This document shows positions 1-64,000 of a stretch of 64,000 bases of DNA, piece after piece. The stretch lies in contig CP146203.1 of NCBI GenBank assembly GCA_039995105.1, positions 2,046,001-2,110,000 on the forward strand, given 5' to 3'. A model generated the notes under the pieces. The model was not told the origin of the DNA. It did no database searches and worked only from the letters and a program-made list of their open reading frames with translations. A program made the position numbers and the translations under genes. This stretch comes from Jonesiaceae bacterium BS-20. GTDB taxonomy: Bacteria > Actinomycetota > Actinomycetes > Actinomycetales > Cellulomonadaceae. Numbering within the stretch: position 1 is the stretch's first letter; the number at the start of each line of letters is the position of its first letter.

Positions 1-537
1 GGATTTGTCTTGTCCCGTGTAGAGGCCAACCGTTATTCCCTCAAGCCCCGCCATTTGCGTGACAAGTGTATTGATACGCATGGCCTGGTCATTGGCCAAC
101 GCGTTCATGGGGTACAGGATCAGTGCCTTAATGCCCTGCTGTCCCGTCAGTTTGGCCCGGCGCACATGGTCCAGGATTGGGTAAAGGAATGCCTCGGTTT
201 TACCCGATCCGGTTCCGGTAGTCACAAGCGTGGGCAGCGGGCGCTCCTCCGGTTCCAAGTCCTTAGATGACAGCCGCGCGAACGCCGCTGCCTGATGTCC
301 ATAGGGCGGAAACTGCGGCGCTATCTCGAGGTGGTCTTCCCAGCCCTGCTCAGCCGCTTGGAAGGGCAACCGGAGTCGCAAGAATGGCCCTTTGAACACA
401 CCTGTCTGCGGATCCGCCATGAACTCGCTCAGCCCGTTATTCGCACCGGGCTCAGTCAGCGCAAAGGTAGTAGACAGGTAGTGCGTGAGGTGTTCACGGA
501 TTTCTTTTGCCTGCAGCGTTGGTAGCAGCTCTGCCAC
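1..537 (-). CDS. DEAD/DEAH-box helicase of a DISARM-like locus (5' part only, cut by window edge)
   Basis: This is a superfamily 2 helicase read leftwards; only the first 179 codons are inside the window. I place the start at a GTG (537-535) because AAGGAG lies just upstream at about 543-548 and the preceding methylase gene stops at 595. Visible in the protein are a P-loop, TGTGSGKTEAF near residue 104, and motif Ia, YPMNALANDQ near residue 130. Both are typical of large DEAD helicases that often end in DUF1998. It is the third gene after an SNF2 helicase and an Eco57I-like methylase, the slot held by DrmA in class 1 DISARM. The N-terminus does not look to me like the usual DrmA start, so the DrmA name is withheld. 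Its helicase role is secure; its role in restriction of incoming DNA is inferred from context. Confidence 0.85.
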   Translation of the reverse strand, partial: MAELLPTLQAKEIREHLTHYLSTTFALTEPGANNGLSEFMADPQTGVFKGPFLRLRLPFQAAEQGWEDHLEIAPQFPPYGHQAAAFARLSSKDLEPEERPLPTLVTTGTGSGKTEAFLYPILDHVRRAKLTGQQGIKALILYPMNALANDQAMRINTLVTQMAGLEGITVGLYTGQDKS

Positions 538-594
538 GGGTTCTCCTTGGATACTCGGTATAGAAGATTTACGATGCCTGCCCCACTCACATCA

Positions 595-3500
595 TCATCT
601 TGCGGTCTCCATGGTTTTCAGTTTGTCCTCAAAGAACGCATACGCGGCACGCATGTCTGCCTCACGGTCGTTCGTTTCAAACGGGAACTCATAGGTGTAC
701 CGGCTAGGTCGGTGGCCCGTAAGTTCTTCAGCCGCATCGCAGTCTAATTCGGTCTTAGGGAAGGTACGTTCTTCACTGGTCAATGACTCGCCCTTCTTGC
801 GGTACTCACCAGCAATACTGTTGGGCACTTGGCGGCCATTAGCGTCATAGAGGTTCTTCTTTTCATACCCGTACAGGACCGCAAACTGTGTCCGGTAGAC
901 CGTGCATAACTCATCCGCGCTGAGACCCAACATGAGAGCTACCAGTGCGTCGATCTCAACCAGGGCCTGCCTGCGAGCCGTTGCATTCCGTAGTGGCGTA
1001 GCCGCTGACCAAGCCGGTTCAATGTCACCAAGTGAAACCTTGCCGTTGTAATCCCGGTGGGGCGCCCACGTCATTGCCTGCCATGCCGGATCAAACGCGT
1101 CATTCCAAAGATCAGAGTATGCGTCCGTCAGACAATTGAGGCGCGCAGCCCGCAATGCAAGTTCGCTCGAAAGCGGGTGGTCCTGCACGAATGGTAGTCG
1201 TCCAAATGTCGAGGCGTGAATTCCAGACTTGGGAGCTGCTCTAACAGAGAAGTCTAGTGATAATGATTGTGAAAAGGCCGCCAGACAGAACAAAGTTTCC
1301 GCAGTCTGATTGGGAATGCCTACGCTTGCAACACCATGAATGTGCGCTGTTCCGGGTGGGATAATCGTAGAGATTAGAGTTCTTTCACCTGTGTTCGCCG
1401 CCATTGCACGCCAAGCAATACGGTAGTGATCCCGTGCGGGAATCTCACCGTTCTCACCCCAGTGGGTGTAGGCGGAGTCGTAGTCCTGCTTGCTTGGAAC
1501 CGGTTTGTATGAAGTGTACGGCGACGCCTCTGGAGCGAGAGTCTCCAGATCAACCTCAGACCAGTCGAGGTTGTTCTTCATGCCTTTGTTGGGCTGCTTA
1601 AAAAAAGGCAAACCAACGTGGAAGTTTGGCCCTTGGAGAATTGTCTCCTTCCAAGCTTCTGGTTGGCCCCAAGCGACATCAAAATACCCTTTTTGGCGGT
1701 CGATTGTTTCATTCCAACCTGCTGAAAACTCAGGTTTTAAGGCAGAAACTCTTGGATTTACTGAAAGTACTTCAAGTGCATGTTCTACCGAAGTATTCAC
1801 AGAGTAGACCATCGGAGTACTCAAGATGGATTCTCCTGTCCGTCCCAAGACCCTGTTCCAAACATCCAAGGTGTCTACCGTGACTTTAGAAATACGATGG
1901 GCGTGTGAACTTTGATCCCATTTTCCAAGGTCATTCTTCACCCCCGGTTCAGGCCCCAACCCATCATGTTGGAAGGAACGCACCACTGTTTCAGGATGAT
2001 AGAGATTGGAAGCGTTTAGGAACTCTACTTTCTGAGCGACCCCGTATACGTGCACTCCGTAAGAAACCAAGTGGTGAATTTCGAACAAAGACAGTTCATT
2101 AATGAACTGCCAGTGACGGCGAAGTCGAGGGTAGGTCGCACAACGTAATGGCCCTGCTTTCTCATCGGTAAAGTGAGTCTCTGGGTGGAGTAACGAGACA
2201 ATTCCTCCAGCAGAACTATTGCGCCATGTTTGTAACATGAAGGCTCGATAAAGATCGGGAGCTAGTCCGCTCAGCTCTGGGTAAGTCGAGGTAGCTCCAA
2301 CAAAGGTTGCAGTAACTCCAACATCCGCAGTCCCGTTGACGACGAGTTCACGCAGTCCGACTTGTTCCAGTACAGCTTCCCTCTTTTGTGCAACTTCGGC
2401 TTGGGTCGCCTTATTCTTGAGTTGGAACCAAGGGTCCCCTTCTGCTAACAAGCCTTCCACATCGGAATAAGGCCGCACCCATGGAGGGTTTCCCACCTGA
2501 AGGTCAAAGCCACCGTTAGCAAATACAGTGGCGAAGTCGAGTTCCCAGTGGAAGAAACCTTGGGTCTTGGCAATATCCTCGGTGATAGCGAGCCACGGGT
2601 ACTTTTCTTTGAGCACACTAATCCGTTGGACCCCGGCAAACTGCAGGTCCCACTCCTCAGCTTCACCAAGCTCTTCCCATGAGCCAATGCGAGCAAAGGA
2701 CTCAACAACTCCGGTATCACGGGTACCACGGGCCTTGTACTCGGAGTGCACACCCAAGATTCCTTTGAGTCCATCAATCCACTCTTCAAGGGTCGGCGGT
2801 TGTACGCCACCGGTTCCAATGAGCGGCCAGAACCAGAGGGCATTCCATGCGTCCATAACCCGGCGCAAACGTTGATAGGCACCGTGTGGGTTTTGAAGTG
2901 ACTCTTCAATCTGCTTGCGTTCAACTGCACCGCCACTAGCGGGAGCGTCCAGCCCCCAGACATCGACATCACGGCGGATCTCTTGCTCCGCAATCTGGAG
3001 CCTCCGCAAAGTCAACTGCCAGAGGCTTTCAACACGGTGGCTCAGGCTGATCAATTCCTTCACCAGCGATTTATCTAACTTGTTCTTGATCGAGTTGCGC
3101 CAGGTACGCAGGTCCTTGGCTTCATCGGGAGCAAGGCTCTTCGCCTCCTTTGAATCGGCAGCTGCTCCCCACCCCTCGTGTGGGAGTAGAAAGTGGAAGA
3201 TCTTGCCACTTGTTGTAGAACCAACCTTGCCCTCGTTCATCTCCTGGGCAAGGACAGACATAGGAATATCTGTCGGAGTCTGCTTGAGGTGGGCTTTCTT
3301 ATCCACCTGGGTTTGATTGAAGATAGCCCTGCGAGCGCCAATGAGCGAGTTACCTCGGCGCAGGTGCAAACCAAACCAAGGCGCTACCAGGCCAGAGACC
3401 ATGGTGTCCAACCACAGAGAGATCTCAGCAAGTTCAACAGCCGTACCGTTGAGGTCTACCCCGTACACTTGGTGCAGGGCGATATAAGCCTTGACCTTTT

Positions 3501-5415
3501 GGAGTTCAATCGCGTGTTGGTCGGGCTCAATCCTTGTGCCGAGTTCTTCCTGGCGTCGCTTCAGGTACTCGGCAGCAAGTTGGCGGGTTGCTTCGATGGC
3601 GAATGCACCCGAGCCAAGTGCCGGCTCACAAATGGTGAGGTTGAGGATCTCGGCAGCCGTTGTCTTTTCGCCATTTTGATCGAGGAGTTCCTCGAGTGCC
3701 TGCCCCACCGTGAATCTGGTGAGGACTTCCGGCGTGTAGTAGGAGGCCGATTGCTGCCGTTCTCGTCCCGCTAGGCGGAAGACAAATGAGCCACGCTCGT
3801 GGATGACCGGTGACTTCTCCCCCGATTCAGTATTTACCTCTTGGACAAAATCCTTTGCCGCGATTCCTACTGATCGCTCAACGGGAACCACCCAGGAGCC
3901 CTTGGATGAGTCACCGTCCTTAGCTACCTCATACAGGTCATCCTCGGCGAAGAAGCCCGTATAGCTCATGAGACCCTCATACACTGCACCAAGTTGGTTA
4001 ATACCTAGCTCAGCATAGGAAATATACCCGCGGTCCTTGCCCTTGGCCTTCTTGGACAGAAGGAGCTGCTCAAGGACCTTTTGCATTTGCAGATTCCCTA
4101 GGCCCACTTCATCAATCAGGGCCGTTGCGCTCGGTAGGAAGAGGTCTGCCCGCAGGTCATTGAAGACAAGTTCTTGTGCGTAGGATGATCCCTCATCATC
4201 CGTGAAAGAGAGACTGTCCTCTCCGTCACTCGTAGAATCCGGGGCGCTCACGTCTGCCCCACGCATTCCACCGACAAGTTCGAACAGAACGTTGAGCGAC
4301 TCGTAAAGGTGGGTTCCGTGCTGTGTTTTGGGGCTGTTCATGGGTGTAAAGCACATCTCGCGTAAACGGTCGAGCGAATACCCGGCCTCATACTCCGGGG
4401 TATTGATGGGGAGCACACCGAGTTCTGGCGAAGACTCCGCGTACAGCAGGAATAAGATCCGGTAGAGGTAACGCAACGCCTGCTTGGCAAGCTCCTGCGC
4501 TTGCTCTGGCGGCAACGGTGCAAGGACCTGCTCTCGCCTACGTGCCACCACCTCGTTGCCAATGATCTCGATTGAGGTGCGGACGCCATCGCGCAAGTCC
4601 TGGGAGACCCCAACCGTGTGCTTGATGGACGCGTCGAGAACTTCATCCCACCACACGGAGTTATCCACCTGTGGGGCAACCGATTGCGCGGTAATGCAGG
4701 TTAGCGCGCGGTCTAGTTCTTTACCCCGGCGGTCATCATTGCGTTCCAAGACCAGTTGGAGATCAATAGCCAGGTAGCGCCCCTCTGCCCAACGTTCCTT
4801 CTGGGCCAGCAAGACCCAACGCCCAGAGAAGACCAGTACGTAATTGGGACCATCCTCCGCAACGAACAGCTTGGAAAGCAGACCGCTGACCGAGGCTACC
4901 GGCTTGTCTTCTTCTGTAGGCGCATAGGGCTCAAATAGCGTCTGAGCCTCGGCGGATTCTCCGCCGGCAGTCTCGGTTGACTTGGTCAGCAACTCCTCGA
5001 GTGAGTCCGCAGGACGAGCCTTGAGGAGCTTGACGGGTGCGGCACCTGTTTGCCCTGCTTGTGAGAGTTCAATGAGCGGGCCGTTTTCTGAGACATCCAG
5101 GCCAGCGTTGGTATATCCAAGAACACCAATCAGATCTGCGTAGACCTGCTCGCTAGCCGCACGGACATCAACGTTACCTTCCTCCTCGGAAGGATAGAGC
5201 GCTGTGATTCGGCGTTCCAACTCGGCCCGTCGAGCGCTTAGCCGAGCAAGCGGCGTTGAAATGCCATTCTTACCGTCAGCGTCCCAGGCCTTGCGGCGCT
5301 CAAGCACAAAGGCATTGAACGTCTCCTTGGTGCCGTCTGAGGTAAAGAAGTGCTCCGAAATCCACTCGGAGCCAACAATAATTGCGTCAGAAACAACCTG
5401 TGCGTGCTGTGCCAT
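595..5415 (-). CDS. drmMI: Eco57I-like adenine-N6 DNA methyltransferase, DrmMI-like
   Basis: A 1606-aa protein predicted to methylate adenine so that host DNA is marked as self. The AdoMet-binding motif I (EPALGSGAFA, about residues 597-606) and the catalytic NPPW motif (about 975-978) of N6-adenine methylases are both present and widely spaced, as in Eco57I/type IIG-like enzymes. No separate nuclease motif is evident to me. Its ATG overlaps the stop of the upstream SNF2 helicase (TAATG at 5413-5417), so the two are translationally coupled. The helicase downstream starts 58 bp after its stop. Size, motif order and neighbours fit DrmMI of class 1 DISARM. The alternative is a methylase of a related but unnamed helicase-methylase system. 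Confidence 0.8.
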   Translation of the reverse strand: MAQHAQVVSDAIIVGSEWISEHFFTSDGTKETFNAFVLERRKAWDADGKNGISTPLARLSARRAELERRITALYPSEEEGNVDVRAASEQVYADLIGVLGYTNAGLDVSENGPLIELSQAGQTGAAPVKLLKARPADSLEELLTKSTETAGGESAEAQTLFEPYAPTEEDKPVASVSGLLSKLFVAEDGPNYVLVFSGRWVLLAQKERWAEGRYLAIDLQLVLERNDDRRGKELDRALTCITAQSVAPQVDNSVWWDEVLDASIKHTVGVSQDLRDGVRTSIEIIGNEVVARRREQVLAPLPPEQAQELAKQALRYLYRILFLLYAESSPELGVLPINTPEYEAGYSLDRLREMCFTPMNSPKTQHGTHLYESLNVLFELVGGMRGADVSAPDSTSDGEDSLSFTDDEGSSYAQELVFNDLRADLFLPSATALIDEVGLGNLQMQKVLEQLLLSKKAKGKDRGYISYAELGINQLGAVYEGLMSYTGFFAEDDLYEVAKDGDSSKGSWVVPVERSVGIAAKDFVQEVNTESGEKSPVIHERGSFVFRLAGRERQQSASYYTPEVLTRFTVGQALEELLDQNGEKTTAAEILNLTICEPALGSGAFAIEATRQLAAEYLKRRQEELGTRIEPDQHAIELQKVKAYIALHQVYGVDLNGTAVELAEISLWLDTMVSGLVAPWFGLHLRRGNSLIGARRAIFNQTQVDKKAHLKQTPTDIPMSVLAQEMNEGKVGSTTSGKIFHFLLPHEGWGAAADSKEAKSLAPDEAKDLRTWRNSIKNKLDKSLVKELISLSHRVESLWQLTLRRLQIAEQEIRRDVDVWGLDAPASGGAVERKQIEESLQNPHGAYQRLRRVMDAWNALWFWPLIGTGGVQPPTLEEWIDGLKGILGVHSEYKARGTRDTGVVESFARIGSWEELGEAEEWDLQFAGVQRISVLKEKYPWLAITEDIAKTQGFFHWELDFATVFANGGFDLQVGNPPWVRPYSDVEGLLAEGDPWFQLKNKATQAEVAQKREAVLEQVGLRELVVNGTADVGVTATFVGATSTYPELSGLAPDLYRAFMLQTWRNSSAGGIVSLLHPETHFTDEKAGPLRCATYPRLRRHWQFINELSLFEIHHLVSYGVHVYGVAQKVEFLNASNLYHPETVVRSFQHDGLGPEPGVKNDLGKWDQSSHAHRISKVTVDTLDVWNRVLGRTGESILSTPMVYSVNTSVEHALEVLSVNPRVSALKPEFSAGWNETIDRQKGYFDVAWGQPEAWKETILQGPNFHVGLPFFKQPNKGMKNNLDWSEVDLETLAPEASPYTSYKPVPSKQDYDSAYTHWGENGEIPARDHYRIAWRAMAANTGERTLISTIIPPGTAHIHGVASVGIPNQTAETLFCLAAFSQSLSLDFSVRAAPKSGIHASTFGRLPFVQDHPLSSELALRAARLNCLTDAYSDLWNDAFDPAWQAMTWAPHRDYNGKVSLGDIEPAWSAATPLRNATARRQALVEIDALVALMLGLSADELCTVYRTQFAVLYGYEKKNLYDANGRQVPNSIAGEYRKKGESLTSEERTFPKTELDCDAAEELTGHRPSRYTYEFPFETNDREADMRAAYAFFEDKLKTMETAR

Positions 5416-8400
5416 TACTCTGCCATTTCACTTTCTGTAACCGACTCAAGCTCAGTGACCGGCATGAGCCCAGCCGTAACGCAATCAAAATCTTTTGGAA
5501 CCGCAACAAAAAGGGGGCGCACGAGCATGCGGTCGGGAGCCATCTGATCTACGGCTTCTCGTTCCTGCTGCACAGTCATGCGGCGCTCTTTCACCTCACG
5601 GCGCTGGGTAAAGCCCTGTGCCGTTGAGTCCCAGTTGGTCAGGCGGTCACGCCACGTGTCAACTCGTTGCTCGGCGAGTGAACGAGAGGCTAGCTCAACG
5701 GCCTTGAATTGGCTCTCAGCCGCAGCCAGTGCCGGGGCGATGAGCGCGGTGAGGCGCTCAGCATGAGGCAACGCCCCAGGATTACTCAGTGTGTCCAACA
5801 GCGAGGTCTCTGCAAGCACCTCTGCCAAGCCGTTTGTAGGGACGGTAATGCAACGCAGGGTCTGCCCGGGCTCCGCCGTCAAACTCAAAAATTGGGCAAC
5901 CGTATACACCGAGGCAACGGACCTTCCGGCCTTGTTGGTCAAGTTTCCATGCACCGCAACCATGGGGAATGGGACATCGGTGCGCACCGCAAACACTGAG
6001 CTGCGGTCCAGTTTGGCCATGAGGTTGTCCGAGGCCCAATCCAATATCGGGTGCAGGGGCCCCAAGAAGTGAGCCTCCGGCCAGGTACTGTCGCTCTGCT
6101 TGGATAGGGCATGCGCCAAGGATTCTTGGCCCTGTTGCTTTGTGGTTGCCAGCGTGAACTGCGCCTTTACCCGTCGGTCCTTCAGGTAGGTCTGCGGTAG
6201 AACGTCGAGACGCGTAGCAAGGTCCTTGGGAGGGGTAAAAGAGGCGACGCCGTGGTTCTTTGCATGGCTCCAAGAAATTCCGCCTCCATCGGAGCGCGGT
6301 TCCTCTTCTGGGGCTGTATAGATTCGCTGGACGGCTTCCTCGAGGTATGCAACTTCAGTCCTGAACAGCCCGCTGGTGGCAATCGCAGGTGAAGATGTTC
6401 CCTCGTCTTCTACCGCTGGAGCGGGAGATGAGCTGGAACTAGGTGCGGCATCGAGAAGCTTTCCACCCAAGGCAAGCGCGGTTTCCCTATCTACCCCAAG
6501 TTGCGCAAGCAGCATAGTTACGGGATCGCTTTGGTCAAGCAGCGCCTGCTCGGGCGTACGCACAACCTGATCCAAGGTCTTAGTCCCCATCAAGACACTA
6601 CGAATGGCGTCCTCTTCACGGTTCTCTAGATACTCACCCATGAGGCTGGAAACATCGCCAAGGACCTTGTGGGCCTCGTGTTCCTTGTTGACCAGACTCT
6701 GTAGCACGCGAATATCACCGCTAAACCGGTCATCGCCCGTGTCAACCAGCAGTGTGGTGATGAGCGGAGACGTGCGCTGACCGTAGCGGTCAATACGACC
6801 GTTACGCTGCTCAATTCGAATCAGACTCCACGGAATGTCATAGTGAACCAAGTTGTGGCACTGGGCGTGCAGGTTCACGCCCTCAGAAGCGACGTCACCC
6901 GTAACGAGAATCCGGATTGGGGATGAGGCCTGTTTGAAACTCTCCACAATCTGCTGCTGGATCTCATCGCTCAGCCCACCGTGCAGGATTTGGACATTCT
7001 CATCTTTGAGTTTGAAAGCCTTAGTCAACTTCTCCTGGAGCCAGCGAAGGGTGGGAACGCGCTCTGCAAAGACAACAACTCGTTCTTGCGATTTCGCCCC
7101 AATCTTTACCTGATTCTTGAGGTACTCGACCAGTTTGTCGAACTTGGCAGAATCTTCGAAGGAATCCGCGTTGAGTGATTGGAGGGTTTCTAGTGCTTGG
7201 ATCTCTCGGTTCTGCTCAGACTCGGTGGCACGCGCTTGGATCTGCTGCATGCGGTTGCTGATGGATTCAGCGAGCGCCGCTGGGCTAGACAGGAATGCCT
7301 TAGCAAGAGTCCATGGGAAGAGCTGCGAGTTCTTGCCCGAGAGTGGGGCTTGGCCAGTGGGTGGGTGAAGCCACACGTTCGCAAGTTCTTGGGCGACGGC
7401 CCTTTCTGCGGGGCTTGCCGACACCAAGACGTTATTAGGTTCGAGACGCTCGGCCCACTGGGCCCCCACTTCGCGTGCAACCTCCGCCGAGTGACGGTGG
7501 CGGCGAATAATAAGGCGATCAGCCTCATCCACATTGATCTCGTTATCGAGGGAGACCGCTGTGGGGTCCAACAAGCGGATAAGTTCAGCAAACGACTCCT
7601 TACGCCCATTGTGCGGCGTAGCTGACGCCAGGATGAGCGCGTCCGTGTTTCTTGCCAGAATACGGGCCAGGCGGTTGTTCTGCGTTTGCGAGTTAGTGAG
7701 GTTGTGTGCCTCATCAATAACTACCGCGTCCCACTTCTGCTTGCGCAGACTTGCCAAGTAGAGGTCAGACTTAAGGGTGTCGATTGAAATAATTGCACGC
7801 TTGTAGAACGTGAATGGGTTACGCGTGGCCGGCAGTTGCTGGCGCACTCGCTGAATACCAACAGAGTCCAGCCGAACAAACGGCAGGCCAAAGCGCGTCC
7901 ACATCTCATGCTGCATCTGCTCAAGCACATGGCGTGGGGAAACGATGAGGATCCGGTCTCCCCTACCACGGCGCACCAGCTCAGACAGGATCATGCCGAT
8001 CTCGATGGTCTTACCCAGACCAACAGCGTCAGCCAGAAGAATCCTCGGCTTAAGGTTCTCTGGGTTCAGGGCTTTGCGTACTGCTGCTTCCTGGTACTTG
8101 AGCGTGTCCGCAAGCATGCTGGTACTGACCGTAAGGCTCAGCTCTGCGAGTGGAACCGCAGTCTTACGGAAGTTGGCCTCGAGCCACAACCGTGTATCCC
8201 GGTACTTAGAAGAGTCATCACCAATCACTCTGGTGTTATTGGGGTCCAGGACCTCAATACGGTCGAGCGTCTCATAAAACTGAGCAGTGGTGTCCTGCAC
8301 CAACTCCGAGAGCCCTTGGACATGCAGCAGCATTTTGCCAGCGTCAGTCACCTCGGTAGCCGTGACCAGCCACTCTTCATCCCGAACCACCACAACGGAG

Positions 8401-8441
8401 CCGGGCGCGACATTCAACGCGGCTAAAGGACTTACGGTCAT
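5415..8441 (-). CDS. drmD: SNF2-like helicase, DrmD-like
   Basis: A 1008-aa superfamily 2 Snf2-type ATPase. Walker A is GLGKTIEIG (about residue 140), the DEAH box is VVIDEAHN (about 239), motif III is SATPHN (about 270) and the C-terminal helicase lobe has the RNGRIDRYGQ arginine-finger motif (about 545-556). An unusual N-terminal region of about 130 residues precedes the ATPase. Class 1 DISARM loci begin with an SNF2-like helicase DrmD followed by the adenine methylase, exactly the order here. It is likely the first gene of the minus-strand operon, transcribed from the 250-bp gap shared with the divergent helicase locus. Function in phage restriction is inferred from family and context; the helicase fold is directly visible. 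Confidence 0.82.
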   Translation of the reverse strand: MTVSPLAALNVAPGSVVVVRDEEWLVTATEVTDAGKMLLHVQGLSELVQDTTAQFYETLDRIEVLDPNNTRVIGDDSSKYRDTRLWLEANFRKTAVPLAELSLTVSTSMLADTLKYQEAAVRKALNPENLKPRILLADAVGLGKTIEIGMILSELVRRGRGDRILIVSPRHVLEQMQHEMWTRFGLPFVRLDSVGIQRVRQQLPATRNPFTFYKRAIISIDTLKSDLYLASLRKQKWDAVVIDEAHNLTNSQTQNNRLARILARNTDALILASATPHNGRKESFAELIRLLDPTAVSLDNEINVDEADRLIIRRHRHSAEVAREVGAQWAERLEPNNVLVSASPAERAVAQELANVWLHPPTGQAPLSGKNSQLFPWTLAKAFLSSPAALAESISNRMQQIQARATESEQNREIQALETLQSLNADSFEDSAKFDKLVEYLKNQVKIGAKSQERVVVFAERVPTLRWLQEKLTKAFKLKDENVQILHGGLSDEIQQQIVESFKQASSPIRILVTGDVASEGVNLHAQCHNLVHYDIPWSLIRIEQRNGRIDRYGQRTSPLITTLLVDTGDDRFSGDIRVLQSLVNKEHEAHKVLGDVSSLMGEYLENREEDAIRSVLMGTKTLDQVVRTPEQALLDQSDPVTMLLAQLGVDRETALALGGKLLDAAPSSSSSPAPAVEDEGTSSPAIATSGLFRTEVAYLEEAVQRIYTAPEEEPRSDGGGISWSHAKNHGVASFTPPKDLATRLDVLPQTYLKDRRVKAQFTLATTKQQGQESLAHALSKQSDSTWPEAHFLGPLHPILDWASDNLMAKLDRSSVFAVRTDVPFPMVAVHGNLTNKAGRSVASVYTVAQFLSLTAEPGQTLRCITVPTNGLAEVLAETSLLDTLSNPGALPHAERLTALIAPALAAAESQFKAVELASRSLAEQRVDTWRDRLTNWDSTAQGFTQRREVKERRMTVQQEREAVDQMAPDRMLVRPLFVAVPKDFDCVTAGLMPVTELESVTESEMAE

Positions 8442-8690
8442 TACAGAGAAACCTCATTCGAGCAGCAGCGTAGTTAGGCCCCTGCGATGGGGACTAGTCT
8501 CCGCACGGTTGTGTCTGCTATGAGGGTATATTCTTCGCTGCTTTGAATGGGCGATCAACATGCAATCTGACTGCGCGCATAGTCGAGGTTCCGAAGTCTC
8601 GGCGGGCTTAAGGGGCAATGTCAGACATGGGCAGTACTATCCCTACCAATGGATCTTTGAAACATTCCACTAGTTGAAGGACTCTGAGCG
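8442..8690. promoter_or_regulatory. Divergent promoter region between two helicase loci
   Basis: These 249 bp separate the start codons of the DrmD-like gene (minus) and the 1060-aa unknown gene (plus), so promoters for both operons must lie here. I see no strong palindrome and no confident -35/-10 pair. The shared control region makes co-regulation of the two loci possible, but the sequence does not prove it. Confidence 0.55.
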
Positions 8691-11600
8691 ATGGCGCTTT
8701 TTGATAGAAACTGGGCTGACCAAATTGATGAAAAATGGCGCTTTGACCTCCGATCGGTATCACTTGTAACTGAAGTGAACTTCACCGATGAAGAACTCGA
8801 GCACGCAATCAGGTTCTTTGCCCAGCAGCTCGTAAAAAATGAGCCTGAGCAAATAGCTCACCACCATCCTGGAATATTTCTTGTCGCCATGACACAACTA
8901 GGCTCGCGAAGTTGGGAAGCACAAACTTTTTACCAAAAAGTCACCAATACCGTTGAAAATGTGGTTGGTCAGTTCATCGATTCAAGAAGAAAAATTGAAG
9001 ATGCCACAAGGTGCTTCAGCCTTCTCCTCAAGGAGTTTAATCTGGCAAGACTTGAGGGAAATTCAACAAGTCATCGATGGATCCGTCCAGTTCTACTCCA
9101 TGGCGCGGTGCCCCTCGATCACCTCGATGAATTACTAGACCTCATCAAGCGGCACATCCGCAAAGACCCCTCCATAACAGGTGAATCCCTAGTTGAGTTC
9201 CTCCGGTCCCACCCCTCTCATCTCGATAGAGAACCCATGGCACTTCGACTTTTTCTCTTACATGGAAAAGAGTTCACCGCCGACTATGTCTCGCAGGTGA
9301 TCGATTATGCCTCTGCTCTTCCAAGTAACCTCCCCACGCACATAACAGACCGACTTGACGAGTACATCGAGGAAGACCACGAGCGATCCTTAATCGAGTT
9401 TCCAAGGTCTGAACGTCCTGTTTTTGCACTTACCCCAGATGGATCGATCATCTTGCGGCTCCCCCCAGTCAAGCCTACTAATGGCAGCAGAGCGGTTGAC
9501 TGGCACATTCGATTTGGAAAGTACCATGAACATATTAGAACCGAAGTACCATACCTCGCAGGGGCTATCCACACCGAAGAAGCCAGTTACTACGTGCCCG
9601 CACCAGGCGTAGGAGCGTCGATCACCCGAGATGACTACCAGAGTGAGATTTCACTTATTGATCCAAAGGATCCACTGCTGATCTTTGATGGAATGGGCAC
9701 TCTCCTATCTCGAACTGAAGCAATCCCACCTGGAGACGTTACGTTATTCTGGCCGGCTACAAGTGGTACCTCACCCCTAATTGATGGCACTGAGGTAGAT
9801 GGTGTTTCTATTCTGCCTCCTTTCGGGTGGGGCAGTTGGCGTGCGCAACAACTGAGCGTTAGACAAGGAAGCAAGATCCAGTTTGGCGATGGCACGACCA
9901 GAAACATCCAAACACGAGACAGCAAGGCTCAACTAGTCTTTTCAAATGTCGTTACAGGAATTTATACTCTTGACGGCATGCCTGTATTTGCAACTCTCCC
10001 AAGCGTTACGCTCCCCAGAACACTTCCACTGAGCGAATGGACAGTTCTTGTCAGGGACTCAAAAGGAGTAGTTCTTACCAACTTTGTACCAGCTTCCTTC
10101 GACTTTGTTGTTCCAATTAGCAATGCTAATGTTCCAGACAAACTTGCTATTTCCATCAGAGGGCCACTAGGTAGAGGGATCACAAAAACGGTACCGATTG
10201 TTACAGACTTAGCTTCTACGTTCTATCCTGCGAATCGTACCCTCGAGCCAAATGGGGGTATAGAAAAGTGTACGGTGCGTATAACACGCAGTGACGAGCT
10301 CATCAAGGAAGTTCTGCTAAAGACCAACGAGTTCTCAACTTCGTTCTCCCTTGGCACGCTGAAACTGAAGGCCACGCCTGCTTGCGAAGCTTATCGACTT
10401 GTAGAAGACGATATGGATTTACCTTGGTCCAGCAGTCCTGAACACATCACAGTGAAACGTGCACGCTCAACGTATCTCCAGGTCCAAGGCTTAACAGGTC
10501 TTAGTTCAGTGACTCTTGCGTACACAGATAATGATGCTGAACCTAGTTCAATCACAAAACCTGTTCGTCGTGGAAACGTGGAGTTCAATCTTCGCGACTT
10601 CGCTGATGCGGCTAGCCTAACCAATCGAGGTACACTCACTCTCCTTTGCGGCGACCGCAAAACAGTCATCGGATTTGTAAGGCCCGAAAGGCTCGTGGAG
10701 TTTGGTGAACTTTATGGTCAGAATCTCTCATTCACAAGATACTCCGAGTCCCCACTCACGTTCACAGTTTTCCGAACTCTCCAACCCTGGATCCCAGGTG
10801 AAGTAATCCACATAGATATTGGGATTAACCATGTACAACTCCCTGAGGAACTCTTAGGAAACGGCCCCATTCGAGTCTTCGCTGAACTTGAAGATATCTG
10901 GGGCTCAGGTCCGAACACACAATATCGCAGGAACAGTAGCAATAGTAAGAACTACAACTCTTCTTGGAATATGACTCTAGTCTCTGAGCCTGATGTAGAG
11001 ATCTGCACACTTCTAATTGGCCAGGTTAAGACAATCACAGCGCCAACACGGCACACAATAAAACGAGCTATACAGTTAATTGGCCAGGCTGATGCTTTCA
11101 GAGAAATGACGAAGAGCGCACAAGACGACCTCCTACGACTCGTCACTGACCATTACTCAGTCTCTCTGGAAGAAATCGCAAGTCTAGACTGTACTGAAGC
11201 AGATAAATCCCGACTCTTGATTTTATCCGGTTTGCACATACTTAATCACCCAGTGATTCAAGACTCAAGCCTCGAAAAGATTGCGCGGCACTCTCCCACA
11301 GTTGCCTTCTTGGCAAGCCGTATTGATGAAGTTGATAAACTCCATGACCACCTCCTCTACTACTTTACGGATCAGTTTGGCCAGGAACTTGAAGACTACT
11401 GGGCTGGCTCGTCGAAGAATGCAGCTGAAGGATGCTGGGAGCCCTACATCAAGACGTTGTCGAGGGAACAGATCAAGATGCACCTCACCGTGCTAGGCGC
11501 AGTACCTGGGCTTCCTCTATCCGGGGATAACCGAATATTAGCTTCCAGTGGGCTCTTGATTTCCAAGCAAAGTCCGCACATCTATTCCAAGCGTTGGGTC

Positions 11601-11873
11601 CGCGTTGTCGCCAGAACCGCTCCAGTATTACAAGACTCACCACTATGGAACTTTGTCACACAACAAACCGGTGGCGAGGACCTCTGCCTCCCAGCAGCCT
11701 CAATCGCTCTCTCACTCGTAGCTCGGTTGGCAGCACGTGGAGACAAGAACGCAGCACAGGTTTACTCAGATATCAATGCTGAGCACGATCTACTATCCTC
11801 ACTAGCACCAGACCTAACCTACATTGACCTAATCCGCGCTGAAGCGGCAATAGCAGGAGCTCAAAGCAAATGA
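8691..11873 (+). CDS. Large protein of unknown family, partner of the DUF1998 helicase
   Basis: A 1060-aa protein that I do not recognise. No signal peptide, membrane segment, nuclease or ATPase motif is visible. Roughly residues 1-230 look helical and charged. Residues 250-740 are rich in alternating hydrophobic, Gly and Thr stretches that suggest several beta-sandwich modules, with a Trp/Gly-rich patch (PPFGWGSW, about 380). The last 300 residues look helical again. Its last codons overlap the helicase start (ATGA at 11870-11873), so the two are translationally coupled and probably work together. The DNA is visibly more AT-rich than the flanking Wadjet or methylase genes, which suggests acquisition. 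It may be a substrate-recognition or scaffold subunit of a helicase-based defence system; that is inference from coupling alone. Confidence 0.9.
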   Translation: MALFDRNWADQIDEKWRFDLRSVSLVTEVNFTDEELEHAIRFFAQQLVKNEPEQIAHHHPGIFLVAMTQLGSRSWEAQTFYQKVTNTVENVVGQFIDSRRKIEDATRCFSLLLKEFNLARLEGNSTSHRWIRPVLLHGAVPLDHLDELLDLIKRHIRKDPSITGESLVEFLRSHPSHLDREPMALRLFLLHGKEFTADYVSQVIDYASALPSNLPTHITDRLDEYIEEDHERSLIEFPRSERPVFALTPDGSIILRLPPVKPTNGSRAVDWHIRFGKYHEHIRTEVPYLAGAIHTEEASYYVPAPGVGASITRDDYQSEISLIDPKDPLLIFDGMGTLLSRTEAIPPGDVTLFWPATSGTSPLIDGTEVDGVSILPPFGWGSWRAQQLSVRQGSKIQFGDGTTRNIQTRDSKAQLVFSNVVTGIYTLDGMPVFATLPSVTLPRTLPLSEWTVLVRDSKGVVLTNFVPASFDFVVPISNANVPDKLAISIRGPLGRGITKTVPIVTDLASTFYPANRTLEPNGGIEKCTVRITRSDELIKEVLLKTNEFSTSFSLGTLKLKATPACEAYRLVEDDMDLPWSSSPEHITVKRARSTYLQVQGLTGLSSVTLAYTDNDAEPSSITKPVRRGNVEFNLRDFADAASLTNRGTLTLLCGDRKTVIGFVRPERLVEFGELYGQNLSFTRYSESPLTFTVFRTLQPWIPGEVIHIDIGINHVQLPEELLGNGPIRVFAELEDIWGSGPNTQYRRNSSNSKNYNSSWNMTLVSEPDVEICTLLIGQVKTITAPTRHTIKRAIQLIGQADAFREMTKSAQDDLLRLVTDHYSVSLEEIASLDCTEADKSRLLILSGLHILNHPVIQDSSLEKIARHSPTVAFLASRIDEVDKLHDHLLYYFTDQFGQELEDYWAGSSKNAAEGCWEPYIKTLSREQIKMHLTVLGAVPGLPLSGDNRILASSGLLISKQSPHIYSKRWVRVVARTAPVLQDSPLWNFVTQQTGGEDLCLPAASIALSLVARLAARGDKNAAQVYSDINAEHDLLSSLAPDLTYIDLIRAEAAIAGAQSK

Positions 11874-14800
11874 CCAGCATTGGCAACGTCGATCCAATTG
11901 CGGCTTCAGAGGGAATGAAAACTAGTTACACTCGTTATCTCTCCTCCCTGCTACCGCTTACAGATCAGAGACTTCGACACGCGTTAACATCAAAGCTCCA
12001 GGAAGAACAGGTACTCAGCAAAGGCCCATTCCTCGAATCCACACCGGCTTTCGAGTCCGGGGAGTCCATTTCCGACCTTGTGACTGAATGCGTCCTCCCG
12101 GACAAGTTTAGAGAGTTCAAGAGCAGAGCTCTACCTCTCAATCGTCCCCTCTACCGCCACCAAGTTGAGGCAATACGGAAAGCGCGCGCTGGCAGAAACT
12201 TGGTTGTGGCGACCGGAACCGGATCTGGAAAAACTGAATCATTCATTGTGCCGATTATTGCGTCCCTTTTCGACGAAATCGAGCGCAGCGCTCTTACTCC
12301 AGGAATTCGCGCGTTACTCCTCTACCCAATGAACGCACTTGCAAACGACCAGTTGAAGCGCCTGCGGGAACTTCTTGCAGAAATACCCGAAATCACCTTT
12401 GGTAGGTATACGGGAGAGACTCCGGAGAAAGCATCGGTTGCACGAGAGAAGTACCGGGCACTCAATGGTGAGCCGCCGCTTCCTAATGAAATCCTTTCTC
12501 GGGAGGAGATGCGAAAGAATCCACCACACATTTTGCTCACGAACTACGCCATGCTCGAATATCTTCTACTTCGTCCAGCAGACATGGACCTCTTTGAGGG
12601 ACCTTTTGGTGGTTCTTGGCAGTACCTCGTGGTTGATGAGGCCCACGTCTATGACGGGGTCAATGGCTCTGAGATTGCGCTGTTGATCCGTAGACTGAAG
12701 GAACGTGTAAAGGCTACAGATCTACAATGTCTAGCGTCATCCGCAACAGTTGGAAGTGACCAAATGGCTGTTGCAGAGTTTGCGGAGAGTCTATTTAGTG
12801 AAACTTTTGAGTGGGTAGACGAAGACAGGTCTAGGCAAGATGTCGTAACAGCTACCAGAGTACAACAAACCCGTTCAACAACTTGGAAAATCACTAAAGA
12901 TCAGATTGATAGTCTCTCAGGTCTCGAGGACCCTGACTCCGTCATTCGGAGTTGGGGCCACGCCACTTTGGAAGATGAACACCACATACAAAGCATTATT
13001 TTACATCTTTCATCAGGGCCCCAGACACTTGTTGAGCTTGCTCAAACTGTATTCCCAGAATTATCGACCAGTGATGCACAACGCAGATTGAGCAAACTTG
13101 TGGAGGTTGCACACCATGCGAAAGGGGCGCACGGGGCACCAATTCTCAACGCGAGGTACCACCAATTTGTTACAGCTGTCGATGGCGCATTCGCTTGTCT
13201 TGCAAATCCCAATAATCCGCACATTTCACTCTCCCGTCAGATGGAGTGTCCCGATTGTTCAAAACCAATGTTTGAGGTTGCTGCTTGCAAACAGTGTGGG
13301 AAGCTACATGTTCTTGGGAACGTTATTCAGTCTGGTGGAGTTCCAAAACTATTTTCCAAGTCTCGAGAGTCTGCAAGCCGCCTCTCTTGGGTCATGTTGG
13401 GATCCCATCAAGCTGAGGGAGACCCCGAGGACAATTTCTTAACTGAGGAGACCATACAAAAGGCAAACCCAGTAACCCTCTGCCTTGATTGTTCCTGTAT
13501 CACCCCTGGCCTTGATATCAGCTCCTGCAGTGCTTGCGGTTCAGGAAATATTCGAGCTGGGATTAGAACTGATGGCACATCGTTGCGTGAGTGTCACGCA
13601 TGCGGGGTGAAAGCAAACGAGCAGGTGCGACGCCTCAGCGCTGGATATGACGCCTCTATTTCTGTACTCATTTCAGATTTGTATGGAAATCTACCCGAAG
13701 ACTTGTCCATTGATGTACCAGGCAATGGACGGAAACTCCTGATGTTCGCTGACTCACGGCAACAGGCTGCCTACGCTGCACCAAACCTTGAGCAAAGTTA
13801 CGAGACGATGCTATATCGACGATTAATCGTAATGGGGTTGGAAGAGCGTCAAGGATTTGAACAAACTTCATCTGAGTTAGCCGAGGTCACGCTAAGAATT
13901 ACCCAAGAGAATAATGTTCTGGGCAGGCAAGATGGACAGTTTGAGCAATCTCGCCAAGTCCACGAGTGGATCCATAAAGAGAGCATTGAAGCCGCAGAAC
14001 GGAACTCTCTGGAAGGATGTGGCCTAGTGGCTGTACACCTTCGCCGTCCGGACATCCCCATGACACCAGGACTCATAAATTTAGGTCTGAACTCCGAGGA
14101 AGCGTGGGATCTCTTAGAAGAACTAGTAACTACAATGCGCCACTCAGGCGCCCTGTCCACTGATTACGCTAGAACACCCGTCAACATAAATGATGAGATT
14201 TTTGCCCCTCGCAATCGAGAGAAATCATATGTAGAATCCGGCTCAACTGCCATACGCGGTGTAGAGTCTTGGCTCCCCTCCGGAAAAGCACGTCGCAACA
14301 AGCGGGTTGGCTACTTAGAGAGCATTCTCAAGATACTTGACTCTACAGTTAACCCTGTTGAGATTCTCGAGGGAATTTGGAAGTTCATCACTAGACCGGA
14401 AGTTGACTGGCTTTCGAGTAAATCTACGACTCGTGGAGTCACATACCAAATCAACAATAGGGCTCTTCGATGGACACTAAGCGGCACCCAATCCAGATTA
14501 TTCCAATGCGGAACTTGCCAAAGATTTACTCCAAGATCAGTGAAGAATGTCTGCCCTGCTAACCAGTGCTCAGGGGTACTCAATGTCGTGGAACGAGAGA
14601 CTCAGCAGATCCGCTCAAACCAAAACCACTACGTCAACAGTTACCTAACTCTTGCTCCAGTCCCACTCAGTGCAAGTGAACACACTGCTCAGCTCAGCAA
14701 GGACTTTGCTGCTGCTACACAAAATAATTTCATCAATGGCCGAGTAAACGTTCTTTCTTGTTCGACTACTTTCGAAATGGGAGTCGACGTGGGAGAACTT

Positions 14801-16465
14801 CAAGCCGTATTTCTTCGAAATGTCCCACCCGCAACTGCCAATTATATCCAACGGGCCGGCCGTGCAGGTAGGCGAGCCTCCAGCGCTGCACTCGTGGTGA
14901 CCTTTGTGCAGATGAGAAGCCATGACCAGTATATGTACGCAGACCCTCACAGGATGATTTCCGGGATTGTACGTCCTCCACGGATTGATATTGTAAACGA
15001 AAGAGTCACACGCCGCCATGCTCACTCAATGGTGATATCTGCATTTTGGAGAGACGAGATGTCAAAAGGCATCGAGTATCGCTCCAATCAGTCCATGTTT
15101 TCCTCTGAGAATGGTCACGAACCTGGCGCAAACCGATTGAAGGATTACCTGGTCGACTTACCCAAACAATTACGGAACTCCATCAAGGAAGTTCTCCCCC
15201 AAACTATGTACCACAGCATTGACGTTGCCGGCTGTGAGTTCTCGGAAGAACTCATTAGATTGGTTCAAGAAAGTCAAGATCTCTATGACGAGGAAACTGG
15301 GTATCTCGAAGAGCAAATCATCCTGCTATCGAGCCAACGAAAATTCGGCCCCGCCAAAGGGATTACTGCCTCCAAGGCTGCCATAGAGGGACGTGGCACC
15401 ATCGGGGAACTCGCTAAGAGAAACATCCTGCCAAAATATGGCTTTCCAGTGGACACCGTTCCACTGACACCTCCAGGTAATGTTGCACTTCTAGACCTCG
15501 ACCTTTCTCGAGATCTCTCGATTGCAATCAACGAGTATGCCCCTGGAAATAAGATTGTGGCACAAGGGCAAGTGATTAGTTCAGTCGGTGTAGTCCGCCC
15601 TCCAGGAAAGGACTTCACTTTATACAACTATGCGATTTGCGGAACATGTAATCACTTCCAGAAATCAATCGATCAAATTTCAGAATCATGCTCATTGTGC
15701 GATGTACCTCGAGTGGGTACGGCACGCACATTGATTGTTCCAGAATGGGGATTTATCGCGAGTCCAGATGTAGGAAAGGTCGGGGGTGTCCGCCCAAGAT
15801 CCTCTTGGAACTCAAAACTCTTTATTGAGTCTTCAGGAGACGAAGTAGAGACCTTAACTGTAGAAACTTCAGCTGGGACCGTTGACTGGCGTGTAGGTGA
15901 ACGGGCAAGCCTCGCCCTCATAAACGAGGGTCCGCTAGACATGCATTACTACATTTGTGACTTCTGTGGATACTCACAACCTGGTATCCAACAGCTCACT
16001 AAGGCAACTAGAACTTCTCAGCAAAAATCTCACAAGCACACGAGAACTGGTGCTGATTGTAGGGGCCCACTACGCGGACGCGCACTCGCCCACTCATATG
16101 AAACCGATGTACTCAACATGTCGTTCCTCCAGACCACAACAACCGAGCAATCCCGCTCAATGCTCTACGCGATTCTCAACGCGGCGGCGGACGTACTCGA
16201 AATATCACGGGATGACATCGACGGAACAGTTGAGGTCTACAAGAAGAACAGGCTAGCTCTATTTGACGTCGTTCCTGCCGGAGCTGGATTAGTAAAGCGA
16301 ATTGCTCATGATCTCGAAGTAATCATTCAACGCGCACTTGATAGGACCGAGACTTGTGACTGTGGAATTGATACCAGTTGCTACCGGTGCTTGCGTGTTT
16401 ACAGGAACCAGTTTTACCACGAAGAACTCACCCGCAAGGCGGTGTTAGACATGAGAGTAACCTAG
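11870..16465 (+). CDS. DEAH-box helicase with zinc ribbons and DUF1998-like C-terminus
   Basis: A 1531-aa superfamily 2 helicase. Walker A TGTGSGKTESF lies near residue 114, motif Ia YPMNALANDQ near 152, the DEAH box VVDEAHVYDG near 254, SSATVG near 285, and motif VI QRAGRAGRR near 992-1000. Between the two helicase lobes are several Cys-pair zinc ribbons (CPDCSK, CKQCGK, CSACGS, CHACGV; about 460-585). The C-terminus carries the Cys cluster CDCGIDTSCYRCLR (about 1494-1507) followed by YRNQFYHE, the signature of DUF1998 proteins such as DrmB and MrfA-like helicases. It is coupled to the 1060-aa unknown gene by ATGA overlap. The family suggests ATP-driven translocation on DNA. Its partner composition does not match any system I can name. 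Confidence 0.88.
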   Translation: MTSIGNVDPIAASEGMKTSYTRYLSSLLPLTDQRLRHALTSKLQEEQVLSKGPFLESTPAFESGESISDLVTECVLPDKFREFKSRALPLNRPLYRHQVEAIRKARAGRNLVVATGTGSGKTESFIVPIIASLFDEIERSALTPGIRALLLYPMNALANDQLKRLRELLAEIPEITFGRYTGETPEKASVAREKYRALNGEPPLPNEILSREEMRKNPPHILLTNYAMLEYLLLRPADMDLFEGPFGGSWQYLVVDEAHVYDGVNGSEIALLIRRLKERVKATDLQCLASSATVGSDQMAVAEFAESLFSETFEWVDEDRSRQDVVTATRVQQTRSTTWKITKDQIDSLSGLEDPDSVIRSWGHATLEDEHHIQSIILHLSSGPQTLVELAQTVFPELSTSDAQRRLSKLVEVAHHAKGAHGAPILNARYHQFVTAVDGAFACLANPNNPHISLSRQMECPDCSKPMFEVAACKQCGKLHVLGNVIQSGGVPKLFSKSRESASRLSWVMLGSHQAEGDPEDNFLTEETIQKANPVTLCLDCSCITPGLDISSCSACGSGNIRAGIRTDGTSLRECHACGVKANEQVRRLSAGYDASISVLISDLYGNLPEDLSIDVPGNGRKLLMFADSRQQAAYAAPNLEQSYETMLYRRLIVMGLEERQGFEQTSSELAEVTLRITQENNVLGRQDGQFEQSRQVHEWIHKESIEAAERNSLEGCGLVAVHLRRPDIPMTPGLINLGLNSEEAWDLLEELVTTMRHSGALSTDYARTPVNINDEIFAPRNREKSYVESGSTAIRGVESWLPSGKARRNKRVGYLESILKILDSTVNPVEILEGIWKFITRPEVDWLSSKSTTRGVTYQINNRALRWTLSGTQSRLFQCGTCQRFTPRSVKNVCPANQCSGVLNVVERETQQIRSNQNHYVNSYLTLAPVPLSASEHTAQLSKDFAAATQNNFINGRVNVLSCSTTFEMGVDVGELQAVFLRNVPPATANYIQRAGRAGRRASSAALVVTFVQMRSHDQYMYADPHRMISGIVRPPRIDIVNERVTRRHAHSMVISAFWRDEMSKGIEYRSNQSMFSSENGHEPGANRLKDYLVDLPKQLRNSIKEVLPQTMYHSIDVAGCEFSEELIRLVQESQDLYDEETGYLEEQIILLSSQRKFGPAKGITASKAAIEGRGTIGELAKRNILPKYGFPVDTVPLTPPGNVALLDLDLSRDLSIAINEYAPGNKIVAQGQVISSVGVVRPPGKDFTLYNYAICGTCNHFQKSIDQISESCSLCDVPRVGTARTLIVPEWGFIASPDVGKVGGVRPRSSWNSKLFIESSGDEVETLTVETSAGTVDWRVGERASLALINEGPLDMHYYICDFCGYSQPGIQQLTKATRTSQQKSHKHTRTGADCRGPLRGRALAHSYETDVLNMSFLQTTTTEQSRSMLYAILNAAADVLEISRDDIDGTVEVYKKNRLALFDVVPAGAGLVKRIAHDLEVIIQRALDRTETCDCGIDTSCYRCLRVYRNQFYHEELTRKAVLDMRVT

Positions 16466-16692
16466 CCATGTTCAGCAGTTTCCTACCGCTTCAGATGATC
16501 CACGATTCAGTCTTGATTCTCTTGAGTTCTAGATAACCCCGTCAGAAGTACGAGCAAGAAAACGTACTGCACATCAGGCCCAACAGCACCTATTCAACAG
16601 CAACCTCACTTCCACATTCTTAAAGCGGCCACACATCACGAACTACTTTGAGATCTTCACGGCTTGTTTCCCTTCAATAAAAGGAGCTACCA

Positions 16693-17049
16693 ATGCATGA
16701 AGCGTGCACTGGCATTTTGGATTCAGCGAAAGGCCTTTATGTCTCGTTAACAGGGAAGACCATTATTAACGGTGAACACGTCCTAAGAATCACTTGCCAA
16801 GGTCATATTCGCGATTTCGGTGGAATTTTCAATCCACAATGGGCAACATTTGTGCGAGTCCTCGTACTGGGCCAGCAAGACGCGCGTACGCTTCATGACG
16901 ATGTACGGCGATACTCTCAGCAGATGTCTGGTGCAATCAAATTCATGCAGCGAGGAGGGAACCATATTCACTTGATTGACGGCGATGGTTTATGGAATCT
17001 CAGACAACACCGAGGCGCAAAGTGCCTAACTGCTCAGTTTCTATCCTGA
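16693..17049 (+). CDS. Small BRCT-domain-like protein
   Basis: A 118-aa protein with a good ribosome site (AAAAGGAG at 16679-16686) ahead of its ATG. The pattern fits a single BRCT fold: a first strand ending in LTGK (about residue 20), the Gly-Gly turn DFGGIF (about 43-48), the strand RVLVLGQ (about 56-62), a helix containing SGAIKFM (about 80-86), then HIHLIDGDGLWNL (about 92-104) resembling the IIxxxxFLxLL end of BRCT domains. BRCT domains bind phosphopeptides or DNA ends, for example in NAD-dependent ligase. It lies 228 bp after the DUF1998 helicase on the same strand and may belong to that locus. The BRCT call rests on pattern only. Confidence 0.6.
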   Translation: MHEACTGILDSAKGLYVSLTGKTIINGEHVLRITCQGHIRDFGGIFNPQWATFVRVLVLGQQDARTLHDDVRRYSQQMSGAIKFMQRGGNHIHLIDGDGLWNLRQHRGAKCLTAQFLS

Positions 17050-17362
17050 GTTGTCCTTGGACCCATGAAATCCCATGTACCTTCACTCCCAACTAGCAAT
17101 CAGGCTCTTGCCACTTTACTCACCATTCGAAGGAGGATCAGCGCGGGACTAGGCATATTCCCTAAGAAGTCAAGCACTAACCAAATGGGTCAGGCTTACA
17201 CCACTGAATCATTTTACGTAGGCGCATACTCATTCTCTTTGACTCTATGGAGACAGAAAATCTCAAGGCAGTGCACCATACCTACCAAGCATCACACCTG
17301 CCTGACAGGATCTATTTAACTTCCTCCCAGGATTGGAATTAGGGCTATAGGACAATAGGGGC
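17050..17362. other. Intergenic gap before the IS3 remnant
   Basis: About 310 bp between the BRCT-like gene and the end of the IS3-type transposase fragment. A short open frame at 17065-17319 has no clear ribosome site and no recognisable motif, so I leave it uncalled. The 3' end of the IS3 element must lie near 17330-17362 but I cannot fix its terminal repeat. Confidence 0.4.
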
Positions 17363-17740
17363 CTAGGACGGTTTCTTGGATGATTTTGTTTCTAGTATTG
17401 CGCGGTGTTCGCGGATTATCAGTCCGCCTAAGACTGTTTTGATTCGGGTGTTGTTATAGAAATCGAGGTAAGTCTCGATTGCAGATTCAATTTCATGGGC
17501 GTTTGCCCAATGGCGGTCGTAGAATATTTCTGTTTTCATTCGGCCAAAGAATCCTTCGCATGCTGCGTTGTCGCCTGACTTTCCCTTACGCCCCATGGAT
17601 CGTGTCAACTTGGCAGTCGTAACAGCTTCGATCCACTCCAGCCCTCGGTAGCGTCCACCGCGGTCTGTGTGAATGATAGGTCTTGGGGGTCTCAGTTCAA
17701 GACTTAGGTCTGCCGGGAGATGAGCAATGGCGTCCTCAAG
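17363..17740 (-). pseudogene. IS3-family transposase, C-terminal half (split by IS21)
   Basis: The minus-strand sequence encodes the C-terminal part of an IS3-family DDE transposase. The second catalytic Asp (IIHTDRGG) and the Glu (NAACEGFFGRMK) are present, followed by the usual YNNTRI motif. The gene is interrupted at 17740 by the IS21 element. Its missing N-terminal half continues in the same frame at 20372. Removing the IS21 and one copy of the CTCAAG duplication joins codons QGM-LEDA into one reading frame. With the element present it cannot make a functional transposase. Confidence 0.9.
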
Positions 17741-17935
17741 TGTCAGCGGACATGAAAAACTGCCCATAGATGGCCAGGAAAGTGCCCGCTGATGGCCAAG
17801 TAAATTGCCCATAGGTGGCCATGAGATCTGCCCATTTTTGTACTGACACCTGTTGCGGTTAAGCGGCGGGAGCCTCTTCCTGGGGTTTGATGTTGATGTC
17901 TAGTCACATCAGTTCCACTCAGGAAGAGGCCTTGT

Positions 17936-19459
17936 ATGAAGTCTGACGGAGAAATCATGGAAATTCTAGAAGCGTACGATCTGACACAGTCGTTTCGGAG
18001 TGCGGCCGTACTGGCGGGGTGTTCCCATCACACGGTTGCTAAGCATGTTGAGGCTCGGGCTGCCGGTCGGCCTATTGCCCAGCTGGCGGTTCGGGAAAAG
18101 ATCACGGATGATTTTTTGCCTCATATCGAGGGGTGGATTGATAGTAGCAGCGGGACGATCCGCAGCGATGTTGTGCATGGCAAACTGATTGGGTTAGGGT
18201 ACACGGGGTCTGAGCGCACGACTCGGCGTGTGGTGAAGCAGGTGCGTTTGGCTTGGCAGTTTGGACACACGCGGGTACACCGTCCGTGGATCACGGAGCC
18301 CGGGCTTTGGCTGCAGTACGACTTTGGTGATGGCCCTGTCATTGATGGCGTTAAAACGGTCTTGTTCGTGGCTTGGTTGGCATGGTCACGGTTCCGGATC
18401 GTGATCGCGCTGCGGGACAAAACAGCGCCTTCGGTGTTTGGGGCGCTGGACCGTTCCTTTCGTATTCTAGGTGGAGCCCCTACTTATGTATTGACAGATA
18501 ATGAGAAAACGGTGACGGTCTCTCATATTGCAGGAGTTCCGGTCCGTAACTTGCAGACCGTTGATTTTGCGCGATATTACGGGGTCACCGTGTTGACGTG
18601 TGCGCCGGCAGATCCTGCAACCAAGGGTGGGGTGGAAGCTTCCGTCAAGCTGGCTAAGGCCGATCTCGTACCAAAATCAACGAACTTACGTGAAGAGTAT
18701 GACTCCTTTGAAGAGCTCGAAGCTGCATGTGCGTCGTTCATGGATCGTGTTAATACCCGTGAGCACCGGGGGACCAAACGTCTGCCAGCGTCGATGTTGA
18801 ACGAGGAAGTGTTACGCCTACACCGGGTCCCTGACGACCCGCACTTGGTGTCGTTTGGGGTTCCCCGGGCCGTGCCAGCTAATACGCCTATGGTCACGTT
18901 TAACCATGGCCAATATTCAGTGCCATCGTACTTGCTTGGGCAAAAGGTATTGGTCCGTCAGCACGGCACTGGCCCTAGTGAACAGGTCATCATCATGCAT
19001 CTGGGCCCCGACGGGGTCAGGGAAGTGGCCCGCCACCACAGTACTTCACCAGGTAGTCCAGCGATCAATAATGATCATTTTCCTGAACATGTCGACAAAA
19101 TTCCCGGGCACTACACGCTACGACCAAGCAGCGCGTCTGAGCTTGAGTTCTTGGCCATAGGTGTAGGGGCGGGCACGTGGTTGCGTGAAGCATGTGCGGT
19201 AGGTACCAAACGCATTACCCAGAAAATGGCAGAAGCTGTTGCACTATCAAAGATCGCGGGTGTCGATGCGGTCGATCACGCGTTGGGCACTGCAGCAGTT
19301 CATGGGCGTTTTGCGCATGATGATCTGGCCTCTATCTTGTATTCCACCAGACCCAATCCGATTACCCACAGTGCCAATGAGGACGTGTCCTTAACTCAAG
19401 GGACCAGCAGCTGGGCTGCTATCACCAGCACATACCCCGTTGGAAAGGAGAAACAATGA
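17936..19459 (+). CDS. istA: IS21 transposase IstA
   Basis: A 507-aa DDE transposase that cuts and joins the IS21 ends. An N-terminal helix-turn-helix (residues about 10-40, AAVLAGCSHHTVAKHV) precedes the integrase-like core. Core Asp residues are visible in LQYDFGDGPV (about 123-132) and VLTDNEKT (about 183-190), with ATKGGVEASV (about 228-237) near the Glu position. The length is normal for the family and there is no internal stop. The stop overlaps the istB start (ATGA at 19456-19459). It needs IstB for target choice. Confidence 0.93.
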   Translation: MKSDGEIMEILEAYDLTQSFRSAAVLAGCSHHTVAKHVEARAAGRPIAQLAVREKITDDFLPHIEGWIDSSSGTIRSDVVHGKLIGLGYTGSERTTRRVVKQVRLAWQFGHTRVHRPWITEPGLWLQYDFGDGPVIDGVKTVLFVAWLAWSRFRIVIALRDKTAPSVFGALDRSFRILGGAPTYVLTDNEKTVTVSHIAGVPVRNLQTVDFARYYGVTVLTCAPADPATKGGVEASVKLAKADLVPKSTNLREEYDSFEELEAACASFMDRVNTREHRGTKRLPASMLNEEVLRLHRVPDDPHLVSFGVPRAVPANTPMVTFNHGQYSVPSYLLGQKVLVRQHGTGPSEQVIIMHLGPDGVREVARHHSTSPGSPAINNDHFPEHVDKIPGHYTLRPSSASELEFLAIGVGAGTWLREACAVGTKRITQKMAEAVALSKIAGVDAVDHALGTAAVHGRFAHDDLASILYSTRPNPITHSANEDVSLTQGTSSWAAITSTYPVGKEKQ

Positions 19460-20235
19460 ATCCACTCAATACCCCAGCTGCTGGACTTCCCAGTGATCTA
19501 GAAGCAATGATGCGATCGCTGAAGATGCCCCATGCCCGCCAGTTAGCCCCTGACCTGATCGCTACCGCCAAAGCACAACGCTGGGAACCCGTCGAGGTCA
19601 TCAAAGCCTTGTTCGCAGAAGAAATCAAAGGTCGAGCAGCCTCCATGCTTGCCATCCGCCGCAAAGCAGCGAAGTTTCCTAGCGGTAAAACCTTCGAGGC
19701 CTGGGATCCGGCACTGTCTTCAATCCCGCTACCTACCCAAAATGGGCTGCGCACCTTGGAATGGATCCACCGCCACGAAAATCTCGTGGTCTGCGGACCA
19801 TCTGGGACAGGTAAGAGCTTCTTCCTCGAAGCCCTTGGACAGCAAGCTGTTGAAGAAGGTCTAAAAGTCGCCTGGTTCCGGCTCGAAGACCTAGGCCAAC
19901 TCATCCGAGCCCACCGCACCGATGACAGCGTCACCAAAGCCATCGAACGCCTCCTACGAGCAGACCTCATCATCCTCGATGACATCGGACTATTACCCGT
20001 CGCACAAGACACAGCCGAAGGCCTCTACCGGGTCGTAGATGCAGCATACGAGAAGCGCTCAATCGCAATATCCTCCAACCTACACCCAGCCGGATTCGAC
20101 GAACTCATGCCCAAAACCCTAGCCACCGCGACCGTGGACCGACTCCTACACCACGCCCACGTATGCCAAACCAGCGGTGACTCAGTACGATTCACCCAAG
20201 CCCTGGAAGGAAAAGGAATAGCCCAACTCAAGTAA
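19456..20235 (+). CDS. istB: IS21 helper ATPase IstB
   Basis: A 259-aa AAA+ ATPase of the IstB/DnaC type that assembles on target DNA and directs IstA. Walker A is GPSGTGKSF (about residues 115-123) and Walker B is LIILDDIGL (about 172-180). It is full length and translationally coupled to istA. A good ribosome site (AAAGGAG at 19444-19450) also precedes the ATG. Confidence 0.93.
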   Translation: MNPLNTPAAGLPSDLEAMMRSLKMPHARQLAPDLIATAKAQRWEPVEVIKALFAEEIKGRAASMLAIRRKAAKFPSGKTFEAWDPALSSIPLPTQNGLRTLEWIHRHENLVVCGPSGTGKSFFLEALGQQAVEEGLKVAWFRLEDLGQLIRAHRTDDSVTKAIERLLRADLIILDDIGLLPVAQDTAEGLYRVVDAAYEKRSIAISSNLHPAGFDELMPKTLATATVDRLLHHAHVCQTSGDSVRFTQALEGKGIAQLK

Positions 20236-20366
20236 ACGCCCAACCCCACGGCCATCAACCAAAACCCATCCCGGGCAGATCTCATGGCCGTACCCGGGCA
20301 CTTTACTTGGCCACCAGCGGGCAGAACTCTTGTCCGCTGGTGGGCAGTTCTCCATGGCCCTTGACA

Positions 20367-20954
20367 CTCAAGCATGCCTTGAGTAAGTTGCTTGTTCGGG
20401 CTGCGTGAGGTTCGCCCGGACACGATCTTTGCGTCAAGGCAGTCAATGATAGGACTGAGGTAGACCTTGGCATCAGGTGCAGCAAACTCCGTAACATCCG
20501 TGAGCCAAATCTGGTTGGGTAGTGTTGCGTCGAAGTTCCTACGCACAAGATCTGGTGGTGCTGGGCTAATTTCTCCTTCGTAGCTAGAGTAGCGTCGTTT
20601 GCGTCGTGCATAGAGCACGGAAACGTGTTCTTCCTTCATTAAGCGGCGAATAACCTTCTCTGAGACACGAATACCCTGACGCCGTAACGCCATCCAAACA
20701 CGTGGTGAACCATAGGTGTAGCCACTGTCACGTGCGATTTCAGCAATATGGTCACGCAGTTCGAAGTGGTCTTTGGGACGTTTCAGACCCTGTTTGCTGT
20801 AGTGATAACTACTAGCACGTATGCCCGCTACTTACAGGAGTAGTACCAATGGAAACTTGCGTCGTAAGGCTTCAACGATCTTGGCCTTGATCCCGGTAGC
20901 CTCTTCGATCGAGTCCAAATCAGGAGCTGTTGTGTGAGGGTCCAACATAGTCAT
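20367..20954 (-). pseudogene. IS3-family transposase, N-terminal half with internal stop
   Basis: The minus-strand frame from the ATG at 20954 encodes the N-terminal half of an IS3-family OrfB: the LLL-VAGIRASSYHY motif, the HTH_21-like YTYGSPRVW region and the first catalytic Asp (WLTDVTEF). It is broken twice: by a TAA at 20832-20834 inside the conserved LLL-VAG segment, and by the IS21 at 20366. The other half lies at 17363-17740. No OrfA or terminal repeat is present, because the upstream sensor-permease gene stops only 9 bp before the ATG; the element is 5'-truncated. The first 20 codons might instead be the vestige of a second sugar permease gene. Confidence 0.8.
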
Positions 20955-20962
20955 TTGTGTGT

Positions 20963-22072
20963 TCACTTTGTGTTGTCCTTACCGAGGAACTTCAGCTGGA
21001 TCACGGAGACAATCAGCATGATGGCAAAGAGGAAGAGCGACACCGCTGATGCATAGCCAAGTTCAAAGTCTCTAAAGCCTGTTTGGTAGATGTGTTGGAT
21101 GAGCACCTTGGTCTTGGTCCCTGGTCCTCCGCCGGTTATGATGTTTACTTGGCCAAAGACCTGGAATGACGCAATGACTTGCATGACCATGACCAGCAGC
21201 AGGACGTGCTGGATTCCGGGAAGCGTTACGCCGGTGAATTTCCGCCATGGGCCGGCACCGTCAAGAGCAGCGGCTTCATACAGTGAAGGGTCAACATCTT
21301 GGAGACCGGCAGCAAACAGGACCAGGTTGAATCCCACCGTCCACCACACGGTGGTGATGATGATTGCGGTCATAGCGGTATTTGGGTTTGCCAACCAAGC
21401 AATTGGGTCTATCCCAAACGGGCTCAACATCTTTTGCAAAAGCCCCTGGTTTGGTGAAAGGAAGTAACTCCAGATCAGCGTCACCACGGAAACCGGCAAA
21501 ATGTATGGCAGGAAGAATGCCATCTGGTAGATGCGCATCCCTTTACGTTTACCCTGAAGAGACAGCGCCATAATCAAACCGAGGCCGGCAATTAGTGGCG
21601 TTGAGATCACGGTGAAATAGAGCGTGTTCTTGAGCGCTACCCAGAAGTCCGGGTCGTACCAGAATCCGTTTTCTCCCGGGTGGAATCCGAGGACCGCTAC
21701 GAGGCCAATAAGCGAAAAGACGCCGACCACTCGCCAAGCAGTGACAGTACGCGTTTGCAACGGCTTCTTGAGCAGGAAAAGCGCGAGTGCCAAGATCGCC
21801 AATCGCAGCCAAATCAGATGCGTCATACTCCAGGTGATATTGACACCCCACAGCATCCGCTCATAGTTGGCAAAGCCTACAAACTCCCGCAGGGAGCCGA
21901 GCAAGTCCCAATCGAAGAAACTCATCTGGATGGCTTGGACAACAGGGAACAGCACAAAGATGACGTAGAGCGCCACGAATGGGCCAATAAACATCACCCC
22001 GTATTTACCCGTTCCAGCGCGCCCAGTTTTCTTTCTGGTTCGCGTTGGCACCGCCGAACTATTGTGACTCAT
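20963..22072 (-). CDS. Sugar ABC transporter permease (MalF/UgpA type)
   Basis: A 369-aa inner-membrane permease of a carbohydrate importer. The EAA loop that contacts the ATPase is clear (LYEAAALDGAG, about residue 275). It is longer than the usual 290-310 aa because an extra hydrophobic segment of about 80 residues (about 85-165) sits between TM1 and the conserved core. I take the ATG at 22072, which has AGGAGGGG just upstream, rather than a TTG further up. A partner permease and binding protein would normally follow, but the operon is cut by the IS3/IS21 nest 9 bp after this stop. It is probably non-functional alone. An operator lies at 22094-22109. Confidence 0.88.
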   Translation of the reverse strand: MSHNSSAVPTRTRKKTGRAGTGKYGVMFIGPFVALYVIFVLFPVVQAIQMSFFDWDLLGSLREFVGFANYERMLWGVNITWSMTHLIWLRLAILALALFLLKKPLQTRTVTAWRVVGVFSLIGLVAVLGFHPGENGFWYDPDFWVALKNTLYFTVISTPLIAGLGLIMALSLQGKRKGMRIYQMAFFLPYILPVSVVTLIWSYFLSPNQGLLQKMLSPFGIDPIAWLANPNTAMTAIIITTVWWTVGFNLVLFAAGLQDVDPSLYEAAALDGAGPWRKFTGVTLPGIQHVLLLVMVMQVIASFQVFGQVNIITGGGPGTKTKVLIQHIYQTGFRDFELGYASAVSLFLFAIMLIVSVIQLKFLGKDNTK

Positions 22073-22093
22073 CAATCGTCTTCCCCTCCTGAT

Positions 22094-22109
22094 TTTGCCA
22101 CGTTGCAAA
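22094..22109. promoter_or_regulatory. LacI-type operator, permease side
   Basis: The 16-bp TTTGCCACGTTGCAAA is a palindrome centred on ACGT with outer TTTGC/GCAAA arms, 22 bp upstream of the permease ATG. It matches the second site at 22159-22174 in 14 of 16 positions. Such paired sites are typical targets of the divergent LacI-family regulator. Confidence 0.75.
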
Positions 22110-22158
22110 CTTGTTAATCATTACCTTCCCCGGTTCGAATCGATTTGTCAATTGATTC

Positions 22159-22174
22159 TTTGCAACGTAGCAAA
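22159..22174. promoter_or_regulatory. LacI-type operator, regulator side
   Basis: TTTGCAACGTAGCAAA is a near-perfect palindrome 82 bp upstream of the regulator ATG at 22256. Centre-to-centre spacing to the other operator is 65 bp, compatible with looping or with control of both divergent promoters. Confidence 0.75.
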
Positions 22175-22255
22175 ACTGTTATCGTTTTTAGATCTATTTC
22201 ACCCGCAACAGCCGGTCGAGGTTCACTTTTCGCATTTTTCAGTCATGATTGGGAA

Positions 22256-23260
22256 ATGGCTTCCAATATCCACGACGTCGCCCGCCTTGCAGGCGTTTCG
22301 CCACGGACTGTTTCTAACGTGGTAAACAACTTTATCCACGTCCGCCCGGAGACACGGGAGCGCGTCCAGAAGGCAATCGCCGCTCTAGATTACCGGCCAA
22401 ACATTTCCGCCCGGAGGTTACGCCAGGGCCTGACCAAGATGATTGGGTTTGCAGTCCCTGAACTCTCCCAGCCATACTTTTCTGAACTGTCAGAACTCTT
22501 TGAAATCGCCGCCCGCAAACGCGGATACACGCTCATAGCTACACAGACTGGCGGGCTCAAAGAACGCGAGTATCAAATGCTCAAGGAGTTCAGTTCACAC
22601 ATGGTTGATGGCCTCATCTACAGCCCAATGTCACTCACCAAAGAGGACCTCCATGCTAACCCTCCGTTGGTCCCCACCGTGCTCATTGGCGAGCAGATTT
22701 CCAGCCCCAATCACTTTAATATCGCAATCGACAACTCACGCGCGATTGAAGAGATAACAACAAATTTAATCAACGCGGGGCGGACCAAAATCGCAATTCT
22801 CGGCGCTTACCATTCCAGCCAATACCGAAGTTCCCGCCTTCGCCTCGAGGGCTACCACCGGGCCCTTGACCAAGCTGGCATTCCGCGTGACGAGCAACTG
22901 ATCCTATATACCGATCAATTTGGCCGCAGCGCCGGCAGGTCAGGGGTGCATGACGCGGTCACGGCAGGAATTACATTCGATGCCATCGTATGCCTCAACG
23001 ACGTCTTGGCTCTGGGGGCAATCAGGGCACTTGCTGATCTTGGCATCTCCGTTCCCAGCGAGGTCGCAATTACCGGGTTCGATGATATTGAAGACTCTGC
23101 ATTTTGTGTCCCCTCGCTGACCACTATCTCCCCCGACAAACAAGAAATAGCCGATACCGCAATCTCAACACTGTTGGCTCTGATCGAAAAAACTGCAGGC
23201 GAGCCAGCAGATATTGAAGTGGCCTACACTCACCAAGTACGGGAAAGTACCGCCAGCTAG
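22256..23260 (+). CDS. LacI-family transcriptional regulator
   Basis: A 334-aa sugar-responsive repressor. The N-terminal LacI helix-turn-helix is clear (IHDVARLAGVSPRTVSNVVN, residues about 4-23) with the hinge helix near 45-60 (SARRLRQG). The rest is the periplasmic-binding-protein-like effector domain, ending in the GFDDIEDS motif near 285. The ATG at 22256 is chosen because the helix-turn-helix of this family begins within a few residues of Met; frames further upstream add unrelated sequence across the operator. It faces the orphan permease gene, whose operon it presumably controlled. Confidence 0.9.
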   Translation: MASNIHDVARLAGVSPRTVSNVVNNFIHVRPETRERVQKAIAALDYRPNISARRLRQGLTKMIGFAVPELSQPYFSELSELFEIAARKRGYTLIATQTGGLKEREYQMLKEFSSHMVDGLIYSPMSLTKEDLHANPPLVPTVLIGEQISSPNHFNIAIDNSRAIEEITTNLINAGRTKIAILGAYHSSQYRSSRLRLEGYHRALDQAGIPRDEQLILYTDQFGRSAGRSGVHDAVTAGITFDAIVCLNDVLALGAIRALADLGISVPSEVAITGFDDIEDSAFCVPSLTTISPDKQEIADTAISTLLALIEKTAGEPADIEVAYTHQVRESTAS

Positions 23261-23362
23261 TTGTTCTGCACCAACTTTTCTCCCCTGTTCAGAGGCCATA
23301 CTTTCTGTGGCTTCTCACGCTCTACGGGCCTCAAAGGTTGTTGCCACAGCAGCCCAGATGAC

Positions 23363-25057
23363 CTACCTCAGCGTAACGTTGTCTTGGTAACCGGAGTGGG
23401 ACTGAACTACATCAGACACATCAACATTGATGAGTTTGGTTGACTCAGGTTCAAACCCCGAGTAGCCGGCAGCTTTCTGACCACCTTGTGCAGTGGCATA
23501 AACAAACTTCAGCACGTTGTCATTCTTCGAGTGGTATCCATAGACGGATCCGTCCACACCAGCTACAAGCCCATCCCAGTTACTTTTGGCCCCGATTGCA
23601 GCACCCAATAGATGAAGATCCTTGACTCGAGGGCCACCCGGTTTGCTACCGAGAGCCTCGGCAGCAATTGCCATCACGCGGGCGCCTAAACTATGTCCCA
23701 CAAGAACATACGATTCAGCATCAGTTCGAGCCAATAAGTCACCTAGAATTACACCGGTCTTGTCTGCGCGGTTCTTAGCTACATGCCAGGGATTCTTTGC
23801 TAGGTCAGTGGCTAGAAGCGCCGGTACTACCGTGCGCCCTAACAGGCTTGCACCGGCTTTGCTGGCCAACGCGGCTGCTCCTTTCACAGCACCGACACCT
23901 GCGGGTTTACTTAAGAGACCAGCACCCATGACCCCAAAGTCCTTGAGCTCCTTAGAGCCCCAACGCACGCGGTATACGGGCGAATCGGAGTACTTAGTAT
24001 CAATTATGGATTTCCACCCTCCCCACCGTTCATCGTCTCCCTCAGTAAGAAAACCGTTGGCCACAACTACAGGGGTTCCGGTGCCGGAACGCAAAAGTTC
24101 GATTCGGAACGACTTGTCCTCGCCAATGTAAGCGTTTGCCACTGATGCTCCTAGTGTTCCGCCCACAGCAGCGCCGACTACAGTTACTACGGTGGTGCCA
24201 CCTGCCATTCCAAGGCCGCCCACGGCCAAGGACCCTCCTCCAAGTAGGGCAAGTCCGTGCGAAGTTGCGGCCGCTCCTGAAAGCCCACCAAACATCCCAA
24301 GGGAACCAAGTGCCCCACCAATTGCTGGGGCCGCGAGCAAGGCGAGCGGAGCCCCGGCGGCCACTCCAACTACACCTATTGCAATAAGCTTCGTCCCCTT
24401 GCTGAGATCTTTCTTTTCGTAACTTAGAAAATCCTCGTATTCCTCGAGCATTCCAAAGTTATGGCTAGCCTTTTCAAATCCTGGAATTTCGTGGCGATGC
24501 TCCGCACAATATTGCGGTATTTGAACAGCTCCTCGCTCGCGTACCGCTAGATTCTCACACTTGGGTGCAAAGCAAGGCAGTGTCGGAGAGCCACAACCTT
24601 GACATACCAACACAGGCATTTGCCCCACTGGCCTATTTGATTTGAAATGATCCGTCTTGGTGAAGCAAGACGAGCACCAGCCATTCTTGACTTGAGTTGG
24701 AGAAACATCATCAGCGACATCTGCAATCCACTGTGCAACTTTGGCATATGCTTCGGCACGATTATGAGCAGCACTCTTGGCCTTTGCTAATTCTTTGAAA
24801 GCCTTCTTCTGTTCTTCTCTATTGGAGATACTCAGTGCCGCATCTTGGGAAATTGAGTGCGCTTCGTACCATGTCTTGGCGTAGGACCACATGTTGCTGA
24901 CCAGCGCGGGGTTGCGTTCGAGAACGCCACCACTCTCCACCGTCGGCTCTGCATCCGTGAACTCTCCAACGAGTGTAAGGGTCTCACCTTGATCCGATTC
25001 CACGTGGACCTTTAGGAGCGTTCCTTCGACAATGAAAGCAGTAATTGAACCGGTCAT
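23363..25057 (-). CDS. DUF726-like alpha/beta hydrolase with N-terminal zinc fingers
   Basis: A 564-aa protein. Residues about 115-190 hold Cys/His pairs (CSSCF, CQGCGS, CFAPKC, CAEHRH) that probably bind zinc. Residues about 215-310 form a very Gly/Ala-rich hydrophobic stretch able to form one or more membrane hairpins. The C-terminal 240 residues are an alpha/beta hydrolase of the DUF726/TMCO4 type, with the nucleophile elbow GHSLGAR (about 455) and a candidate catalytic His near YGYHSKND (about 505). Substrate unknown. It is convergent with the LacI gene and stands alone. A membrane-acting lipase or esterase is possible; a defence role is speculative. Confidence 0.75.
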   Translation of the reverse strand: MTGSITAFIVEGTLLKVHVESDQGETLTLVGEFTDAEPTVESGGVLERNPALVSNMWSYAKTWYEAHSISQDAALSISNREEQKKAFKELAKAKSAAHNRAEAYAKVAQWIADVADDVSPTQVKNGWCSSCFTKTDHFKSNRPVGQMPVLVCQGCGSPTLPCFAPKCENLAVRERGAVQIPQYCAEHRHEIPGFEKASHNFGMLEEYEDFLSYEKKDLSKGTKLIAIGVVGVAAGAPLALLAAPAIGGALGSLGMFGGLSGAAATSHGLALLGGGSLAVGGLGMAGGTTVVTVVGAAVGGTLGASVANAYIGEDKSFRIELLRSGTGTPVVVANGFLTEGDDERWGGWKSIIDTKYSDSPVYRVRWGSKELKDFGVMGAGLLSKPAGVGAVKGAAALASKAGASLLGRTVVPALLATDLAKNPWHVAKNRADKTGVILGDLLARTDAESYVLVGHSLGARVMAIAAEALGSKPGGPRVKDLHLLGAAIGAKSNWDGLVAGVDGSVYGYHSKNDNVLKFVYATAQGGQKAAGYSGFEPESTKLINVDVSDVVQSHSGYQDNVTLR

Positions 25058-25486
25058 GTGCCTATCATCACATAGGATTCCATGTTCATGCCCGTCGCTT
25101 TCTCATTGCGGACCTAATGCTCAAAGGTGAGCGTGCACTTCCTGAGCCAGTTTTCACCCAAATCAGCAACTTATACATGTACATATCCTCACATTGTCCA
25201 GCATTCATGCAGACCACGGCATTTTGGTGGATAAGCCCTTGGCTAATTTCGCAAATTTCACGATGATTATCCAAAGCCAGCACCAAAGCGTTAGTTCCTC
25301 AGACTGATACCTGAAAACAATCCCGGCTGAGGCGTCGGTAAAGTGTTCTTGCCAAGACCAAACTAAGCACTTGGTACGCACCAACGCAGAAGATAAGGTA
25401 TTGAAGGTGAATTCCTGCCCTAGGCAATCTTCACGTGGGCTATCCCGCTCATATTTCCTAGATGGCCTTACAGAAGGAGAAACTCC
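25058..25486. other. Intergenic gap without recognisable genes
   Basis: About 430 bp between divergent genes. It must hold promoters for both, but I see no confident promoter, operator or structured RNA. The ribosome site of the next gene (AGAAGGAG, about 25470) is at the right end. Confidence 0.5.
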
Positions 25487-25909
25487 ATGAGAAGTTGGCG
25501 TATCTGGAGCACATTGCCGTTCTTTGTTATCGCAGCATTAGCTGGAATCACGGCGCTCATTGCAAAGCTATCCGGCACCAACATGGACGGCATCACGTGG
25601 CAGGGCCTCCCTGCTTTCTTGCTTGTTGGCGCGGGCCTGTACTTTTGGGGACGCCAACTCAACGTCACCGGGCCCACTCAGAAGCTCGCGGCCCAAATCG
25701 CTCAGCGCAACACTGAAGTTGAGGGCGCTGCAGTGACGGCAGTGCATCTAGATCCGGAGCAGCCAGTCTTCACTCAAGAAGAACAGGCTGTGCTGAAGCG
25801 CATGCAGAACCGGTACACAATGCTCTTCCTCCCCATCCAGTGGTGGGGTTACATACTGCCCGTTGTTGGGATCGTCGTCACCGTCGGCAGTATGATCAGC
25901 GCAAACTGA
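25487..25909 (+). CDS. Small two-helix membrane protein of unknown function
   Basis: A 140-aa protein with hydrophobic segments at residues about 7-28, 38-54 and 108-135, and a charged middle, so it is probably an inner-membrane protein. A strong ribosome site precedes the ATG. The block around residues 33-75 (ITWQGLPAF, GRQLNVTGPT) is closely matched by a shorter reading frame at 42695-42889, showing a paralogue elsewhere in this window. I do not recognise the family. Confidence 0.75.
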   Translation: MRSWRIWSTLPFFVIAALAGITALIAKLSGTNMDGITWQGLPAFLLVGAGLYFWGRQLNVTGPTQKLAAQIAQRNTEVEGAAVTAVHLDPEQPVFTQEEQAVLKRMQNRYTMLFLPIQWWGYILPVVGIVVTVGSMISAN

Positions 25910-26304
25910 CGCCCTGTTGTTGTCACTTCAATGACAGATCCCGATCTGAGCCTTGGACAGAGATAGACACTGTGGGATACATACTCAGGAATTCTCAACT
26001 CCTTGAGGGGTCCAGCACGAGTATTGACCCAAAGCGATTATCGGGCATAGGAGCAGAGAGAAAGCACCTGAGGCATCGGGAGAATTTATTTCTTTCAAGG
26101 AGCCGAAGATAACTCAAGGCACTGACTCAACGTCAATAAAGAAAATAGGATGAAACTTTCTCGCCAACGTGGCACAGTGGTTTATCCGGCAGTCACCACT
26201 TGCGAATCAAGGAAGATCAGCGAGATGACGGTGGCTCAGCTCCAGAAACATAGCGGCTGGGTCAAGCATGGCAAATGTAGGCTAGGAGACGGTGGATCAA
26301 GGCG
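25910..26304. other. Intergenic gap with a degenerate hairpin repeat
   Basis: About 395 bp without a recognisable gene. It holds CCTGAGGCATCGGG at 26067-26080 and a degraded complementary arm at 26103-26119, a copy of the hairpin also seen at 60974 and 62235. A tRNA-like string at about 26155-26215 lacks a T-arm and is not a tRNA gene. Confidence 0.5.
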
Positions 26305-26763
26305 ATGGATGAGCAACTGATTACGGACAGCAAGACAACATTGCAAGAGCTCATCTTGCGGACTCAATGGGCAGATGTTCAAGCAAAGATGCTGGAACTT
26401 TACCCGGACACCAAAGATCTGGTCGAAGGCTATCAGAGTGTTTTCAAGAAGTTACGAGAGACAAAATTATCCGCAAGTGCCGACGGAATGATCCTTTGTA
26501 TTGAGAAGGAAGACGAGCTTACGGATGGAGAAGTGGATTATGACGTCTTTGGCTTCAGCCCCGAGGACTCAACAAATTACGCACTAGATTTTTCTCCCTG
26601 GAGTGAGTGGTTGGGCTACTACTGCAATGCCGCGACCCTCCAAAGCATTGGGGACCCAGAGTTTGTGGCTCATTGTTTAAGGGAAAATACATTCTATGGC
26701 TTCGAAGACGATGAAATTCAGGCCCGTAAAGCCACACTTGAAAACCCGGAATCAGATTCATAG
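26305..26763 (+). CDS. Hypothetical acidic protein, DUF6557-like
   Basis: A 152-aa soluble, acidic protein without signal peptide. The order of features (LCIEKEDE, then YALDFSPWSEWLG, then HCLRENTFYGFEDDEIQ) resembles DUF6557 proteins, small cytosolic proteins of unknown role that often sit in variable regions. The ribosome site is weak (AGGAG about 17 bp upstream). It stands alone between intergenic gaps. The family call is from memory of the pattern. Confidence 0.6.
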   Translation: MDEQLITDSKTTLQELILRTQWADVQAKMLELYPDTKDLVEGYQSVFKKLRETKLSASADGMILCIEKEDELTDGEVDYDVFGFSPEDSTNYALDFSPWSEWLGYYCNAATLQSIGDPEFVAHCLRENTFYGFEDDEIQARKATLENPESDS

Positions 26764-26949
26764 TGCCTAGGGCAAACTCGCCATTTGGGCTTGAGTCAGA
26801 GGCCTTGCTGGGGCCGCCTACGAGGCTAACAACTTTCTGCCTCTCGCACGTGACTGATCTTGTTCTTAACACCTTCGCCTCATTCGCCAGTCTGGTTAGA
26901 CGTTTGCTTGAGATTGAGTGCCAAGAGGTTGCCAACCTAGTTGCTAGGT

Positions 26950-27606
26950 TTACTTAGCTTCCCAGCGCACCACAGTGAGGTTGGGGATTTCGCGCTCGTA
27001 TGCGTCCCGGGTTTTTGCATTGGGATTGACCAGGGTGGTGTGTGCTGTCAGGCGGGCAACCGGTAGGTCCGCGCGGGAGTCGGTGTAAAAGGGCAGGGAC
27101 TCAAAAGGGATAGCCAGTTCTTTGAGCCTTTTGACCTTGGCCGGGCCAATGAGGTGTGCAGTGAGCTTTGCTCCCGAGTCAGAAAAGGTCAGTTCGGAGG
27201 ACTCAATATCCACATCCGTCAGGCCCAGATTGGTCAGGTAAGCGCGGGCCATCTGGCGCTCGGAGCCCGTAATAATAAGGACTTTGCCGTTGGCCTGGTG
27301 CTTCTTGACCTCAGCGACTGCATCGGGTTGCACAAATTTGTTACTAGCGGCTAACCGCCGTGCGGTGGACTCGACCAGGGCCGTGTACTGAGACTGCGTC
27401 AAGTCGGCAACCGCAATTTCCATCAGGCGACCATTCGCCTTGGTCTTGGTTGGACGGTCACCAAACGCCGACTTCAAGAGGAAGGGAAGCGCGCGCACAA
27501 TCTTGAGTGGACTGCGTAGCAACTGCGATCGCAATAGCTCGAACATGGTGTCCCCATGCGTAAAAACGCCATCCATATCAAAGAGTGCCACCGGTTTAGT
27601 GCTCAA
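26950..27606 (-). CDS. HAD-family phosphatase (SerB-like, subfamily IB)
   Basis: A 218-aa haloacid-dehalogenase-superfamily hydrolase. Motif I is FDMDGVF (residues about 9-15; nucleophile Asp and acid-base Asp), motif II is IITGSE (about 115), and motif III/IV is YTDSRADLP (about 173-181). The helical cap follows motif I, as in subfamily IB enzymes such as phosphoserine phosphatase. One feature is unusual: motif IV usually reads GDSxxD, and here Gly is replaced by Thr. The substrate is a small phosphoester, not predictable. It is convergent with the hypothetical gene before it and divergent from the hydrolase after it. Confidence 0.85.
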   Translation of the reverse strand: MSTKPVALFDMDGVFTHGDTMFELLRSQLLRSPLKIVRALPFLLKSAFGDRPTKTKANGRLMEIAVADLTQSQYTALVESTARRLAASNKFVQPDAVAEVKKHQANGKVLIITGSERQMARAYLTNLGLTDVDIESSELTFSDSGAKLTAHLIGPAKVKRLKELAIPFESLPFYTDSRADLPVARLTAHTTLVNPNAKTRDAYEREIPNLTVVRWEAK

Positions 27607-27826
27607 TTTTCAGCCGCCAAATTCTCAAGTTTTTTCATGACCACGCTCAGGATACGGGATGGGGCTGGTCCGGGGCACAATGCGCGAGTCCGCTTGGGAT
27701 TCTTGCCACGTTTGGTGGGAGTAGTTTGTTGGCGCCACAGGCTATCCCCGGTAGATCCACTCGTTGCACAGTCATTGGCCGGTGGATTCCTCCGTCCAGC
27801 CCGGGCAAGCCGCGTAGTCTGGAAGT

Positions 27827-28831
27827 ATGAGTCTCGAGAATCTAGATGATGAGTTCCGCTTTCTTGCTTCCGATTCCGCGCTGGTAGGCCACACCGGTCC
27901 GGTACCCGCAGTCCGCCGGGTCAGTATTGCACTGCCGGACCAGCGGATCCTCAGCGCACTGCGGTTCGGAGCAGTTGGGCAACCCGAGTCCCCTACGGCT
28001 GAGCCCGGTTCGGAAGCGATCGAGTTTGTCCTGATCCACGGTATGGGCTTGAACGCACACTCCTTTGATCCCACCGTCATTGCGTTGGGACGCCCCGCAC
28101 TCTCGGTTGACCTCGCCGGACATGGGCGTTCAGACTGGCGTGCCGATGCCGCATATCTTCCCCAGAATTTGGCCGCAGACCTTGTTGTTGCGTTCGATAA
28201 CCTCGTGACCAAGCCCGTGGTGCTCGTAGGGCACTCACTCGGAGCACTCACCGCAATCTTGGTCGCTGCCCAGCGCCCGCAACTGATTAGCGCGCTTGTG
28301 CTGGTGGATATGACACCTGGGGTCAGCCCCGAGGCTGATTCCGCCTCGGTCACCGAGTTCATTGCCGGGCAGCGCACCTTCGATTCGATCGAGGAAATGG
28401 TGGACCGCGCCATCGAATTTGGCATTGGCCACGATCGCGCCGCACTGACCCGCGGAGTCGCCCTCAACACCCGGGTCCGGCCCGACTCCAAAATTGAGTG
28501 GGCCCACCACTTCGCTCATCTCTTGCCAGACCCAAATGCTCCCCAATCCGAGTCCTCACCTGAGACCACGCCCGATCTCATGGCGGGACTGACTGATCCC
28601 AAGCCCTTTGCTGCGCTGTGGGCTGTTCTTGAGCAGCTCCCGATGCCTATTTCCCTGGTGCGCGGAGCCTCCGCAATGGTTTCGCAGGAGCTCGTCACCG
28701 AGTGGCACGAACACCTGCCTGCGGCCGCCGTTGTCACACTCGAGACGGGCCACAACGTCCACGAGCAAGATCCCGTGGGCCTGGCGCGCGAACTCGCGGC
28801 CGTTGCCGGCAAGCTCAATCTGCGCCCTTAG
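27827..28831 (+). CDS. Alpha/beta hydrolase
   Basis: A 334-aa alpha/beta-hydrolase-fold enzyme. An oxyanion-region HGMGLN lies near residue 71, the nucleophile elbow GHSLGA near 134-139, an acid in LVDMTPG near 160 and the catalytic His near GHNVHE (about 310). The N-terminus is about 50 residues longer than simple esterases and carries an acidic start. There is no signal peptide, so it is cytosolic. The substrate cannot be assigned. Confidence 0.88.
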   Translation: MSLENLDDEFRFLASDSALVGHTGPVPAVRRVSIALPDQRILSALRFGAVGQPESPTAEPGSEAIEFVLIHGMGLNAHSFDPTVIALGRPALSVDLAGHGRSDWRADAAYLPQNLAADLVVAFDNLVTKPVVLVGHSLGALTAILVAAQRPQLISALVLVDMTPGVSPEADSASVTEFIAGQRTFDSIEEMVDRAIEFGIGHDRAALTRGVALNTRVRPDSKIEWAHHFAHLLPDPNAPQSESSPETTPDLMAGLTDPKPFAALWAVLEQLPMPISLVRGASAMVSQELVTEWHEHLPAAAVVTLETGHNVHEQDPVGLARELAAVAGKLNLRP

Positions 28832-28880
28832 ATTCGCTTTGAGCCTGCGCCGTGGATGAAGTGCGCCCAGGCGCTGCGTA

Positions 28881-29633
28881 CTAGGCGCTTCCATGTGGAT
28901 GAGCACCAAACAGCGCACTGTCTGGTTGAATAATATTCAGGTGAGGTGAACTCTCGGTACTGACTGAAAGTGTGCCAGCTATATCGTGCAACTGGTCGGC
29001 CATGGCCGTGATCATCGCTGATTGATCAAGGTGACCAATCCAATCGCTGGGGATTCCGGTTTCCCCGTAATGCGCGCCCGCCAACTGCCCGTAGACCGCA
29101 CCGACCGTATCGGCATCGTCAGCGAGATTGACAGCCAAGAGCGCACCCTCCTTGAAGTCATCCGTGCATGCAGAAGCCCAGAGCGCAGCTTCGAGAGTGT
29201 GGACGACATAGCCTGAAGATGAAATCTGGTCCCGGGTCTTGTCCAGGTAGTAACCGGACAGCACCGCAGAGACTTCTGCGGAGTTGACCCTGCTCGAAAG
29301 CTCCTGCCCAAAGCTGATAGTCGCCTCTTTTGTCCAGCCCTGCAGTGCCCCTGTAATGAGCGTGCCGTGAGCAGCGCAAGCCTCGATACACCCCAGATTT
29401 GGATGGGTGGTGATTGAGCTTGCCGCCGACATTTTGTATGTCAGTTCCAAGTCCAAGTACGTCGCAATGGGTACGGGGGCGAGCCTCATCAGCGACCCTG
29501 TTGGCCCAGACAACAACGCCTTCCTGCGCGCCGCCGGTGCGAGCGGTGATCTCCTAGTGGCCGCGTGGGGTGGAAACGCCAAAAGCAGGCGAGTCCAGGA
29601 GGTCTTGAGACTGCCAGGTTTTGAGCGCATCAA
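28881..29633 (-). pseudogene. ADP-ribosylglycohydrolase, N-terminally broken
   Basis: The C-terminal two thirds of an ADP-ribosylglycohydrolase (DraG/ARH family) are plain: GSLMRLAPVPI, then TTHPNLGCIEAC, and the metal-binding DADTVGAVYGQLAGAHYG. The family's N-terminal GxxxGDALG block, which supplies other metal ligands, is absent. Upstream of the conserved part, neighbouring frames contain family-like text (LKTWQ...STPRG) interrupted by a TAG and about 60 extra bases. The open frame from 29633 therefore starts in non-homologous sequence. I read it as a decayed gene, although a shortened protein could still be made. Confidence 0.65.
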
Positions 29634-29816
29634 CTACTTGCGGCTGACTCAAGCTGGGCAACCAAGTCACCCACTGTATCTGCCTAAGGATCTAACGCCA
29701 ACGCCCTGGCCCCGCTAAACACCCGGACCGGGCCACGGATCTAGGGTAGGCATCGAAAAGCAGTAAACCCTCGTCAATGGCCAGGAAGAGTTTTAGGCGC
29801 TGGAAGTGACAGCAAC

Positions 29817-29864
29817 AGATCTACATACTATCACTTTCACATGAAAGTGATAGTATGTAGATCT
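29817..29864. promoter_or_regulatory. Perfect 48-bp palindrome upstream of fic
   Basis: Two 23-bp arms (29817-29839 and 29842-29864) are exact reverse complements around a 2-base spacer CA. The arms are AT-rich (core ACTATCACTTTCA) and no T-run follows, so an operator is more likely than a terminator. It ends 47 bp before the fic ATG. Fic proteins with a C-terminal winged helix, as here, may control their own promoters. Confidence 0.7.
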
Positions 29865-29911
29865 CTTACTAACACTTAACCATACTTTCTCTCTAAGGTC
29901 TGTGATGGCGC

Positions 29912-31135
29912 ATGGATTCTCATTCACTGCAAGTACCGGCGGTTACCTATGAAGAGCTGCAGTGGACTCCAAAACACAACTTGGATGTTTCCAACCGCGC
30001 ACGGATCCGTCAGACTGGCCCCTACCGCTCGGCAATTACCGCTCCAATTGCGGACTGGAAATTCCAAGTTTCTTCCGAACTCATGACCGAGCTAGAAGAT
30101 GCTCTCGTTGCGCTGCGCGAATTTGATCAGCACGCGAACCACTCCCTGCCCCAGGGCAGCCTTAATCTTGGACCACTAGCCAGTATTTTGCTGCGGACCG
30201 AAAGCGTCTCCAGCAGTCAGATCGAGCAGCTCACCACTTCCGCCAAGCAACTGGCTCTTGCTGAGATTGATCAAGGCAAATCCAATGCGACCACAGTTTT
30301 GGCCAACGTGCATGCCATGCAGGCAGCGATCGATCTTGCCGAATCGCTCTCAATCTCCTCGATCCTCCAAATGCACGGACACCTACTCATAGACTCACCA
30401 TCGCTGGCAGCCCACGCAGGGAAACTACGTGGGGAACCGGTTTGGATTGGTGGACGGGACAGTGCAGGACCTCGAAACGCCGAGTTTGTGCCCCCTCGAT
30501 CAGACCTAGTCCCCCAAGCCATCGCGGACCTTGAAGGTTTCATGTCGCGGGTTGACCTGCCGGTGTTGCTCCAGGTAGCGGTCGCGCACGCGCAGTTCGA
30601 AACAATCCACCCGTTTGTTGATGGAAACGGTCGCACAGGCCGGGCTCTGGTGCACGCCATGTTGCACAACTTTGGCATGAGCAGAAGTTTCGTCCTGCCC
30701 ATCTCATCCGGGATCCTCACCGACCTTAAGTCCTATTTTTCGGCACTCACCCAGTACCGCGAAGGCGATGCGGCACCGATTGTCCGCCTGTTTGCGCAGG
30801 CCACCAGGTACGCCGCTCATCACGGCATGCGATTGATTGACTCCCTCCAAGAACAGGTCAACCTTGCAAACACCAAACTTGTCGGGCTACGGCCCCAGGC
30901 AGCAGCTTGGAAACTAGTCCCACTGCTTGTGGGCCAGCCGGTGGTCAATGCAAAGTTTGTCAAAGAGCATCTTCAGGTCAACGATGCCGCCGCTCATCGC
31001 GCACTAAACGCACTCACACAGCGCGGTTTCCTGGTAGAAACCTCAGGCAATAGCCGCAACCGAATCTGGCAACACAACGGAATACTAGACGTTCTCAATG
31101 AGTATGCGGAGCAAATCCGCAGAGATTCACGCTGA
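29912..31135 (+). CDS. fic: Fic-domain protein (AMP-transferase type) with winged helix
   Basis: A 407-aa Fic protein that probably transfers AMP from ATP to a target side chain. The catalytic loop HPFVDGNGRTGR (about residues 231-242) is fully consensus. An inhibitory-helix-like motif (SSSQIEQ, about 101-107) precedes the Fic core, as in self-inhibited class II Fic proteins. The N-terminal 60 residues resemble the Fic_N extension. The C-terminus (about 325-400) looks like a winged helix-turn-helix, suggesting DNA binding and autoregulation. It stands alone behind a 48-bp palindrome. The target is unknown. Confidence 0.93.
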   Translation: MDSHSLQVPAVTYEELQWTPKHNLDVSNRARIRQTGPYRSAITAPIADWKFQVSSELMTELEDALVALREFDQHANHSLPQGSLNLGPLASILLRTESVSSSQIEQLTTSAKQLALAEIDQGKSNATTVLANVHAMQAAIDLAESLSISSILQMHGHLLIDSPSLAAHAGKLRGEPVWIGGRDSAGPRNAEFVPPRSDLVPQAIADLEGFMSRVDLPVLLQVAVAHAQFETIHPFVDGNGRTGRALVHAMLHNFGMSRSFVLPISSGILTDLKSYFSALTQYREGDAAPIVRLFAQATRYAAHHGMRLIDSLQEQVNLANTKLVGLRPQAAAWKLVPLLVGQPVVNAKFVKEHLQVNDAAAHRALNALTQRGFLVETSGNSRNRIWQHNGILDVLNEYAEQIRRDSR

Positions 31136-31491
31136 CCAGATAGGTAACAATTAACCAACTTGGACCTGACCGGCACTGCCGCGAAACTGCAGGCTCTCTT
31201 GCCAATTCTCGTGATAAGGCACTTGTGATGGGACCATCAATGTCCTTGGACAGTCTCTTTTGTAGGAGCGCTTGGAGAACACGGCAGCAGGATCAAAGAA
31301 GCGGCTTAGTCCGTTGCTCAAGGCTAAGGCAGTACACCTTGAGGTCATGGGTGATCAGATGATCACTTAAGCAGGCCTGGCCCCAATACTCCACACATAC
31401 GTCTACTTTGTGGCGCATAGTCTATTTTTGTAGAGTGCCGTCTACTTTTGTGAAAAACTTTCTCTATCCTGAAACACAAAGATGAGCAAGA
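31136..31491. other. Intergenic gap with triplicate motif
   Basis: About 355 bp between fic and the MNT gene. The first 250 bp show nothing I can name. The last 90 bp hold three spaced GTCTAC/TTTTTGT copies, annotated separately. Confidence 0.5.
31401..31452 (+). promoter_or_regulatory. Three direct repeats upstream of the MNT gene
   Basis: GTCTACTTTGTG (31401), GTCTATTTTTGT (31420) and GTCTACTTTTGTG (31440) repeat at 19- and 20-bp steps, about two helical turns, so they present on one DNA face. They end 40 bp before the start codon of a protein with an N-terminal winged helix. They are probably operator sites for autoregulation. Confidence 0.6.
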
Positions 31492-32259
31492 ATGCGCCTG
31501 CAAAATCCGTTTGCCGCTGTAAGTACAACGGGCCTCGATTCCCAAGTTCTTACGGTGCTTGCAAGAACCGAACAGTACCTTTTGGTTCGACAGATCCACC
31601 AGTTGTTACCCGAGGAAGGGTCCCATCAAGGTGTTCGTAAGGCAGTGACTCGACTGGTGGAACAAGGCGTCGTCTTCGAACGTGCCACTGGGCGCAATTA
31701 TGCCTACGCACTGAATTTAAGCCACTTGTTAGTTGAAGAGATCTTGAAAATTGCCAATGCCAAGAGTGAACTCAATGACAGGATCCGGGAGGTTATTTCC
31801 ACGTGGCAGGTCCAACCCCTCACCGTAATAATGTTTGGCTCAGCTGCGCGTAACGAGATGCGCACAGACAGCGACATTGATCTCCTCGTTGTCATGCCAG
31901 ATTCTGCAGCAGAAGATACGGCAGAAGTTCTGGTATTTGGACTTGCTACCCAAGTAACGAAGTGGACCGGCAACGACCTGCGTCCGCTTGTTTACCGGAG
32001 TTCAGAGGTACAGCCAGCAAGTATTTTTGATTCCATCCTCAAAGATGGCATTGAGATCGCAGGCGAAACGACTTGGCTTCGCAAGCAATTACGAAGAAAC
32101 AAGGTCCACACAGGACACCGAGAGGCACAAAATCCAGAACTGTCCCGGCAGACAAGGCCGTCCAGCAAGGCCGGTTTACTAAGGCCAAGCAGTTCCAGCA
32201 GGTGGCAGACGATGCCCGCGAGCTATCAGAAGAGCAAGACGTTGCGGACGCTTGCGTGA
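31492..32259 (+). CDS. MNT-type nucleotidyltransferase with N-terminal winged helix
   Basis: A 255-aa protein. Residues about 15-85 resemble a winged helix. Residues about 95-200 are a minimal nucleotidyltransferase with the motif GSAAR...DSDIDLLVV (about 117-135), which supplies the two catalytic Asp. MNT proteins act as antitoxins by AMPylating HEPN RNase toxins, and a HEPN-like frame overlaps the 3' end here. The last 50 residues are low-complexity and run through the HEPN start region, so the natural stop may have been lost. The start codon is an ATG in the context AAGAATGCG. Confidence 0.8.
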   Translation: MRLQNPFAAVSTTGLDSQVLTVLARTEQYLLVRQIHQLLPEEGSHQGVRKAVTRLVEQGVVFERATGRNYAYALNLSHLLVEEILKIANAKSELNDRIREVISTWQVQPLTVIMFGSAARNEMRTDSDIDLLVVMPDSAAEDTAEVLVFGLATQVTKWTGNDLRPLVYRSSEVQPASIFDSILKDGIEIAGETTWLRKQLRRNKVHTGHREAQNPELSRQTRPSSKAGLLRPSSSSRWQTMPASYQKSKTLRTLA

Positions 32260-32327
32260 CCCTGTACGTTCATGGCGGAATCGCGGCAGCAGATGCGATC
32301 TGTGCTGGCGCGTGGGGAAACATATGA
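32073..32327 (+). pseudogene. Truncated HEPN-like partner of the MNT gene
   Basis: In the +1-shifted frame overlapping the MNT gene, residues about 20-80 (KAVQQGRFTKAKQF, then DACVTLYVHGGIAAADAIC) match the start of HEPN-type partners found beside winged-helix MNT proteins. These are usually about 140 aa. Here the similarity stops at about 32313, where the sequence switches to a jetA-like scrap and then to the duplicated CMD/Ltp region. The C-terminal half, including the usual RNase motif, is missing. The toxin is therefore presumably dead. Confidence 0.65.
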
Positions 32328-32334
32328 GCTCTCC

Positions 32335-32873
32335 GCTGACGCTTCCAGGCTGCTGTGCCCTCTTCAGATTGGGTTTGAGTTACAAAGTCGGTTCCCTTTT
32401 CCTTACTCGGTTCCACAGCTTCCTCCAGCGCGTAGTATCTTTCCAAATCTACTGAGGGGACCAAGATTTCAAGCGAGGATCGGCAATCCTTCTCTGCGCT
32501 GGTTGCTCCGTGAATCGCTGATCCAAAACCGGTGTTTGCGGATGGTGAGGTCCCCCAGGAGTACCAAGAAGCACTCGACGCAGCCCACCAATACGCGGAG
32601 CAGTTCATGCTCAGCGAATCGGCACTCTTTAACCAGTTGACCAATGAAACCGTAGGGTTTTCCGATGATGCCGCCAGGTATGCGGTGGCTCATTGCCACG
32701 GCGACTGGTACCGCTACGCGCTGACTAACGCCGTAGTTCTAGCCGAGTCCAATGATCGCACCGTGGAACAACTATCCGCAACGCTTACCGGCACGCAAGG
32801 TTTCACGCGGCCACAGGCTGCCTACGCCACCGGGCTGATCGCTGCGTTCCGCGTTGCGGCGATCTTCGCCTAA
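32335..32873. repeat. Degenerate second copy of the CMD/Ltp locus
   Basis: This stretch aligns with 62582-63340 along its length, with scattered substitutions. It contains the 5' part of the CMD-family gene on the minus strand and the Ltp-domain gene on the plus strand. It is about 220 bp shorter. In the other copy an 11-bp direct repeat CGCTGATCCAA (62762 and 62983) brackets the missing segment, and only one repeat remains here (32516-32526). That is the footprint of a slippage-type deletion. Confidence 0.9.
32532..32873 (+). pseudogene. Ltp-domain protein remnant lacking its N-terminus
   Basis: The frame keeps the two Ltp-like repeats (FMLSESALFNQL and TLTGTQGFTRPQAAYA) of the intact paralogue at 62798-63340, at over 90 percent residue identity by eye. 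The membrane anchor, start codon and upstream sequence were removed by the 221-bp deletion. An internal Met could start a 113-aa protein but has no clear ribosome site. The coding sequence is still well preserved, so the loss is recent or the fragment is still used. Confidence 0.8.
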
Positions 32874-32875
32874 GG

Positions 32876-33745
32876 ACCGCGTCCCAAAGTGGACCTTTCT
32901 GCATCCACTTCGCAGCAGTAGCGCTCAGCGTCCTCATCGAAGCGGGCACGCAAGGCAATCCTGGCTGTGCTCGAGCCAATGCACTGGCAGAGATAGTAAG
33001 TCACCCCATGGGAACAAGTGGGATTGCCGGTGTCTTCTGCGGTCTGGGGCGTCTCGCGGTTAAGGTCAGCGTTGCCTGCTACCGCACTGGAAAGGGAGGC
33101 GATTGGCACTACGTATGGGATTGGGACTCAGAAACTTGTGAATACTGGATGGCGCCTGAGGTTGCAAGACTCTTCATAACAGCACGAGACTCCTAACACC
33201 TACGCCGCTCGCTATGTATCCAGTGGTGGAAGACGATCCAGCCATCCCTCATTCGGCTGGCACTCCAATGTCGTGGTGATGACGTGGCCCGTTGTGTCAT
33301 TGACAGCGAACGATTGAACTCACCCAGTTTCAATCCCAGACGTCCGTGCGTAAACCGATCTACCCAAACTCACTTTGGCCGGGGTTACGCAAATATAGAG
33401 TTAGGGATCCGTAACCCGTTACTTTATTGACAGGTCCTTTCTCTAGGTGGAGATTGGATTTGTTGGCCGGCTGGTCTTGGAATGGTGTTTTACCCCTGTC
33501 GCAGTTCACGATCCGGGGGCCACCAAGACCGGCCGCGCTATTGATGAGGCGCTGGGTGAGGTAGTTGCAGGTAGTTCTCTTCTCCTTGGCAAGGGACGCA
33601 CCCCTGAGACAGAAGCAATCGCTGCGACCTTCTTTCACCGGATCTCCATGTTTACAGCACCTAGGGACCTACACCTCGGAACAAGGATCCCTTGGTATTC
33701 CCATCTCGTAAAAAGCTGGACAATGCCAATGACACTGTCATCACC
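32876..33745. other. Gene-poor stretch, probably decayed coding sequence
   Basis: About 870 bp. Short frames at 33008-33196 (plus), 32870-33109 (minus, with Cys pairs) and 33447-33830 (plus) have no ribosome site or recognisable domain, so I call none. GGGTTACG/CGTAACCC at 33382-33417 forms an 8-bp stem that could be an operator or a weak terminator. The region looks like accumulated debris beside the duplication. Confidence 0.45.
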
Positions 33746-34480
33746 TCACAAAATGATGTTCCCAATTTCATCAGTAGTGGCTGGCTGCGGCTTGATGTCC
33801 TTGAGCGCTTGTTCGGTGCTAAACAGGTGATGCATAGCAGCAGTTTGAGCGCTGAACATGTCCCGGTCCGCAATGGAGTTATAGATCTCGCGGTGACCCC
33901 GATCCGACAGTTCACGGTGAAACTTGCCGCTCTCGCCCTCGAAAAGGCGGTAAAACGCTCTGTTGCGAGCGCGGAACACCTGGAGCAAGACCCGCAGTGT
34001 TTCATTACGGCTCAAGAGTGCAATCTGATCATGGAACGTGGAATCAAGTTTGGAAAACTCCATGAGGTCTTCCTCCTGTTCCATTTCTTCGAGCAGACCC
34101 CTCAGAGCCGCAACTTCTTCGGCAGTGGCATGCACAGCGGCCAGGGAAGCAGCATGCCCCTCCAACACACGGCGCACGTCATACAGGCCCAAGACAGTAT
34201 CGATTGGTGCCAGGCCAATGGTAAGCATGAGCGGCCCAATGAGCTCCTTGGGACCCAGCGCGGACACATATGTGCCAGAGCCATGCCGGGACTCGGTAAT
34301 GCCAAGTGAACTGAGCATGCGTACGGCTTCTCGTAATGAACCTCGAGACACCCCTAAACGCTCACAAAGCTCGGGTTCTGGTGGAAATTTTTGGCCCGGC
34401 CTGAACTCACCGGAAGCAATCAAATTTCGCAGTCCATAAACGGCCTTATCTAAGACGCTGGTTTTTATCTTATCGTTCAT
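33746..34480 (-). CDS. GntR-family regulator, FadR subfamily
   Basis: A 244-aa regulator. The N-terminal GntR winged helix is complete (GQKFPPEPELCERLGVSRGS, residues about 29-48). The all-helical FCD effector domain follows, with candidate metal ligands in DSTFHDQI (about 146-153) and the helix carrying HREIYNSI (about 196-203). FCD regulators sense carboxylates or sugar acids. It is divergent from the class V aminotransferase and lies 1.4 kb before a sugar importer, so it probably controls that cluster. Confidence 0.9.
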   Translation of the reverse strand: MNDKIKTSVLDKAVYGLRNLIASGEFRPGQKFPPEPELCERLGVSRGSLREAVRMLSSLGITESRHGSGTYVSALGPKELIGPLMLTIGLAPIDTVLGLYDVRRVLEGHAASLAAVHATAEEVAALRGLLEEMEQEEDLMEFSKLDSTFHDQIALLSRNETLRVLLQVFRARNRAFYRLFEGESGKFHRELSDRGHREIYNSIADRDMFSAQTAAMHHLFSTEQALKDIKPQPATTDEIGNIIL

Positions 34481-34602
34481 TTACCTCAACTCATCATACG
34501 ATCACTTCATGTTTAACAGAGAAAAGATGGTAAGGCTAGACACATCCGCCATAGTCGTCTAATGTCTTTCCTGACAGAGCAGTCAAAGATAAGGACAAAC
34601 CC

Positions 34603-35814
34603 GTGCTAGCTTCACCACCACAACCATTACGATTGCGGGATGGATCTGCCGCTGCTGCTGCATGGAATCTATCACCCGGGGTACTTCACCTTAACCATGG
34701 CTCATTTGGGGCGGTACCCCGTGTAACTCTTGACTACCAGGCGGAACTCAAGAATGCGATGGAGTCCGATCCTGTTGCATGGTTTGTGGAACTTCCAGAA
34801 CGCATAAAACAGCAACGAGAACTTCTTGCTACAACCTTTGGATCCCCCATCGAGGCAACCTCACTTATTCCTAATGCCTCTGCTGGTGCGACCATTATTT
34901 ACAACTCCATACCGGTTCAGCACGGACTAGAAATAGTAGTGACCAATCACGGTTACGGAGCAGTAACCATGGGAGCTGAACGCTTGGTGCGGCGTTGGGG
35001 CGGAAAAGTTGTCACAGCGGACATACCTCTAGCAGCAAATGCTGATGAGGCTCTTGCAGCTATTGAAGCTGTTCTAAGCGAACGCACCCGGCTGATTGTA
35101 GTTGACCAAGTTACTTCCTCCACTGCCCGGCTATTGCCAGTCCAGCAAATAGTCGAGCTAGCCCGGGCCAAGGAAATCTTGACGCTGATTGACGGCGCTC
35201 ATGTATTTGGGTTGTACCAGAATGTATTTGATGATTTTGCCCCAGATTTTTGGATTGGCAACCTTCACAAATTTGCTTGCGGGCCTCGTGGGGCAGCACT
35301 CCTGGTGGCTCAGTCGGAACTCAACCAAGAGATCTACCCTCTGATTGATTCTTGGGGCTATCCCAGTTCATACCCGGAGCGGTTTGATATTCAAGGCACC
35401 CTTGATCAAACCAGCTATCTTGCTGCTCACAGGAGCTGGGAGTTTGTTGCGAATCAGTGGGGCTGGGACAAGTCCATTTCTTATATGACTGAGTTGGCAG
35501 AGTATGGCCAGGACGTGATTTCCCAAGCTTTTGCGGATCATACGGGGCAAGACCATACCGCTACGGTTGGAATGCCAGCCAATGCTTTAAAACTCATCAA
35601 GCTTCCAGAGGGCCTAATCCGCAACCACGCGGAGGCGGACGCTGTAAGAGACCGGTTTGTCCGCGAAGGTGCTGCCGAGGCAGCTTTCACAGAGTTTGGT
35701 GGGAAAGGCTACCTCCGGATTTCAGCCCACGTCTACAACACACACTCAGAATACGAAGAGTTTGCGGAAAGATTTGTGCCGCAAATCGTCAGTTGGGCAC
35801 GAGAGCTCAACTGA
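34603..35814 (+). CDS. PLP-dependent class V aminotransferase-like protein
   Basis: A 403-aa fold type I PLP enzyme similar to isopenicillin-N epimerase and cysteine desulfurase-like proteins. Visible are LNHGSFG (about residue 31), the PLP-contacting Asp in LIDGAHVFG (about 196-204) and the Schiff-base Lys in GNLHKFACGPRG (about 220-231). It starts at GTG with AAGGAC upstream. The reaction is not predictable; family members epimerise, desulfurate or transaminate small molecules. It lies 68 bp before a sugar-importer operon on the same strand and may be co-transcribed with it. Confidence 0.85.
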   Translation: MLASPPQPLRLRDGSAAAAAWNLSPGVLHLNHGSFGAVPRVTLDYQAELKNAMESDPVAWFVELPERIKQQRELLATTFGSPIEATSLIPNASAGATIIYNSIPVQHGLEIVVTNHGYGAVTMGAERLVRRWGGKVVTADIPLAANADEALAAIEAVLSERTRLIVVDQVTSSTARLLPVQQIVELARAKEILTLIDGAHVFGLYQNVFDDFAPDFWIGNLHKFACGPRGAALLVAQSELNQEIYPLIDSWGYPSSYPERFDIQGTLDQTSYLAAHRSWEFVANQWGWDKSISYMTELAEYGQDVISQAFADHTGQDHTATVGMPANALKLIKLPEGLIRNHAEADAVRDRFVREGAAEAAFTEFGGKGYLRISAHVYNTHSEYEEFAERFVPQIVSWARELN

Positions 35815-35882
35815 CTCATGACCTGAATTTTATCTATCAGTAACCGCCCACGCACAGTGGGCCCACACAGAAAGAAGTAATC

Positions 35883-37175
35883 ATGAAGAGCAAAGTCGCT
35901 CTAGGTTTTGGTTTAGCAGTTGTTATGACCGCCAGTTTGGCGGCCTGTTCCAGTGGTCCCTCCGGCAATGCTGACGACACGGTGACGCTTCAAATGGTTG
36001 AGTCCTTGACCAGTCCTGAACGCACAAAGGTGCTGCAAGAGTTGATCGATGACTTCGAGGCAGCGAACGAGGGAATCAAGGTCGATCTGATCTCACCCCC
36101 AACCGAGCAGGCAGACCAAAAGATTCAACAAATGCTTCAGGCTGGCAAAGGAGTTGACGTAGTTGAGGTACGTGACCTGACCGTTGGTTCCTACTCAACC
36201 AATGGTTGGCTCTATGACATGAAGTCGGACTTTGCTGACTGGGATGGCCGGGCCGCGCTGTCACAAACCACGATTGACCTCATTGATTCCGAAGACAATA
36301 TGTACTTCATGCCATATGGATACTTTGGGCTCTCAATTTTCTACCGCACAGACCTGATTGAACAGGCTGGCTTCGATGGACCTCCGGACACGTGGGAAGA
36401 CCTGTATAGCCAAGCAAAGACCATTCAAGATACCTTGCCAAACCAGTACGGTTTTGCTCTGCGGGGTGGTCGTAGCGGATTCATGCATGCCATTCAAGTC
36501 ATCGAGTCTTACCTGGCTGACAAGGTTGACCTGCAGAACGCTTACTTCCTAGCAGATGGCAGCACCATTTTTGCACAGCCCGAAGCGCAGGAAGCACTGG
36601 ACCTGTACCTCGAGATCTTCCAGGACGCTGCCCCTGAATCCGCTATTTCCTGGGGTTTCCCAGAGATGGTTGAAGGATTCTCAAACGGCTCCACAGCATT
36701 CCTCATGCAAGATCCGGAAGTCATCACCGCTCTCAAGGGCTCAGGCTCGATCACAACTGACCAGTGGAACACCACCGCAGTACTCAAGGGCGCGGGTGGT
36801 AAAGCCTTCCAAGCGCAGGCATTCTCAGGTTGGGGAGTAGCAGAAAGTTCTGAATACCAAGATGAGGCTGTTAAGTTGGTCCAGTTCCTCACTTCAGGCG
36901 AGGCATCACTAACTTTTTCTCAGAACAACAACCAGATTCCAATCTTGGCTGCCGGCGCTGAGTCTGACTACTACAAGGAAGGCCCATGGGAGTCCTACTT
37001 CAATATGAGCGCTGACCCGGCCACCTACATTGTGGGTAACCAGCCACGCACTTCAGAGCACTGGGCGGACTGGTCTGAGCTCGCAGACGCAGACCTCCAG
37101 CAACTGTTGCTTGGCCAAACAACTTCAGAAGAAGTCCTCACCAAGTGGGACGAATTCTGGGCTGACAAGCGCTAA
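35883..37175 (+). CDS. Sugar-binding lipoprotein of an ABC importer
   Basis: A 430-aa extracellular solute-binding protein, family 1 type. The signal peptide ends in the lipobox LAAC (Cys at residue about 22), so it is lipid-anchored outside the membrane. The mature part has the usual fold, with TWEDLYSQAKTI near 170 typical of sugar binders. It heads a three-gene importer; the first permease starts 17 bp after its stop. A small hairpin (GCCCAC/GTGGGC, 35846-35862) lies in the leader. No ATPase is encoded here; a shared MsmK-type ATPase elsewhere is likely. Confidence 0.92.
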   Translation: MKSKVALGFGLAVVMTASLAACSSGPSGNADDTVTLQMVESLTSPERTKVLQELIDDFEAANEGIKVDLISPPTEQADQKIQQMLQAGKGVDVVEVRDLTVGSYSTNGWLYDMKSDFADWDGRAALSQTTIDLIDSEDNMYFMPYGYFGLSIFYRTDLIEQAGFDGPPDTWEDLYSQAKTIQDTLPNQYGFALRGGRSGFMHAIQVIESYLADKVDLQNAYFLADGSTIFAQPEAQEALDLYLEIFQDAAPESAISWGFPEMVEGFSNGSTAFLMQDPEVITALKGSGSITTDQWNTTAVLKGAGGKAFQAQAFSGWGVAESSEYQDEAVKLVQFLTSGEASLTFSQNNNQIPILAAGAESDYYKEGPWESYFNMSADPATYIVGNQPRTSEHWADWSELADADLQQLLLGQTTSEEVLTKWDEFWADKR

Positions 37176-37192
37176 CAACGAGGAGAATCAGA

Positions 37193-38200
37193 ATGACCGT
37201 GTCTCGCAAAGAGAACGCGGACGCTGTCACTACTTTGAATCCAAAGCCGAAGGGGCCCCAGCGTTTCGTTGGAGCCCCTTCGGGGCAGCGCCGCCGTATC
37301 TTCACAGGTAAAGATGGCTTCACCATCTTCTTATTTCTGCTACCTGCGCTCATATTTGTAGGCATCTTCACCTACTACCCCATGATCAACGGAAGCCAGA
37401 TGGCTTTTAGGCAGTGGAAGCTGACTAACCTCACGGAAACACCGTGGATCTGGTTCGAGAACTTCAAAACAGTTCTTGCCGATGCCAACTTTGCCACGAT
37501 CGCGTGGAACACTGTCGTTTGGGTTGTCGTATCGCTGATATTTCAGTTCCTAATTGGCTTTGCAGTAGCACTATGGCTCCGAAACAAGTTCCGGTTCAGA
37601 GGGCTCTATCAAGCGCTTATTTTCTTCCCCTGGGCGATCTCCGGGTTTCTTATTGGGATCATGTTCCGGTGGATGTTTAATGGCGAGTTCGGTGTAGTCA
37701 ATGACCTACTCATAAGACTCGGTCTAATCGAGAAGAATATCGCGTGGCTATCAAGTCCCGACACAGCAATGTTCGCAATTATCGTTGCAAACATTTGGTA
37801 TGGGGTAACCTTCTTCGCGATCATGCTCCTGGCCGCCCTTCAATCCGTTCCAGAAGAACTCTATGAGGCTGCCGCACTTGATGGAGCAGGAAAAGCACAA
37901 ACCCTATTCTCTGTGACCATTCCGTATATCAGCGCCACGATCGCGTTGACGGTCCTATTGCGAGTCATCTGGATTTTTAACTTCCCAGATCTGATTTGGG
38001 CAATGACAAATGGGGGCCCAGCAAACCAGACCCATATCTTCACCACCTGGATGATTCAGACTACTCAAAAGGGAGACTATGGAACGGCTTCTGCAATGGG
38101 CCTAATCGTAGTTGCTTTCCTACTGGTGTTTGCCATTTTCTATCTCATGGCAACAACCGAGAAAACGCCTAAGTCAGAGCGGAAGGAAGCATCTAAATGA
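37193..38200 (+). CDS. Sugar ABC transporter permease, MalF type
   Basis: A 335-aa inner-membrane permease with six hydrophobic segments after a charged N-terminus of about 40 residues. The EAA loop reads LYEAAALDGAG (about 223-233). Its stop overlaps the start of the second permease (ATGA at 38197-38200). It forms the channel with that partner and receives substrate from the binding protein encoded upstream. Confidence 0.93.
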   Translation: MTVSRKENADAVTTLNPKPKGPQRFVGAPSGQRRRIFTGKDGFTIFLFLLPALIFVGIFTYYPMINGSQMAFRQWKLTNLTETPWIWFENFKTVLADANFATIAWNTVVWVVVSLIFQFLIGFAVALWLRNKFRFRGLYQALIFFPWAISGFLIGIMFRWMFNGEFGVVNDLLIRLGLIEKNIAWLSSPDTAMFAIIVANIWYGVTFFAIMLLAALQSVPEELYEAAALDGAGKAQTLFSVTIPYISATIALTVLLRVIWIFNFPDLIWAMTNGGPANQTHIFTTWMIQTTQKGDYGTASAMGLIVVAFLLVFAIFYLMATTEKTPKSERKEASK

Positions 38201-39030
38201 ACAAGACAAACTACTGGGGAGTGAGCTCTAAGGTTGCCTTTCTTGGCTTCTGGCTCCTTGTAACGTTATTCCCGCTGTATTGGATCCTAGTTACGTCTTT
38301 GAAACCAGCCAAAGACATCTATAGCTATCCGTTACAGTACTGGCCTGAGGTGTTCAGCCTCGAAAACTATAAGAGCCTCTTAGTCCAAGCAGATTTTGGC
38401 AAATATATTGGCAACTCTCTTCTAGTTGCACTGATTGCAGGTGGCGCTGGGACAGCAATCGCCATTTTATCGGCTTATGTCCTCTCCCGCTTTGAGTTCC
38501 GCTCCAAAGGTGCCGTACTCATTGCATTCCTCATTACCCAAATGATCCCCACGTTTATTGCCTTGGGGCCGCTCTACCAAATGATGGTCAAGCTAAACCT
38601 TGTAGACCAAAAATTTGGGCTCATGCTGGTGTATGTGGCCATGTGTATTCCATTTTCAACGGTCATGCTGCGAGGGTTCTTCAGCAACATCCCAGCGTCC
38701 CTGGATGAAGCGGCCATGATCGATGGCTGCTCAAGGTTGGGCTCCTTGTGGCGGATTATCTTACCGGTGATGAAGCCTGGAATTATTGCTGCGTTTATCT
38801 TCAACTTTGTGAACTGTTGGAATGAATTATTTTTATCCGTCACTTTGATGAATTCGGATGCGAACAAGACTGTTCCTACGGCGCTCAATGGTTTCATCAC
38901 CAGTTACAACATTGACTGGAGCTCTATGTCCGCAGCCGCCGTACTAACGGTCATCCCATCAATGATTCTCTTCGCTTTTGCTTCGAAGCACATTGTTATG
39001 GGCCTTACCGCGGGTGCAGTCAAAGAGTAA
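38197..39030 (+). CDS. Sugar ABC transporter permease, MalG type
   Basis: A 277-aa inner-membrane permease with the usual six segments and the EAA loop SLDEAAMIDGCSRLG (about 168-182). It is the last gene of the importer operon, translationally coupled to the MalF-type permease. A hairpin with a pyrimidine-rich tail lies 14 bp after the stop. Confidence 0.93.
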   Translation: MNKTNYWGVSSKVAFLGFWLLVTLFPLYWILVTSLKPAKDIYSYPLQYWPEVFSLENYKSLLVQADFGKYIGNSLLVALIAGGAGTAIAILSAYVLSRFEFRSKGAVLIAFLITQMIPTFIALGPLYQMMVKLNLVDQKFGLMLVYVAMCIPFSTVMLRGFFSNIPASLDEAAMIDGCSRLGSLWRIILPVMKPGIIAAFIFNFVNCWNELFLSVTLMNSDANKTVPTALNGFITSYNIDWSSMSAAAVLTVIPSMILFAFASKHIVMGLTAGAVKE

Positions 39031-39043
39031 GTTCATGAGTGAA

Positions 39044-39093
39044 AACCGGCTGGCTCCTCTGCCTCGAAGGGCTATGAGCCGGCCGGTTCTTTC
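39044..39093 (+). terminator. Probable terminator of the importer operon
   Basis: A 13-bp stem (AACCGGCTGGCTC / GAGCCGGCCGGTT, one wobble pair) with a 19-base loop is followed by CTTTC. The tail is short for an intrinsic terminator, but the position directly after the last gene supports the call. Confidence 0.6.
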
Positions 39094-39986
39094 GCCGGCA
39101 CCTTCGGTAGCGTGTGTGGGTCGAACCGGAGCGGCTGCGGGTGTATCTAGAAGCCCTATGTTCCTGCCAATTAGCTTCAAAGAGATCATGACTGGGAAGT
39201 TTGGTTGAGAAAAATCATCCTGCCTGCTGCTCCGACACCGCAAGGTGGTGCGTTCACCAAGTACCTGTTAATTGGTAAAAGGAGCACAGTTTTACTGGCC
39301 CACCAACGCTCCCCGTAAACAACAGTGGTGACTATTACTTATGGGGGGTTCTACCTCAGCGGCCGGACGCCCCTGAGGTAAATTTGCGGCAGAATTCTTC
39401 TAGCCGTACTTACTCGTGGGATTGCTGGCAGCGCAAACGTGGCTTTTCTTGATAAATATCCGGACCGAGTCTGCCAGGACTCTACCTGCACAGCGGTTCC
39501 CTATCAGGATCAGGGTCGCACCAATTCTGCCGCGCAATTGGCCTACGGTAAGGTGATTGTTTATGGTTTTTGCGGCCAGGCCTAGGTCGGTCACCGGGGC
39601 GTTACTGATTGCAAACCCCAGCACTCTAATGTCACGGGTGTGTAGCCCGCCAACCGGTAGTGAAGCCATGAAGGTCAGGCTGGCCGGCAGCCGGTACAGT
39701 CGGTCCGCACTAATCGCAGCGTACTGCGTTAAGGCCCCATGGCAGCCTGCATCCTGGCCGGAACTTCGACGGAAATTTGCTGCATCATGCGTCTTTCCGG
39801 TTATGAGTTTGGGCTGGTACCGCGTCCGGTAGTCGGTCAAACTTTGTGGGCTCTGATCACCATAGTCCTGGGTCGCAACCAGTTTTTCTGCTGGCAGATA
39901 ACGGAACTAGGAAATTTCCCTGGTAATCCAGCATCGCCGAAGACCAAATGCCTACTTGTACTTACAGCCTCCCGTAAACTTGAGTT
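39094..39986. other. Gene-poor stretch with a pseudogene and a hairpin
   Basis: About 890 bp. It contains a LuxR-type pseudogene on the minus strand (separate entry) and an imperfect hairpin TACCTCAG...CTGAGGTA at 39352-39380 with an inner GGC/GCC pairing, possibly an old terminator. I see no intact gene. Confidence 0.5.
39400..39840 (-). pseudogene. LuxR/NarL-type regulator remnant
   Basis: The minus-strand frame holds a recognisable LuxR helix-turn-helix block: LHTRDIRVLGFA, then PVTDLGLAAKTINNHLTVGQL, then GATLILI (residues about 65-115 of the open frame). In the family this reads LTxREIEVL...VTDIGLAAKTINNHL...LTLI. Several residues are missing between recognition elements and the C-terminal continuation is unrelated. 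The N-terminal half does not show a receiver or other sensor domain. I interpret it as the decayed C-terminus of a response regulator. Confidence 0.55.
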
Positions 39987-41255
39987 ATGGAACTTGCCTT
40001 GCTCCCACTTGCAGACGCGGTGTTGCCGCTGATCCGCAGCAATAACCCCAACCTGTGGCGCTATTCGGCGTCCAATGAGCAAGGCATGTCCATGCATAAG
40101 GGTGCCGCCATCCTTGAGGCCGCAATCGGAGCCCCGGATGCGCTACCTCAGCTGGGCGTGCGGGTGGCAACCCCAAAAGAAACGTATTCCGTGGCACACA
40201 AGGCGCTGGCGAGCGCCATTAAGGTGATTGGTCGCGCGGATGATTCTGCTGGGATTATTGGCGATGCCTGCCGCGAGTTGATCCGGTTGCATCCGCTTGC
40301 AGCCAAAGCGGCCGGTGTTGCCCAGCTTGAGCTGGCCAAGTGGTTTTGGAGGTTCCACTTTAATGAGGAAGTGGATTACTTCAACTTGGACCCGGTTGCG
40401 TACGCACCGGCGCTGGGTGAAAAAGGCATTGCCCGCCTACGGTCTTTGGTGATTGCCTTCCGGGAACAGATTGCCGCTACCCCACTGAGCGACGGTCCGT
40501 ATTCATACGATCACCGGGAGTTCCTGGCCGAGTATCTTGAGCAGCGCTTGGCCGTGCTGGACAAAGACTTTGACGCCATTGTCACCACTCACCTGCGCGA
40601 AGGTAAGGTGGCCGCCCACGTTGAGGACGTTGCTGAGGCTTTTGAAGAGATCGGTGAACTTGAGTTAGCCATTACTTGGGCACACCGCGCCCTGCTCTTT
40701 GACCGGGGCCACCAGGCAGCACAGGCCGCAAATAGGTGGTGGCGGTTGCTTGGACAGCAGCGACCTGAAGAACTTCCTGGTGCCGCCCGCCTGTTGTTTG
40801 ACCGGTGGCCAAATTCCACTTCTGCGGCCCGGTTAGTGGAGAACGCTGGCGTTGAACCGGTGAGCCACATTATGGATGTTTTACAGCAGTTCCCCGATGC
40901 CCTAGTCCGGTTCCAACTGGACACCCTGGCTGATCCAAAACTTGCTTGGGAAACCGCGCACCAGCTGGAACTGGTGAGCGCGTGGGTGTGGAAGGATCTC
41001 GCTAAAGCATATTTCCCCACTGACCCGGTAGCGTCTATCGAAGTCCAACTGCAAATCATTAGCGCCAATCTCACGGAAGCTAAAACCTCTAAGTACCGGC
41101 CGGCAGCGCTGGAACTGAAAGAGTTACGCAAGGCCGCAAATCAGGCATCGGCACAAGCTTTGACCGCAGTAGATCAAGGCATAGCCGAGTTAAGGGAGAA
41201 ATATAACCGGCGGCCCAGTTTTCTGGCCGCGCTCACCCGAGCCCGGCTACCTTAA
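39987..41255 (+). CDS. DUF6880-like helical-repeat protein
   Basis: A 422-aa cytosolic protein, almost all helical and resembling DUF6880 proteins, which look TPR-like and often accompany SWIM zinc-finger domains. The features that suggest this are LLPLADAVLPLI at the start, the LELAKWFWRFHF segment (about residues 112-123), the YAPALGEKGIARLRSL block (about 135-150) and repeated helix pairs with Ala/Leu faces. There is no zinc-finger here. Function unknown. It stands alone on the strand, between a pseudogene and the carbonic anhydrase. Confidence 0.65.
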   Translation: MELALLPLADAVLPLIRSNNPNLWRYSASNEQGMSMHKGAAILEAAIGAPDALPQLGVRVATPKETYSVAHKALASAIKVIGRADDSAGIIGDACRELIRLHPLAAKAAGVAQLELAKWFWRFHFNEEVDYFNLDPVAYAPALGEKGIARLRSLVIAFREQIAATPLSDGPYSYDHREFLAEYLEQRLAVLDKDFDAIVTTHLREGKVAAHVEDVAEAFEEIGELELAITWAHRALLFDRGHQAAQAANRWWRLLGQQRPEELPGAARLLFDRWPNSTSAARLVENAGVEPVSHIMDVLQQFPDALVRFQLDTLADPKLAWETAHQLELVSAWVWKDLAKAYFPTDPVASIEVQLQIISANLTEAKTSKYRPAALELKELRKAANQASAQALTAVDQGIAELREKYNRRPSFLAALTRARLP

Positions 41256-41676
41256 ATCCCCAAGTCCGGCACCGAGAACCTGGTAGATTCCGGCCCCGCC
41301 CACGCACACGTGGACCAACTCTTCGCTAGAACTGCCGTGGCAGTGCCGCATACGCGTTCGCCGCAATCTGGGCAAAAAGCTGCTCATGCCCTACTCAAAG
41401 TGCACGGTGGTCTGGTCCAGCAGGAGCATACCGCATGAACTCCAGAGGGTGGGATACTTCCCACTAACTTCCCCACACATCAGGCAGCAGGTAGTCGGCA
41501 CCATTCTTTGGGCAAAGTTCACCTAGACCGCCATCCCGTGTTGCGTCCGCTTGCCAACTTCGTAGTATCCCGGGTCGAGCACAAATATGTCCCCGGGGTG
41601 TGCCCTTTGCTGTGCAGTTCCAAGCGGTGCTTGACAGTGCTTGACAGTGCTTGACTCACCTGCCGCTGCCGGCTAT
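41256..41676. other. Intergenic gap with a small tandem repeat
   Basis: About 420 bp between convergent genes. At 41631-41656 a 10-bp unit (CTTGACAGTG) is repeated two and a half times. No open frame in either direction shows a domain I can name. Confidence 0.45.
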
Positions 41677-42342
41677 TCACAGCTCGATCGTGAGTTTTCC
41701 TACCGCTGCAATCGGTGCCACGCGGCCCTCAGCCAACTGGTATTGGCAACCCACAATACCCAATGCGCCGGCGGCAACCGCGTCACTAATGATCTTGGAA
41801 TCCCGCATCAAAGCGTTAATGGTGTTGCGTAGGTGGCGGCGGCCCACGGCATCGGCATCCATAAGTTCAGGGTCAACATACGGGGTCTCGCGGTGCTCAC
41901 TCAACCACTCCTGCTGCACGGCCGGGCGAATCTCATTGAGTTCCCGTTTAATAGCGTCGCTAACCTGGCTGGGTTGTGCGTTGGACTGATCAATCGCGGC
42001 AGCAACCGCGCCGCACGAGCAGTGCGCCAGCACCACAATGACTGCAACGCCTAACTCCGCCACTGCAAACTCCATGGTTGCAATGGTGTTTGCGTTAGAG
42101 ATCTGGCCAATGTTGCGCACCACAAACAGGTCACCCAGTCCGCAGTCAAACAGGATCTCAGCGGCAACCCGAGAGTCAGAACAACCCAGAAAAGCCGCAT
42201 TGGGGGCCTGACTCGTTGATAGTTCACTGCGGCGTGCAGCACCCTGTTGCGGATGTTCCAGGGTGTCATCCATAAAACGCAAATTACCGTTTGCAAGCGT
42301 TTCCCATGCCTCTTGCGGGGTGACTCGTGGGGTAGTAAACAT
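41677..42342 (-). CDS. Beta-class carbonic anhydrase
   Basis: A zinc enzyme of about 221 aa that interconverts CO2 and bicarbonate in the cytosol. Zinc ligands are visible: Cys in GCSDSRVA (about residue 53 from the chosen Met), and His and Cys in LAHCSCGAV (about 105-113). The catalytic Asp-Arg pair is the DSR. I start at the ATG 42342, 11 codons inside a possible GTG start at 42375, because family members begin close to the TPQEAW segment. Length is normal. Confidence 0.93.
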   Translation of the reverse strand: MFTTPRVTPQEAWETLANGNLRFMDDTLEHPQQGAARRSELSTSQAPNAAFLGCSDSRVAAEILFDCGLGDLFVVRNIGQISNANTIATMEFAVAELGVAVIVVLAHCSCGAVAAAIDQSNAQPSQVSDAIKRELNEIRPAVQQEWLSEHRETPYVDPELMDADAVGRRHLRNTINALMRDSKIISDAVAAGALGIVGCQYQLAEGRVAPIAAVGKLTIEL

Positions 42343-42375
42343 GAAATCCCAATCCGTTCGGCTCGGCACCAACAC

Positions 42376-42694
42376 GTCTGGCAGTGCCTCAATCAGATGC
42401 GTTAACAGTTTTCACAGGTGCGTGACTCCTACGGTGTACCGCCCCCTGACCCTGTTGCGCTCTGTTCACACTACTCCTGGCAGCAACACCACCTCCGCCG
42501 TAGTTATGATTTGGACAGTGCCATCCGCCACTTCTGAGTAGTAGGCAACCTTGGATGGGAGCTGGTAGCTACCGCAGAATTTGGTGCAGTAAAGCGGCAC
42601 AAGATAATGTCCACAACAGAATTGTTACCCATGGCACTTTTCACGTTGGCAATGCTGCCAAAGGTTTGTGACACTTTTAGAGAACAGGACCCGC
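42376..42694. other. Intergenic gap
   Basis: About 320 bp separating the carbonic anhydrase from a truncated membrane-protein frame. No gene, operator or structured element is evident to me. Confidence 0.4.
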
Positions 42695-42889
42695 ATGAAT
42701 GGTGTTACCTGGCAGGGCATCCCCGCTTTCTTCATTGTTGGCACAGGCATTTACTACCTAGGCCGGCACCTCAACGTCACCGGTCCCACCAAGAAACTGG
42801 CCGCCATGATTGCTCAATACAATGAGCAAGCTGGTGTTTTGGCATCACCCAGTATCAACCATGCCCCAACCGCCCCTTTGCATGTCTAA
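42695..42889 (+). pseudogene. Truncated paralogue of the 25.5-kb membrane protein
   Basis: This 64-codon frame (NGVTWQGIPAFFIVGTGIYY, then GRHLNVTGPTKKLAAMIAQYN) matches residues about 31-77 of the protein at 25487-25909 with most positions identical or conservative. It lacks that protein's first membrane segment and its C-terminal third with the last two. The Met sits where the longer copy has GTNMDGITW, so the 5' end was lost. It could still encode a one-helix peptide, but I expect it is a remnant. Confidence 0.65.
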
Positions 42890-43021
42890 ACATCACGGTG
42901 CTGCGCACGTATCTGTTTATCAAGGTATTGCCTGAGTATTGGGATAACCAGATACCGCCACACGGAACAAACCTTTTGGCCCCTCACAGGTTTGTGGGGA
43001 TAGATCTGGCAGGATGAAACC

Positions 43022-44476
43022 GTGTCAATTATTGCAAGTGCCCTCAAATACGAGCGGATTGCGGAGTCCAACGCAACGCTGCGGCTCCTGCGGGCCACCA
43101 ATCTTGCTGTGGTCGCCGCGATTTTGGAAACCCACTTGGGCACTCCGGGGGCAAAGCTAGTCGCAGAGGACCTCTTTGAGCTCATTGAAGCTGACCTTTT
43201 TGACCTGCGCGAGCACTTTGAACTACCTAAAACCGCTAAGGCATACTGCGATGACTGGCGGGTGGCTGGGTTTTTGATTCGCCGCCCAGCAACCACCGCG
43301 CGGGGGGAAACCTATGAGCTTTCCGCTGATGCCCTCAGCGCCATCCGCACCCTGGGCCAGCTCAGCGCGCCGCAGTCCACCATTACCGAGTCCCGGCTGG
43401 TGAATCTGGCCGCAGCAATCCGTCAGATTGCAATCGATACAGACCCGGATGTCACCCGGCGCAAGGCCGCGCTGCTGGCCGAGCGGGACGCAATAGACGA
43501 GGAGATCGCTCGGATTAAAACCGGGCACTTAAGCATTTTGGAGAATCGGCGCGCGCTAGAACGGGTCGCTGATGTGCTCAGTCAGGCCCAAGACTTACCC
43601 GCAGATTTTGCGCGGGTGCGCGCTAAGTTTGAAGACCTCAACACTAACCTGCGGCACAGTATTGTCACCTCTGATCAAAGCCAAAGTACCGTCCTTGATG
43701 AAGTGTTCCGGGGCGTGAACCTCATTGAAGATTCCGATGAGGGCCGCACATTCACCGCTTTTTTGGCGCTGCTCCGGGACCCAGAGCGCTCGGCCGCACT
43801 CGATGGAGACATTGCCGAGGTCTTGGCACGCGAGTTCGCTACAGAACTATCTGCCGATGCCCGCCACAACCTACGCTCTTTGCTCCCAGCTTTGAAGTCC
43901 GGCAGCCGCGATGTTAACAGTGCGCTGACCGAGTTTGCCCGGGGTTTACGCCGCTATGTTTACTCCCAGGAGTATCAGCGTGACCGGACGCTGCGCGCAC
44001 TGATACAACAAAGCCTTGCCGCAGCTTTACCAGCCAGTCAGGTGGTGCGTCCCACCACCGAGGTTAATGTTGCTCTCGAACTTTCTGCCATGAAATTATT
44101 CAGTGCCGGAACCATAAGCCCCCATGACCCCAGCGACTTTGACACCGGCGGTTTGCTGGAACAGCAGCGGGAACTGGTAACCGAGTTTGCAGATCTAGCA
44201 GCGATTGTGCGGGAATCAGAAATTGATTTTTCTGAGCTCACCGCAAACGTTAATACGTTGCTGCAGCAAATCCAACGGCCCACCATTGGGCAGGTGCTAC
44301 GGGAGTTTCCGGCCACCCAAGGCATTGCGAGCGTGGTGGGGCTCATGTCTTTGGCCCGCCAGCAGGGCGCCGTGAAACCCGGTGCAACCGAACAGTTGCA
44401 GTGGTTAGGGCTGGACGGGGTAACCCGCACCGCACTGGTGGAACACCACATCTTTACCAAGGAGGTAGTTGCGTGA
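43022..44476 (+). CDS. jetA: Wadjet subunit JetA (DUF3375)
   Basis: The 484-aa kleisin-like subunit of a type I Wadjet complex, which bridges the SMC-like JetC heads. The N-terminal winged-helix region, followed by ARGETYELSADALSAIR (about 95-111), is typical of DUF3375 proteins. The central part is helical. It starts at GTG. Its stop overlaps the next start (GTGA at 44473-44476). The four jet genes are in canonical order, and the set is complete. Confidence 0.93.
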   Translation: MSIIASALKYERIAESNATLRLLRATNLAVVAAILETHLGTPGAKLVAEDLFELIEADLFDLREHFELPKTAKAYCDDWRVAGFLIRRPATTARGETYELSADALSAIRTLGQLSAPQSTITESRLVNLAAAIRQIAIDTDPDVTRRKAALLAERDAIDEEIARIKTGHLSILENRRALERVADVLSQAQDLPADFARVRAKFEDLNTNLRHSIVTSDQSQSTVLDEVFRGVNLIEDSDEGRTFTAFLALLRDPERSAALDGDIAEVLAREFATELSADARHNLRSLLPALKSGSRDVNSALTEFARGLRRYVYSQEYQRDRTLRALIQQSLAAALPASQVVRPTTEVNVALELSAMKLFSAGTISPHDPSDFDTGGLLEQQRELVTEFADLAAIVRESEIDFSELTANVNTLLQQIQRPTIGQVLREFPATQGIASVVGLMSLARQQGAVKPGATEQLQWLGLDGVTRTALVEHHIFTKEVVA

Positions 44477-45210
44477 CCGAGCAAAACACCCCGGCCCAAG
44501 ACCACGCGCAGGTTGGCGAGCCTACTGATCCGCTGTGGCCTAATGACACCGGGACCTTGCGGGACCAATCCCGGCGCGCGTTGTTGGAGTTACTCAAGGG
44601 ACCCTACCTGTCCGGCCAGCGCCGCCCCCAACTATGGGCCGCGCTTATGGCTGATCAACCAGCCATTACCAGTGCCTTGCATAACCTGTTTTTAGACCTC
44701 GTGATTGACCCGGTTGATGAGTTTGCGTTTGTGCGTAAAGCCCAAACCGCGGATTTCGATGCCCCCAGTGCGCTCCGCCGCGAGCCGTTAACTCTGTTGG
44801 ATACCGCCGTAGTCTTAGTGCTGCGCCAACTACTGCTGGCAACCGGCGGAACCGAACGAGTGATCGTGGGTAAAGAAGAAATTTATGAACGAGTCGCCGT
44901 CTACCGCACCGGCGACGAGGTAGCGTTCCAACGTAATTTCAATGGCTCTTGGTCACGCATGGTGGATCGGTTTAGGTTTTTGGCCCGGGCCGGTGAGGAC
45001 CGGGTAGAGATCTCCCCCGTGGTCAAATTCATTGTCGATGAAGACCGGGTACGGGCCCTGCTCAAGGTGTATCAGGAACTTGCCAACCCAACGCCGCCGG
45101 TGGATACCGGATCCCAGTCTGCGCCCGTGCCACAAACTCCTGCCCTGCCCCAGGCTGAGGGTATGTTTGATTTATTTAGCCCCACCGAAAGTAATGAGGC
45201 ACCGCAGTGA
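44473..45210 (+). CDS. jetB: Wadjet subunit JetB (DUF4194)
   Basis: A 245-aa KITE-like subunit that binds the kleisin JetA and the SMC-like JetC. DUF4194 features visible are RRALLELLKGPYLSG (about residues 35-49), DEFAFVRKAQ (about 87-96) and the LLDTAVVLVLRQLLL segment (about 114-128). I start at the GTG 44473, which overlaps the jetA stop; frames further upstream would overlap jetA by 70 bases. It is followed by jetC in another GTGA overlap. Confidence 0.93.
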   Translation: MTEQNTPAQDHAQVGEPTDPLWPNDTGTLRDQSRRALLELLKGPYLSGQRRPQLWAALMADQPAITSALHNLFLDLVIDPVDEFAFVRKAQTADFDAPSALRREPLTLLDTAVVLVLRQLLLATGGTERVIVGKEEIYERVAVYRTGDEVAFQRNFNGSWSRMVDRFRFLARAGEDRVEISPVVKFIVDEDRVRALLKVYQELANPTPPVDTGSQSAPVPQTPALPQAEGMFDLFSPTESNEAPQ

Positions 45211-48200
45211 CCCAGCAAGCCCAGCCCCAGCAAACTGCCGTACCGCACCGCAAAAAGCCGCAGCTCACGGGACAAGTCGCTGCGGCATCGGAAAGCAGTG
45301 CCGTATTTGCACCGGGCCAATGGCGGCTGGCCCAGGTCGAGGTAGCTAACTGGGGCACGTTCGACCAAGGCATCACCACCATTACAGTGTCCCGTAAGGG
45401 GCACCTACTGACCGGCCCATCCGGGTCTGGCAAGTCTTCGTTGCTAGACGCAATCGCCGCGGTCATGACCCCAGATAAATGGTTGCGGTTTAACCAGGCC
45501 GCCCAAGTAGGCGGCGGACGGGCAGACCAGCGCAGCCTCATTTCCTACGTGCGCGGGGCGTGGTCCCGCACCACCGATGACACCCTGGACAAGGTGGTCT
45601 CCCAATTTTTGCGCCCCACAGCAACCTGGAGCGGGGTGCTACTGCGCTATGAAAATGGGGTAGACTCCCCCATCACCCTGGCCCGGTTGTTCTTCCTTAA
45701 AGGGACCTCAACCGCGAGCGCAGACCTAGAAAACTTGTGCCTCATTGAACGCTCGGCCATTGGGTTGGCGGACCTGCAAGGGTTTGTTCACCGCGGGCCT
45801 AAAACCCGGGAACTGCAAAAGAGGTTCCCCGGCGCTTTGGTGACGTCCACCGGAAAGCACGCTCGGTATTTTGCGCGGGTTAAGTCGCTATTTGGCATGC
45901 GTGATGAAATTTCGCTTCAGCTGCTGCACAAAACCCAATCGGCTAAGAGCCTTAATACCCTGGATCAGCTGTTCCGAGATTATATGTTGGAGCGGCCAGA
46001 TACCTTTGATTTAGCTGATAACGCAGTCACACAGTTTGCGGAATTGCAGCGCGCCCATGCCCATGTGGTGCGGTTGCGGGAGCAGCGGGATTTACTGGCC
46101 CAACTGGCGCAGCAAGCCACCAAGTTTGATGCCGCCAAGCAAGACGCTACCCGGGCCCGGGTGCTGGGGGACGCGGTGGGTCCGTACCAAAAACTGCGCC
46201 ATCTTGGGTTGTGTCAAACGGACTTGGACCGGGTGACTCAGGAACTTATTATTTTGGGTGCAGCCCAACAGCGGGCCAAAGAAGCTACCAACCTGGCGCA
46301 GGAGGACTTTGACCAGGCACGGGACCGTATCAGGGGGCTGGGCGGTTACCAGATTGAGGCCTTGCAAGGCCGGATTGCTCAGGCACACGGTGAGATTACG
46401 CGGGTGGACAACCGGTGGCAACTGTTTGCTGATGACCTAGGCCGGGCCAGTATTACAACCGTACCCACCACCTCAGGGGAGTTTGCCGAGCTCAAAGTGG
46501 CTATGGAGCGCCAGTTGAGTGTGCCGTCCGCGGCGGGGCCCAGCCATCAGATCCAGGAGCGGTTCTTTTCTCAGCAAAAAGTGGTGCGCCAGATTGCCGC
46601 CCAAATCAAAAGTATGGAGATGACTAACTCCTCGGTTCCGCGCCCCTTATTGGCGGTGCGCCAGGAGTTGTCTGAGCATTCTGGGATCCCGGTAAGTGCG
46701 TTGCCATTTGCGGCTGAGTTATTGACTGTCAAGCCGGAATTTGCACCGTGGACCGGTGCGATTGAGCGGGTATTACGCGGGTTTGCGCTGACCCTTTTGG
46801 TGCGTCAGGAGCATGTGGACCAGGTACGGCGTTGGGTTGACAGGCACCGGATCCGGGCCCGTTTGGTGTATGAGGTGGTGCCGACTGTGGTTGACTCCCC
46901 AGGTGCGGCGCGCAGTCCTGATTCATTAGTACACCGCGTTGCGGTGACCTCGGGCCCGTTTGCACAGTGGGTCGCTGGGCAACTATCTGCACGGTTTGAT
47001 TATTCGTGTGTGGACTCAGCCGATTCACTGGGTGATTTTGCTAGGGCGGTGACCATCCGGGGGCAGATGAAAACGTCCGCAACTCGGTATCTTAAGGATG
47101 ACCGCACCGCAATTGATAACCGGTCGCAGTGGCTGTTGGGGGACCAGGAGGCCACGCTAGATGCGCTTGAAGAGCAACGCCGGGTGGCTCAAACCGACTT
47201 GGATCAGGCCCAAAACGAGCTGACCGCCGCCCAGGCGGTCTATGACAGTGCCAATAGGCAGCGCGCCCTGCTGGATTCCCTGCGGCAGCGCCCCTGGGCA
47301 GACATTGACCGGGACGCGGCGCGCCTTGTACTTGCTGACTTGGAGCAAAAACTGGGCCGTCTGACTCAAGACAGTGCCCCGTTGGATCAGGCTACTCGAG
47401 AGATGGAAAGTGCCCGCAGTTACCTTGATCGGGCAACGCGTTTGTATGATCAGGCCCGTGATGATTTAGCGGCAGCAAAACGTGAGCAAAACGGGTTAAT
47501 AAAGGACATTGCGGTGTTGCGGGCGGAAACCGAATTAGCCAGTTTTGCTAAGGTCCCGCAAGAAGTCACAGCTGATTTAGACCGTAAGTTCCGCAAAACC
47601 CAGCGCAGTATTACCCGGGCTAACCTGTATGAGATTGGGCTGGAGGTCAGCCAGCACTTAGGCAAAGAACGTGATCAGGCGTTGGATCAGGTGCGGGTGT
47701 GCGGGGCAAAAATATCCGGGGTCGCCGCGACCTTTAAGGAACGGTGGCCGGCCAGTGCCGCGGACTTATCCACTGAAGTTGCTGATAGGCAGCGGTATGT
47801 GGAAATTTTAACCGCTATTACTAAAAATGATCTCCCTAAGCATGAGAAAAACTTTTTGAACCTGCTACAGGAGCGTTCCCGGGACATGGTTGGGGAACTT
47901 GTGGACGCTATTTTAGACGGTCCTCGCACCATTACTACCCGGGTCACAGAGATCAATAAGTCCTTAGGGCGTTCTGAGTTTGACCGGGACCGGTTTTTGC
48001 AGTTGCGCCCTAGAGTGCAGCGCACCGCAACCGTTACCCAGTTCCTAAATGACTTACGGTCCATTTCTGAGGGCAGTTGGGGCACTATGGATCAGGACGA
48101 TGCCGAGCGCCGGTTCTTAGTTTTAGCTGGCTTAATGCAACGGCTAAGTTCAAGTGATTATGTGGACCGAACCTGGCGCAATCAGTGTTTGGATTCCCGC

Positions 48201-48590
48201 CTGCACGTCACGTTTTTGGCTGACGAGGTGGATAAACACGGCCAAGTGCAGGCCACCTATGACTCTGGTGCTGCGATGTCCGGTGGGCAGCAGCAAAAAT
48301 TGGTGATCTTTTGTTTAGCGGCGGCGCTACGCTATCAACTCGCTAGCCCAGATCAGGTACTACCACTGTTTGGCACCATCATTTTGGATGAGGCGTTCGA
48401 TAAAGCGGACTCCTCATACACCCGTATGGCGCTCAATGTCTTTTTGGACTTTGGTTTTCACCTGGTGCTGGCAACCCCGCAAAAACTATTACAAACCATT
48501 GAGCCCTATGTGGGAGCGGCCACCGCCATTGAGAACCCAACCCGCAAGCGTACGTTAGTTTCCCAGGTGCAATGGCAGGAGCAGTTGTGA
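45207..48590 (+). CDS. jetC: Wadjet SMC-like ATPase JetC
   Basis: A 1127-aa SMC/SbcC-like ATPase that drives DNA loop extrusion to detect small circular DNA. Walker A GPSGSGKSS lies at about 69-77, the ABC signature SGGQQQKLV near 1024 and Walker B TIILDEAFDKAD near 1056. Between them are long coiled coils interrupted by a hinge-like globular region (about 450-640). It starts at GTG overlapping jetB. Full length with all ATPase motifs intact. Confidence 0.95.
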   Translation: MTQQAQPQQTAVPHRKKPQLTGQVAAASESSAVFAPGQWRLAQVEVANWGTFDQGITTITVSRKGHLLTGPSGSGKSSLLDAIAAVMTPDKWLRFNQAAQVGGGRADQRSLISYVRGAWSRTTDDTLDKVVSQFLRPTATWSGVLLRYENGVDSPITLARLFFLKGTSTASADLENLCLIERSAIGLADLQGFVHRGPKTRELQKRFPGALVTSTGKHARYFARVKSLFGMRDEISLQLLHKTQSAKSLNTLDQLFRDYMLERPDTFDLADNAVTQFAELQRAHAHVVRLREQRDLLAQLAQQATKFDAAKQDATRARVLGDAVGPYQKLRHLGLCQTDLDRVTQELIILGAAQQRAKEATNLAQEDFDQARDRIRGLGGYQIEALQGRIAQAHGEITRVDNRWQLFADDLGRASITTVPTTSGEFAELKVAMERQLSVPSAAGPSHQIQERFFSQQKVVRQIAAQIKSMEMTNSSVPRPLLAVRQELSEHSGIPVSALPFAAELLTVKPEFAPWTGAIERVLRGFALTLLVRQEHVDQVRRWVDRHRIRARLVYEVVPTVVDSPGAARSPDSLVHRVAVTSGPFAQWVAGQLSARFDYSCVDSADSLGDFARAVTIRGQMKTSATRYLKDDRTAIDNRSQWLLGDQEATLDALEEQRRVAQTDLDQAQNELTAAQAVYDSANRQRALLDSLRQRPWADIDRDAARLVLADLEQKLGRLTQDSAPLDQATREMESARSYLDRATRLYDQARDDLAAAKREQNGLIKDIAVLRAETELASFAKVPQEVTADLDRKFRKTQRSITRANLYEIGLEVSQHLGKERDQALDQVRVCGAKISGVAATFKERWPASAADLSTEVADRQRYVEILTAITKNDLPKHEKNFLNLLQERSRDMVGELVDAILDGPRTITTRVTEINKSLGRSEFDRDRFLQLRPRVQRTATVTQFLNDLRSISEGSWGTMDQDDAERRFLVLAGLMQRLSSSDYVDRTWRNQCLDSRLHVTFLADEVDKHGQVQATYDSGAAMSGGQQQKLVIFCLAAALRYQLASPDQVLPLFGTIILDEAFDKADSSYTRMALNVFLDFGFHLVLATPQKLLQTIEPYVGAATAIENPTRKRTLVSQVQWQEQL

Positions 48591-48606
48591 ACGGACACAA
48601 ACACTC

Positions 48607-49764
48607 ATGATTACGGTACCCCAAGCCCGCACACAAGCCCAGAAACGCTTACGCACCAATCTGAATAAATGGCTTGAACAGACGGTTATCCAAACAGACA
48701 TTCCAGCTCCGCTGCTAAGCATCACGTTGCATCCACCGACCGAGAAGCAAATGCTCAGCAATCAGCAAGCCGCTCAGGACTGGGCACAATCGTGGTCAAG
48801 CGTTACCACCGGCAACGGGATTGAGGTGGAATGGGAGAGTAGGTTGTGGCGTTCAATTGGTAGGCAACGGATTCCAGTACGCGCTCATTTTGCTCATGCT
48901 CATGCCGTAGCGGCCTTCAGCGGTGGGGAGCCGGCCGCCGCCTGGCACCTCTTGTATGACCGAACTACGGCGGTCTTAGCTACACTTTTAGGTGATCGAT
49001 CAGATCCTACTGTTTTCCTCGCCACTATCCGAAGACACAGCGTGACGCTCCGGAACTACGCTCCTGAGGAGTTTGATCTGGTGCTTGCGACCACGCAGTG
49101 GCTCATTGACAATCCAATCACTGGATTACGTCCACGGCAGGTGGGCATCCGAGGGGTTGACTCCAAGTGGTTCACCTCCCACCGGGCCTTGCTAAAAGAT
49201 TTAGTCCAAGCCAGCACCGGCTCAGAGGATCTGGGTATTGTGGATAGCGACTTGCTGCTCCGCATCCGTATCCTTGACCCGGGCCTCTTACCGGGTGGGC
49301 CTCATGACTTTGCCGCCTCTCCCGGTCACCTTGCAGCGCTCAATCTGCGGCCAACCAACATTTTTATCTTTGAAAATTTGGAGTCGGTGCTGACCATGCC
49401 CCCGCTTCCGGGAGCGGTTGTGTTGCATGGCGGTGGATACGCAGTTGACCTCCTCCAGCGCATCGCGTGGCTTCAACATGCACCCGTTTGGTATTGGGGG
49501 GATTTGGACTCTCATGGCTTTGCTATCTTGAACCGGCTACGCGGTTACCTCCCACATGCCCGCTCGGTTCTGATGGACACCGTGACCTTGCAGTTACACG
49601 CAGATCTTTGTGTTCCCGAGCCAAAGCCCAACACCGGACAGTTCCCAAACTTGAATGCGGCGGAAGCTCAGACACTCATGAAGTTACGAGAATACGGAAA
49701 CATACGTTTAGAACAGGAACGGATACCGTGGAATCATGCGCTTAGCGCCTTAGAACTTTGTTAG
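48607..49764 (+). CDS. jetD: Wadjet nuclease JetD (DUF3322/DUF2220, TOPRIM)
   Basis: A 385-aa Toprim nuclease related to topoisomerase VI subunit A, which cleaves the plasmid after the JetABC motor stalls. The N-terminal DUF3322 part covers about residues 1-190. The Toprim core shows the Glu in FENLES (about 252-257) and the Asp pair in YWGDLDSHG (about 295-303). It begins 16 bp after jetC. Metal-binding acidic residues are intact, so cleavage should be active. Confidence 0.93.
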   Translation: MITVPQARTQAQKRLRTNLNKWLEQTVIQTDIPAPLLSITLHPPTEKQMLSNQQAAQDWAQSWSSVTTGNGIEVEWESRLWRSIGRQRIPVRAHFAHAHAVAAFSGGEPAAAWHLLYDRTTAVLATLLGDRSDPTVFLATIRRHSVTLRNYAPEEFDLVLATTQWLIDNPITGLRPRQVGIRGVDSKWFTSHRALLKDLVQASTGSEDLGIVDSDLLLRIRILDPGLLPGGPHDFAASPGHLAALNLRPTNIFIFENLESVLTMPPLPGAVVLHGGGYAVDLLQRIAWLQHAPVWYWGDLDSHGFAILNRLRGYLPHARSVLMDTVTLQLHADLCVPEPKPNTGQFPNLNAAEAQTLMKLREYGNIRLEQERIPWNHALSALELC

Positions 49765-50408
49765 AACGCCATCAGGTTCAAAAATACGCATGGTCCTTGA
49801 TGCCAGGTAAGATGAACCAGAACTACGAAGCGAGCACCCCCGGCACCGTACGGTAGTTTTCAGATGGAGTGCGTGCCTCAGTAGAGCACACTCCTAACCC
49901 CCAGTTCTCACTGGCGCTCCGTGTCCCTTTCCCCATGTAAGGGAATTTCTTCGTTGTAATAACCCAGTAAAGCTGGCCCAAGACCCGCACTCTTTGCGGT
50001 CCGTGATACCCCCGTTGCCGGTGCCGCAAATTTAAGTATGTGCACTCATTTTGGGCCCAACCCCAGAACAAGCAGAAACGTGGGCAACCGAACACTATAT
50101 GTTCATACCAAAGATAACGCAGTGTAGATTCTAGTTTTTGTGCAGGTGGAAGGCCAAAACTCCTTCCACCGGACCTCAAATACCTGTGTCATTGCGGCCC
50201 ATGGCCACCTGGCAGACTAGCAGCGGCTAGATGTGCGTTGTGCCTGCATATGCTATTTTTAAACCGATAATACTTAGAACGGCACAAGCTACTTGGAATA
50301 ATTCTGCGTCCAGCAGTCTGAACTTCGCACAGTTAGCGCAGTGGTAACTGCACCTTCAAGAAAACACGCAGGCAACCGCACAGCAGGCCGTTTCGCACGA
50401 GGGGATTT
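49765..50408. other. Intergenic gap after Wadjet
   Basis: About 640 bp. I see a small stem (GTGGAAGG/CCTTCCAC, about 50143-50166) without T-run and no gene with a ribosome site or known domain. The promoter of the surface-protein gene should lie in the last 150 bp. Confidence 0.45.
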
Positions 50409-51872
50409 ATGAAACTCAACATTAAGAAACTTTTGGTTTTCGCAGCAGCCAGCGCACTTGCAGGATCCGGTTTGCTGGTCGCAGGCCCAGCAGTTGCTGC
50501 CGGTCCTGCTGCTCCTGTGACAGCATTCAGCGCGGACTTGTGTGCCACTGACGGTCTTGCAGACCACACCACAGAAGACCCCAAGGCATACGTAGGGTCT
50601 AGTATGCCGGACCTCACTTTGGTTTCCGGACAGCGCCTCGATCACTACAATGCCGGCGGCACCGTACTGTTATACAACACCTCTGGTGGCGCTGGAGGCG
50701 GAACACCAAACTGCGCCCTGTATTACGACAATGAAACAGAAAGCCCCGTCGTTGAATGGCTTTACTGCACCGACCAGACTTCAAAGACCTGCAGTAACAT
50801 CGACACAAATGGTCAGTTGCAACAGGACGGTGAACTTGTAGGTAACCTCGAAGACAAAGCCGGCAACGCTCGGTTAACCGCCGACCAAGAAAAGCTCATT
50901 TCCTATATCATTCGGCACGATCTATCAGTGCCGATTGATAATTTCATGTCAACCGTTGACGTGATCACAAATGAAACCTCCGCTGGCCGTTCTGCCCGGC
51001 AAAATCTTGTCTGGTGTGTTAGCGACCCGGAGGACTTTGGAATTCCCCTCGAGTACTGGTGCGGAGAAGCCATGGGCCCTGAAAAGCAGGCGCTCATTCT
51101 TGCTTCCATGCCTGATGAACCTACGCTAAGCCTTAGCCCAGCAGAGTCCGAAATTTCTGTTGACAACACTGCTGAGCTGACACTATCTACTAATCTAGTT
51201 AACCAACCTATTTCCGTGAGTTCAGACTCAGGCGCCTTGGCCCTGTGCTCACCACAAAGTGACGTCACGTTTGAGGATGGTGCATTAGTCATCTCATCAT
51301 CAACAAGCGTCACCAAAGACATCCAGTTGTGCGCCCTTGGCGAGGCACCTGGCAACATACACGTGCAGGCCACAGCAACAGCAATCCATAGCGACGAGGT
51401 TTCTTGGGTCCAATCCCCCGGCACGCAAGAAATTGCCTGCCAAGTGTATGCCCACACAAGCGCAGGGGCCTCCAGTCAGCTAAACACAGCAGTTGAAATT
51501 GTAGTATCTGAAGACACCAACGGCAACGACGGCAACGACGGCAACGACGGCAACGACGGCAACGACGGAGAAAACACCGACGGCAACGACGGAGAAAACA
51601 CCGACGGCAACGACGGAGAAAACACCGACGGCAACGACGGCGAAAACACCGACGGCAACGACGGCGAAAACACCGACGGCAACGACGGCGAAAACACCGA
51701 CGGCAACGACGGCGAAAACACCGACGGCAGCAACGGCACCGAAGATTCCGAGGAGTTGGCCAAGACAGGTGCCAATGGCTACACCGCATTCATTACCAGC
51801 GGCTTCATGTTTCTCGGAGTAGGGGCCGCTGCTGTATTGTTCACCCGGAAGAAAACCGCACAGCGGGCGTAA
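50409..51872 (+). CDS. Sortase-anchored surface protein with Asn/Asp/Gly repeats
   Basis: A 487-aa secreted protein. An N-terminal signal peptide (KKLLVFAAASALAGSGLLV, about 6-24) ends near VAA-GP. Residues about 40-370 are extracellular, with several Cys that may pair. A repetitive linker follows (about 370-442): five GND units, then seven copies of an eight-residue GENTDGND unit. The C-terminus has the sorting motif LAKTG (about 450-454), a hydrophobic helix and the tail FTRKKTAQRA. LAxTG signals are used by class E-type sortases in actinomycetes. No sortase is encoded nearby. Likely role: surface display, ligand unknown. Confidence 0.9.
   Translation: MKLNIKKLLVFAAASALAGSGLLVAGPAVAAGPAAPVTAFSADLCATDGLADHTTEDPKAYVGSSMPDLTLVSGQRLDHYNAGGTVLLYNTSGGAGGGTPNCALYYDNETESPVVEWLYCTDQTSKTCSNIDTNGQLQQDGELVGNLEDKAGNARLTADQEKLISYIIRHDLSVPIDNFMSTVDVITNETSAGRSARQNLVWCVSDPEDFGIPLEYWCGEAMGPEKQALILASMPDEPTLSLSPAESEISVDNTAELTLSTNLVNQPISVSSDSGALALCSPQSDVTFEDGALVISSSTSVTKDIQLCALGEAPGNIHVQATATAIHSDEVSWVQSPGTQEIACQVYAHTSAGASSQLNTAVEIVVSEDTNGNDGNDGNDGNDGNDGENTDGNDGENTDGNDGENTDGNDGENTDGNDGENTDGNDGENTDGNDGENTDGSNGTEDSEELAKTGANGYTAFITSGFMFLGVGAAAVLFTRKKTAQRA
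51518..51732 (+). repeat. Tandem repeat in the surface-protein gene
   Basis: Five 9-bp units (GGCAACGAC) run into seven 24-bp units built from GGAGAAAACACC plus the 9-bp unit. The first 24-bp units read GGAGAAAAC and the later ones GGCGAAAAC, so homogenisation spread in two blocks. Copy number is likely to vary between strains without breaking the frame. Confidence 0.95.
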
Positions 51873-51906
51873 ATCGCACTGGTGAAAGTAGGCTTCCCTA
51901 CCTCTG

Positions 51907-51955
51907 ACGGTGGTCGTAGTTTCCTGAGTCACAGGAAACTACGGCCACCGTTTTT
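51907..51955 (+). terminator. Rho-independent terminator of the surface-protein gene
   Basis: A 20-bp stem (ACGGTGGTCGTAGTTTCCTG with one wobble pair) and a 5-base loop is followed by TTTTT. It lies 35 bp after the stop codon. This is the strongest intrinsic terminator in the window. Confidence 0.92.
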
Positions 51956-52304
51956 GGTATCTTCGAATGTAATAACTCTTCCGTGTGCTCTCCTGTAAAT
52001 CCTCCAAGTTGAACAATCCAATACTCCAAACGTCCTATGTGTGGGACGGCATTCTTCTGGCACCGGATCCCAATGTTGAATGGGGATCTAGAACTTTTCA
52101 CCCTTTATTGATGCGAGATCTACCGGGTGAATCCCTAAAATCATTGGCGTCCTGCATACTCTAGGACACGCTATATTTGTGTGCACGCACATGGCTTTCA
52201 ATCTCAGTGAAACTGGGACCTACAACATGAGAGAGAACACAGCAACTACCCAGCCTTAACCACTTCGAGCGCCAGTGGCTCTCAAAGGCAATAACCCTGG
52301 CTCC
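51956..52304. other. Intergenic gap
   Basis: About 350 bp between the terminator and the AbiEi-like pseudogene. No gene or regulatory element could be supported. Confidence 0.4.
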
Positions 52305-52596
52305 CTAAGGCAATACTCGGTGGCTCTCACGGACGCTAATATTCACTGCACGCAGATCCCCTATTTTGCGGAGACGGCTTGCTGATTCCCCTGATATTAC
52401 GGCTCCTGATTCCATGTACTGCAAGCGCTCGTCCGCAAAACGACTTGGATCAGTGCTGAGCCAAGTGGCCATGCTCGTTGCGACGTGCCAGTATGAGCCT
52501 GAAAACACCTACACGCTCCGCCTGAGCAGTAGTCACCATCCCCCACTGACTTGCGGTAACCTCCGGAAGGAGAATCTCAACATTCCTGATATTCAT
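52305..52596 (-). pseudogene. AbiEi-type antitoxin remnant (frameshift, internal deletion)
   Basis: From the ATG at 52596 the first frame reads ASQWGMVTTAQAERVGVFR, the winged-helix start of AbiEi-like antitoxins. It then meets a stop. The next frame resumes with TWLSTDPSRFADERL and GAVISGESASRLRKIGDL, the following conserved blocks of the family. About 35 residues between the blocks are missing and the frame shifts, so the gene is dead. AbiEi proteins normally repress an operon with an AbiEii nucleotidyltransferase toxin; none is visible here. Confidence 0.65.
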
Positions 52597-52608
52597 ACTT
52601 GCAATGTG

Positions 52609-53082
52609 TCATTCAGGTTGAAACAAAGTAAGCAAAAGGGCTTGTGCCGGGCGCAGGGGAAAGTTCCCGTTGCGGTGCAGGTCAATTGTGCGGCCGAGCT
52701 CTTCGGTGTTCAGGAGAGTGTGGTCAAAGGAGATGACGTTGCCGTCACGTGAGGTGATGCGGTAATGGTTTGCATACGGAGACTTGACCAAACCGTGTTT
52801 CACCACGTCAGCGTATCGAATACGGACCTCTTTGCGCATGAGCGTACGCATGCGGGTCTCGTCGCTTCCCACCATCAAGTACCAGCGGTGGTAGCGCACA
52901 GCAACGTAGATCCCCAAGCTCAGGCAAATGGGCCCACCGATGAGTAGCGGATATTTGTAGTCCTGCCCTGCAAAAGGAATTGCGACCAAGAAGGCCCCAC
53001 CACACGCAACAGTCCACCACCCAATAATCAGACTGAAAAATGGTGGCCTTATGGCACCTTGCAGCAAGTTGGCTTTCTTCAT
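52609..53082 (-). CDS. Membrane protein with PH-like cytosolic domain
   Basis: A 157-aa protein with two hydrophobic segments (about residues 16-38 and 45-63) separated by a short loop, then a soluble part with a strand pattern like bacterial PH domains (RWYLMVGSD through ISFDHTLLN). Unknown function. Its stop lies 13 bp upstream of the AbiEi remnant's start, so the two may have been co-transcribed. The Met context lacks a strong ribosome site. Confidence 0.65.
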   Translation of the reverse strand: MKKANLLQGAIRPPFFSLIIGWWTVACGGAFLVAIPFAGQDYKYPLLIGGPICLSLGIYVAVRYHRWYLMVGSDETRMRTLMRKEVRIRYADVVKHGLVKSPYANHYRITSRDGNVISFDHTLLNTEELGRTIDLHRNGNFPLRPAQALLLTLFQPE

Positions 53083-53234
53083 GGGCAGGCTCCTTGAGCT
53101 CTCAAAGTGGCAAACAACGCGGCACTGTTTGCTGCACTTCTATGATCCAGTGCCAAAGCCCAATGCGACCAAAACGCACAGTACTTGGGAAGGCGTGAGC
53201 AAGCGGTTTGGCGTGACCCGGTATTCTTTACTCC

Positions 53235-54209
53235 ATGGCCATTTACATTGATCCTCCCCTGTGGCCGGCCCACGGCACGGTGTGGAGCCACCTGGTCTCT
53301 GACACCAGTTATGCAGAACTCCATGTCTTTGCGGCCCGGGCAGGTTTCCCACGCAGGAGCTTTGACCTCGACCATTATGATGTCCCACAGTCCCAATATG
53401 AGTTGGCCATCAGCCACGGAGCCCTGCCCGTAAGCACACGCATTGTAGTCCACCAGCTGCGTGGCTCCGGGCTACGAATCAAACAAGCGAACCGTGAAGC
53501 CATGCGTCCGGTAGTGCAGATGCAGTACTTACATGAACAGTGGGCGCGGTTGCATTCACTGCTTGCTGGTGGGCCCCGCAATCAAGATCTCGCTGATCCT
53601 GCCACCTGGCAGGGGCTAGGTGATCGGTTACTGGAATGCTGGAGTGAGCCGCACCGCAAGTATCACACCGTGGGTCACCTCGAAGATGTTCTGCTCGCAT
53701 TAAACCTCTTGGAAATCCGCGGCGAAACCATTGCTCCAGTGACACTACTGGCCGCATGGTTCCATGACGTCATTTACAACGGCGACGCAGGCACGGATGA
53801 GACCGCTTCCGCAGACCTTGCGATCAATTCTTTGCTCGCGATGGGTGTCTCCCCCGGTCTTTGCCAACAGGTAGGCGACTTCATTGTGGCGACCACACCG
53901 GGCAGTACCGGTGCACTGGTTCCCACTCCACTTGCACACTTGTTAGATAGCGATCTCGCTATCTTTGGCGCTTCTCCACAGCGGTATGACAGATATACCT
54001 TGGCCGTACGCACCGAATATGCTCATGTACCCGACGCTGATTTTCGCAGCGGCCGCGCAAAAATCCTACGCTCCTACCTAGACCGTCCGGTCATTTACCG
54101 GACCCAGTGCGCACAGGACTTGTGGGAACAGCGGGCCCGGATGAATTTAGCGACGGAAATCCAGGCGCTGGAAGCAATCTCTGATACCTCGGTGCTCTCG
54201 TTGCCCTAG
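53235..54209 (+). CDS. DUF4031-HD domain fusion protein
   Basis: A 324-aa protein with two parts. Residues 1-80 match DUF4031 (AIYIDPPLWPAHG, HLVSD, FPRRSFDLDHYDVP), a small actinobacterial domain of unknown role. Residues about 115-310 are an HD-type metal phosphohydrolase: the His in HRKYHTVGHLEDVL (about 139-152), HD in WFHDVIYN (about 174-181), with DETASADLA after it. The HD part may hydrolyse nucleotides or phosphate monoesters. The fusion is known in actinomycetes. Confidence 0.85.
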   Translation: MAIYIDPPLWPAHGTVWSHLVSDTSYAELHVFAARAGFPRRSFDLDHYDVPQSQYELAISHGALPVSTRIVVHQLRGSGLRIKQANREAMRPVVQMQYLHEQWARLHSLLAGGPRNQDLADPATWQGLGDRLLECWSEPHRKYHTVGHLEDVLLALNLLEIRGETIAPVTLLAAWFHDVIYNGDAGTDETASADLAINSLLAMGVSPGLCQQVGDFIVATTPGSTGALVPTPLAHLLDSDLAIFGASPQRYDRYTLAVRTEYAHVPDADFRSGRAKILRSYLDRPVIYRTQCAQDLWEQRARMNLATEIQALEAISDTSVLSLP

Positions 54210-54256
54210 TGATTTCAGAACCCCAAAAACGAAAAGTAAACCATTAAAAACCTGCC

Positions 54257-55396
54257 CTACCTAAGAAAGACCGAAGTAGAGTTTCTGACAATAAGTTGGG
54301 AAGGAATAGTGAGTTGTACCTTGGAGGTATCTTCACCCTCAAGTTTTCTCGCCAGAATATCAACAGCCGCTTTTCCTAGACGCTGACGATCCATAGCTAC
54401 AGAGGTGAGAGTGGGCGTCAACATCTGACTGAAAGGTATGTTGTCGCATCCAACCACGGAAATGTCTTCCGGTACGCGTAAACCTCTTTGAACTAAGCGG
54501 GAAATCAAACCAAACGCGATCAGATCATTGTGCGCAACCACTGCGGTAACGCCGGAGGCAATCACCAAATCAGCGGCCGCAAACCCACCCGTGTGGTTAG
54601 CCTGGACGTGGGCAATTTCCCGCACTTCACTATCAAACTCCTTAGCCGCATCGTGCAGACTAGAAGCAATAGCGCGCCCGGCTCGAGATTGTTCAGGACC
54701 GCCAACATACCCGATGGAGCTGTGTCCCATTGCAGCAAGATGTGCAATTGATTGACGCATTCCGACTCCGACATCAACTGCCACACTTGCAATGCCGTCG
54801 ATACGACGGTTAATTAGAACAACGTTTGGCAATCCCAGAAGCACTTGGGAAAGCTCTTCATCACTCGCACGTGGTGCCGCGATAATCAAGCCGTCGACGT
54901 GGTCTTTCATGCGACCAATAGTCTCAAGTTCCTTGCTAGGGTCCTCATCTGTATCTGCGGTAAGCAAAAAATAACTCAGTTCCCGGGAACGGCGCTCAAC
55001 AACTTGTGCAATCTCAGCGAAAAAGGGGTTCGCCAGATCAGGCACCGCAAACCCAAAAATCTCTGTTCCACTAGGTCGACTTCCTTTAGCGCCTGCAGCC
55101 GATTCCGAGGTTGTTCTAGAAGACGTCAACGGAACTTTATTCACCACATGCGTGCCAACGCCTTGAGTCCTGGTGACAAGCCCTTTCTCTGCCAAATCTT
55201 GGATACCTTGGCGGACGGTGGGACGTGAAAGTCCAAGACGGGATACAAGACTGTTTTCGCTTTCTAAACGCGATCCAGGGGTAAGCACACCCGACAAAAT
55301 CGCCTCTTCAAACGCTGCCGCAACTTGCAAGTAAATCGGGATGGTTGAAGTTCGGTCGATCTCAATCGACGGCAAGGCATTACCTAGGCTGCCCAT
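54257..55396 (-). CDS. GntR-LacI hybrid repressor
   Basis: A 379-aa regulator with a GntR winged helix at the N-terminus (YLQVAAAFEEAI, then RLGLSRPTVRQGI, about residues 20-65) fused to a LacI-type sugar-sensing domain ending in VVGCDNIPFSQML (about 323-335), as in AraR. I start at the ATG 55396, which has AGGAAAC nine bases upstream, rather than at a GTG two codons earlier. It is divergent from the importer-transketolase operon and probably binds the palindrome at 55643-55659. Confidence 0.9.
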   Translation of the reverse strand: MGSLGNALPSIEIDRTSTIPIYLQVAAAFEEAILSGVLTPGSRLESENSLVSRLGLSRPTVRQGIQDLAEKGLVTRTQGVGTHVVNKVPLTSSRTTSESAAGAKGSRPSGTEIFGFAVPDLANPFFAEIAQVVERRSRELSYFLLTADTDEDPSKELETIGRMKDHVDGLIIAAPRASDEELSQVLLGLPNVVLINRRIDGIASVAVDVGVGMRQSIAHLAAMGHSSIGYVGGPEQSRAGRAIASSLHDAAKEFDSEVREIAHVQANHTGGFAAADLVIASGVTAVVAHNDLIAFGLISRLVQRGLRVPEDISVVGCDNIPFSQMLTPTLTSVAMDRQRLGKAAVDILARKLEGEDTSKVQLTIPSQLIVRNSTSVFLR

Positions 55397-55729
55397 GAAC
55401 ACGTTTCCTATCGTCTAATTCACCAAATCCGGACAAATCCACAATGAAGAACCCGTCGGTATCCTAACATCAAACAGTGCAGGCACTCGACCTTACATCA
55501 ACCTTACAACACCGCCATGTAGGCACTCTTGAAAAGGCTACACTTCCATCCACATACTGACAACCCGCACCGAACCCTCGCCCGTTCACCAGTACTGCCA
55601 TCAACTATTTGACACTGGTTAGCCTCTTGTAACCCACTTGTCTTGACAGGCACTGTCAACTACTCCTATTCTGAGTTTACCCACGATGACGTGGTGGGTG
55701 AAACTGCTATCGACAACGAGGAAGTTGTA
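55397..55729. other. Divergent regulatory gap of the transketolase operon
   Basis: About 330 bp between the repressor and the binding-protein gene. It holds the promoter and operator at 55643-55672. The left 240 bp must carry the repressor promoter, which I cannot place. Confidence 0.5.
55643..55672 (+). promoter_or_regulatory. Sigma-70 type promoter with overlapping palindromic operator
   Basis: A consensus -35 (TTGACA, 55643-55648) and a good -10 (TATTCT, 55667-55672) are 18 bp apart. The -35 is part of a perfect palindrome TTGACAGGCACTGTCAA (55643-55659), a 7-3-7 design. A bound repressor would block RNA polymerase. The expected transcript starts near 55679, about 50 bases before the binding-protein ATG at 55730. 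Confidence 0.8.
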
Positions 55730-57025
55730 ATGAAGAAATCAACATTTATCGCTACTGTGGGCGGTACCGTAGCTTTGGCCCTCGGGCTAGCCGCTTGTAG
55801 TAATGGAGCAGGCGACAAAGACACTGGGACTCTCAAGGTCATGATGTCCCCACACTCAATCACCGACCTCATCTCCGAGAACATTGGTGAGTTCGAGGAA
55901 CAGGCGGGGGTCAAAGTTGAAATCACTAGCCTGAATGAGGACCAAGTCTCTCAACAACTACGTGTGGAGTTTGGTTCTGGAAGCAGCTCCACCGACGTAT
56001 TCCTATACCGCCCTCCACAGGATTCTGCCCAGTTTGTAAACAATGGCTGGATCACAGACCTAACCGACAGGGTCTCCAGTGATGAGGCTTTCGATTGGGA
56101 GGATTTTGGCGAGGCAGCTAAGTCTGCGGTTACCTCGACCGATGGCAAGATCATTGCAGTACCGGTGGCGACAGCCCGGCAAATGATGTTTTACCGTAAA
56201 GACTTGTTCGAAGCTGCTGGGATTGACAAAGTGCCAGCGACACTTGAGGAACTAGAAGCCGCAGCAGCTCAACTTAACGACGAAAACGTCTCCGGTATTT
56301 GCTTACGTGGACAGCAAGCACAAGCAGTGACAACCTTCGCTCAGTTCCTGTACGCGTATGACGGGGATTGGAATGTAGGCGGTGAGCCATACGGCGATGC
56401 GGCAGTGAACTCCGCTGAGGCAGTTGCTGCTTTGGAGTACTACGGAAACATTCTCAAAAACTATGGCCCAGCAGGAGTCTTGAACATGTCCTGGGCGGAG
56501 TGCAGCGCTCTATTCTCTCAAGGAAAGATCGGGATCTACATTGAGGGAGATGATCGATGGCCCGAATTCACTGACCCAGAGAAGTCCACGCTAACTGAAG
56601 ATCAGGTTGGCTACGCAGTCTCGCCGGCCCACACCAGTTTGGTAACTCCTCAAGCGTTTGGAATCGCCGCGGGTTCCAAGAATCAAGATGTTGCTTGGGA
56701 ATTTGTTCAGTGGGCCACGAGCAAAGAAATGGCCGCGCAGATGCAAGGTGTTGGAGTAATGGGCGCCCGCGATTCAGCTTGGGAGTCTAACCAGACTAAA
56801 GAAAAATTCCCTGACGAAGTTGTAACTGCCGTTCAGGAAGGGAACAAGAACGGTGTGCCATACGACCGCCCTCGAATTGTTGCAGTTGGAGAAGCGCGCG
56901 ATGCAATCGGCGGCGCCATTGTCACCGCAATCGAGGGTGGCGATGTCACCAAGGCAGCTGAAACCGCTAACAAAGCCTTCCAGCAACTCATTGACAAAGA
57001 AAAGTCTGAGTTCAACATCGACTAA
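55730..57025 (+). CDS. Sugar-binding lipoprotein of an ABC importer
   Basis: A 431-aa extracellular solute-binding protein. I start at the ATG 55730, preceded by GAGGAAG, because a signal peptide begins there (KKSTFIATVGG through LGLAACSNG, lipobox Cys about residue 24). The longer frame from 55643 would begin inside the promoter. The rest follows the family 1 sugar-binding fold. It heads the operon with two permeases and a transketolase. Confidence 0.92.
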   Translation: MKKSTFIATVGGTVALALGLAACSNGAGDKDTGTLKVMMSPHSITDLISENIGEFEEQAGVKVEITSLNEDQVSQQLRVEFGSGSSSTDVFLYRPPQDSAQFVNNGWITDLTDRVSSDEAFDWEDFGEAAKSAVTSTDGKIIAVPVATARQMMFYRKDLFEAAGIDKVPATLEELEAAAAQLNDENVSGICLRGQQAQAVTTFAQFLYAYDGDWNVGGEPYGDAAVNSAEAVAALEYYGNILKNYGPAGVLNMSWAECSALFSQGKIGIYIEGDDRWPEFTDPEKSTLTEDQVGYAVSPAHTSLVTPQAFGIAAGSKNQDVAWEFVQWATSKEMAAQMQGVGVMGARDSAWESNQTKEKFPDEVVTAVQEGNKNGVPYDRPRIVAVGEARDAIGGAIVTAIEGGDVTKAAETANKAFQQLIDKEKSEFNID

Positions 57026-57056
57026 GTGCACTTGAAGTTCGCGCCCAGACTAGTTG

Positions 57057-57092
57057 TGGAGGCGCCGTGTTCTAGCAAACATGGCGCCTCCA
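57057..57092 (+). promoter_or_regulatory. Intercistronic hairpin between binding-protein and permease genes
   Basis: A 15-bp stem (TGGAGGCGCCGTGTT with one wobble pair) and 6-base loop lies in the 79-bp gap. There is no T-run, so it is probably an RNA-stabilising or attenuating element that keeps binding-protein message in excess over permease message. Confidence 0.75.
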
Positions 57093-57104
57093 GATTGAGG
57101 AATC

Positions 57105-57989
57105 ATGGCCGAGTGGCTAGACAAACGTATTAAGCACGTGTTTATTTTTCCGGCGATAATAGTGACCGTACTCTTGCTGGTATTCCCCCTGATTTATACG
57201 GTCTACATGAGTCTTACCTCCTGGAGCGGAAGCGCCATTCAAGGCCCCCGTTTCATTGGGTTAGACAACTTCACTCAACTGCTTGGAGCCGACGACCGGT
57301 TTGGAGCAGCGGCCGGGAGGACCCTTCTTTTCACAGGCGTGACCGTCGCCTTCGAGTTAGTTCTTGGGTATGTCATTGCCCTTCTGCTACGTAAGTCATT
57401 TCGCGGCGAACGCTTGACCCGAACGTTGATCTTGCTTCCTGTGGTTGCAACACCAGTTGCCATCTCTATGGCTTGGATGGTCATCTACGATCCCAACATC
57501 GGGGTTGCAAATCAGTTCCTGCAAGCAATCGGACTGCAAGCACAGCAGTTCCTAGCTGACCCAAGTGCTGCACTTTGGTGGCTCATGGTCGTAGACGTTT
57601 GGCAATGGACCCCAATGATTGCGCTCATTCTCCTAGCCGGGTTAACTTCGTTGCCCGAAGAACCATTTGAAGCAGCACTTGTTGATGGTGCTTCAGCACC
57701 GCAGAGATTTCGCTTCATCACTTTCCCTCTCATGATTCCAGTAATGTTTGCGGCGCTGGTTTTGCGTTTGGTCGACTCGCTAAAGACCTTCGACATCATT
57801 TATGCAACAACTAAAGGCGGTCCCGGCACCGCCACCGAAACTCTAAACACTTACGGGTTCATGCAGGCATTTGAATACACAAACTTTGGTCTAGCTTCAG
57901 CAGTGATCATCTTGTTCATCCTGATCGTCCTCGTGATCACGCTCATCACCTCAAAGGGCAATGAGCGAGCAGGAAGGGTACTCCAATGA
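57105..57989 (+). CDS. Sugar ABC transporter permease, MalF type
   Basis: A 294-aa inner-membrane permease with six hydrophobic segments and the EAA loop PFEAALVDGASAPQ (about 187-200). It overlaps the second permease by ATGA (57986-57989). It forms the translocation pore with that partner. Confidence 0.93.
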   Translation: MAEWLDKRIKHVFIFPAIIVTVLLLVFPLIYTVYMSLTSWSGSAIQGPRFIGLDNFTQLLGADDRFGAAAGRTLLFTGVTVAFELVLGYVIALLLRKSFRGERLTRTLILLPVVATPVAISMAWMVIYDPNIGVANQFLQAIGLQAQQFLADPSAALWWLMVVDVWQWTPMIALILLAGLTSLPEEPFEAALVDGASAPQRFRFITFPLMIPVMFAALVLRLVDSLKTFDIIYATTKGGPGTATETLNTYGFMQAFEYTNFGLASAVIILFILIVLVITLITSKGNERAGRVLQ

Positions 57990-58882
57990 CTAGCACTAAA
58001 ATTAGTGGCATCGAGCCGGCACTCGAGGCTCAATCATTACCACCAAAGGTAAAGAAAACGGGTGCTCGTGCTTCTGGTCGGAGGGCCGAGTTACTTCGGA
58101 AGATCGCGATCGCCGTTGTAGTCGTGATCTGTGTTTTCCCGATAGTCTGGATGATTCTCACTTCTGTAAAGTCAACCGTCGACATCTATAATCCTGACAA
58201 GTTGTTCTCGTTTACTCCCACGTTGAAAAACTACGCTGGAATACTCACGGATAGCAACATTCCCGAATCAGCCAAGCACTCGCTTATTGTCGCTATCGGA
58301 GCTACCGTCATCTCTCTATTGATCGGGCTCCCAGCAGCCTACGCAATTGCGAGATTCAGCATGAATCTCACCGGGATGGTCTTGCTACTCGTCCGCATGC
58401 TCCCTGGAATTACGTATCTCGTACCGTGGTATATCATCCTCACAAAGCTAGGGCTCGTCGGGAGCTATTTCTCTCTGATCGTCAGCCATTTAGTCATCAC
58501 CATGCCCATGGTTATTTGGATCATGATTAGTTTCTTCCAGAACGTGTCCACGGAACTTGAAGAATCAGGCCGAGTCGATGGCCTATCGCGGACCGGCGCA
58601 TTCATCCGCATTGTCTTGCCAATTTCTAAACCCGGTATTGCCACAGCAGCACTGCTGTCGTTCATCTTCTCTTGGAACCAGTTCTTGTTCTCAATGGTCC
58701 TAGGCGCTTCACAGAAGAAGACGCTGCCAGTTGCACTGTTCGACTTTATTGGTTACGCCAGCATCGACTGGGGTGGCCTCATGGCCGCTGCGGTCCTGAT
58801 GACATTACCTGTATTCATTTTCTCGCTCTTCGCGCAAAAACATATTGTAGCGGGCTTGTCCGCCGGCGCTACGAAAGGATAA
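57986..58882 (+). CDS. Sugar ABC transporter permease, MalG type
   Basis: A 298-aa inner-membrane permease. A hydrophilic N-terminal tail of about 40 residues is followed by six segments and an EAA loop variant, ELEESGRVDGLSRTG (about 190-204), in which the usual EAA is ESG. The change is conservative at the Glu that contacts the ATPase. The transketolase gene starts 7 bp downstream. Confidence 0.92.
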   Translation: MTSTKISGIEPALEAQSLPPKVKKTGARASGRRAELLRKIAIAVVVVICVFPIVWMILTSVKSTVDIYNPDKLFSFTPTLKNYAGILTDSNIPESAKHSLIVAIGATVISLLIGLPAAYAIARFSMNLTGMVLLLVRMLPGITYLVPWYIILTKLGLVGSYFSLIVSHLVITMPMVIWIMISFFQNVSTELEESGRVDGLSRTGAFIRIVLPISKPGIATAALLSFIFSWNQFLFSMVLGASQKKTLPVALFDFIGYASIDWGGLMAAAVLMTLPVFIFSLFAQKHIVAGLSAGATKG

Positions 58883-58889
58883 TCACTTA

Positions 58890-60904
58890 TGTCTACCCAA
58901 GTAGCCACCGCTCCCTCTACACCTCTCAATTGCTCTACAGTTGAGAACCAGTCAATCAATACTTCTCGGATGCTCGCAGTTGATCAAGTCTTCAGAGCAG
59001 GATCAGGACATTACGGATTCCCTCTAGGCGCCGGATCAATCGTCCACACGCTCTTTGCCAAACACCTCATGTTCAATCCAGGGGATCCTACTTGGATCAA
59101 CCGCGATAGGTTCATTCTTTCTGCAGGCCACGGCAGCGCCATGCTTTACTCAATGCTGCATCTTGCTGGATACGACCTATCAATCTCTGATCTTAAAGAT
59201 TTCAGGCAATGGGGTTCAAAGACTCCTGGTCATCCAGAACGTGACGATACCCCCGGAGTTGAAGTCACCACTGGGCCGCTGGGTCAGGGGTTTGCCAACG
59301 CTGTTGGCATCGCAATCGCGGAGGAGTACCTGCGGTCACTAGCTGGGTCAGACACGATTAACCACCGAACCTGGGTCTTAGTTTCAGATGGTGACCTCAT
59401 GGAAGGAATCGCGTATGAAGCGGCAGCAATTGCAGGAAAGCTCGAACTTGGAAAACTGTGTGTCATTTACGACGATAACGATGTAGTGATCGACTCCCGC
59501 GCTTCCGAAACCATGGACAGCGAAGGAATAGTCGGAATGTTCAGAGCACTGGATTGGGAAGTTCTGGAAGTCACTGACGGAATGGACATCCAAGCACTTG
59601 ATTTAGCTATGGTGCAGGCCTCTCAACAGGTGAACCGTCCTACAATGATCCGCGTAAAGACCGTGATCGGCGCAGGATCGCCATTGAGCGATAACAAGTC
59701 AAGCCACTCTGGCGCCCCCTCCCAACAGGATCTTGAAGCCACCCGTGCAGCTCTCGAATTGCAAGAATTCAAGCCATTTGAGGTCCCTGAACCTGTAGCA
59801 GATTATTGGATTCAGGTCAGGGCACGGTTGCAGCAAAATTACGATCGATGGCAGAGAAAGGCAAAGACTAGTCCGGGCAAACAAGTCCTAGATTCACTTG
59901 CCCAGGCGGGAACGACTGCCCTTGCAGCTCTTGCACAACTCCCCCTGCCGTCAAGCAACGAGGCAACGCGGACATCTTCCGGAACCATTTTGGATGCCAT
60001 CTATAAAGACGTGCCTTTCTTGATCGGAGGAGCGGCGGACTTAGCCGGTGCCACTTTTGCACGTTTCACAGATTCTGCTGTGTTCGGATCAGAAACTCGA
60101 AGCGGTCAGAACATCCGTTTTGGAGTCCGCGAACATGCGATGACTGCAATTGCCAATGGGATTACACTTCATTCAGAACTACGTGGCTTTGGTAGCACGT
60201 TCTTGATGTTCGCTACCTATGCCGCAAACTCACTGCGCATGGCAGCTTTGCAGTCCTGCGGTTCAATCCATGTTTTCAGTCATGACAGTGTCTTGCTCGG
60301 TGAAGACGGCCCAACGCACCAGCCCGTTGAGGTTCTTTCCTTCCTGAGATCAATCCCCAAGATGCAAGTACTACGTCCCGCAGATTTTTATGAAACTAAA
60401 GAAGCCTGGGCCTTAGCAATAACGGAGGCGCAACGCCCCACCTGTATTGTCCTGTCTCGGTCAGTATTACCGCAGTTGGATCGCACCAGCCAGATAGGTA
60501 GCGCAAGTCAAGGAGCGTTCTTACTCAAGGTTGTGGATAATCCAGAGGTTGTATTGATCGCTTCCGGTAGTGAAACGCATTTGGCTCTGGAAGCCGCTGA
60601 GAGGATGTCCGATCACCGGATTGCAGTGGTCTCGGTTCTCGATACCGAACGGTTTGCTAGTTTACCTTCTTCAGAGTTTCAGAAGTTTGCCCCAGAAGGA
60701 ACTCCTCGAGTAATCATCGAAGCTAGCCACCCAATGTCTTGGTACCGAATTCTTCGTCCCAGTGACCGATTTGTGGGCGTCTCCGAGTTTGGGGCGTCAG
60801 CTCCTGAACAAGTAATCGCCCAAGAGTTCGGTTTGACATCCGAGAATATCTGCAAAGTCGCGACTGAAGTTATTACTTCGTTCGCAACCTCGATGGTTGA
60901 GTAA
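58890..60904 (+). CDS. tkt: Transketolase, last gene of an importer operon
   Basis: A 671-aa thiamine-diphosphate enzyme that moves two-carbon units between sugar phosphates in the cytosol. ThDP-binding GDGDLMEG-like text (SDGDLMEGIAYEA, about 170-182), the VREHAMTAIANGI motif (about 412-424) and EDGPTHQPVE (about 472-481) are present. The first conserved motif reads SGHYG instead of the usual SGHPG. It lies directly behind the two permeases, which is unusual for a housekeeping transketolase and implies that the imported sugar enters the pentose phosphate pathway. A housekeeping copy elsewhere is likely. Confidence 0.9.
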
Positions 60905-61409
60905 ACAAACGAATACTCACACCTGTTCAAACTGAACTCAAGCCGGTGCCCCACCCCACTGGACTACAAGCTCCCTTGAGGCATCGGTGAAAACCGAAGC
61001 CTCAAGGCAGCAGTTGTTCCTGACAACGTGCCACTTAAGTGACGTACCTCGTTTATCTAACTGGTCTGAGTTCAGGGTTGGGCCTTCTGTAAGACAACTG
61101 TGGCGACGATGTTGAGCGGAGGTACTCAGGGAACCACGCTGTGCAGTCTGGTAACCAAGGCATTCCAATCCTGACGGGCGACGGACGAACACCAGAGTTC
61201 ACAAGAGCGCAATCACCGGGAAGTTTGTTTCCACACCAAGAAAATCTGGATCTATTGTTGTGAGCGAACAAGCCAAGAAGCCAAAATAATACGCTTCTTG
61301 AAATAGCTTGATCTTCGCTTTTGACGCTTCCCCTCTATTAGTATGTTGGTTGGAGTACAGGTTAGTTCTGCCAACAACCGCACATATTAGGCAAGCACCA
61401 GCAGTTCCT
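60905..61409. other. Intergenic gap with terminator-like hairpin
   Basis: About 505 bp between convergent genes. Apart from the hairpin at 60974-61007 I see no supported gene; short minus-strand frames here lack start signals and domains. Confidence 0.45.
60974..61007 (+). terminator. Hairpin after the transketolase gene
   Basis: A 15-bp stem (CCTTGAGGCATCGGT, one mismatch) with a 4-base loop ends the operon about 70 bp after the stop. The tail is T-poor (CAGCAGTTGTT). The stem sequence recurs at 62235 and, degenerate, at 26067. Confidence 0.65.
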
Positions 61410-62198
61410 CTAAGACCTCTTGGTAATGAACTCCCGGACCACCGGTAGCGCTTCGGGATGGATCAGCGTGTTGCCGTGCCCGGCACCCTCCAGTATCCGG
61501 AGCTCCGCATTTGGAATCACTCGCGATGCGGTTTGTGCGCTGTCCAGGCGTTCGTTGTCACGTTCGCCAACGACCAGCAGAGTTGGGACTTCGATGGCGC
61601 TTAGCGCTTCGGTTGCAACGCCAGGGTTCTGGTCTGCCGAGCGAGCATAGGCCGCGAGCGCTCCGGAATCATTTGCTAGGAAGGCGGCGCGGGTGGCGGG
61701 ATCGAGGGGCTGACCAATGTGCGCTTCCCACTTTTCGACAAAGCCCTGCATGCCGTCATTTTCGAGGGCGTCTATGCAGTTGGGGAAGAAGAGCCGGTCA
61801 AATGCGCCCGGTAGGTTGCGCGGTGCTCCGCCCATGCTGACAAAACTCTTGAGGCGGTCTTGGTGCGTAGTTGCGAGTGAGAATCCAACTCTGCCGCCTA
61901 GCGAATACCCTACGTAGTGGGCGCTGGATATGCCCAGGTCATCGAGGACGGCAATGACGTCGCCGGCCATGAGCCGGGTGCTGTAGGAAGCTTGGTCCTG
62001 TGGTTTTCCGCTGCGGCCATGGCCGCGCAGGTCCAAGGTAATGACGGTGTGGTCTGCTGATAGGTCTTTGACGTATCCAAAGCCGCGCCAGATCACCCGC
62101 GAGAGCGCAGTTCCGTGCACCAAGACCACTGCGGGCCCGGCTCCCTTGGTTCGGTAGGCGATCTTGGTTCCATCAACGGGATTAATAGCGTATTTCAC
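61410..62198 (-). CDS. Alpha/beta hydrolase
   Basis: A 262-aa cytosolic alpha/beta hydrolase. Oxyanion-side HGTALSR (about residue 29-35), LDLRGHGRSG (about 55-64), the nucleophile elbow GYSLGGR (about 97-103), an acid near VVGERDNER (about 212-220) and the catalytic His in GAGHGN (about 238-243) are in the expected order. It resembles 3-oxoadipate enol-lactonase-like enzymes, and the CMD-family gene lies 94 bp upstream on the same strand, a pairing known from protocatechuate degradation. No other genes of that pathway are present, so the link is tentative. Confidence 0.88.
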   Translation of the reverse strand: MKYAINPVDGTKIAYRTKGAGPAVVLVHGTALSRVIWRGFGYVKDLSADHTVITLDLRGHGRSGKPQDQASYSTRLMAGDVIAVLDDLGISSAHYVGYSLGGRVGFSLATTHQDRLKSFVSMGGAPRNLPGAFDRLFFPNCIDALENDGMQGFVEKWEAHIGQPLDPATRAAFLANDSGALAAYARSADQNPGVATEALSAIEVPTLLVVGERDNERLDSAQTASRVIPNAELRILEGAGHGNTLIHPEALPVVREFITKRS

Positions 62199-62234
62199 AA
62201 GCCCACAGCCTACCGCGTGCCAAGAGGGAAACTA

Positions 62235-62270
62235 CCCTGAGGCATCGAGGAATTTCCCGATGCCTCAGGG
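62235..62270 (-). terminator. Hairpin between CMD-family and hydrolase genes
   Basis: A perfect 13-bp stem (CCCTGAGGCATCG) with a 10-base loop lies 22 bp after the stop of the CMD-family gene on the minus strand. On that strand it is followed by TAGTTTCCC, a poor T-tail. It belongs to the same hairpin family as 60974-61007. Confidence 0.65.
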
Positions 62271-62291
62271 CAGCACCTACTTCAACGTTGC

Positions 62292-62663
62292 TTATTCGCC
62301 GAACGCGGCTTTCATACAGCGCATGGCGGCTAGCACTTTGGGAATACCGATGTAGGGCATGAGGTGAACGAAGCACTCGGCCACTTCTTCCTTGGTCATG
62401 CCGGCAACATCGACCGCGGTTTTGATATGCCCGGTCAGCTGCGGCTCGGTGCCGCCCATTGCGGCAAGGGCCGCCATGTTGAGTATTTGGCGGTCACGTA
62501 ATTCCAGGCCCTCGCGCTGGTAGGTGCCGCCAAAGACGGCGCCAACTACCCAGTCGGAGGCGCCGGGAGCGAACTCATCAAGCTGACGCTTCCAGGCTGC
62601 TGCGCCCTCTTCAGATTGGGTTTGAGCTACAAACTCGTTTCCCTTTTCCATACTCAGTTCCAC
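62292..62663 (-). CDS. Carboxymuconolactone decarboxylase (CMD) family protein
   Basis: A CMD/AhpD-fold protein of about 123 aa. The family pattern is clear: FGGTYQREGLELRDRQILNM, then GTEPQLTGHIKTA and EVAECFVHLMPYIGIPKVL. I choose the GTG at 62663, five bases after GGAGG; an ATG four codons further (62651) is the alternative. The redox CxxC of AhpD is absent, which points to the decarboxylase-like branch. It is divergent from the Ltp-domain gene. Its 5' end is duplicated at 32335-32500, where the ATG alternative has become Lys. Confidence 0.8.
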   Translation of the reverse strand: MELSMEKGNEFVAQTQSEEGAAAWKRQLDEFAPGASDWVVGAVFGGTYQREGLELRDRQILNMAALAAMGGTEPQLTGHIKTAVDVAGMTKEEVAECFVHLMPYIGIPKVLAAMRCMKAAFGE

Positions 62664-63340
62664 AGCTTCCTCCAGCGCGTAGTGTCTTTTCAAATCTGTT
62701 AAGGGTACCAAGCATTCAACCGAGGATCGGCAATCTTGTCTGCCCCGGTTGCCCCGTGAATCGCTGATCCAACACTTAGGCAGGTAAACTGACTCGCGTG
62801 ACAAAGACCCAGCGTCCCTCAAGTAAGCCATGGCTAAAGTTCTTGCCGATTGGCCTCACACTCGCAATCTTGCTGACCGTTGGGGGCTTAGGAATAGCCA
62901 ATGAGCAACGAGGCCGGAGCGCGGAAGCCCCGTCTTTAGATTCACAAAGTGCAGGCTCCCACGCAGGGAGCTTGGTCTGGACCGCTGATCCAATTCCGGT
63001 TTTTGCGGATGGACAGGTCCCGCAGGAGTACCAAGAAGCACTCGACGCAGCCCACCAATACGCGGAGCAGTTCATGCTCAGCGAATCGGCGCTTTTTAGC
63101 CAGTTGACCAATGAAACCGTAGGGTTTTCAGATGATGCCGCCAGGTATGCGGTGGCTCATTGCCACGGCGACTGGTACCGCTACGCGCTGACCAGTGCCG
63201 CAGTGCTAGCCGAGTCCAATAATCGGACCGTGGAACAACTTTCCGCAACGCTTACCGGCACGCAAGGTTTCACTCGGCCGCAGGCTGCTTACGCCACTGG
63301 GCTCATTGCTGCGTTCCGAGTTGCGGCGATCTTTGCCTAA
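62582..63340. repeat. Parent-like copy of the duplicated CMD/Ltp segment
   Basis: This 759-bp stretch is the longer copy of the duplication whose degenerate twin lies at 32335-32873. It holds the 5' half of the CMD gene, the divergent promoter region and the whole Ltp-domain gene. The pair CGCTGATCCAA at 62762-62772 and 62983-62993 marks the ends of the segment lost from the other copy. Confidence 0.9.
62798..63340 (+). CDS. Membrane-anchored Ltp-domain protein
   Basis: A 180-aa protein starting at GTG. One N-terminal hydrophobic helix (WLKFLPIGLTLAILLTVGGL, about 12-31) anchors it, and there is no lipobox Cys. Outside, two Ltp-type repeats are visible (FMLSESALFSQL...FSDDAARYAV, about 92-117, and TLTGTQGFTRPQAAYA, about 150-165). 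Ltp domains occur in host surface proteins and in the phage superinfection-exclusion lipoprotein of TP-J34, where they block DNA injection. That role here is possible but unproven. A degraded second copy lies at 32532. Confidence 0.82.
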   Translation: MTKTQRPSSKPWLKFLPIGLTLAILLTVGGLGIANEQRGRSAEAPSLDSQSAGSHAGSLVWTADPIPVFADGQVPQEYQEALDAAHQYAEQFMLSESALFSQLTNETVGFSDDAARYAVAHCHGDWYRYALTSAAVLAESNNRTVEQLSATLTGTQGFTRPQAAYATGLIAAFRVAAIFA

Positions 63341-63480
63341 TTAACGTCACGGGCCACAGCCAGTTGTAATATGCACCGCCACCCAACACCGTTGCTGAGC
63401 GGGCACATTGGCGGCTGGTTCCGAGCGGTAGTTGGCTTTCTTGGCTGTCTCCGCCCTAGGTTGTGCGCGCCCAGTCCGTA

Positions 63481-64000
63481 ATGTCTGACATCTCGAATAC
63501 CATCTTGACTATGCGCGGACAGGTGACAGAAGTTCTCAAGATTTATGACTCGAGCGACAAACAATTGGTCATTCCGGTGTACCAGCGAAACTACGACTGG
63601 AAGGTCAAGCACTGCGAGCAGTTGCTGACGGATCTGGTAGACCTGATCCGGTTTGATCGACCAAAACACTTTTTCGGTGCCGTGGTTGGTAAACCTGAAG
63701 ACTCTTGGACTTGGGTGGTCATTGACGGACAGCAACGGCTTACAACGGTCAGCCTACTCATGCTGGCGCTTGCCAACCTAGCCGAGTCCGGCGCGCTCCC
63801 CTGTTCCATGGAGGATCTGAGTGCCAAGATTCGACGCTCATATCTGCTCAATGATGTTGAAAACCAGAAGACGCGGTTTAGACTCAAACCCATCAAGGAT
63901 GATTCCAACGCCTACCGCAAACTCTTTGGCCCAGAAACCGAGTTCATCGAATCTTCGAATGTCACTGCCAACTACCGGTACTTTCTAGACGCACTTCCCA
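63481..64000 (+). CDS. DUF262/GmrS-type protein (5' part, cut by window edge)
   Basis: The open frame from the ATG at 63481 runs off the right edge after 173 codons. Residues about 30-50 (VIPVYQRNYDWKVKHCEQLL) and 80-95 (WVVIDGQQRLTTVSLL) are the two hallmark motifs of DUF262, the ParB-like NTPase domain of GmrS in GmrSD type IV restriction enzymes, which cut modified phage DNA. Whether a DUF1559/GmrD-type HNH nuclease domain (DUF1524) follows cannot be seen. Defence role by family. Confidence 0.88.
   Translation, partial: MSDISNTILTMRGQVTEVLKIYDSSDKQLVIPVYQRNYDWKVKHCEQLLTDLVDLIRFDRPKHFFGAVVGKPEDSWTWVVIDGQQRLTTVSLLMLALANLAESGALPCSMEDLSAKIRRSYLLNDVENQKTRFRLKPIKDDSNAYRKLFGPETEFIESSNVTANYRYFLDALP

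Follow-up and report, generated by a model that had tools for sequence, protein, structure and literature searches.

The locus and its genes

Within a 64,000-nucleotide stretch of DNA from Jonesiaceae bacterium BS-20 (contig CP146203.1; hereafter the window, at its full length), a gene encoding a 1060-aa protein (8691..11873, + strand) is followed by one encoding a 1531-aa SF2 helicase of the YprA family (11870..16465, +), the stop codon of the former and the start codon of the latter overlapping in an ATGA (11870..11873, +). We call the two DruH-B and DruE-B, names coined in the present analysis for a DruH-like and a DruE-like protein. The coupling is as the first-pass annotation of this DNA had described it, and so is the base composition: the pair is AT-richer than its neighbours, with a GC content of 0.486 and 0.493 against 0.568 and 0.542 for the two genes of the adjacent operon that lie inside the window (whole window, 0.534). 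Of the IS elements said to border the block, those on one side are present, where an IS3 transposase gene is interrupted by an IS21 pair (17363-20693); the other border is instead a divergent operon.

The same annotation had proposed a small BRCT-like protein as a third component, encoded by a 118-aa ORF (16693..17049, +). We do not count this ORF as part of the system, as it has neither family support nor a counterpart at the other compared loci, among which the only match is the window's own. The BRCT-like identity is likewise unsupported: searches of Pfam, NCBIfam and PADLOC at E <= 1 gave nothing for the ORF, nor did a PDB search. What it does return is a weak match among the PHROGs (E 0.027) and, in Rhodococcus plasmids, two marginal ones (E 6e-3), the protein matched there being itself without a Pfam match.

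A nuclease-less DruE-like helicase

The helicase assignment is borne out by Pfam, which places in DruE-B a DEAD/DEAH domain (PF00270, residues 96-297; 12155..12760, +), a Helicase_C domain (PF00271, residues 930-1002; 14657..14875, +) and an MZB (DUF1998) zinc-binding domain (PF09369, residues 1433-1508; 16166..16393, +), with no other match above cut-off. Walker A (GTGSGKTE, with lysine K121), DEAH, SAT and QRAGRAGRR motifs are intact in the alignment, as are the Cys clusters. No PLD or Vsr domain was detected as a C-terminal nuclease. Since there is no Pfam PLD match and the protein ends 23 aa past its last Cys cluster, the pair should belong to Druantia type III-B if to either branch, and type III-A, whose C-terminal PLD nuclease domains DruE-B lacks, was rejected. 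Tails longer than 200 aa are absent from all 67 measurable cases among 80 named DruE-B loci.

By sequence, DruE-B is placed near DruE, within a well-supported clade whose DruE-like helicases lack a nuclease. In a FastTree phylogeny, a branch with SH-like support of 100 splits off 30 rows on the DruE-B side, free of III-A, Druantia I, ARMADA I and ARMADA II rows; this split is to be read with the program's warnings about long branches and uneven residue composition, with III-B rows that were chosen for resembling the window helicase or its family alignment, with long open frames trimmed to their last 1700 residues, and with four rows not labelled as to group. When 396 genomes of the order were searched for the helicase, two candidates being scored per genome, seven had a match with E <= 1e-40, and by gene order and score we take the window's own to be the only III-B member among these seven.

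Conserved linkage to the 1060-aa protein

The neighbourhood count that had been proposed for the 1060-aa family and its helicase reveals a conserved pairing. A profile of DruH-B matches 19 of 394 genomes of the class, the window's genome counted, and in all 18 others a DruE-B sequence follows downstream on the same strand, in 17 of them immediately. Conversely, among the 80 named DruE-B loci, 76 have a near-upstream ORF, which matches the DruH-B profile in 70 (70/80 of all named loci; 59/76 with the starting 12-row profile), and a match anywhere in the locus is found in 75 of the 80. Because the pair is found again in other genomes, the linkage of the two genes is not due to chance. The profile's partners come from Actinomycetota, Chloroflexota, Bacillota, Planctomycetota and archaea.

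It is highly improbable that the pair serves housekeeping, with the helicase acting as a repair enzyme of the MrfA/YprA type. The MZB domain is indeed common to MrfA, and SftH, a repair-type homologue, is reported to be able to substitute for DruE in M. smegmatis; however, the best PADLOC matches of DruE-B are by a wide margin DruE models (DruE1, 617 bits; DruE3, 576 bits), the distribution of DruH-B is patchy (two of 99 relatives by single-sequence search, besides the 19 of 394 class genomes), and the neighbouring genes are of ARMADA, Dsr1-like and Wadjet kinds.

A probable divergent DruH

At E <= 1, DruH-B is matched by nothing in PADLOC, NCBIfam or PHROGs and by a single sub-threshold family in Pfam. 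None of the PADLOC DruH models matches it or ten of its relatives at that threshold, and E. coli DruH matches 11 PADLOC models. The single 1060-aa sequence as a query against genome contigs and plasmids, and a two-row profile against viral contigs, were both unproductive. Its predicted layout comprises a helical part (1-230), a beta-rich Ig/FN3-like core (about 240-760) and a second helical part (766-1060), in which D1046 and E1051 are conserved acidic residues. A fold search with the AF2 model (pLDDT 78.6) returned weak Ig/FN3-like matches, to be read against a pTM of only 0.42, with a best VIA Z of 7.9, a level that the tool grades as common. The E. coli DruH structure 9tud is absent among the fold matches listed, which is uninformative, as the fold library ends 2026-04-08; it is present in the PDB sequence copy.

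Profile-profile comparison remotely links DruH-B to canonical DruH, mainly through the beta core and at the edge of detection. With a 12-row alignment, hhalign gives 82% over 487 collinear columns; with larger alignments it gives 94.4 and 92.7%, the best-scoring match then being confined to 151-185 columns in the beta-rich core. Controls to the 92.7% case stay at 0.1% when reversed, at or below 1.6% in ten block shuffles and at or below 0.1% in ten column shuffles, and two unrelated pairings, with DruE-B, gave 0.2 and 0.1%. Two further profile searches yield little: a canonical DruH profile has no match at E <= 10 among the 3780 ORFs of the 80 DruE-B loci, and the DruH-B profile scores eight canonical DruH proteins marginally (best, 6.2 bits).

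These results bear on an alternative that we regard as improbable, in which a DruE-like helicase is paired with an unrelated Ig-domain sensor that replaces DruH, making the two genes a distinct system and a new Druantia type instead of type III. The failure of the PADLOC DruH models to match the partner, the separation of the nuclease-less helicase clade from canonical III-A and the confinement of the larger-alignment match to the beta core would all suit such a scenario. Against it, the hhalign match lies far above all 21 reversed or shuffled controls and is collinear over 487 columns with the smaller alignment, and DruH-B equals DruH in length class and in position before druE and, as predicted, in helix-beta-helix outline; moreover, the published M. 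smegmatis DruH probably falls within the DruH-B group.

Probable assignment to Druantia type III-B

The pair very probably represents Druantia type III, and within it the III-B kind, consisting of a divergent DruH and a nuclease-less DruE helicase. A Druantia III-like branch of the YprA tree, the III-B branch, is described as having a DruE-like helicase that most often is without a nuclease, as is DruE-B, with GIH50614.1 as the branch's representative (PMC12458937); our assignment rests on this published branch description, and a literature search for the phrase "Druantia III-B" found no paper. The E. coli Druantia III (DruH, 1119 aa; DruE, 2104 aa; L021) shares with the window the order druH-druE and the helicase core. 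Its DruH, as described from cryo-EM, has helical ends and an Ig-like core (PMC13192584; PDB 9tud, 9tu7), with which the DruH-B prediction agrees in outline, the sequence similarity being at the edge of detection, whereas its DruE carries two C-terminal PLD domains of which DruE-B has none (PMC13192584).

Closer in kind is the Druantia III of M. smegmatis (MSMEG_1253-MSMEG_1254), where DruH (1132 aa) and DruE (1667 aa) are reported to protect against phages, both genes being needed (PMC13316683). As in the window, two overlapping genes encode a DruH of about 1100 residues and then a DruE, which is described with DEAD, Helicase_C and DUF1998 domains and no canonical nuclease domain; the differences are a DruE of 1667 instead of 1531 aa and an overlap of 17 instead of 4 bp (PMC13316683). 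This DruH-DruE is probably of the same kind as the window pair, a likeness drawn from the published residue numbers and a Mycobacterium homologue pair of the same clade (L051; 1106 and 1668 aa). The L051 DruE has four of the six published mutated residues at the same numbers (K119, A292, A1016 and C1516), with no fit for D225 and P800; of the 11 published DruH mutation sites, a fixed offset accommodates no more than five, a number without significance once the sequences and offsets tried are taken into account. Aligned with this mycobacterial member, DruH-B is 21% identical.

The first-pass annotation had presented the locus as an undescribed system, a view that does not stand, as a type already named and tested accommodates both genes; the match of both to a described system that it had held decisive against itself has nearly been found. 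What survives is its outline, a defence module of two genes in which a DUF1998 helicase is joined by a possible sensor; the third, BRCT-like member is unsupported.

A divergent ARMADA type II operon

The operon lying back-to-back with the pair had been called DISARM-like; the arrangement is confirmed and the identity is not. By gene order it is an ARMADA type II operon. On the minus strand it comprises a BrxHII/RapA-like helicase gene (5415..8441), whose best match in PADLOC and NCBIfam is DrmD, below cut-off in NCBIfam at 349.7 versus 610 bits; a gene for a 1606-aa type IIG/PglX-like methyltransferase (595..5415; PADLOC REase_MTase_IIG, 1430.6 bits; DrmMI, 176 bits); and the start of a YprA helicase gene (1..537), which runs off the window and encodes 2225 aa in full (L155:1361-8038). 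A gene for a 736-aa UvrD/GajB-like helicase (L024) follows outside the window. DISARM was rejected, as there are no separate DrmA and DrmB proteins but one fused 2225-aa YprA with its own MZB, the UvrD/GajB-like gene comes next in the operon, and the YprA clusters in the FastTree phylogeny with three other ARMADA II rows. The order of BrxHII-like helicase, PglX-like methylase, YprA and GajB-like helicase is that published for ARMADA type II (PMC12458937). In the GajB-like protein, which in ARMADA II has a RelE-like N part, the matches of Pfam and NCBIfam here fall in the helicase part only. ARMADA II and Druantia are divergent in the window and described as co-directional in E. coli (PMC12458937).

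The 249-bp gap between the operons (8442..8690) is a candidate shared control region; since no sigma-70-like site was found in 8300-8800, we only infer shared control from the gap. It is conceivable, if rather unlikely, that ARMADA II and Druantia III-B function as one composite, maybe jointly controlled from this gap, ARMADA supplying the nuclease that DruE-B is without, a proposal compatible with the Druantia III-B assignment. In its wider form, to which we give a similarly low probability, the composite would recur in Actinomycetota, sometimes head-to-head, two YprA-helicase systems being run from one short region while the nuclease-less DruE-B opens the DNA for cutting by DruH-B or ARMADA. 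Head-to-head arrangements also occur in Skermania (L081) and Rhodococcoides (L103), with a wider gap in Prescottella (L086); E. coli Druantia III and ARMADA II are reported to act synergistically against some phages (PMC12458937); and an ARMADA-like helicase is present in 10 of the 19 DruH-B genomes versus 33 of 375 others (Fisher p 3.8e-6, not phylogeny-corrected), although related DruH forms of short length occur in five of those ten, and DISARM or ARMADA I helicases may have passed the threshold used. Weighing against it, the two systems are adjacent in only four of the 19 genomes; most of the 80 DruE-B stretches contain no ARMADA gene, an ARMADA helicase occurring in four, an ARMADA-type YprA in two more and a GajB-like gene alone in three more; and in the window the two operons differ in GC and no promoter-like site was found in the gap.

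Proposed mechanism and implications

By analogy with published relatives, DruH of the Druantia III-B pair may sense a phage structural protein, such as a tail or baseplate component, via its Ig-like domains, and sensing would shift its assembly state so that it acts on DNA. DruE, as a helicase loading on 3' single-stranded DNA, would then become engaged, and the outcome in such relatives would be a block of phage DNA circularisation or replication. The two mechanism papers, in what they describe, disagree on whether DruH and DruE form a stable complex (PMC13192584; PMC13316683). Because no PLD or Vsr domain was detected in DruE-B, DNA cutting, if any, should stem from DruH or other enzymes, and DruE-B probably unwinds or occupies DNA. 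Joint action of Druantia III-B with the back-to-back ARMADA type II is possible.

What is new here is a DruH-B branch missed by PADLOC 2.0.0 and the finding that, at a minority of loci, Druantia III-B again lies next to ARMADA II, in some of them head to head. One candidate unknown system is thereby removed from the list, its apparent novelty being explained by an unrecognised DruH branch. In the PADLOC 2.0.0, Pfam, NCBIfam and PHROGs searches of this analysis DruH-B stays under every threshold, so counts of Druantia III that rely on models of this sort may be too low. With the ARMADA II neighbourhood, the pairing published for E. coli extends to Actinomycetota as well, and the nuclease-less DruE-B makes the DNA-cutting partner a testable question.

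Identity of the gene pair

The two coupled plus-strand genes of the window, an ORF of 1060 aa (8691-11873) and an ORF of 1531 aa encoding a DruE-like SF2 helicase by Pfam and PADLOC (11870-16465), are very probably a new, divergent member of Druantia type III (III-B), adjoining ARMADA II. The first-pass annotation had read the genes themselves correctly, as an ATGA-coupled 1060-aa ORF and DUF1998 helicase of low GC: stop and start overlap in ATGA, and GC is 0.486 and 0.493 in the pair, 0.568 and 0.542 in two neighbouring genes and 0.534 across the window. Its proposal of an undescribed system gives way to III-B on the strength of the helicase tree, the conserved linkage and a profile-profile link to DruH.

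The helicase carries Pfam DEAD (residues 96-297), Helicase_C (930-1002) and MZB (the DUF1998 zinc domain, 1433-1508), and the family alignment shows its catalytic motifs and Cys clusters to be intact. PADLOC ranks DruE1 (617 bits) and DruE3 (576 bits) highest, with DpdJ and DrmA far lower; because PADLOC 2.0.0 dates from 2023 and the ARMADA paper from 2025, these matches alone do not exclude ARMADA. In a FastTree analysis of 49 YprA-family proteins, a support-100 branch separates 30 rows, the window's included, from those of canonical Druantia III (3), Druantia I (2), ARMADA I (6) and ARMADA II (4). The labels come from gene order and PADLOC matches rather than from the published tree, the III-B rows were chosen for their resemblance to the window helicase or to its family, and the program warned of long branches. 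YprA helicases of ~2080-2125 aa from cyanobacterial plasmids (L017, L019, L018) stand beside the III-B rows in the drawn tree; those of L017 and L019 follow 'chromosome segregation ATPase-like' and hypothetical genes, and a two-row profile of the 1060-aa family (DruH-B) had no match in either.

The window helicase ends 23 aa past its last Cys cluster. Among the 67 of 80 loci from the helicase-started search in which this tail was measurable, its median is 30 aa, with eight above 100 and none above 200. Bell et al. describe a branch resembling Druantia III in which helicases without a nuclease are the most frequent form, with GIH50614.1 as III-B representative (PMC12458937); the window helicase fits this account, the likeness to the GIH50614.1 branch being one of description, not sequence.

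A conserved partner, probably a remote DruH

Profile searches and neighbourhood counts had been suggested as checks in the first-pass annotation; the counts bear out its linked pair. The 1060-aa protein has no family-level match in PADLOC or Pfam: at E <= 1, PADLOC, NCBIfam and PHROGs return nothing, and Pfam gives one sub-threshold match. A single-sequence search found one relative among 98 other genomes (G033, 31% identity), and a two-row profile added 18 more from the 394-genome sample of the window's class (19 counting the window's own). Helicase sequence of the same clade (DruE-B) lies downstream on the same strand in all 18, directly adjacent in 17; the helicase matches of L060 and L063 are fragments, six partners (L061-L066) are short forms and that of L058 has ~720 aa. 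The short forms, 568-663 aa from stop to stop, precede DruE-B and match only columns ~54-198 and 388-757 of the 1185-column DruH-B profile, and thus lack the C-terminal helical part. The non-adjacent case, G451, has two genes between DruH-B and DruE-B (L049:3066-7605): one encodes 556 aa, the other an Hsp70-like protein that includes a Zc3h12a-like NYN RNase domain. In L147 and in L091 (Microbispora amethystogenes), the latter apparently one and the same locus as L049, DruH-B also lies farther upstream, and the ORF immediately preceding DruE-B has 685-687 aa.

The helicase-started search kept the best 80 of 563 confirmed loci, a set neither complete nor random, in which L091, L110 and L140 apparently repeat class-sample loci. 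In 76 loci a same-strand ORF >300 aa terminates close to where the helicase begins; of these ORFs 59 match the starting 12-row DruH-B profile and 70 do so after two rounds, the later profiles being built from such hits themselves. A match stands somewhere in 75 loci and is missing from L117, L133, L141, L145 and L149, two of which (L117, L145) have no near-upstream ORF >300 aa. Altogether 79 of the 3780 ORFs in these loci match: the 70 partners and nine others, mostly partner-gene pieces or displaced copies (L091, L147), one of them (L105) on the opposite strand at a contig end.

Judging from its sequence profile, this partner is very probably a remote DruH. PADLOC's DruH models, which match E. 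coli DruH 11 times, match neither the window protein nor its G033 relative nor nine other relatives; a canonical DruH profile (eight plasmid sequences) gave no match at E <= 10 among the 3780 ORFs, and canonical DruH in turn receives only marginal scores from the DruH-B profile. Profile-profile comparison gives 82% over 487 collinear columns (12 against 8 rows) and, with larger alignments, 94.4% over 185 and 92.7% over 151 columns; controls for the 92.7% case give 0.1% reversed, <=1.6% for 10 block-shuffled and <=0.1% for 10 column-shuffled alignments, and 0.1-0.2% for pairings with DruE-B. In the predicted structure (pLDDT 78.6, pTM 0.42) the N and C parts are helical, and between them stands a series of beta domains that weakly match FN3, Ig and complement/alpha-2-macroglobulin-like chains (best VIA Z 7.9, which the tool rates as common); E. 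coli DruH (PDB 9tud) is described as having helical ends and three Ig-like domains (PMC13192584).

The adjoining operon and other features

Back to back with the pair lies a minus-strand operon (8441-595 within the window) that continues outside it with a 2225-aa YprA and then a 736-aa UvrD/GajB-like gene. It had been taken for DISARM-like; it is ARMADA II, since its gene order is that of ARMADA type II in PMC12458937 and its YprA falls together with three further ARMADA II rows in the FastTree analysis. Pfam and NCBIfam match only the helicase part of the GajB-like gene and give no match for a RelE-like N part.

Within the stretches examined, 4 of the 80 loci hold an ARMADA-like helicase (L081, L085, L086, L103), two more an ARMADA-type YprA (L089, L118) and three more a GajB-like gene alone (L076, L080, L136); L081 and L103 share the head-to-head layout, as does L086 with a wider gap. 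In the class sample, ARMADA-like helicases at E <= 1e-60, a threshold that may include DISARM or ARMADA I, occur in 10 of 19 DruH-B genomes, five of these ten carrying related short DruH forms, vs 33 of 375 without DruH-B (Fisher p 3.8e-6, phylogeny uncorrected; 9 of 18, p 1.9e-5, without the window's genome), assuming that both searches drew the same 394 genomes, as their handles suggest. Adjacency is seen in four of these 19 genomes (G000, G469, G693, G730). E. coli Druantia III and ARMADA II are reported to act in synergy against some phages (PMC12458937).

A BRCT-like third gene, proposed as part of the module, drops out: no family assignment is supported for the 118-aa ORF, which also lacks a match at the other loci examined, and we do not count it as a component. 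Beyond it, at 17363-20693, a minus-strand IS3 transposase gene is interrupted by an IS21 istA/istB pair (17936-20235), which leaves the fragments 20025-20693 and 17363-17812. Elsewhere the window holds a Wadjet type I set in the order JetA, JetB, JetC, JetD (43022-49764, +; PADLOC best 585, 234, 1206 and 379 bits) and a Fic/DOC family protein with Fic_N (29912-31135, +). In the 20 kb before the window (L024) the island goes on: this stretch encodes a Dsr1-like SIR2 protein (7469-11047, -), a truncated helicase bearing an MTES_1575 nuclease domain (3-4145, +) and a further protein that scores 44 bits against PDC-S39.

Tested relatives and possible mechanism

In M. smegmatis, MSMEG_1253 (DruH, 1132 aa) and MSMEG_1254 (DruE, 1667 aa; DEAD, Helicase_C, DUF1998) protect against phage and both are required, according to Li and He (PMC13316683). 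We infer that they belong to the window pair's branch. The homologous pair of a Mycobacterium genome (L051 in G693, apparently met again as G915 in a search of the genus) has 1106 and 1668 aa. Of the six DruE positions that Li and He mutated, L051 has K119, A292, A1016 and C1516 at identical numbers, within its Walker A, SAT, QRAGRAGRR and Cys-cluster motifs, but not D225 and P800. The DruH mutation sites agree at 5 of 11 at best, a figure without significance once every sequence and offset tried is taken into account.

E. coli DruE is reported to load onto 3′ single-stranded DNA, and E. coli DruH to nick DNA, more strongly as a dimer, and to be a likely sensor of phage baseplate protein (PMC13192584). 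PMC13316683 has the M. smegmatis pair stopping phage DNA circularisation and replication, with a minor tail protein as activator; the two sources disagree on a stable DruH-DruE complex. We are less sure of a mechanism for the window pair than of its identification. By analogy with these relatives, DruH would sense a phage protein and act on DNA and DruE-B would unwind or occupy DNA, and since DruE-B shows no detectable nuclease domain, DruH or some other source should do the cutting.
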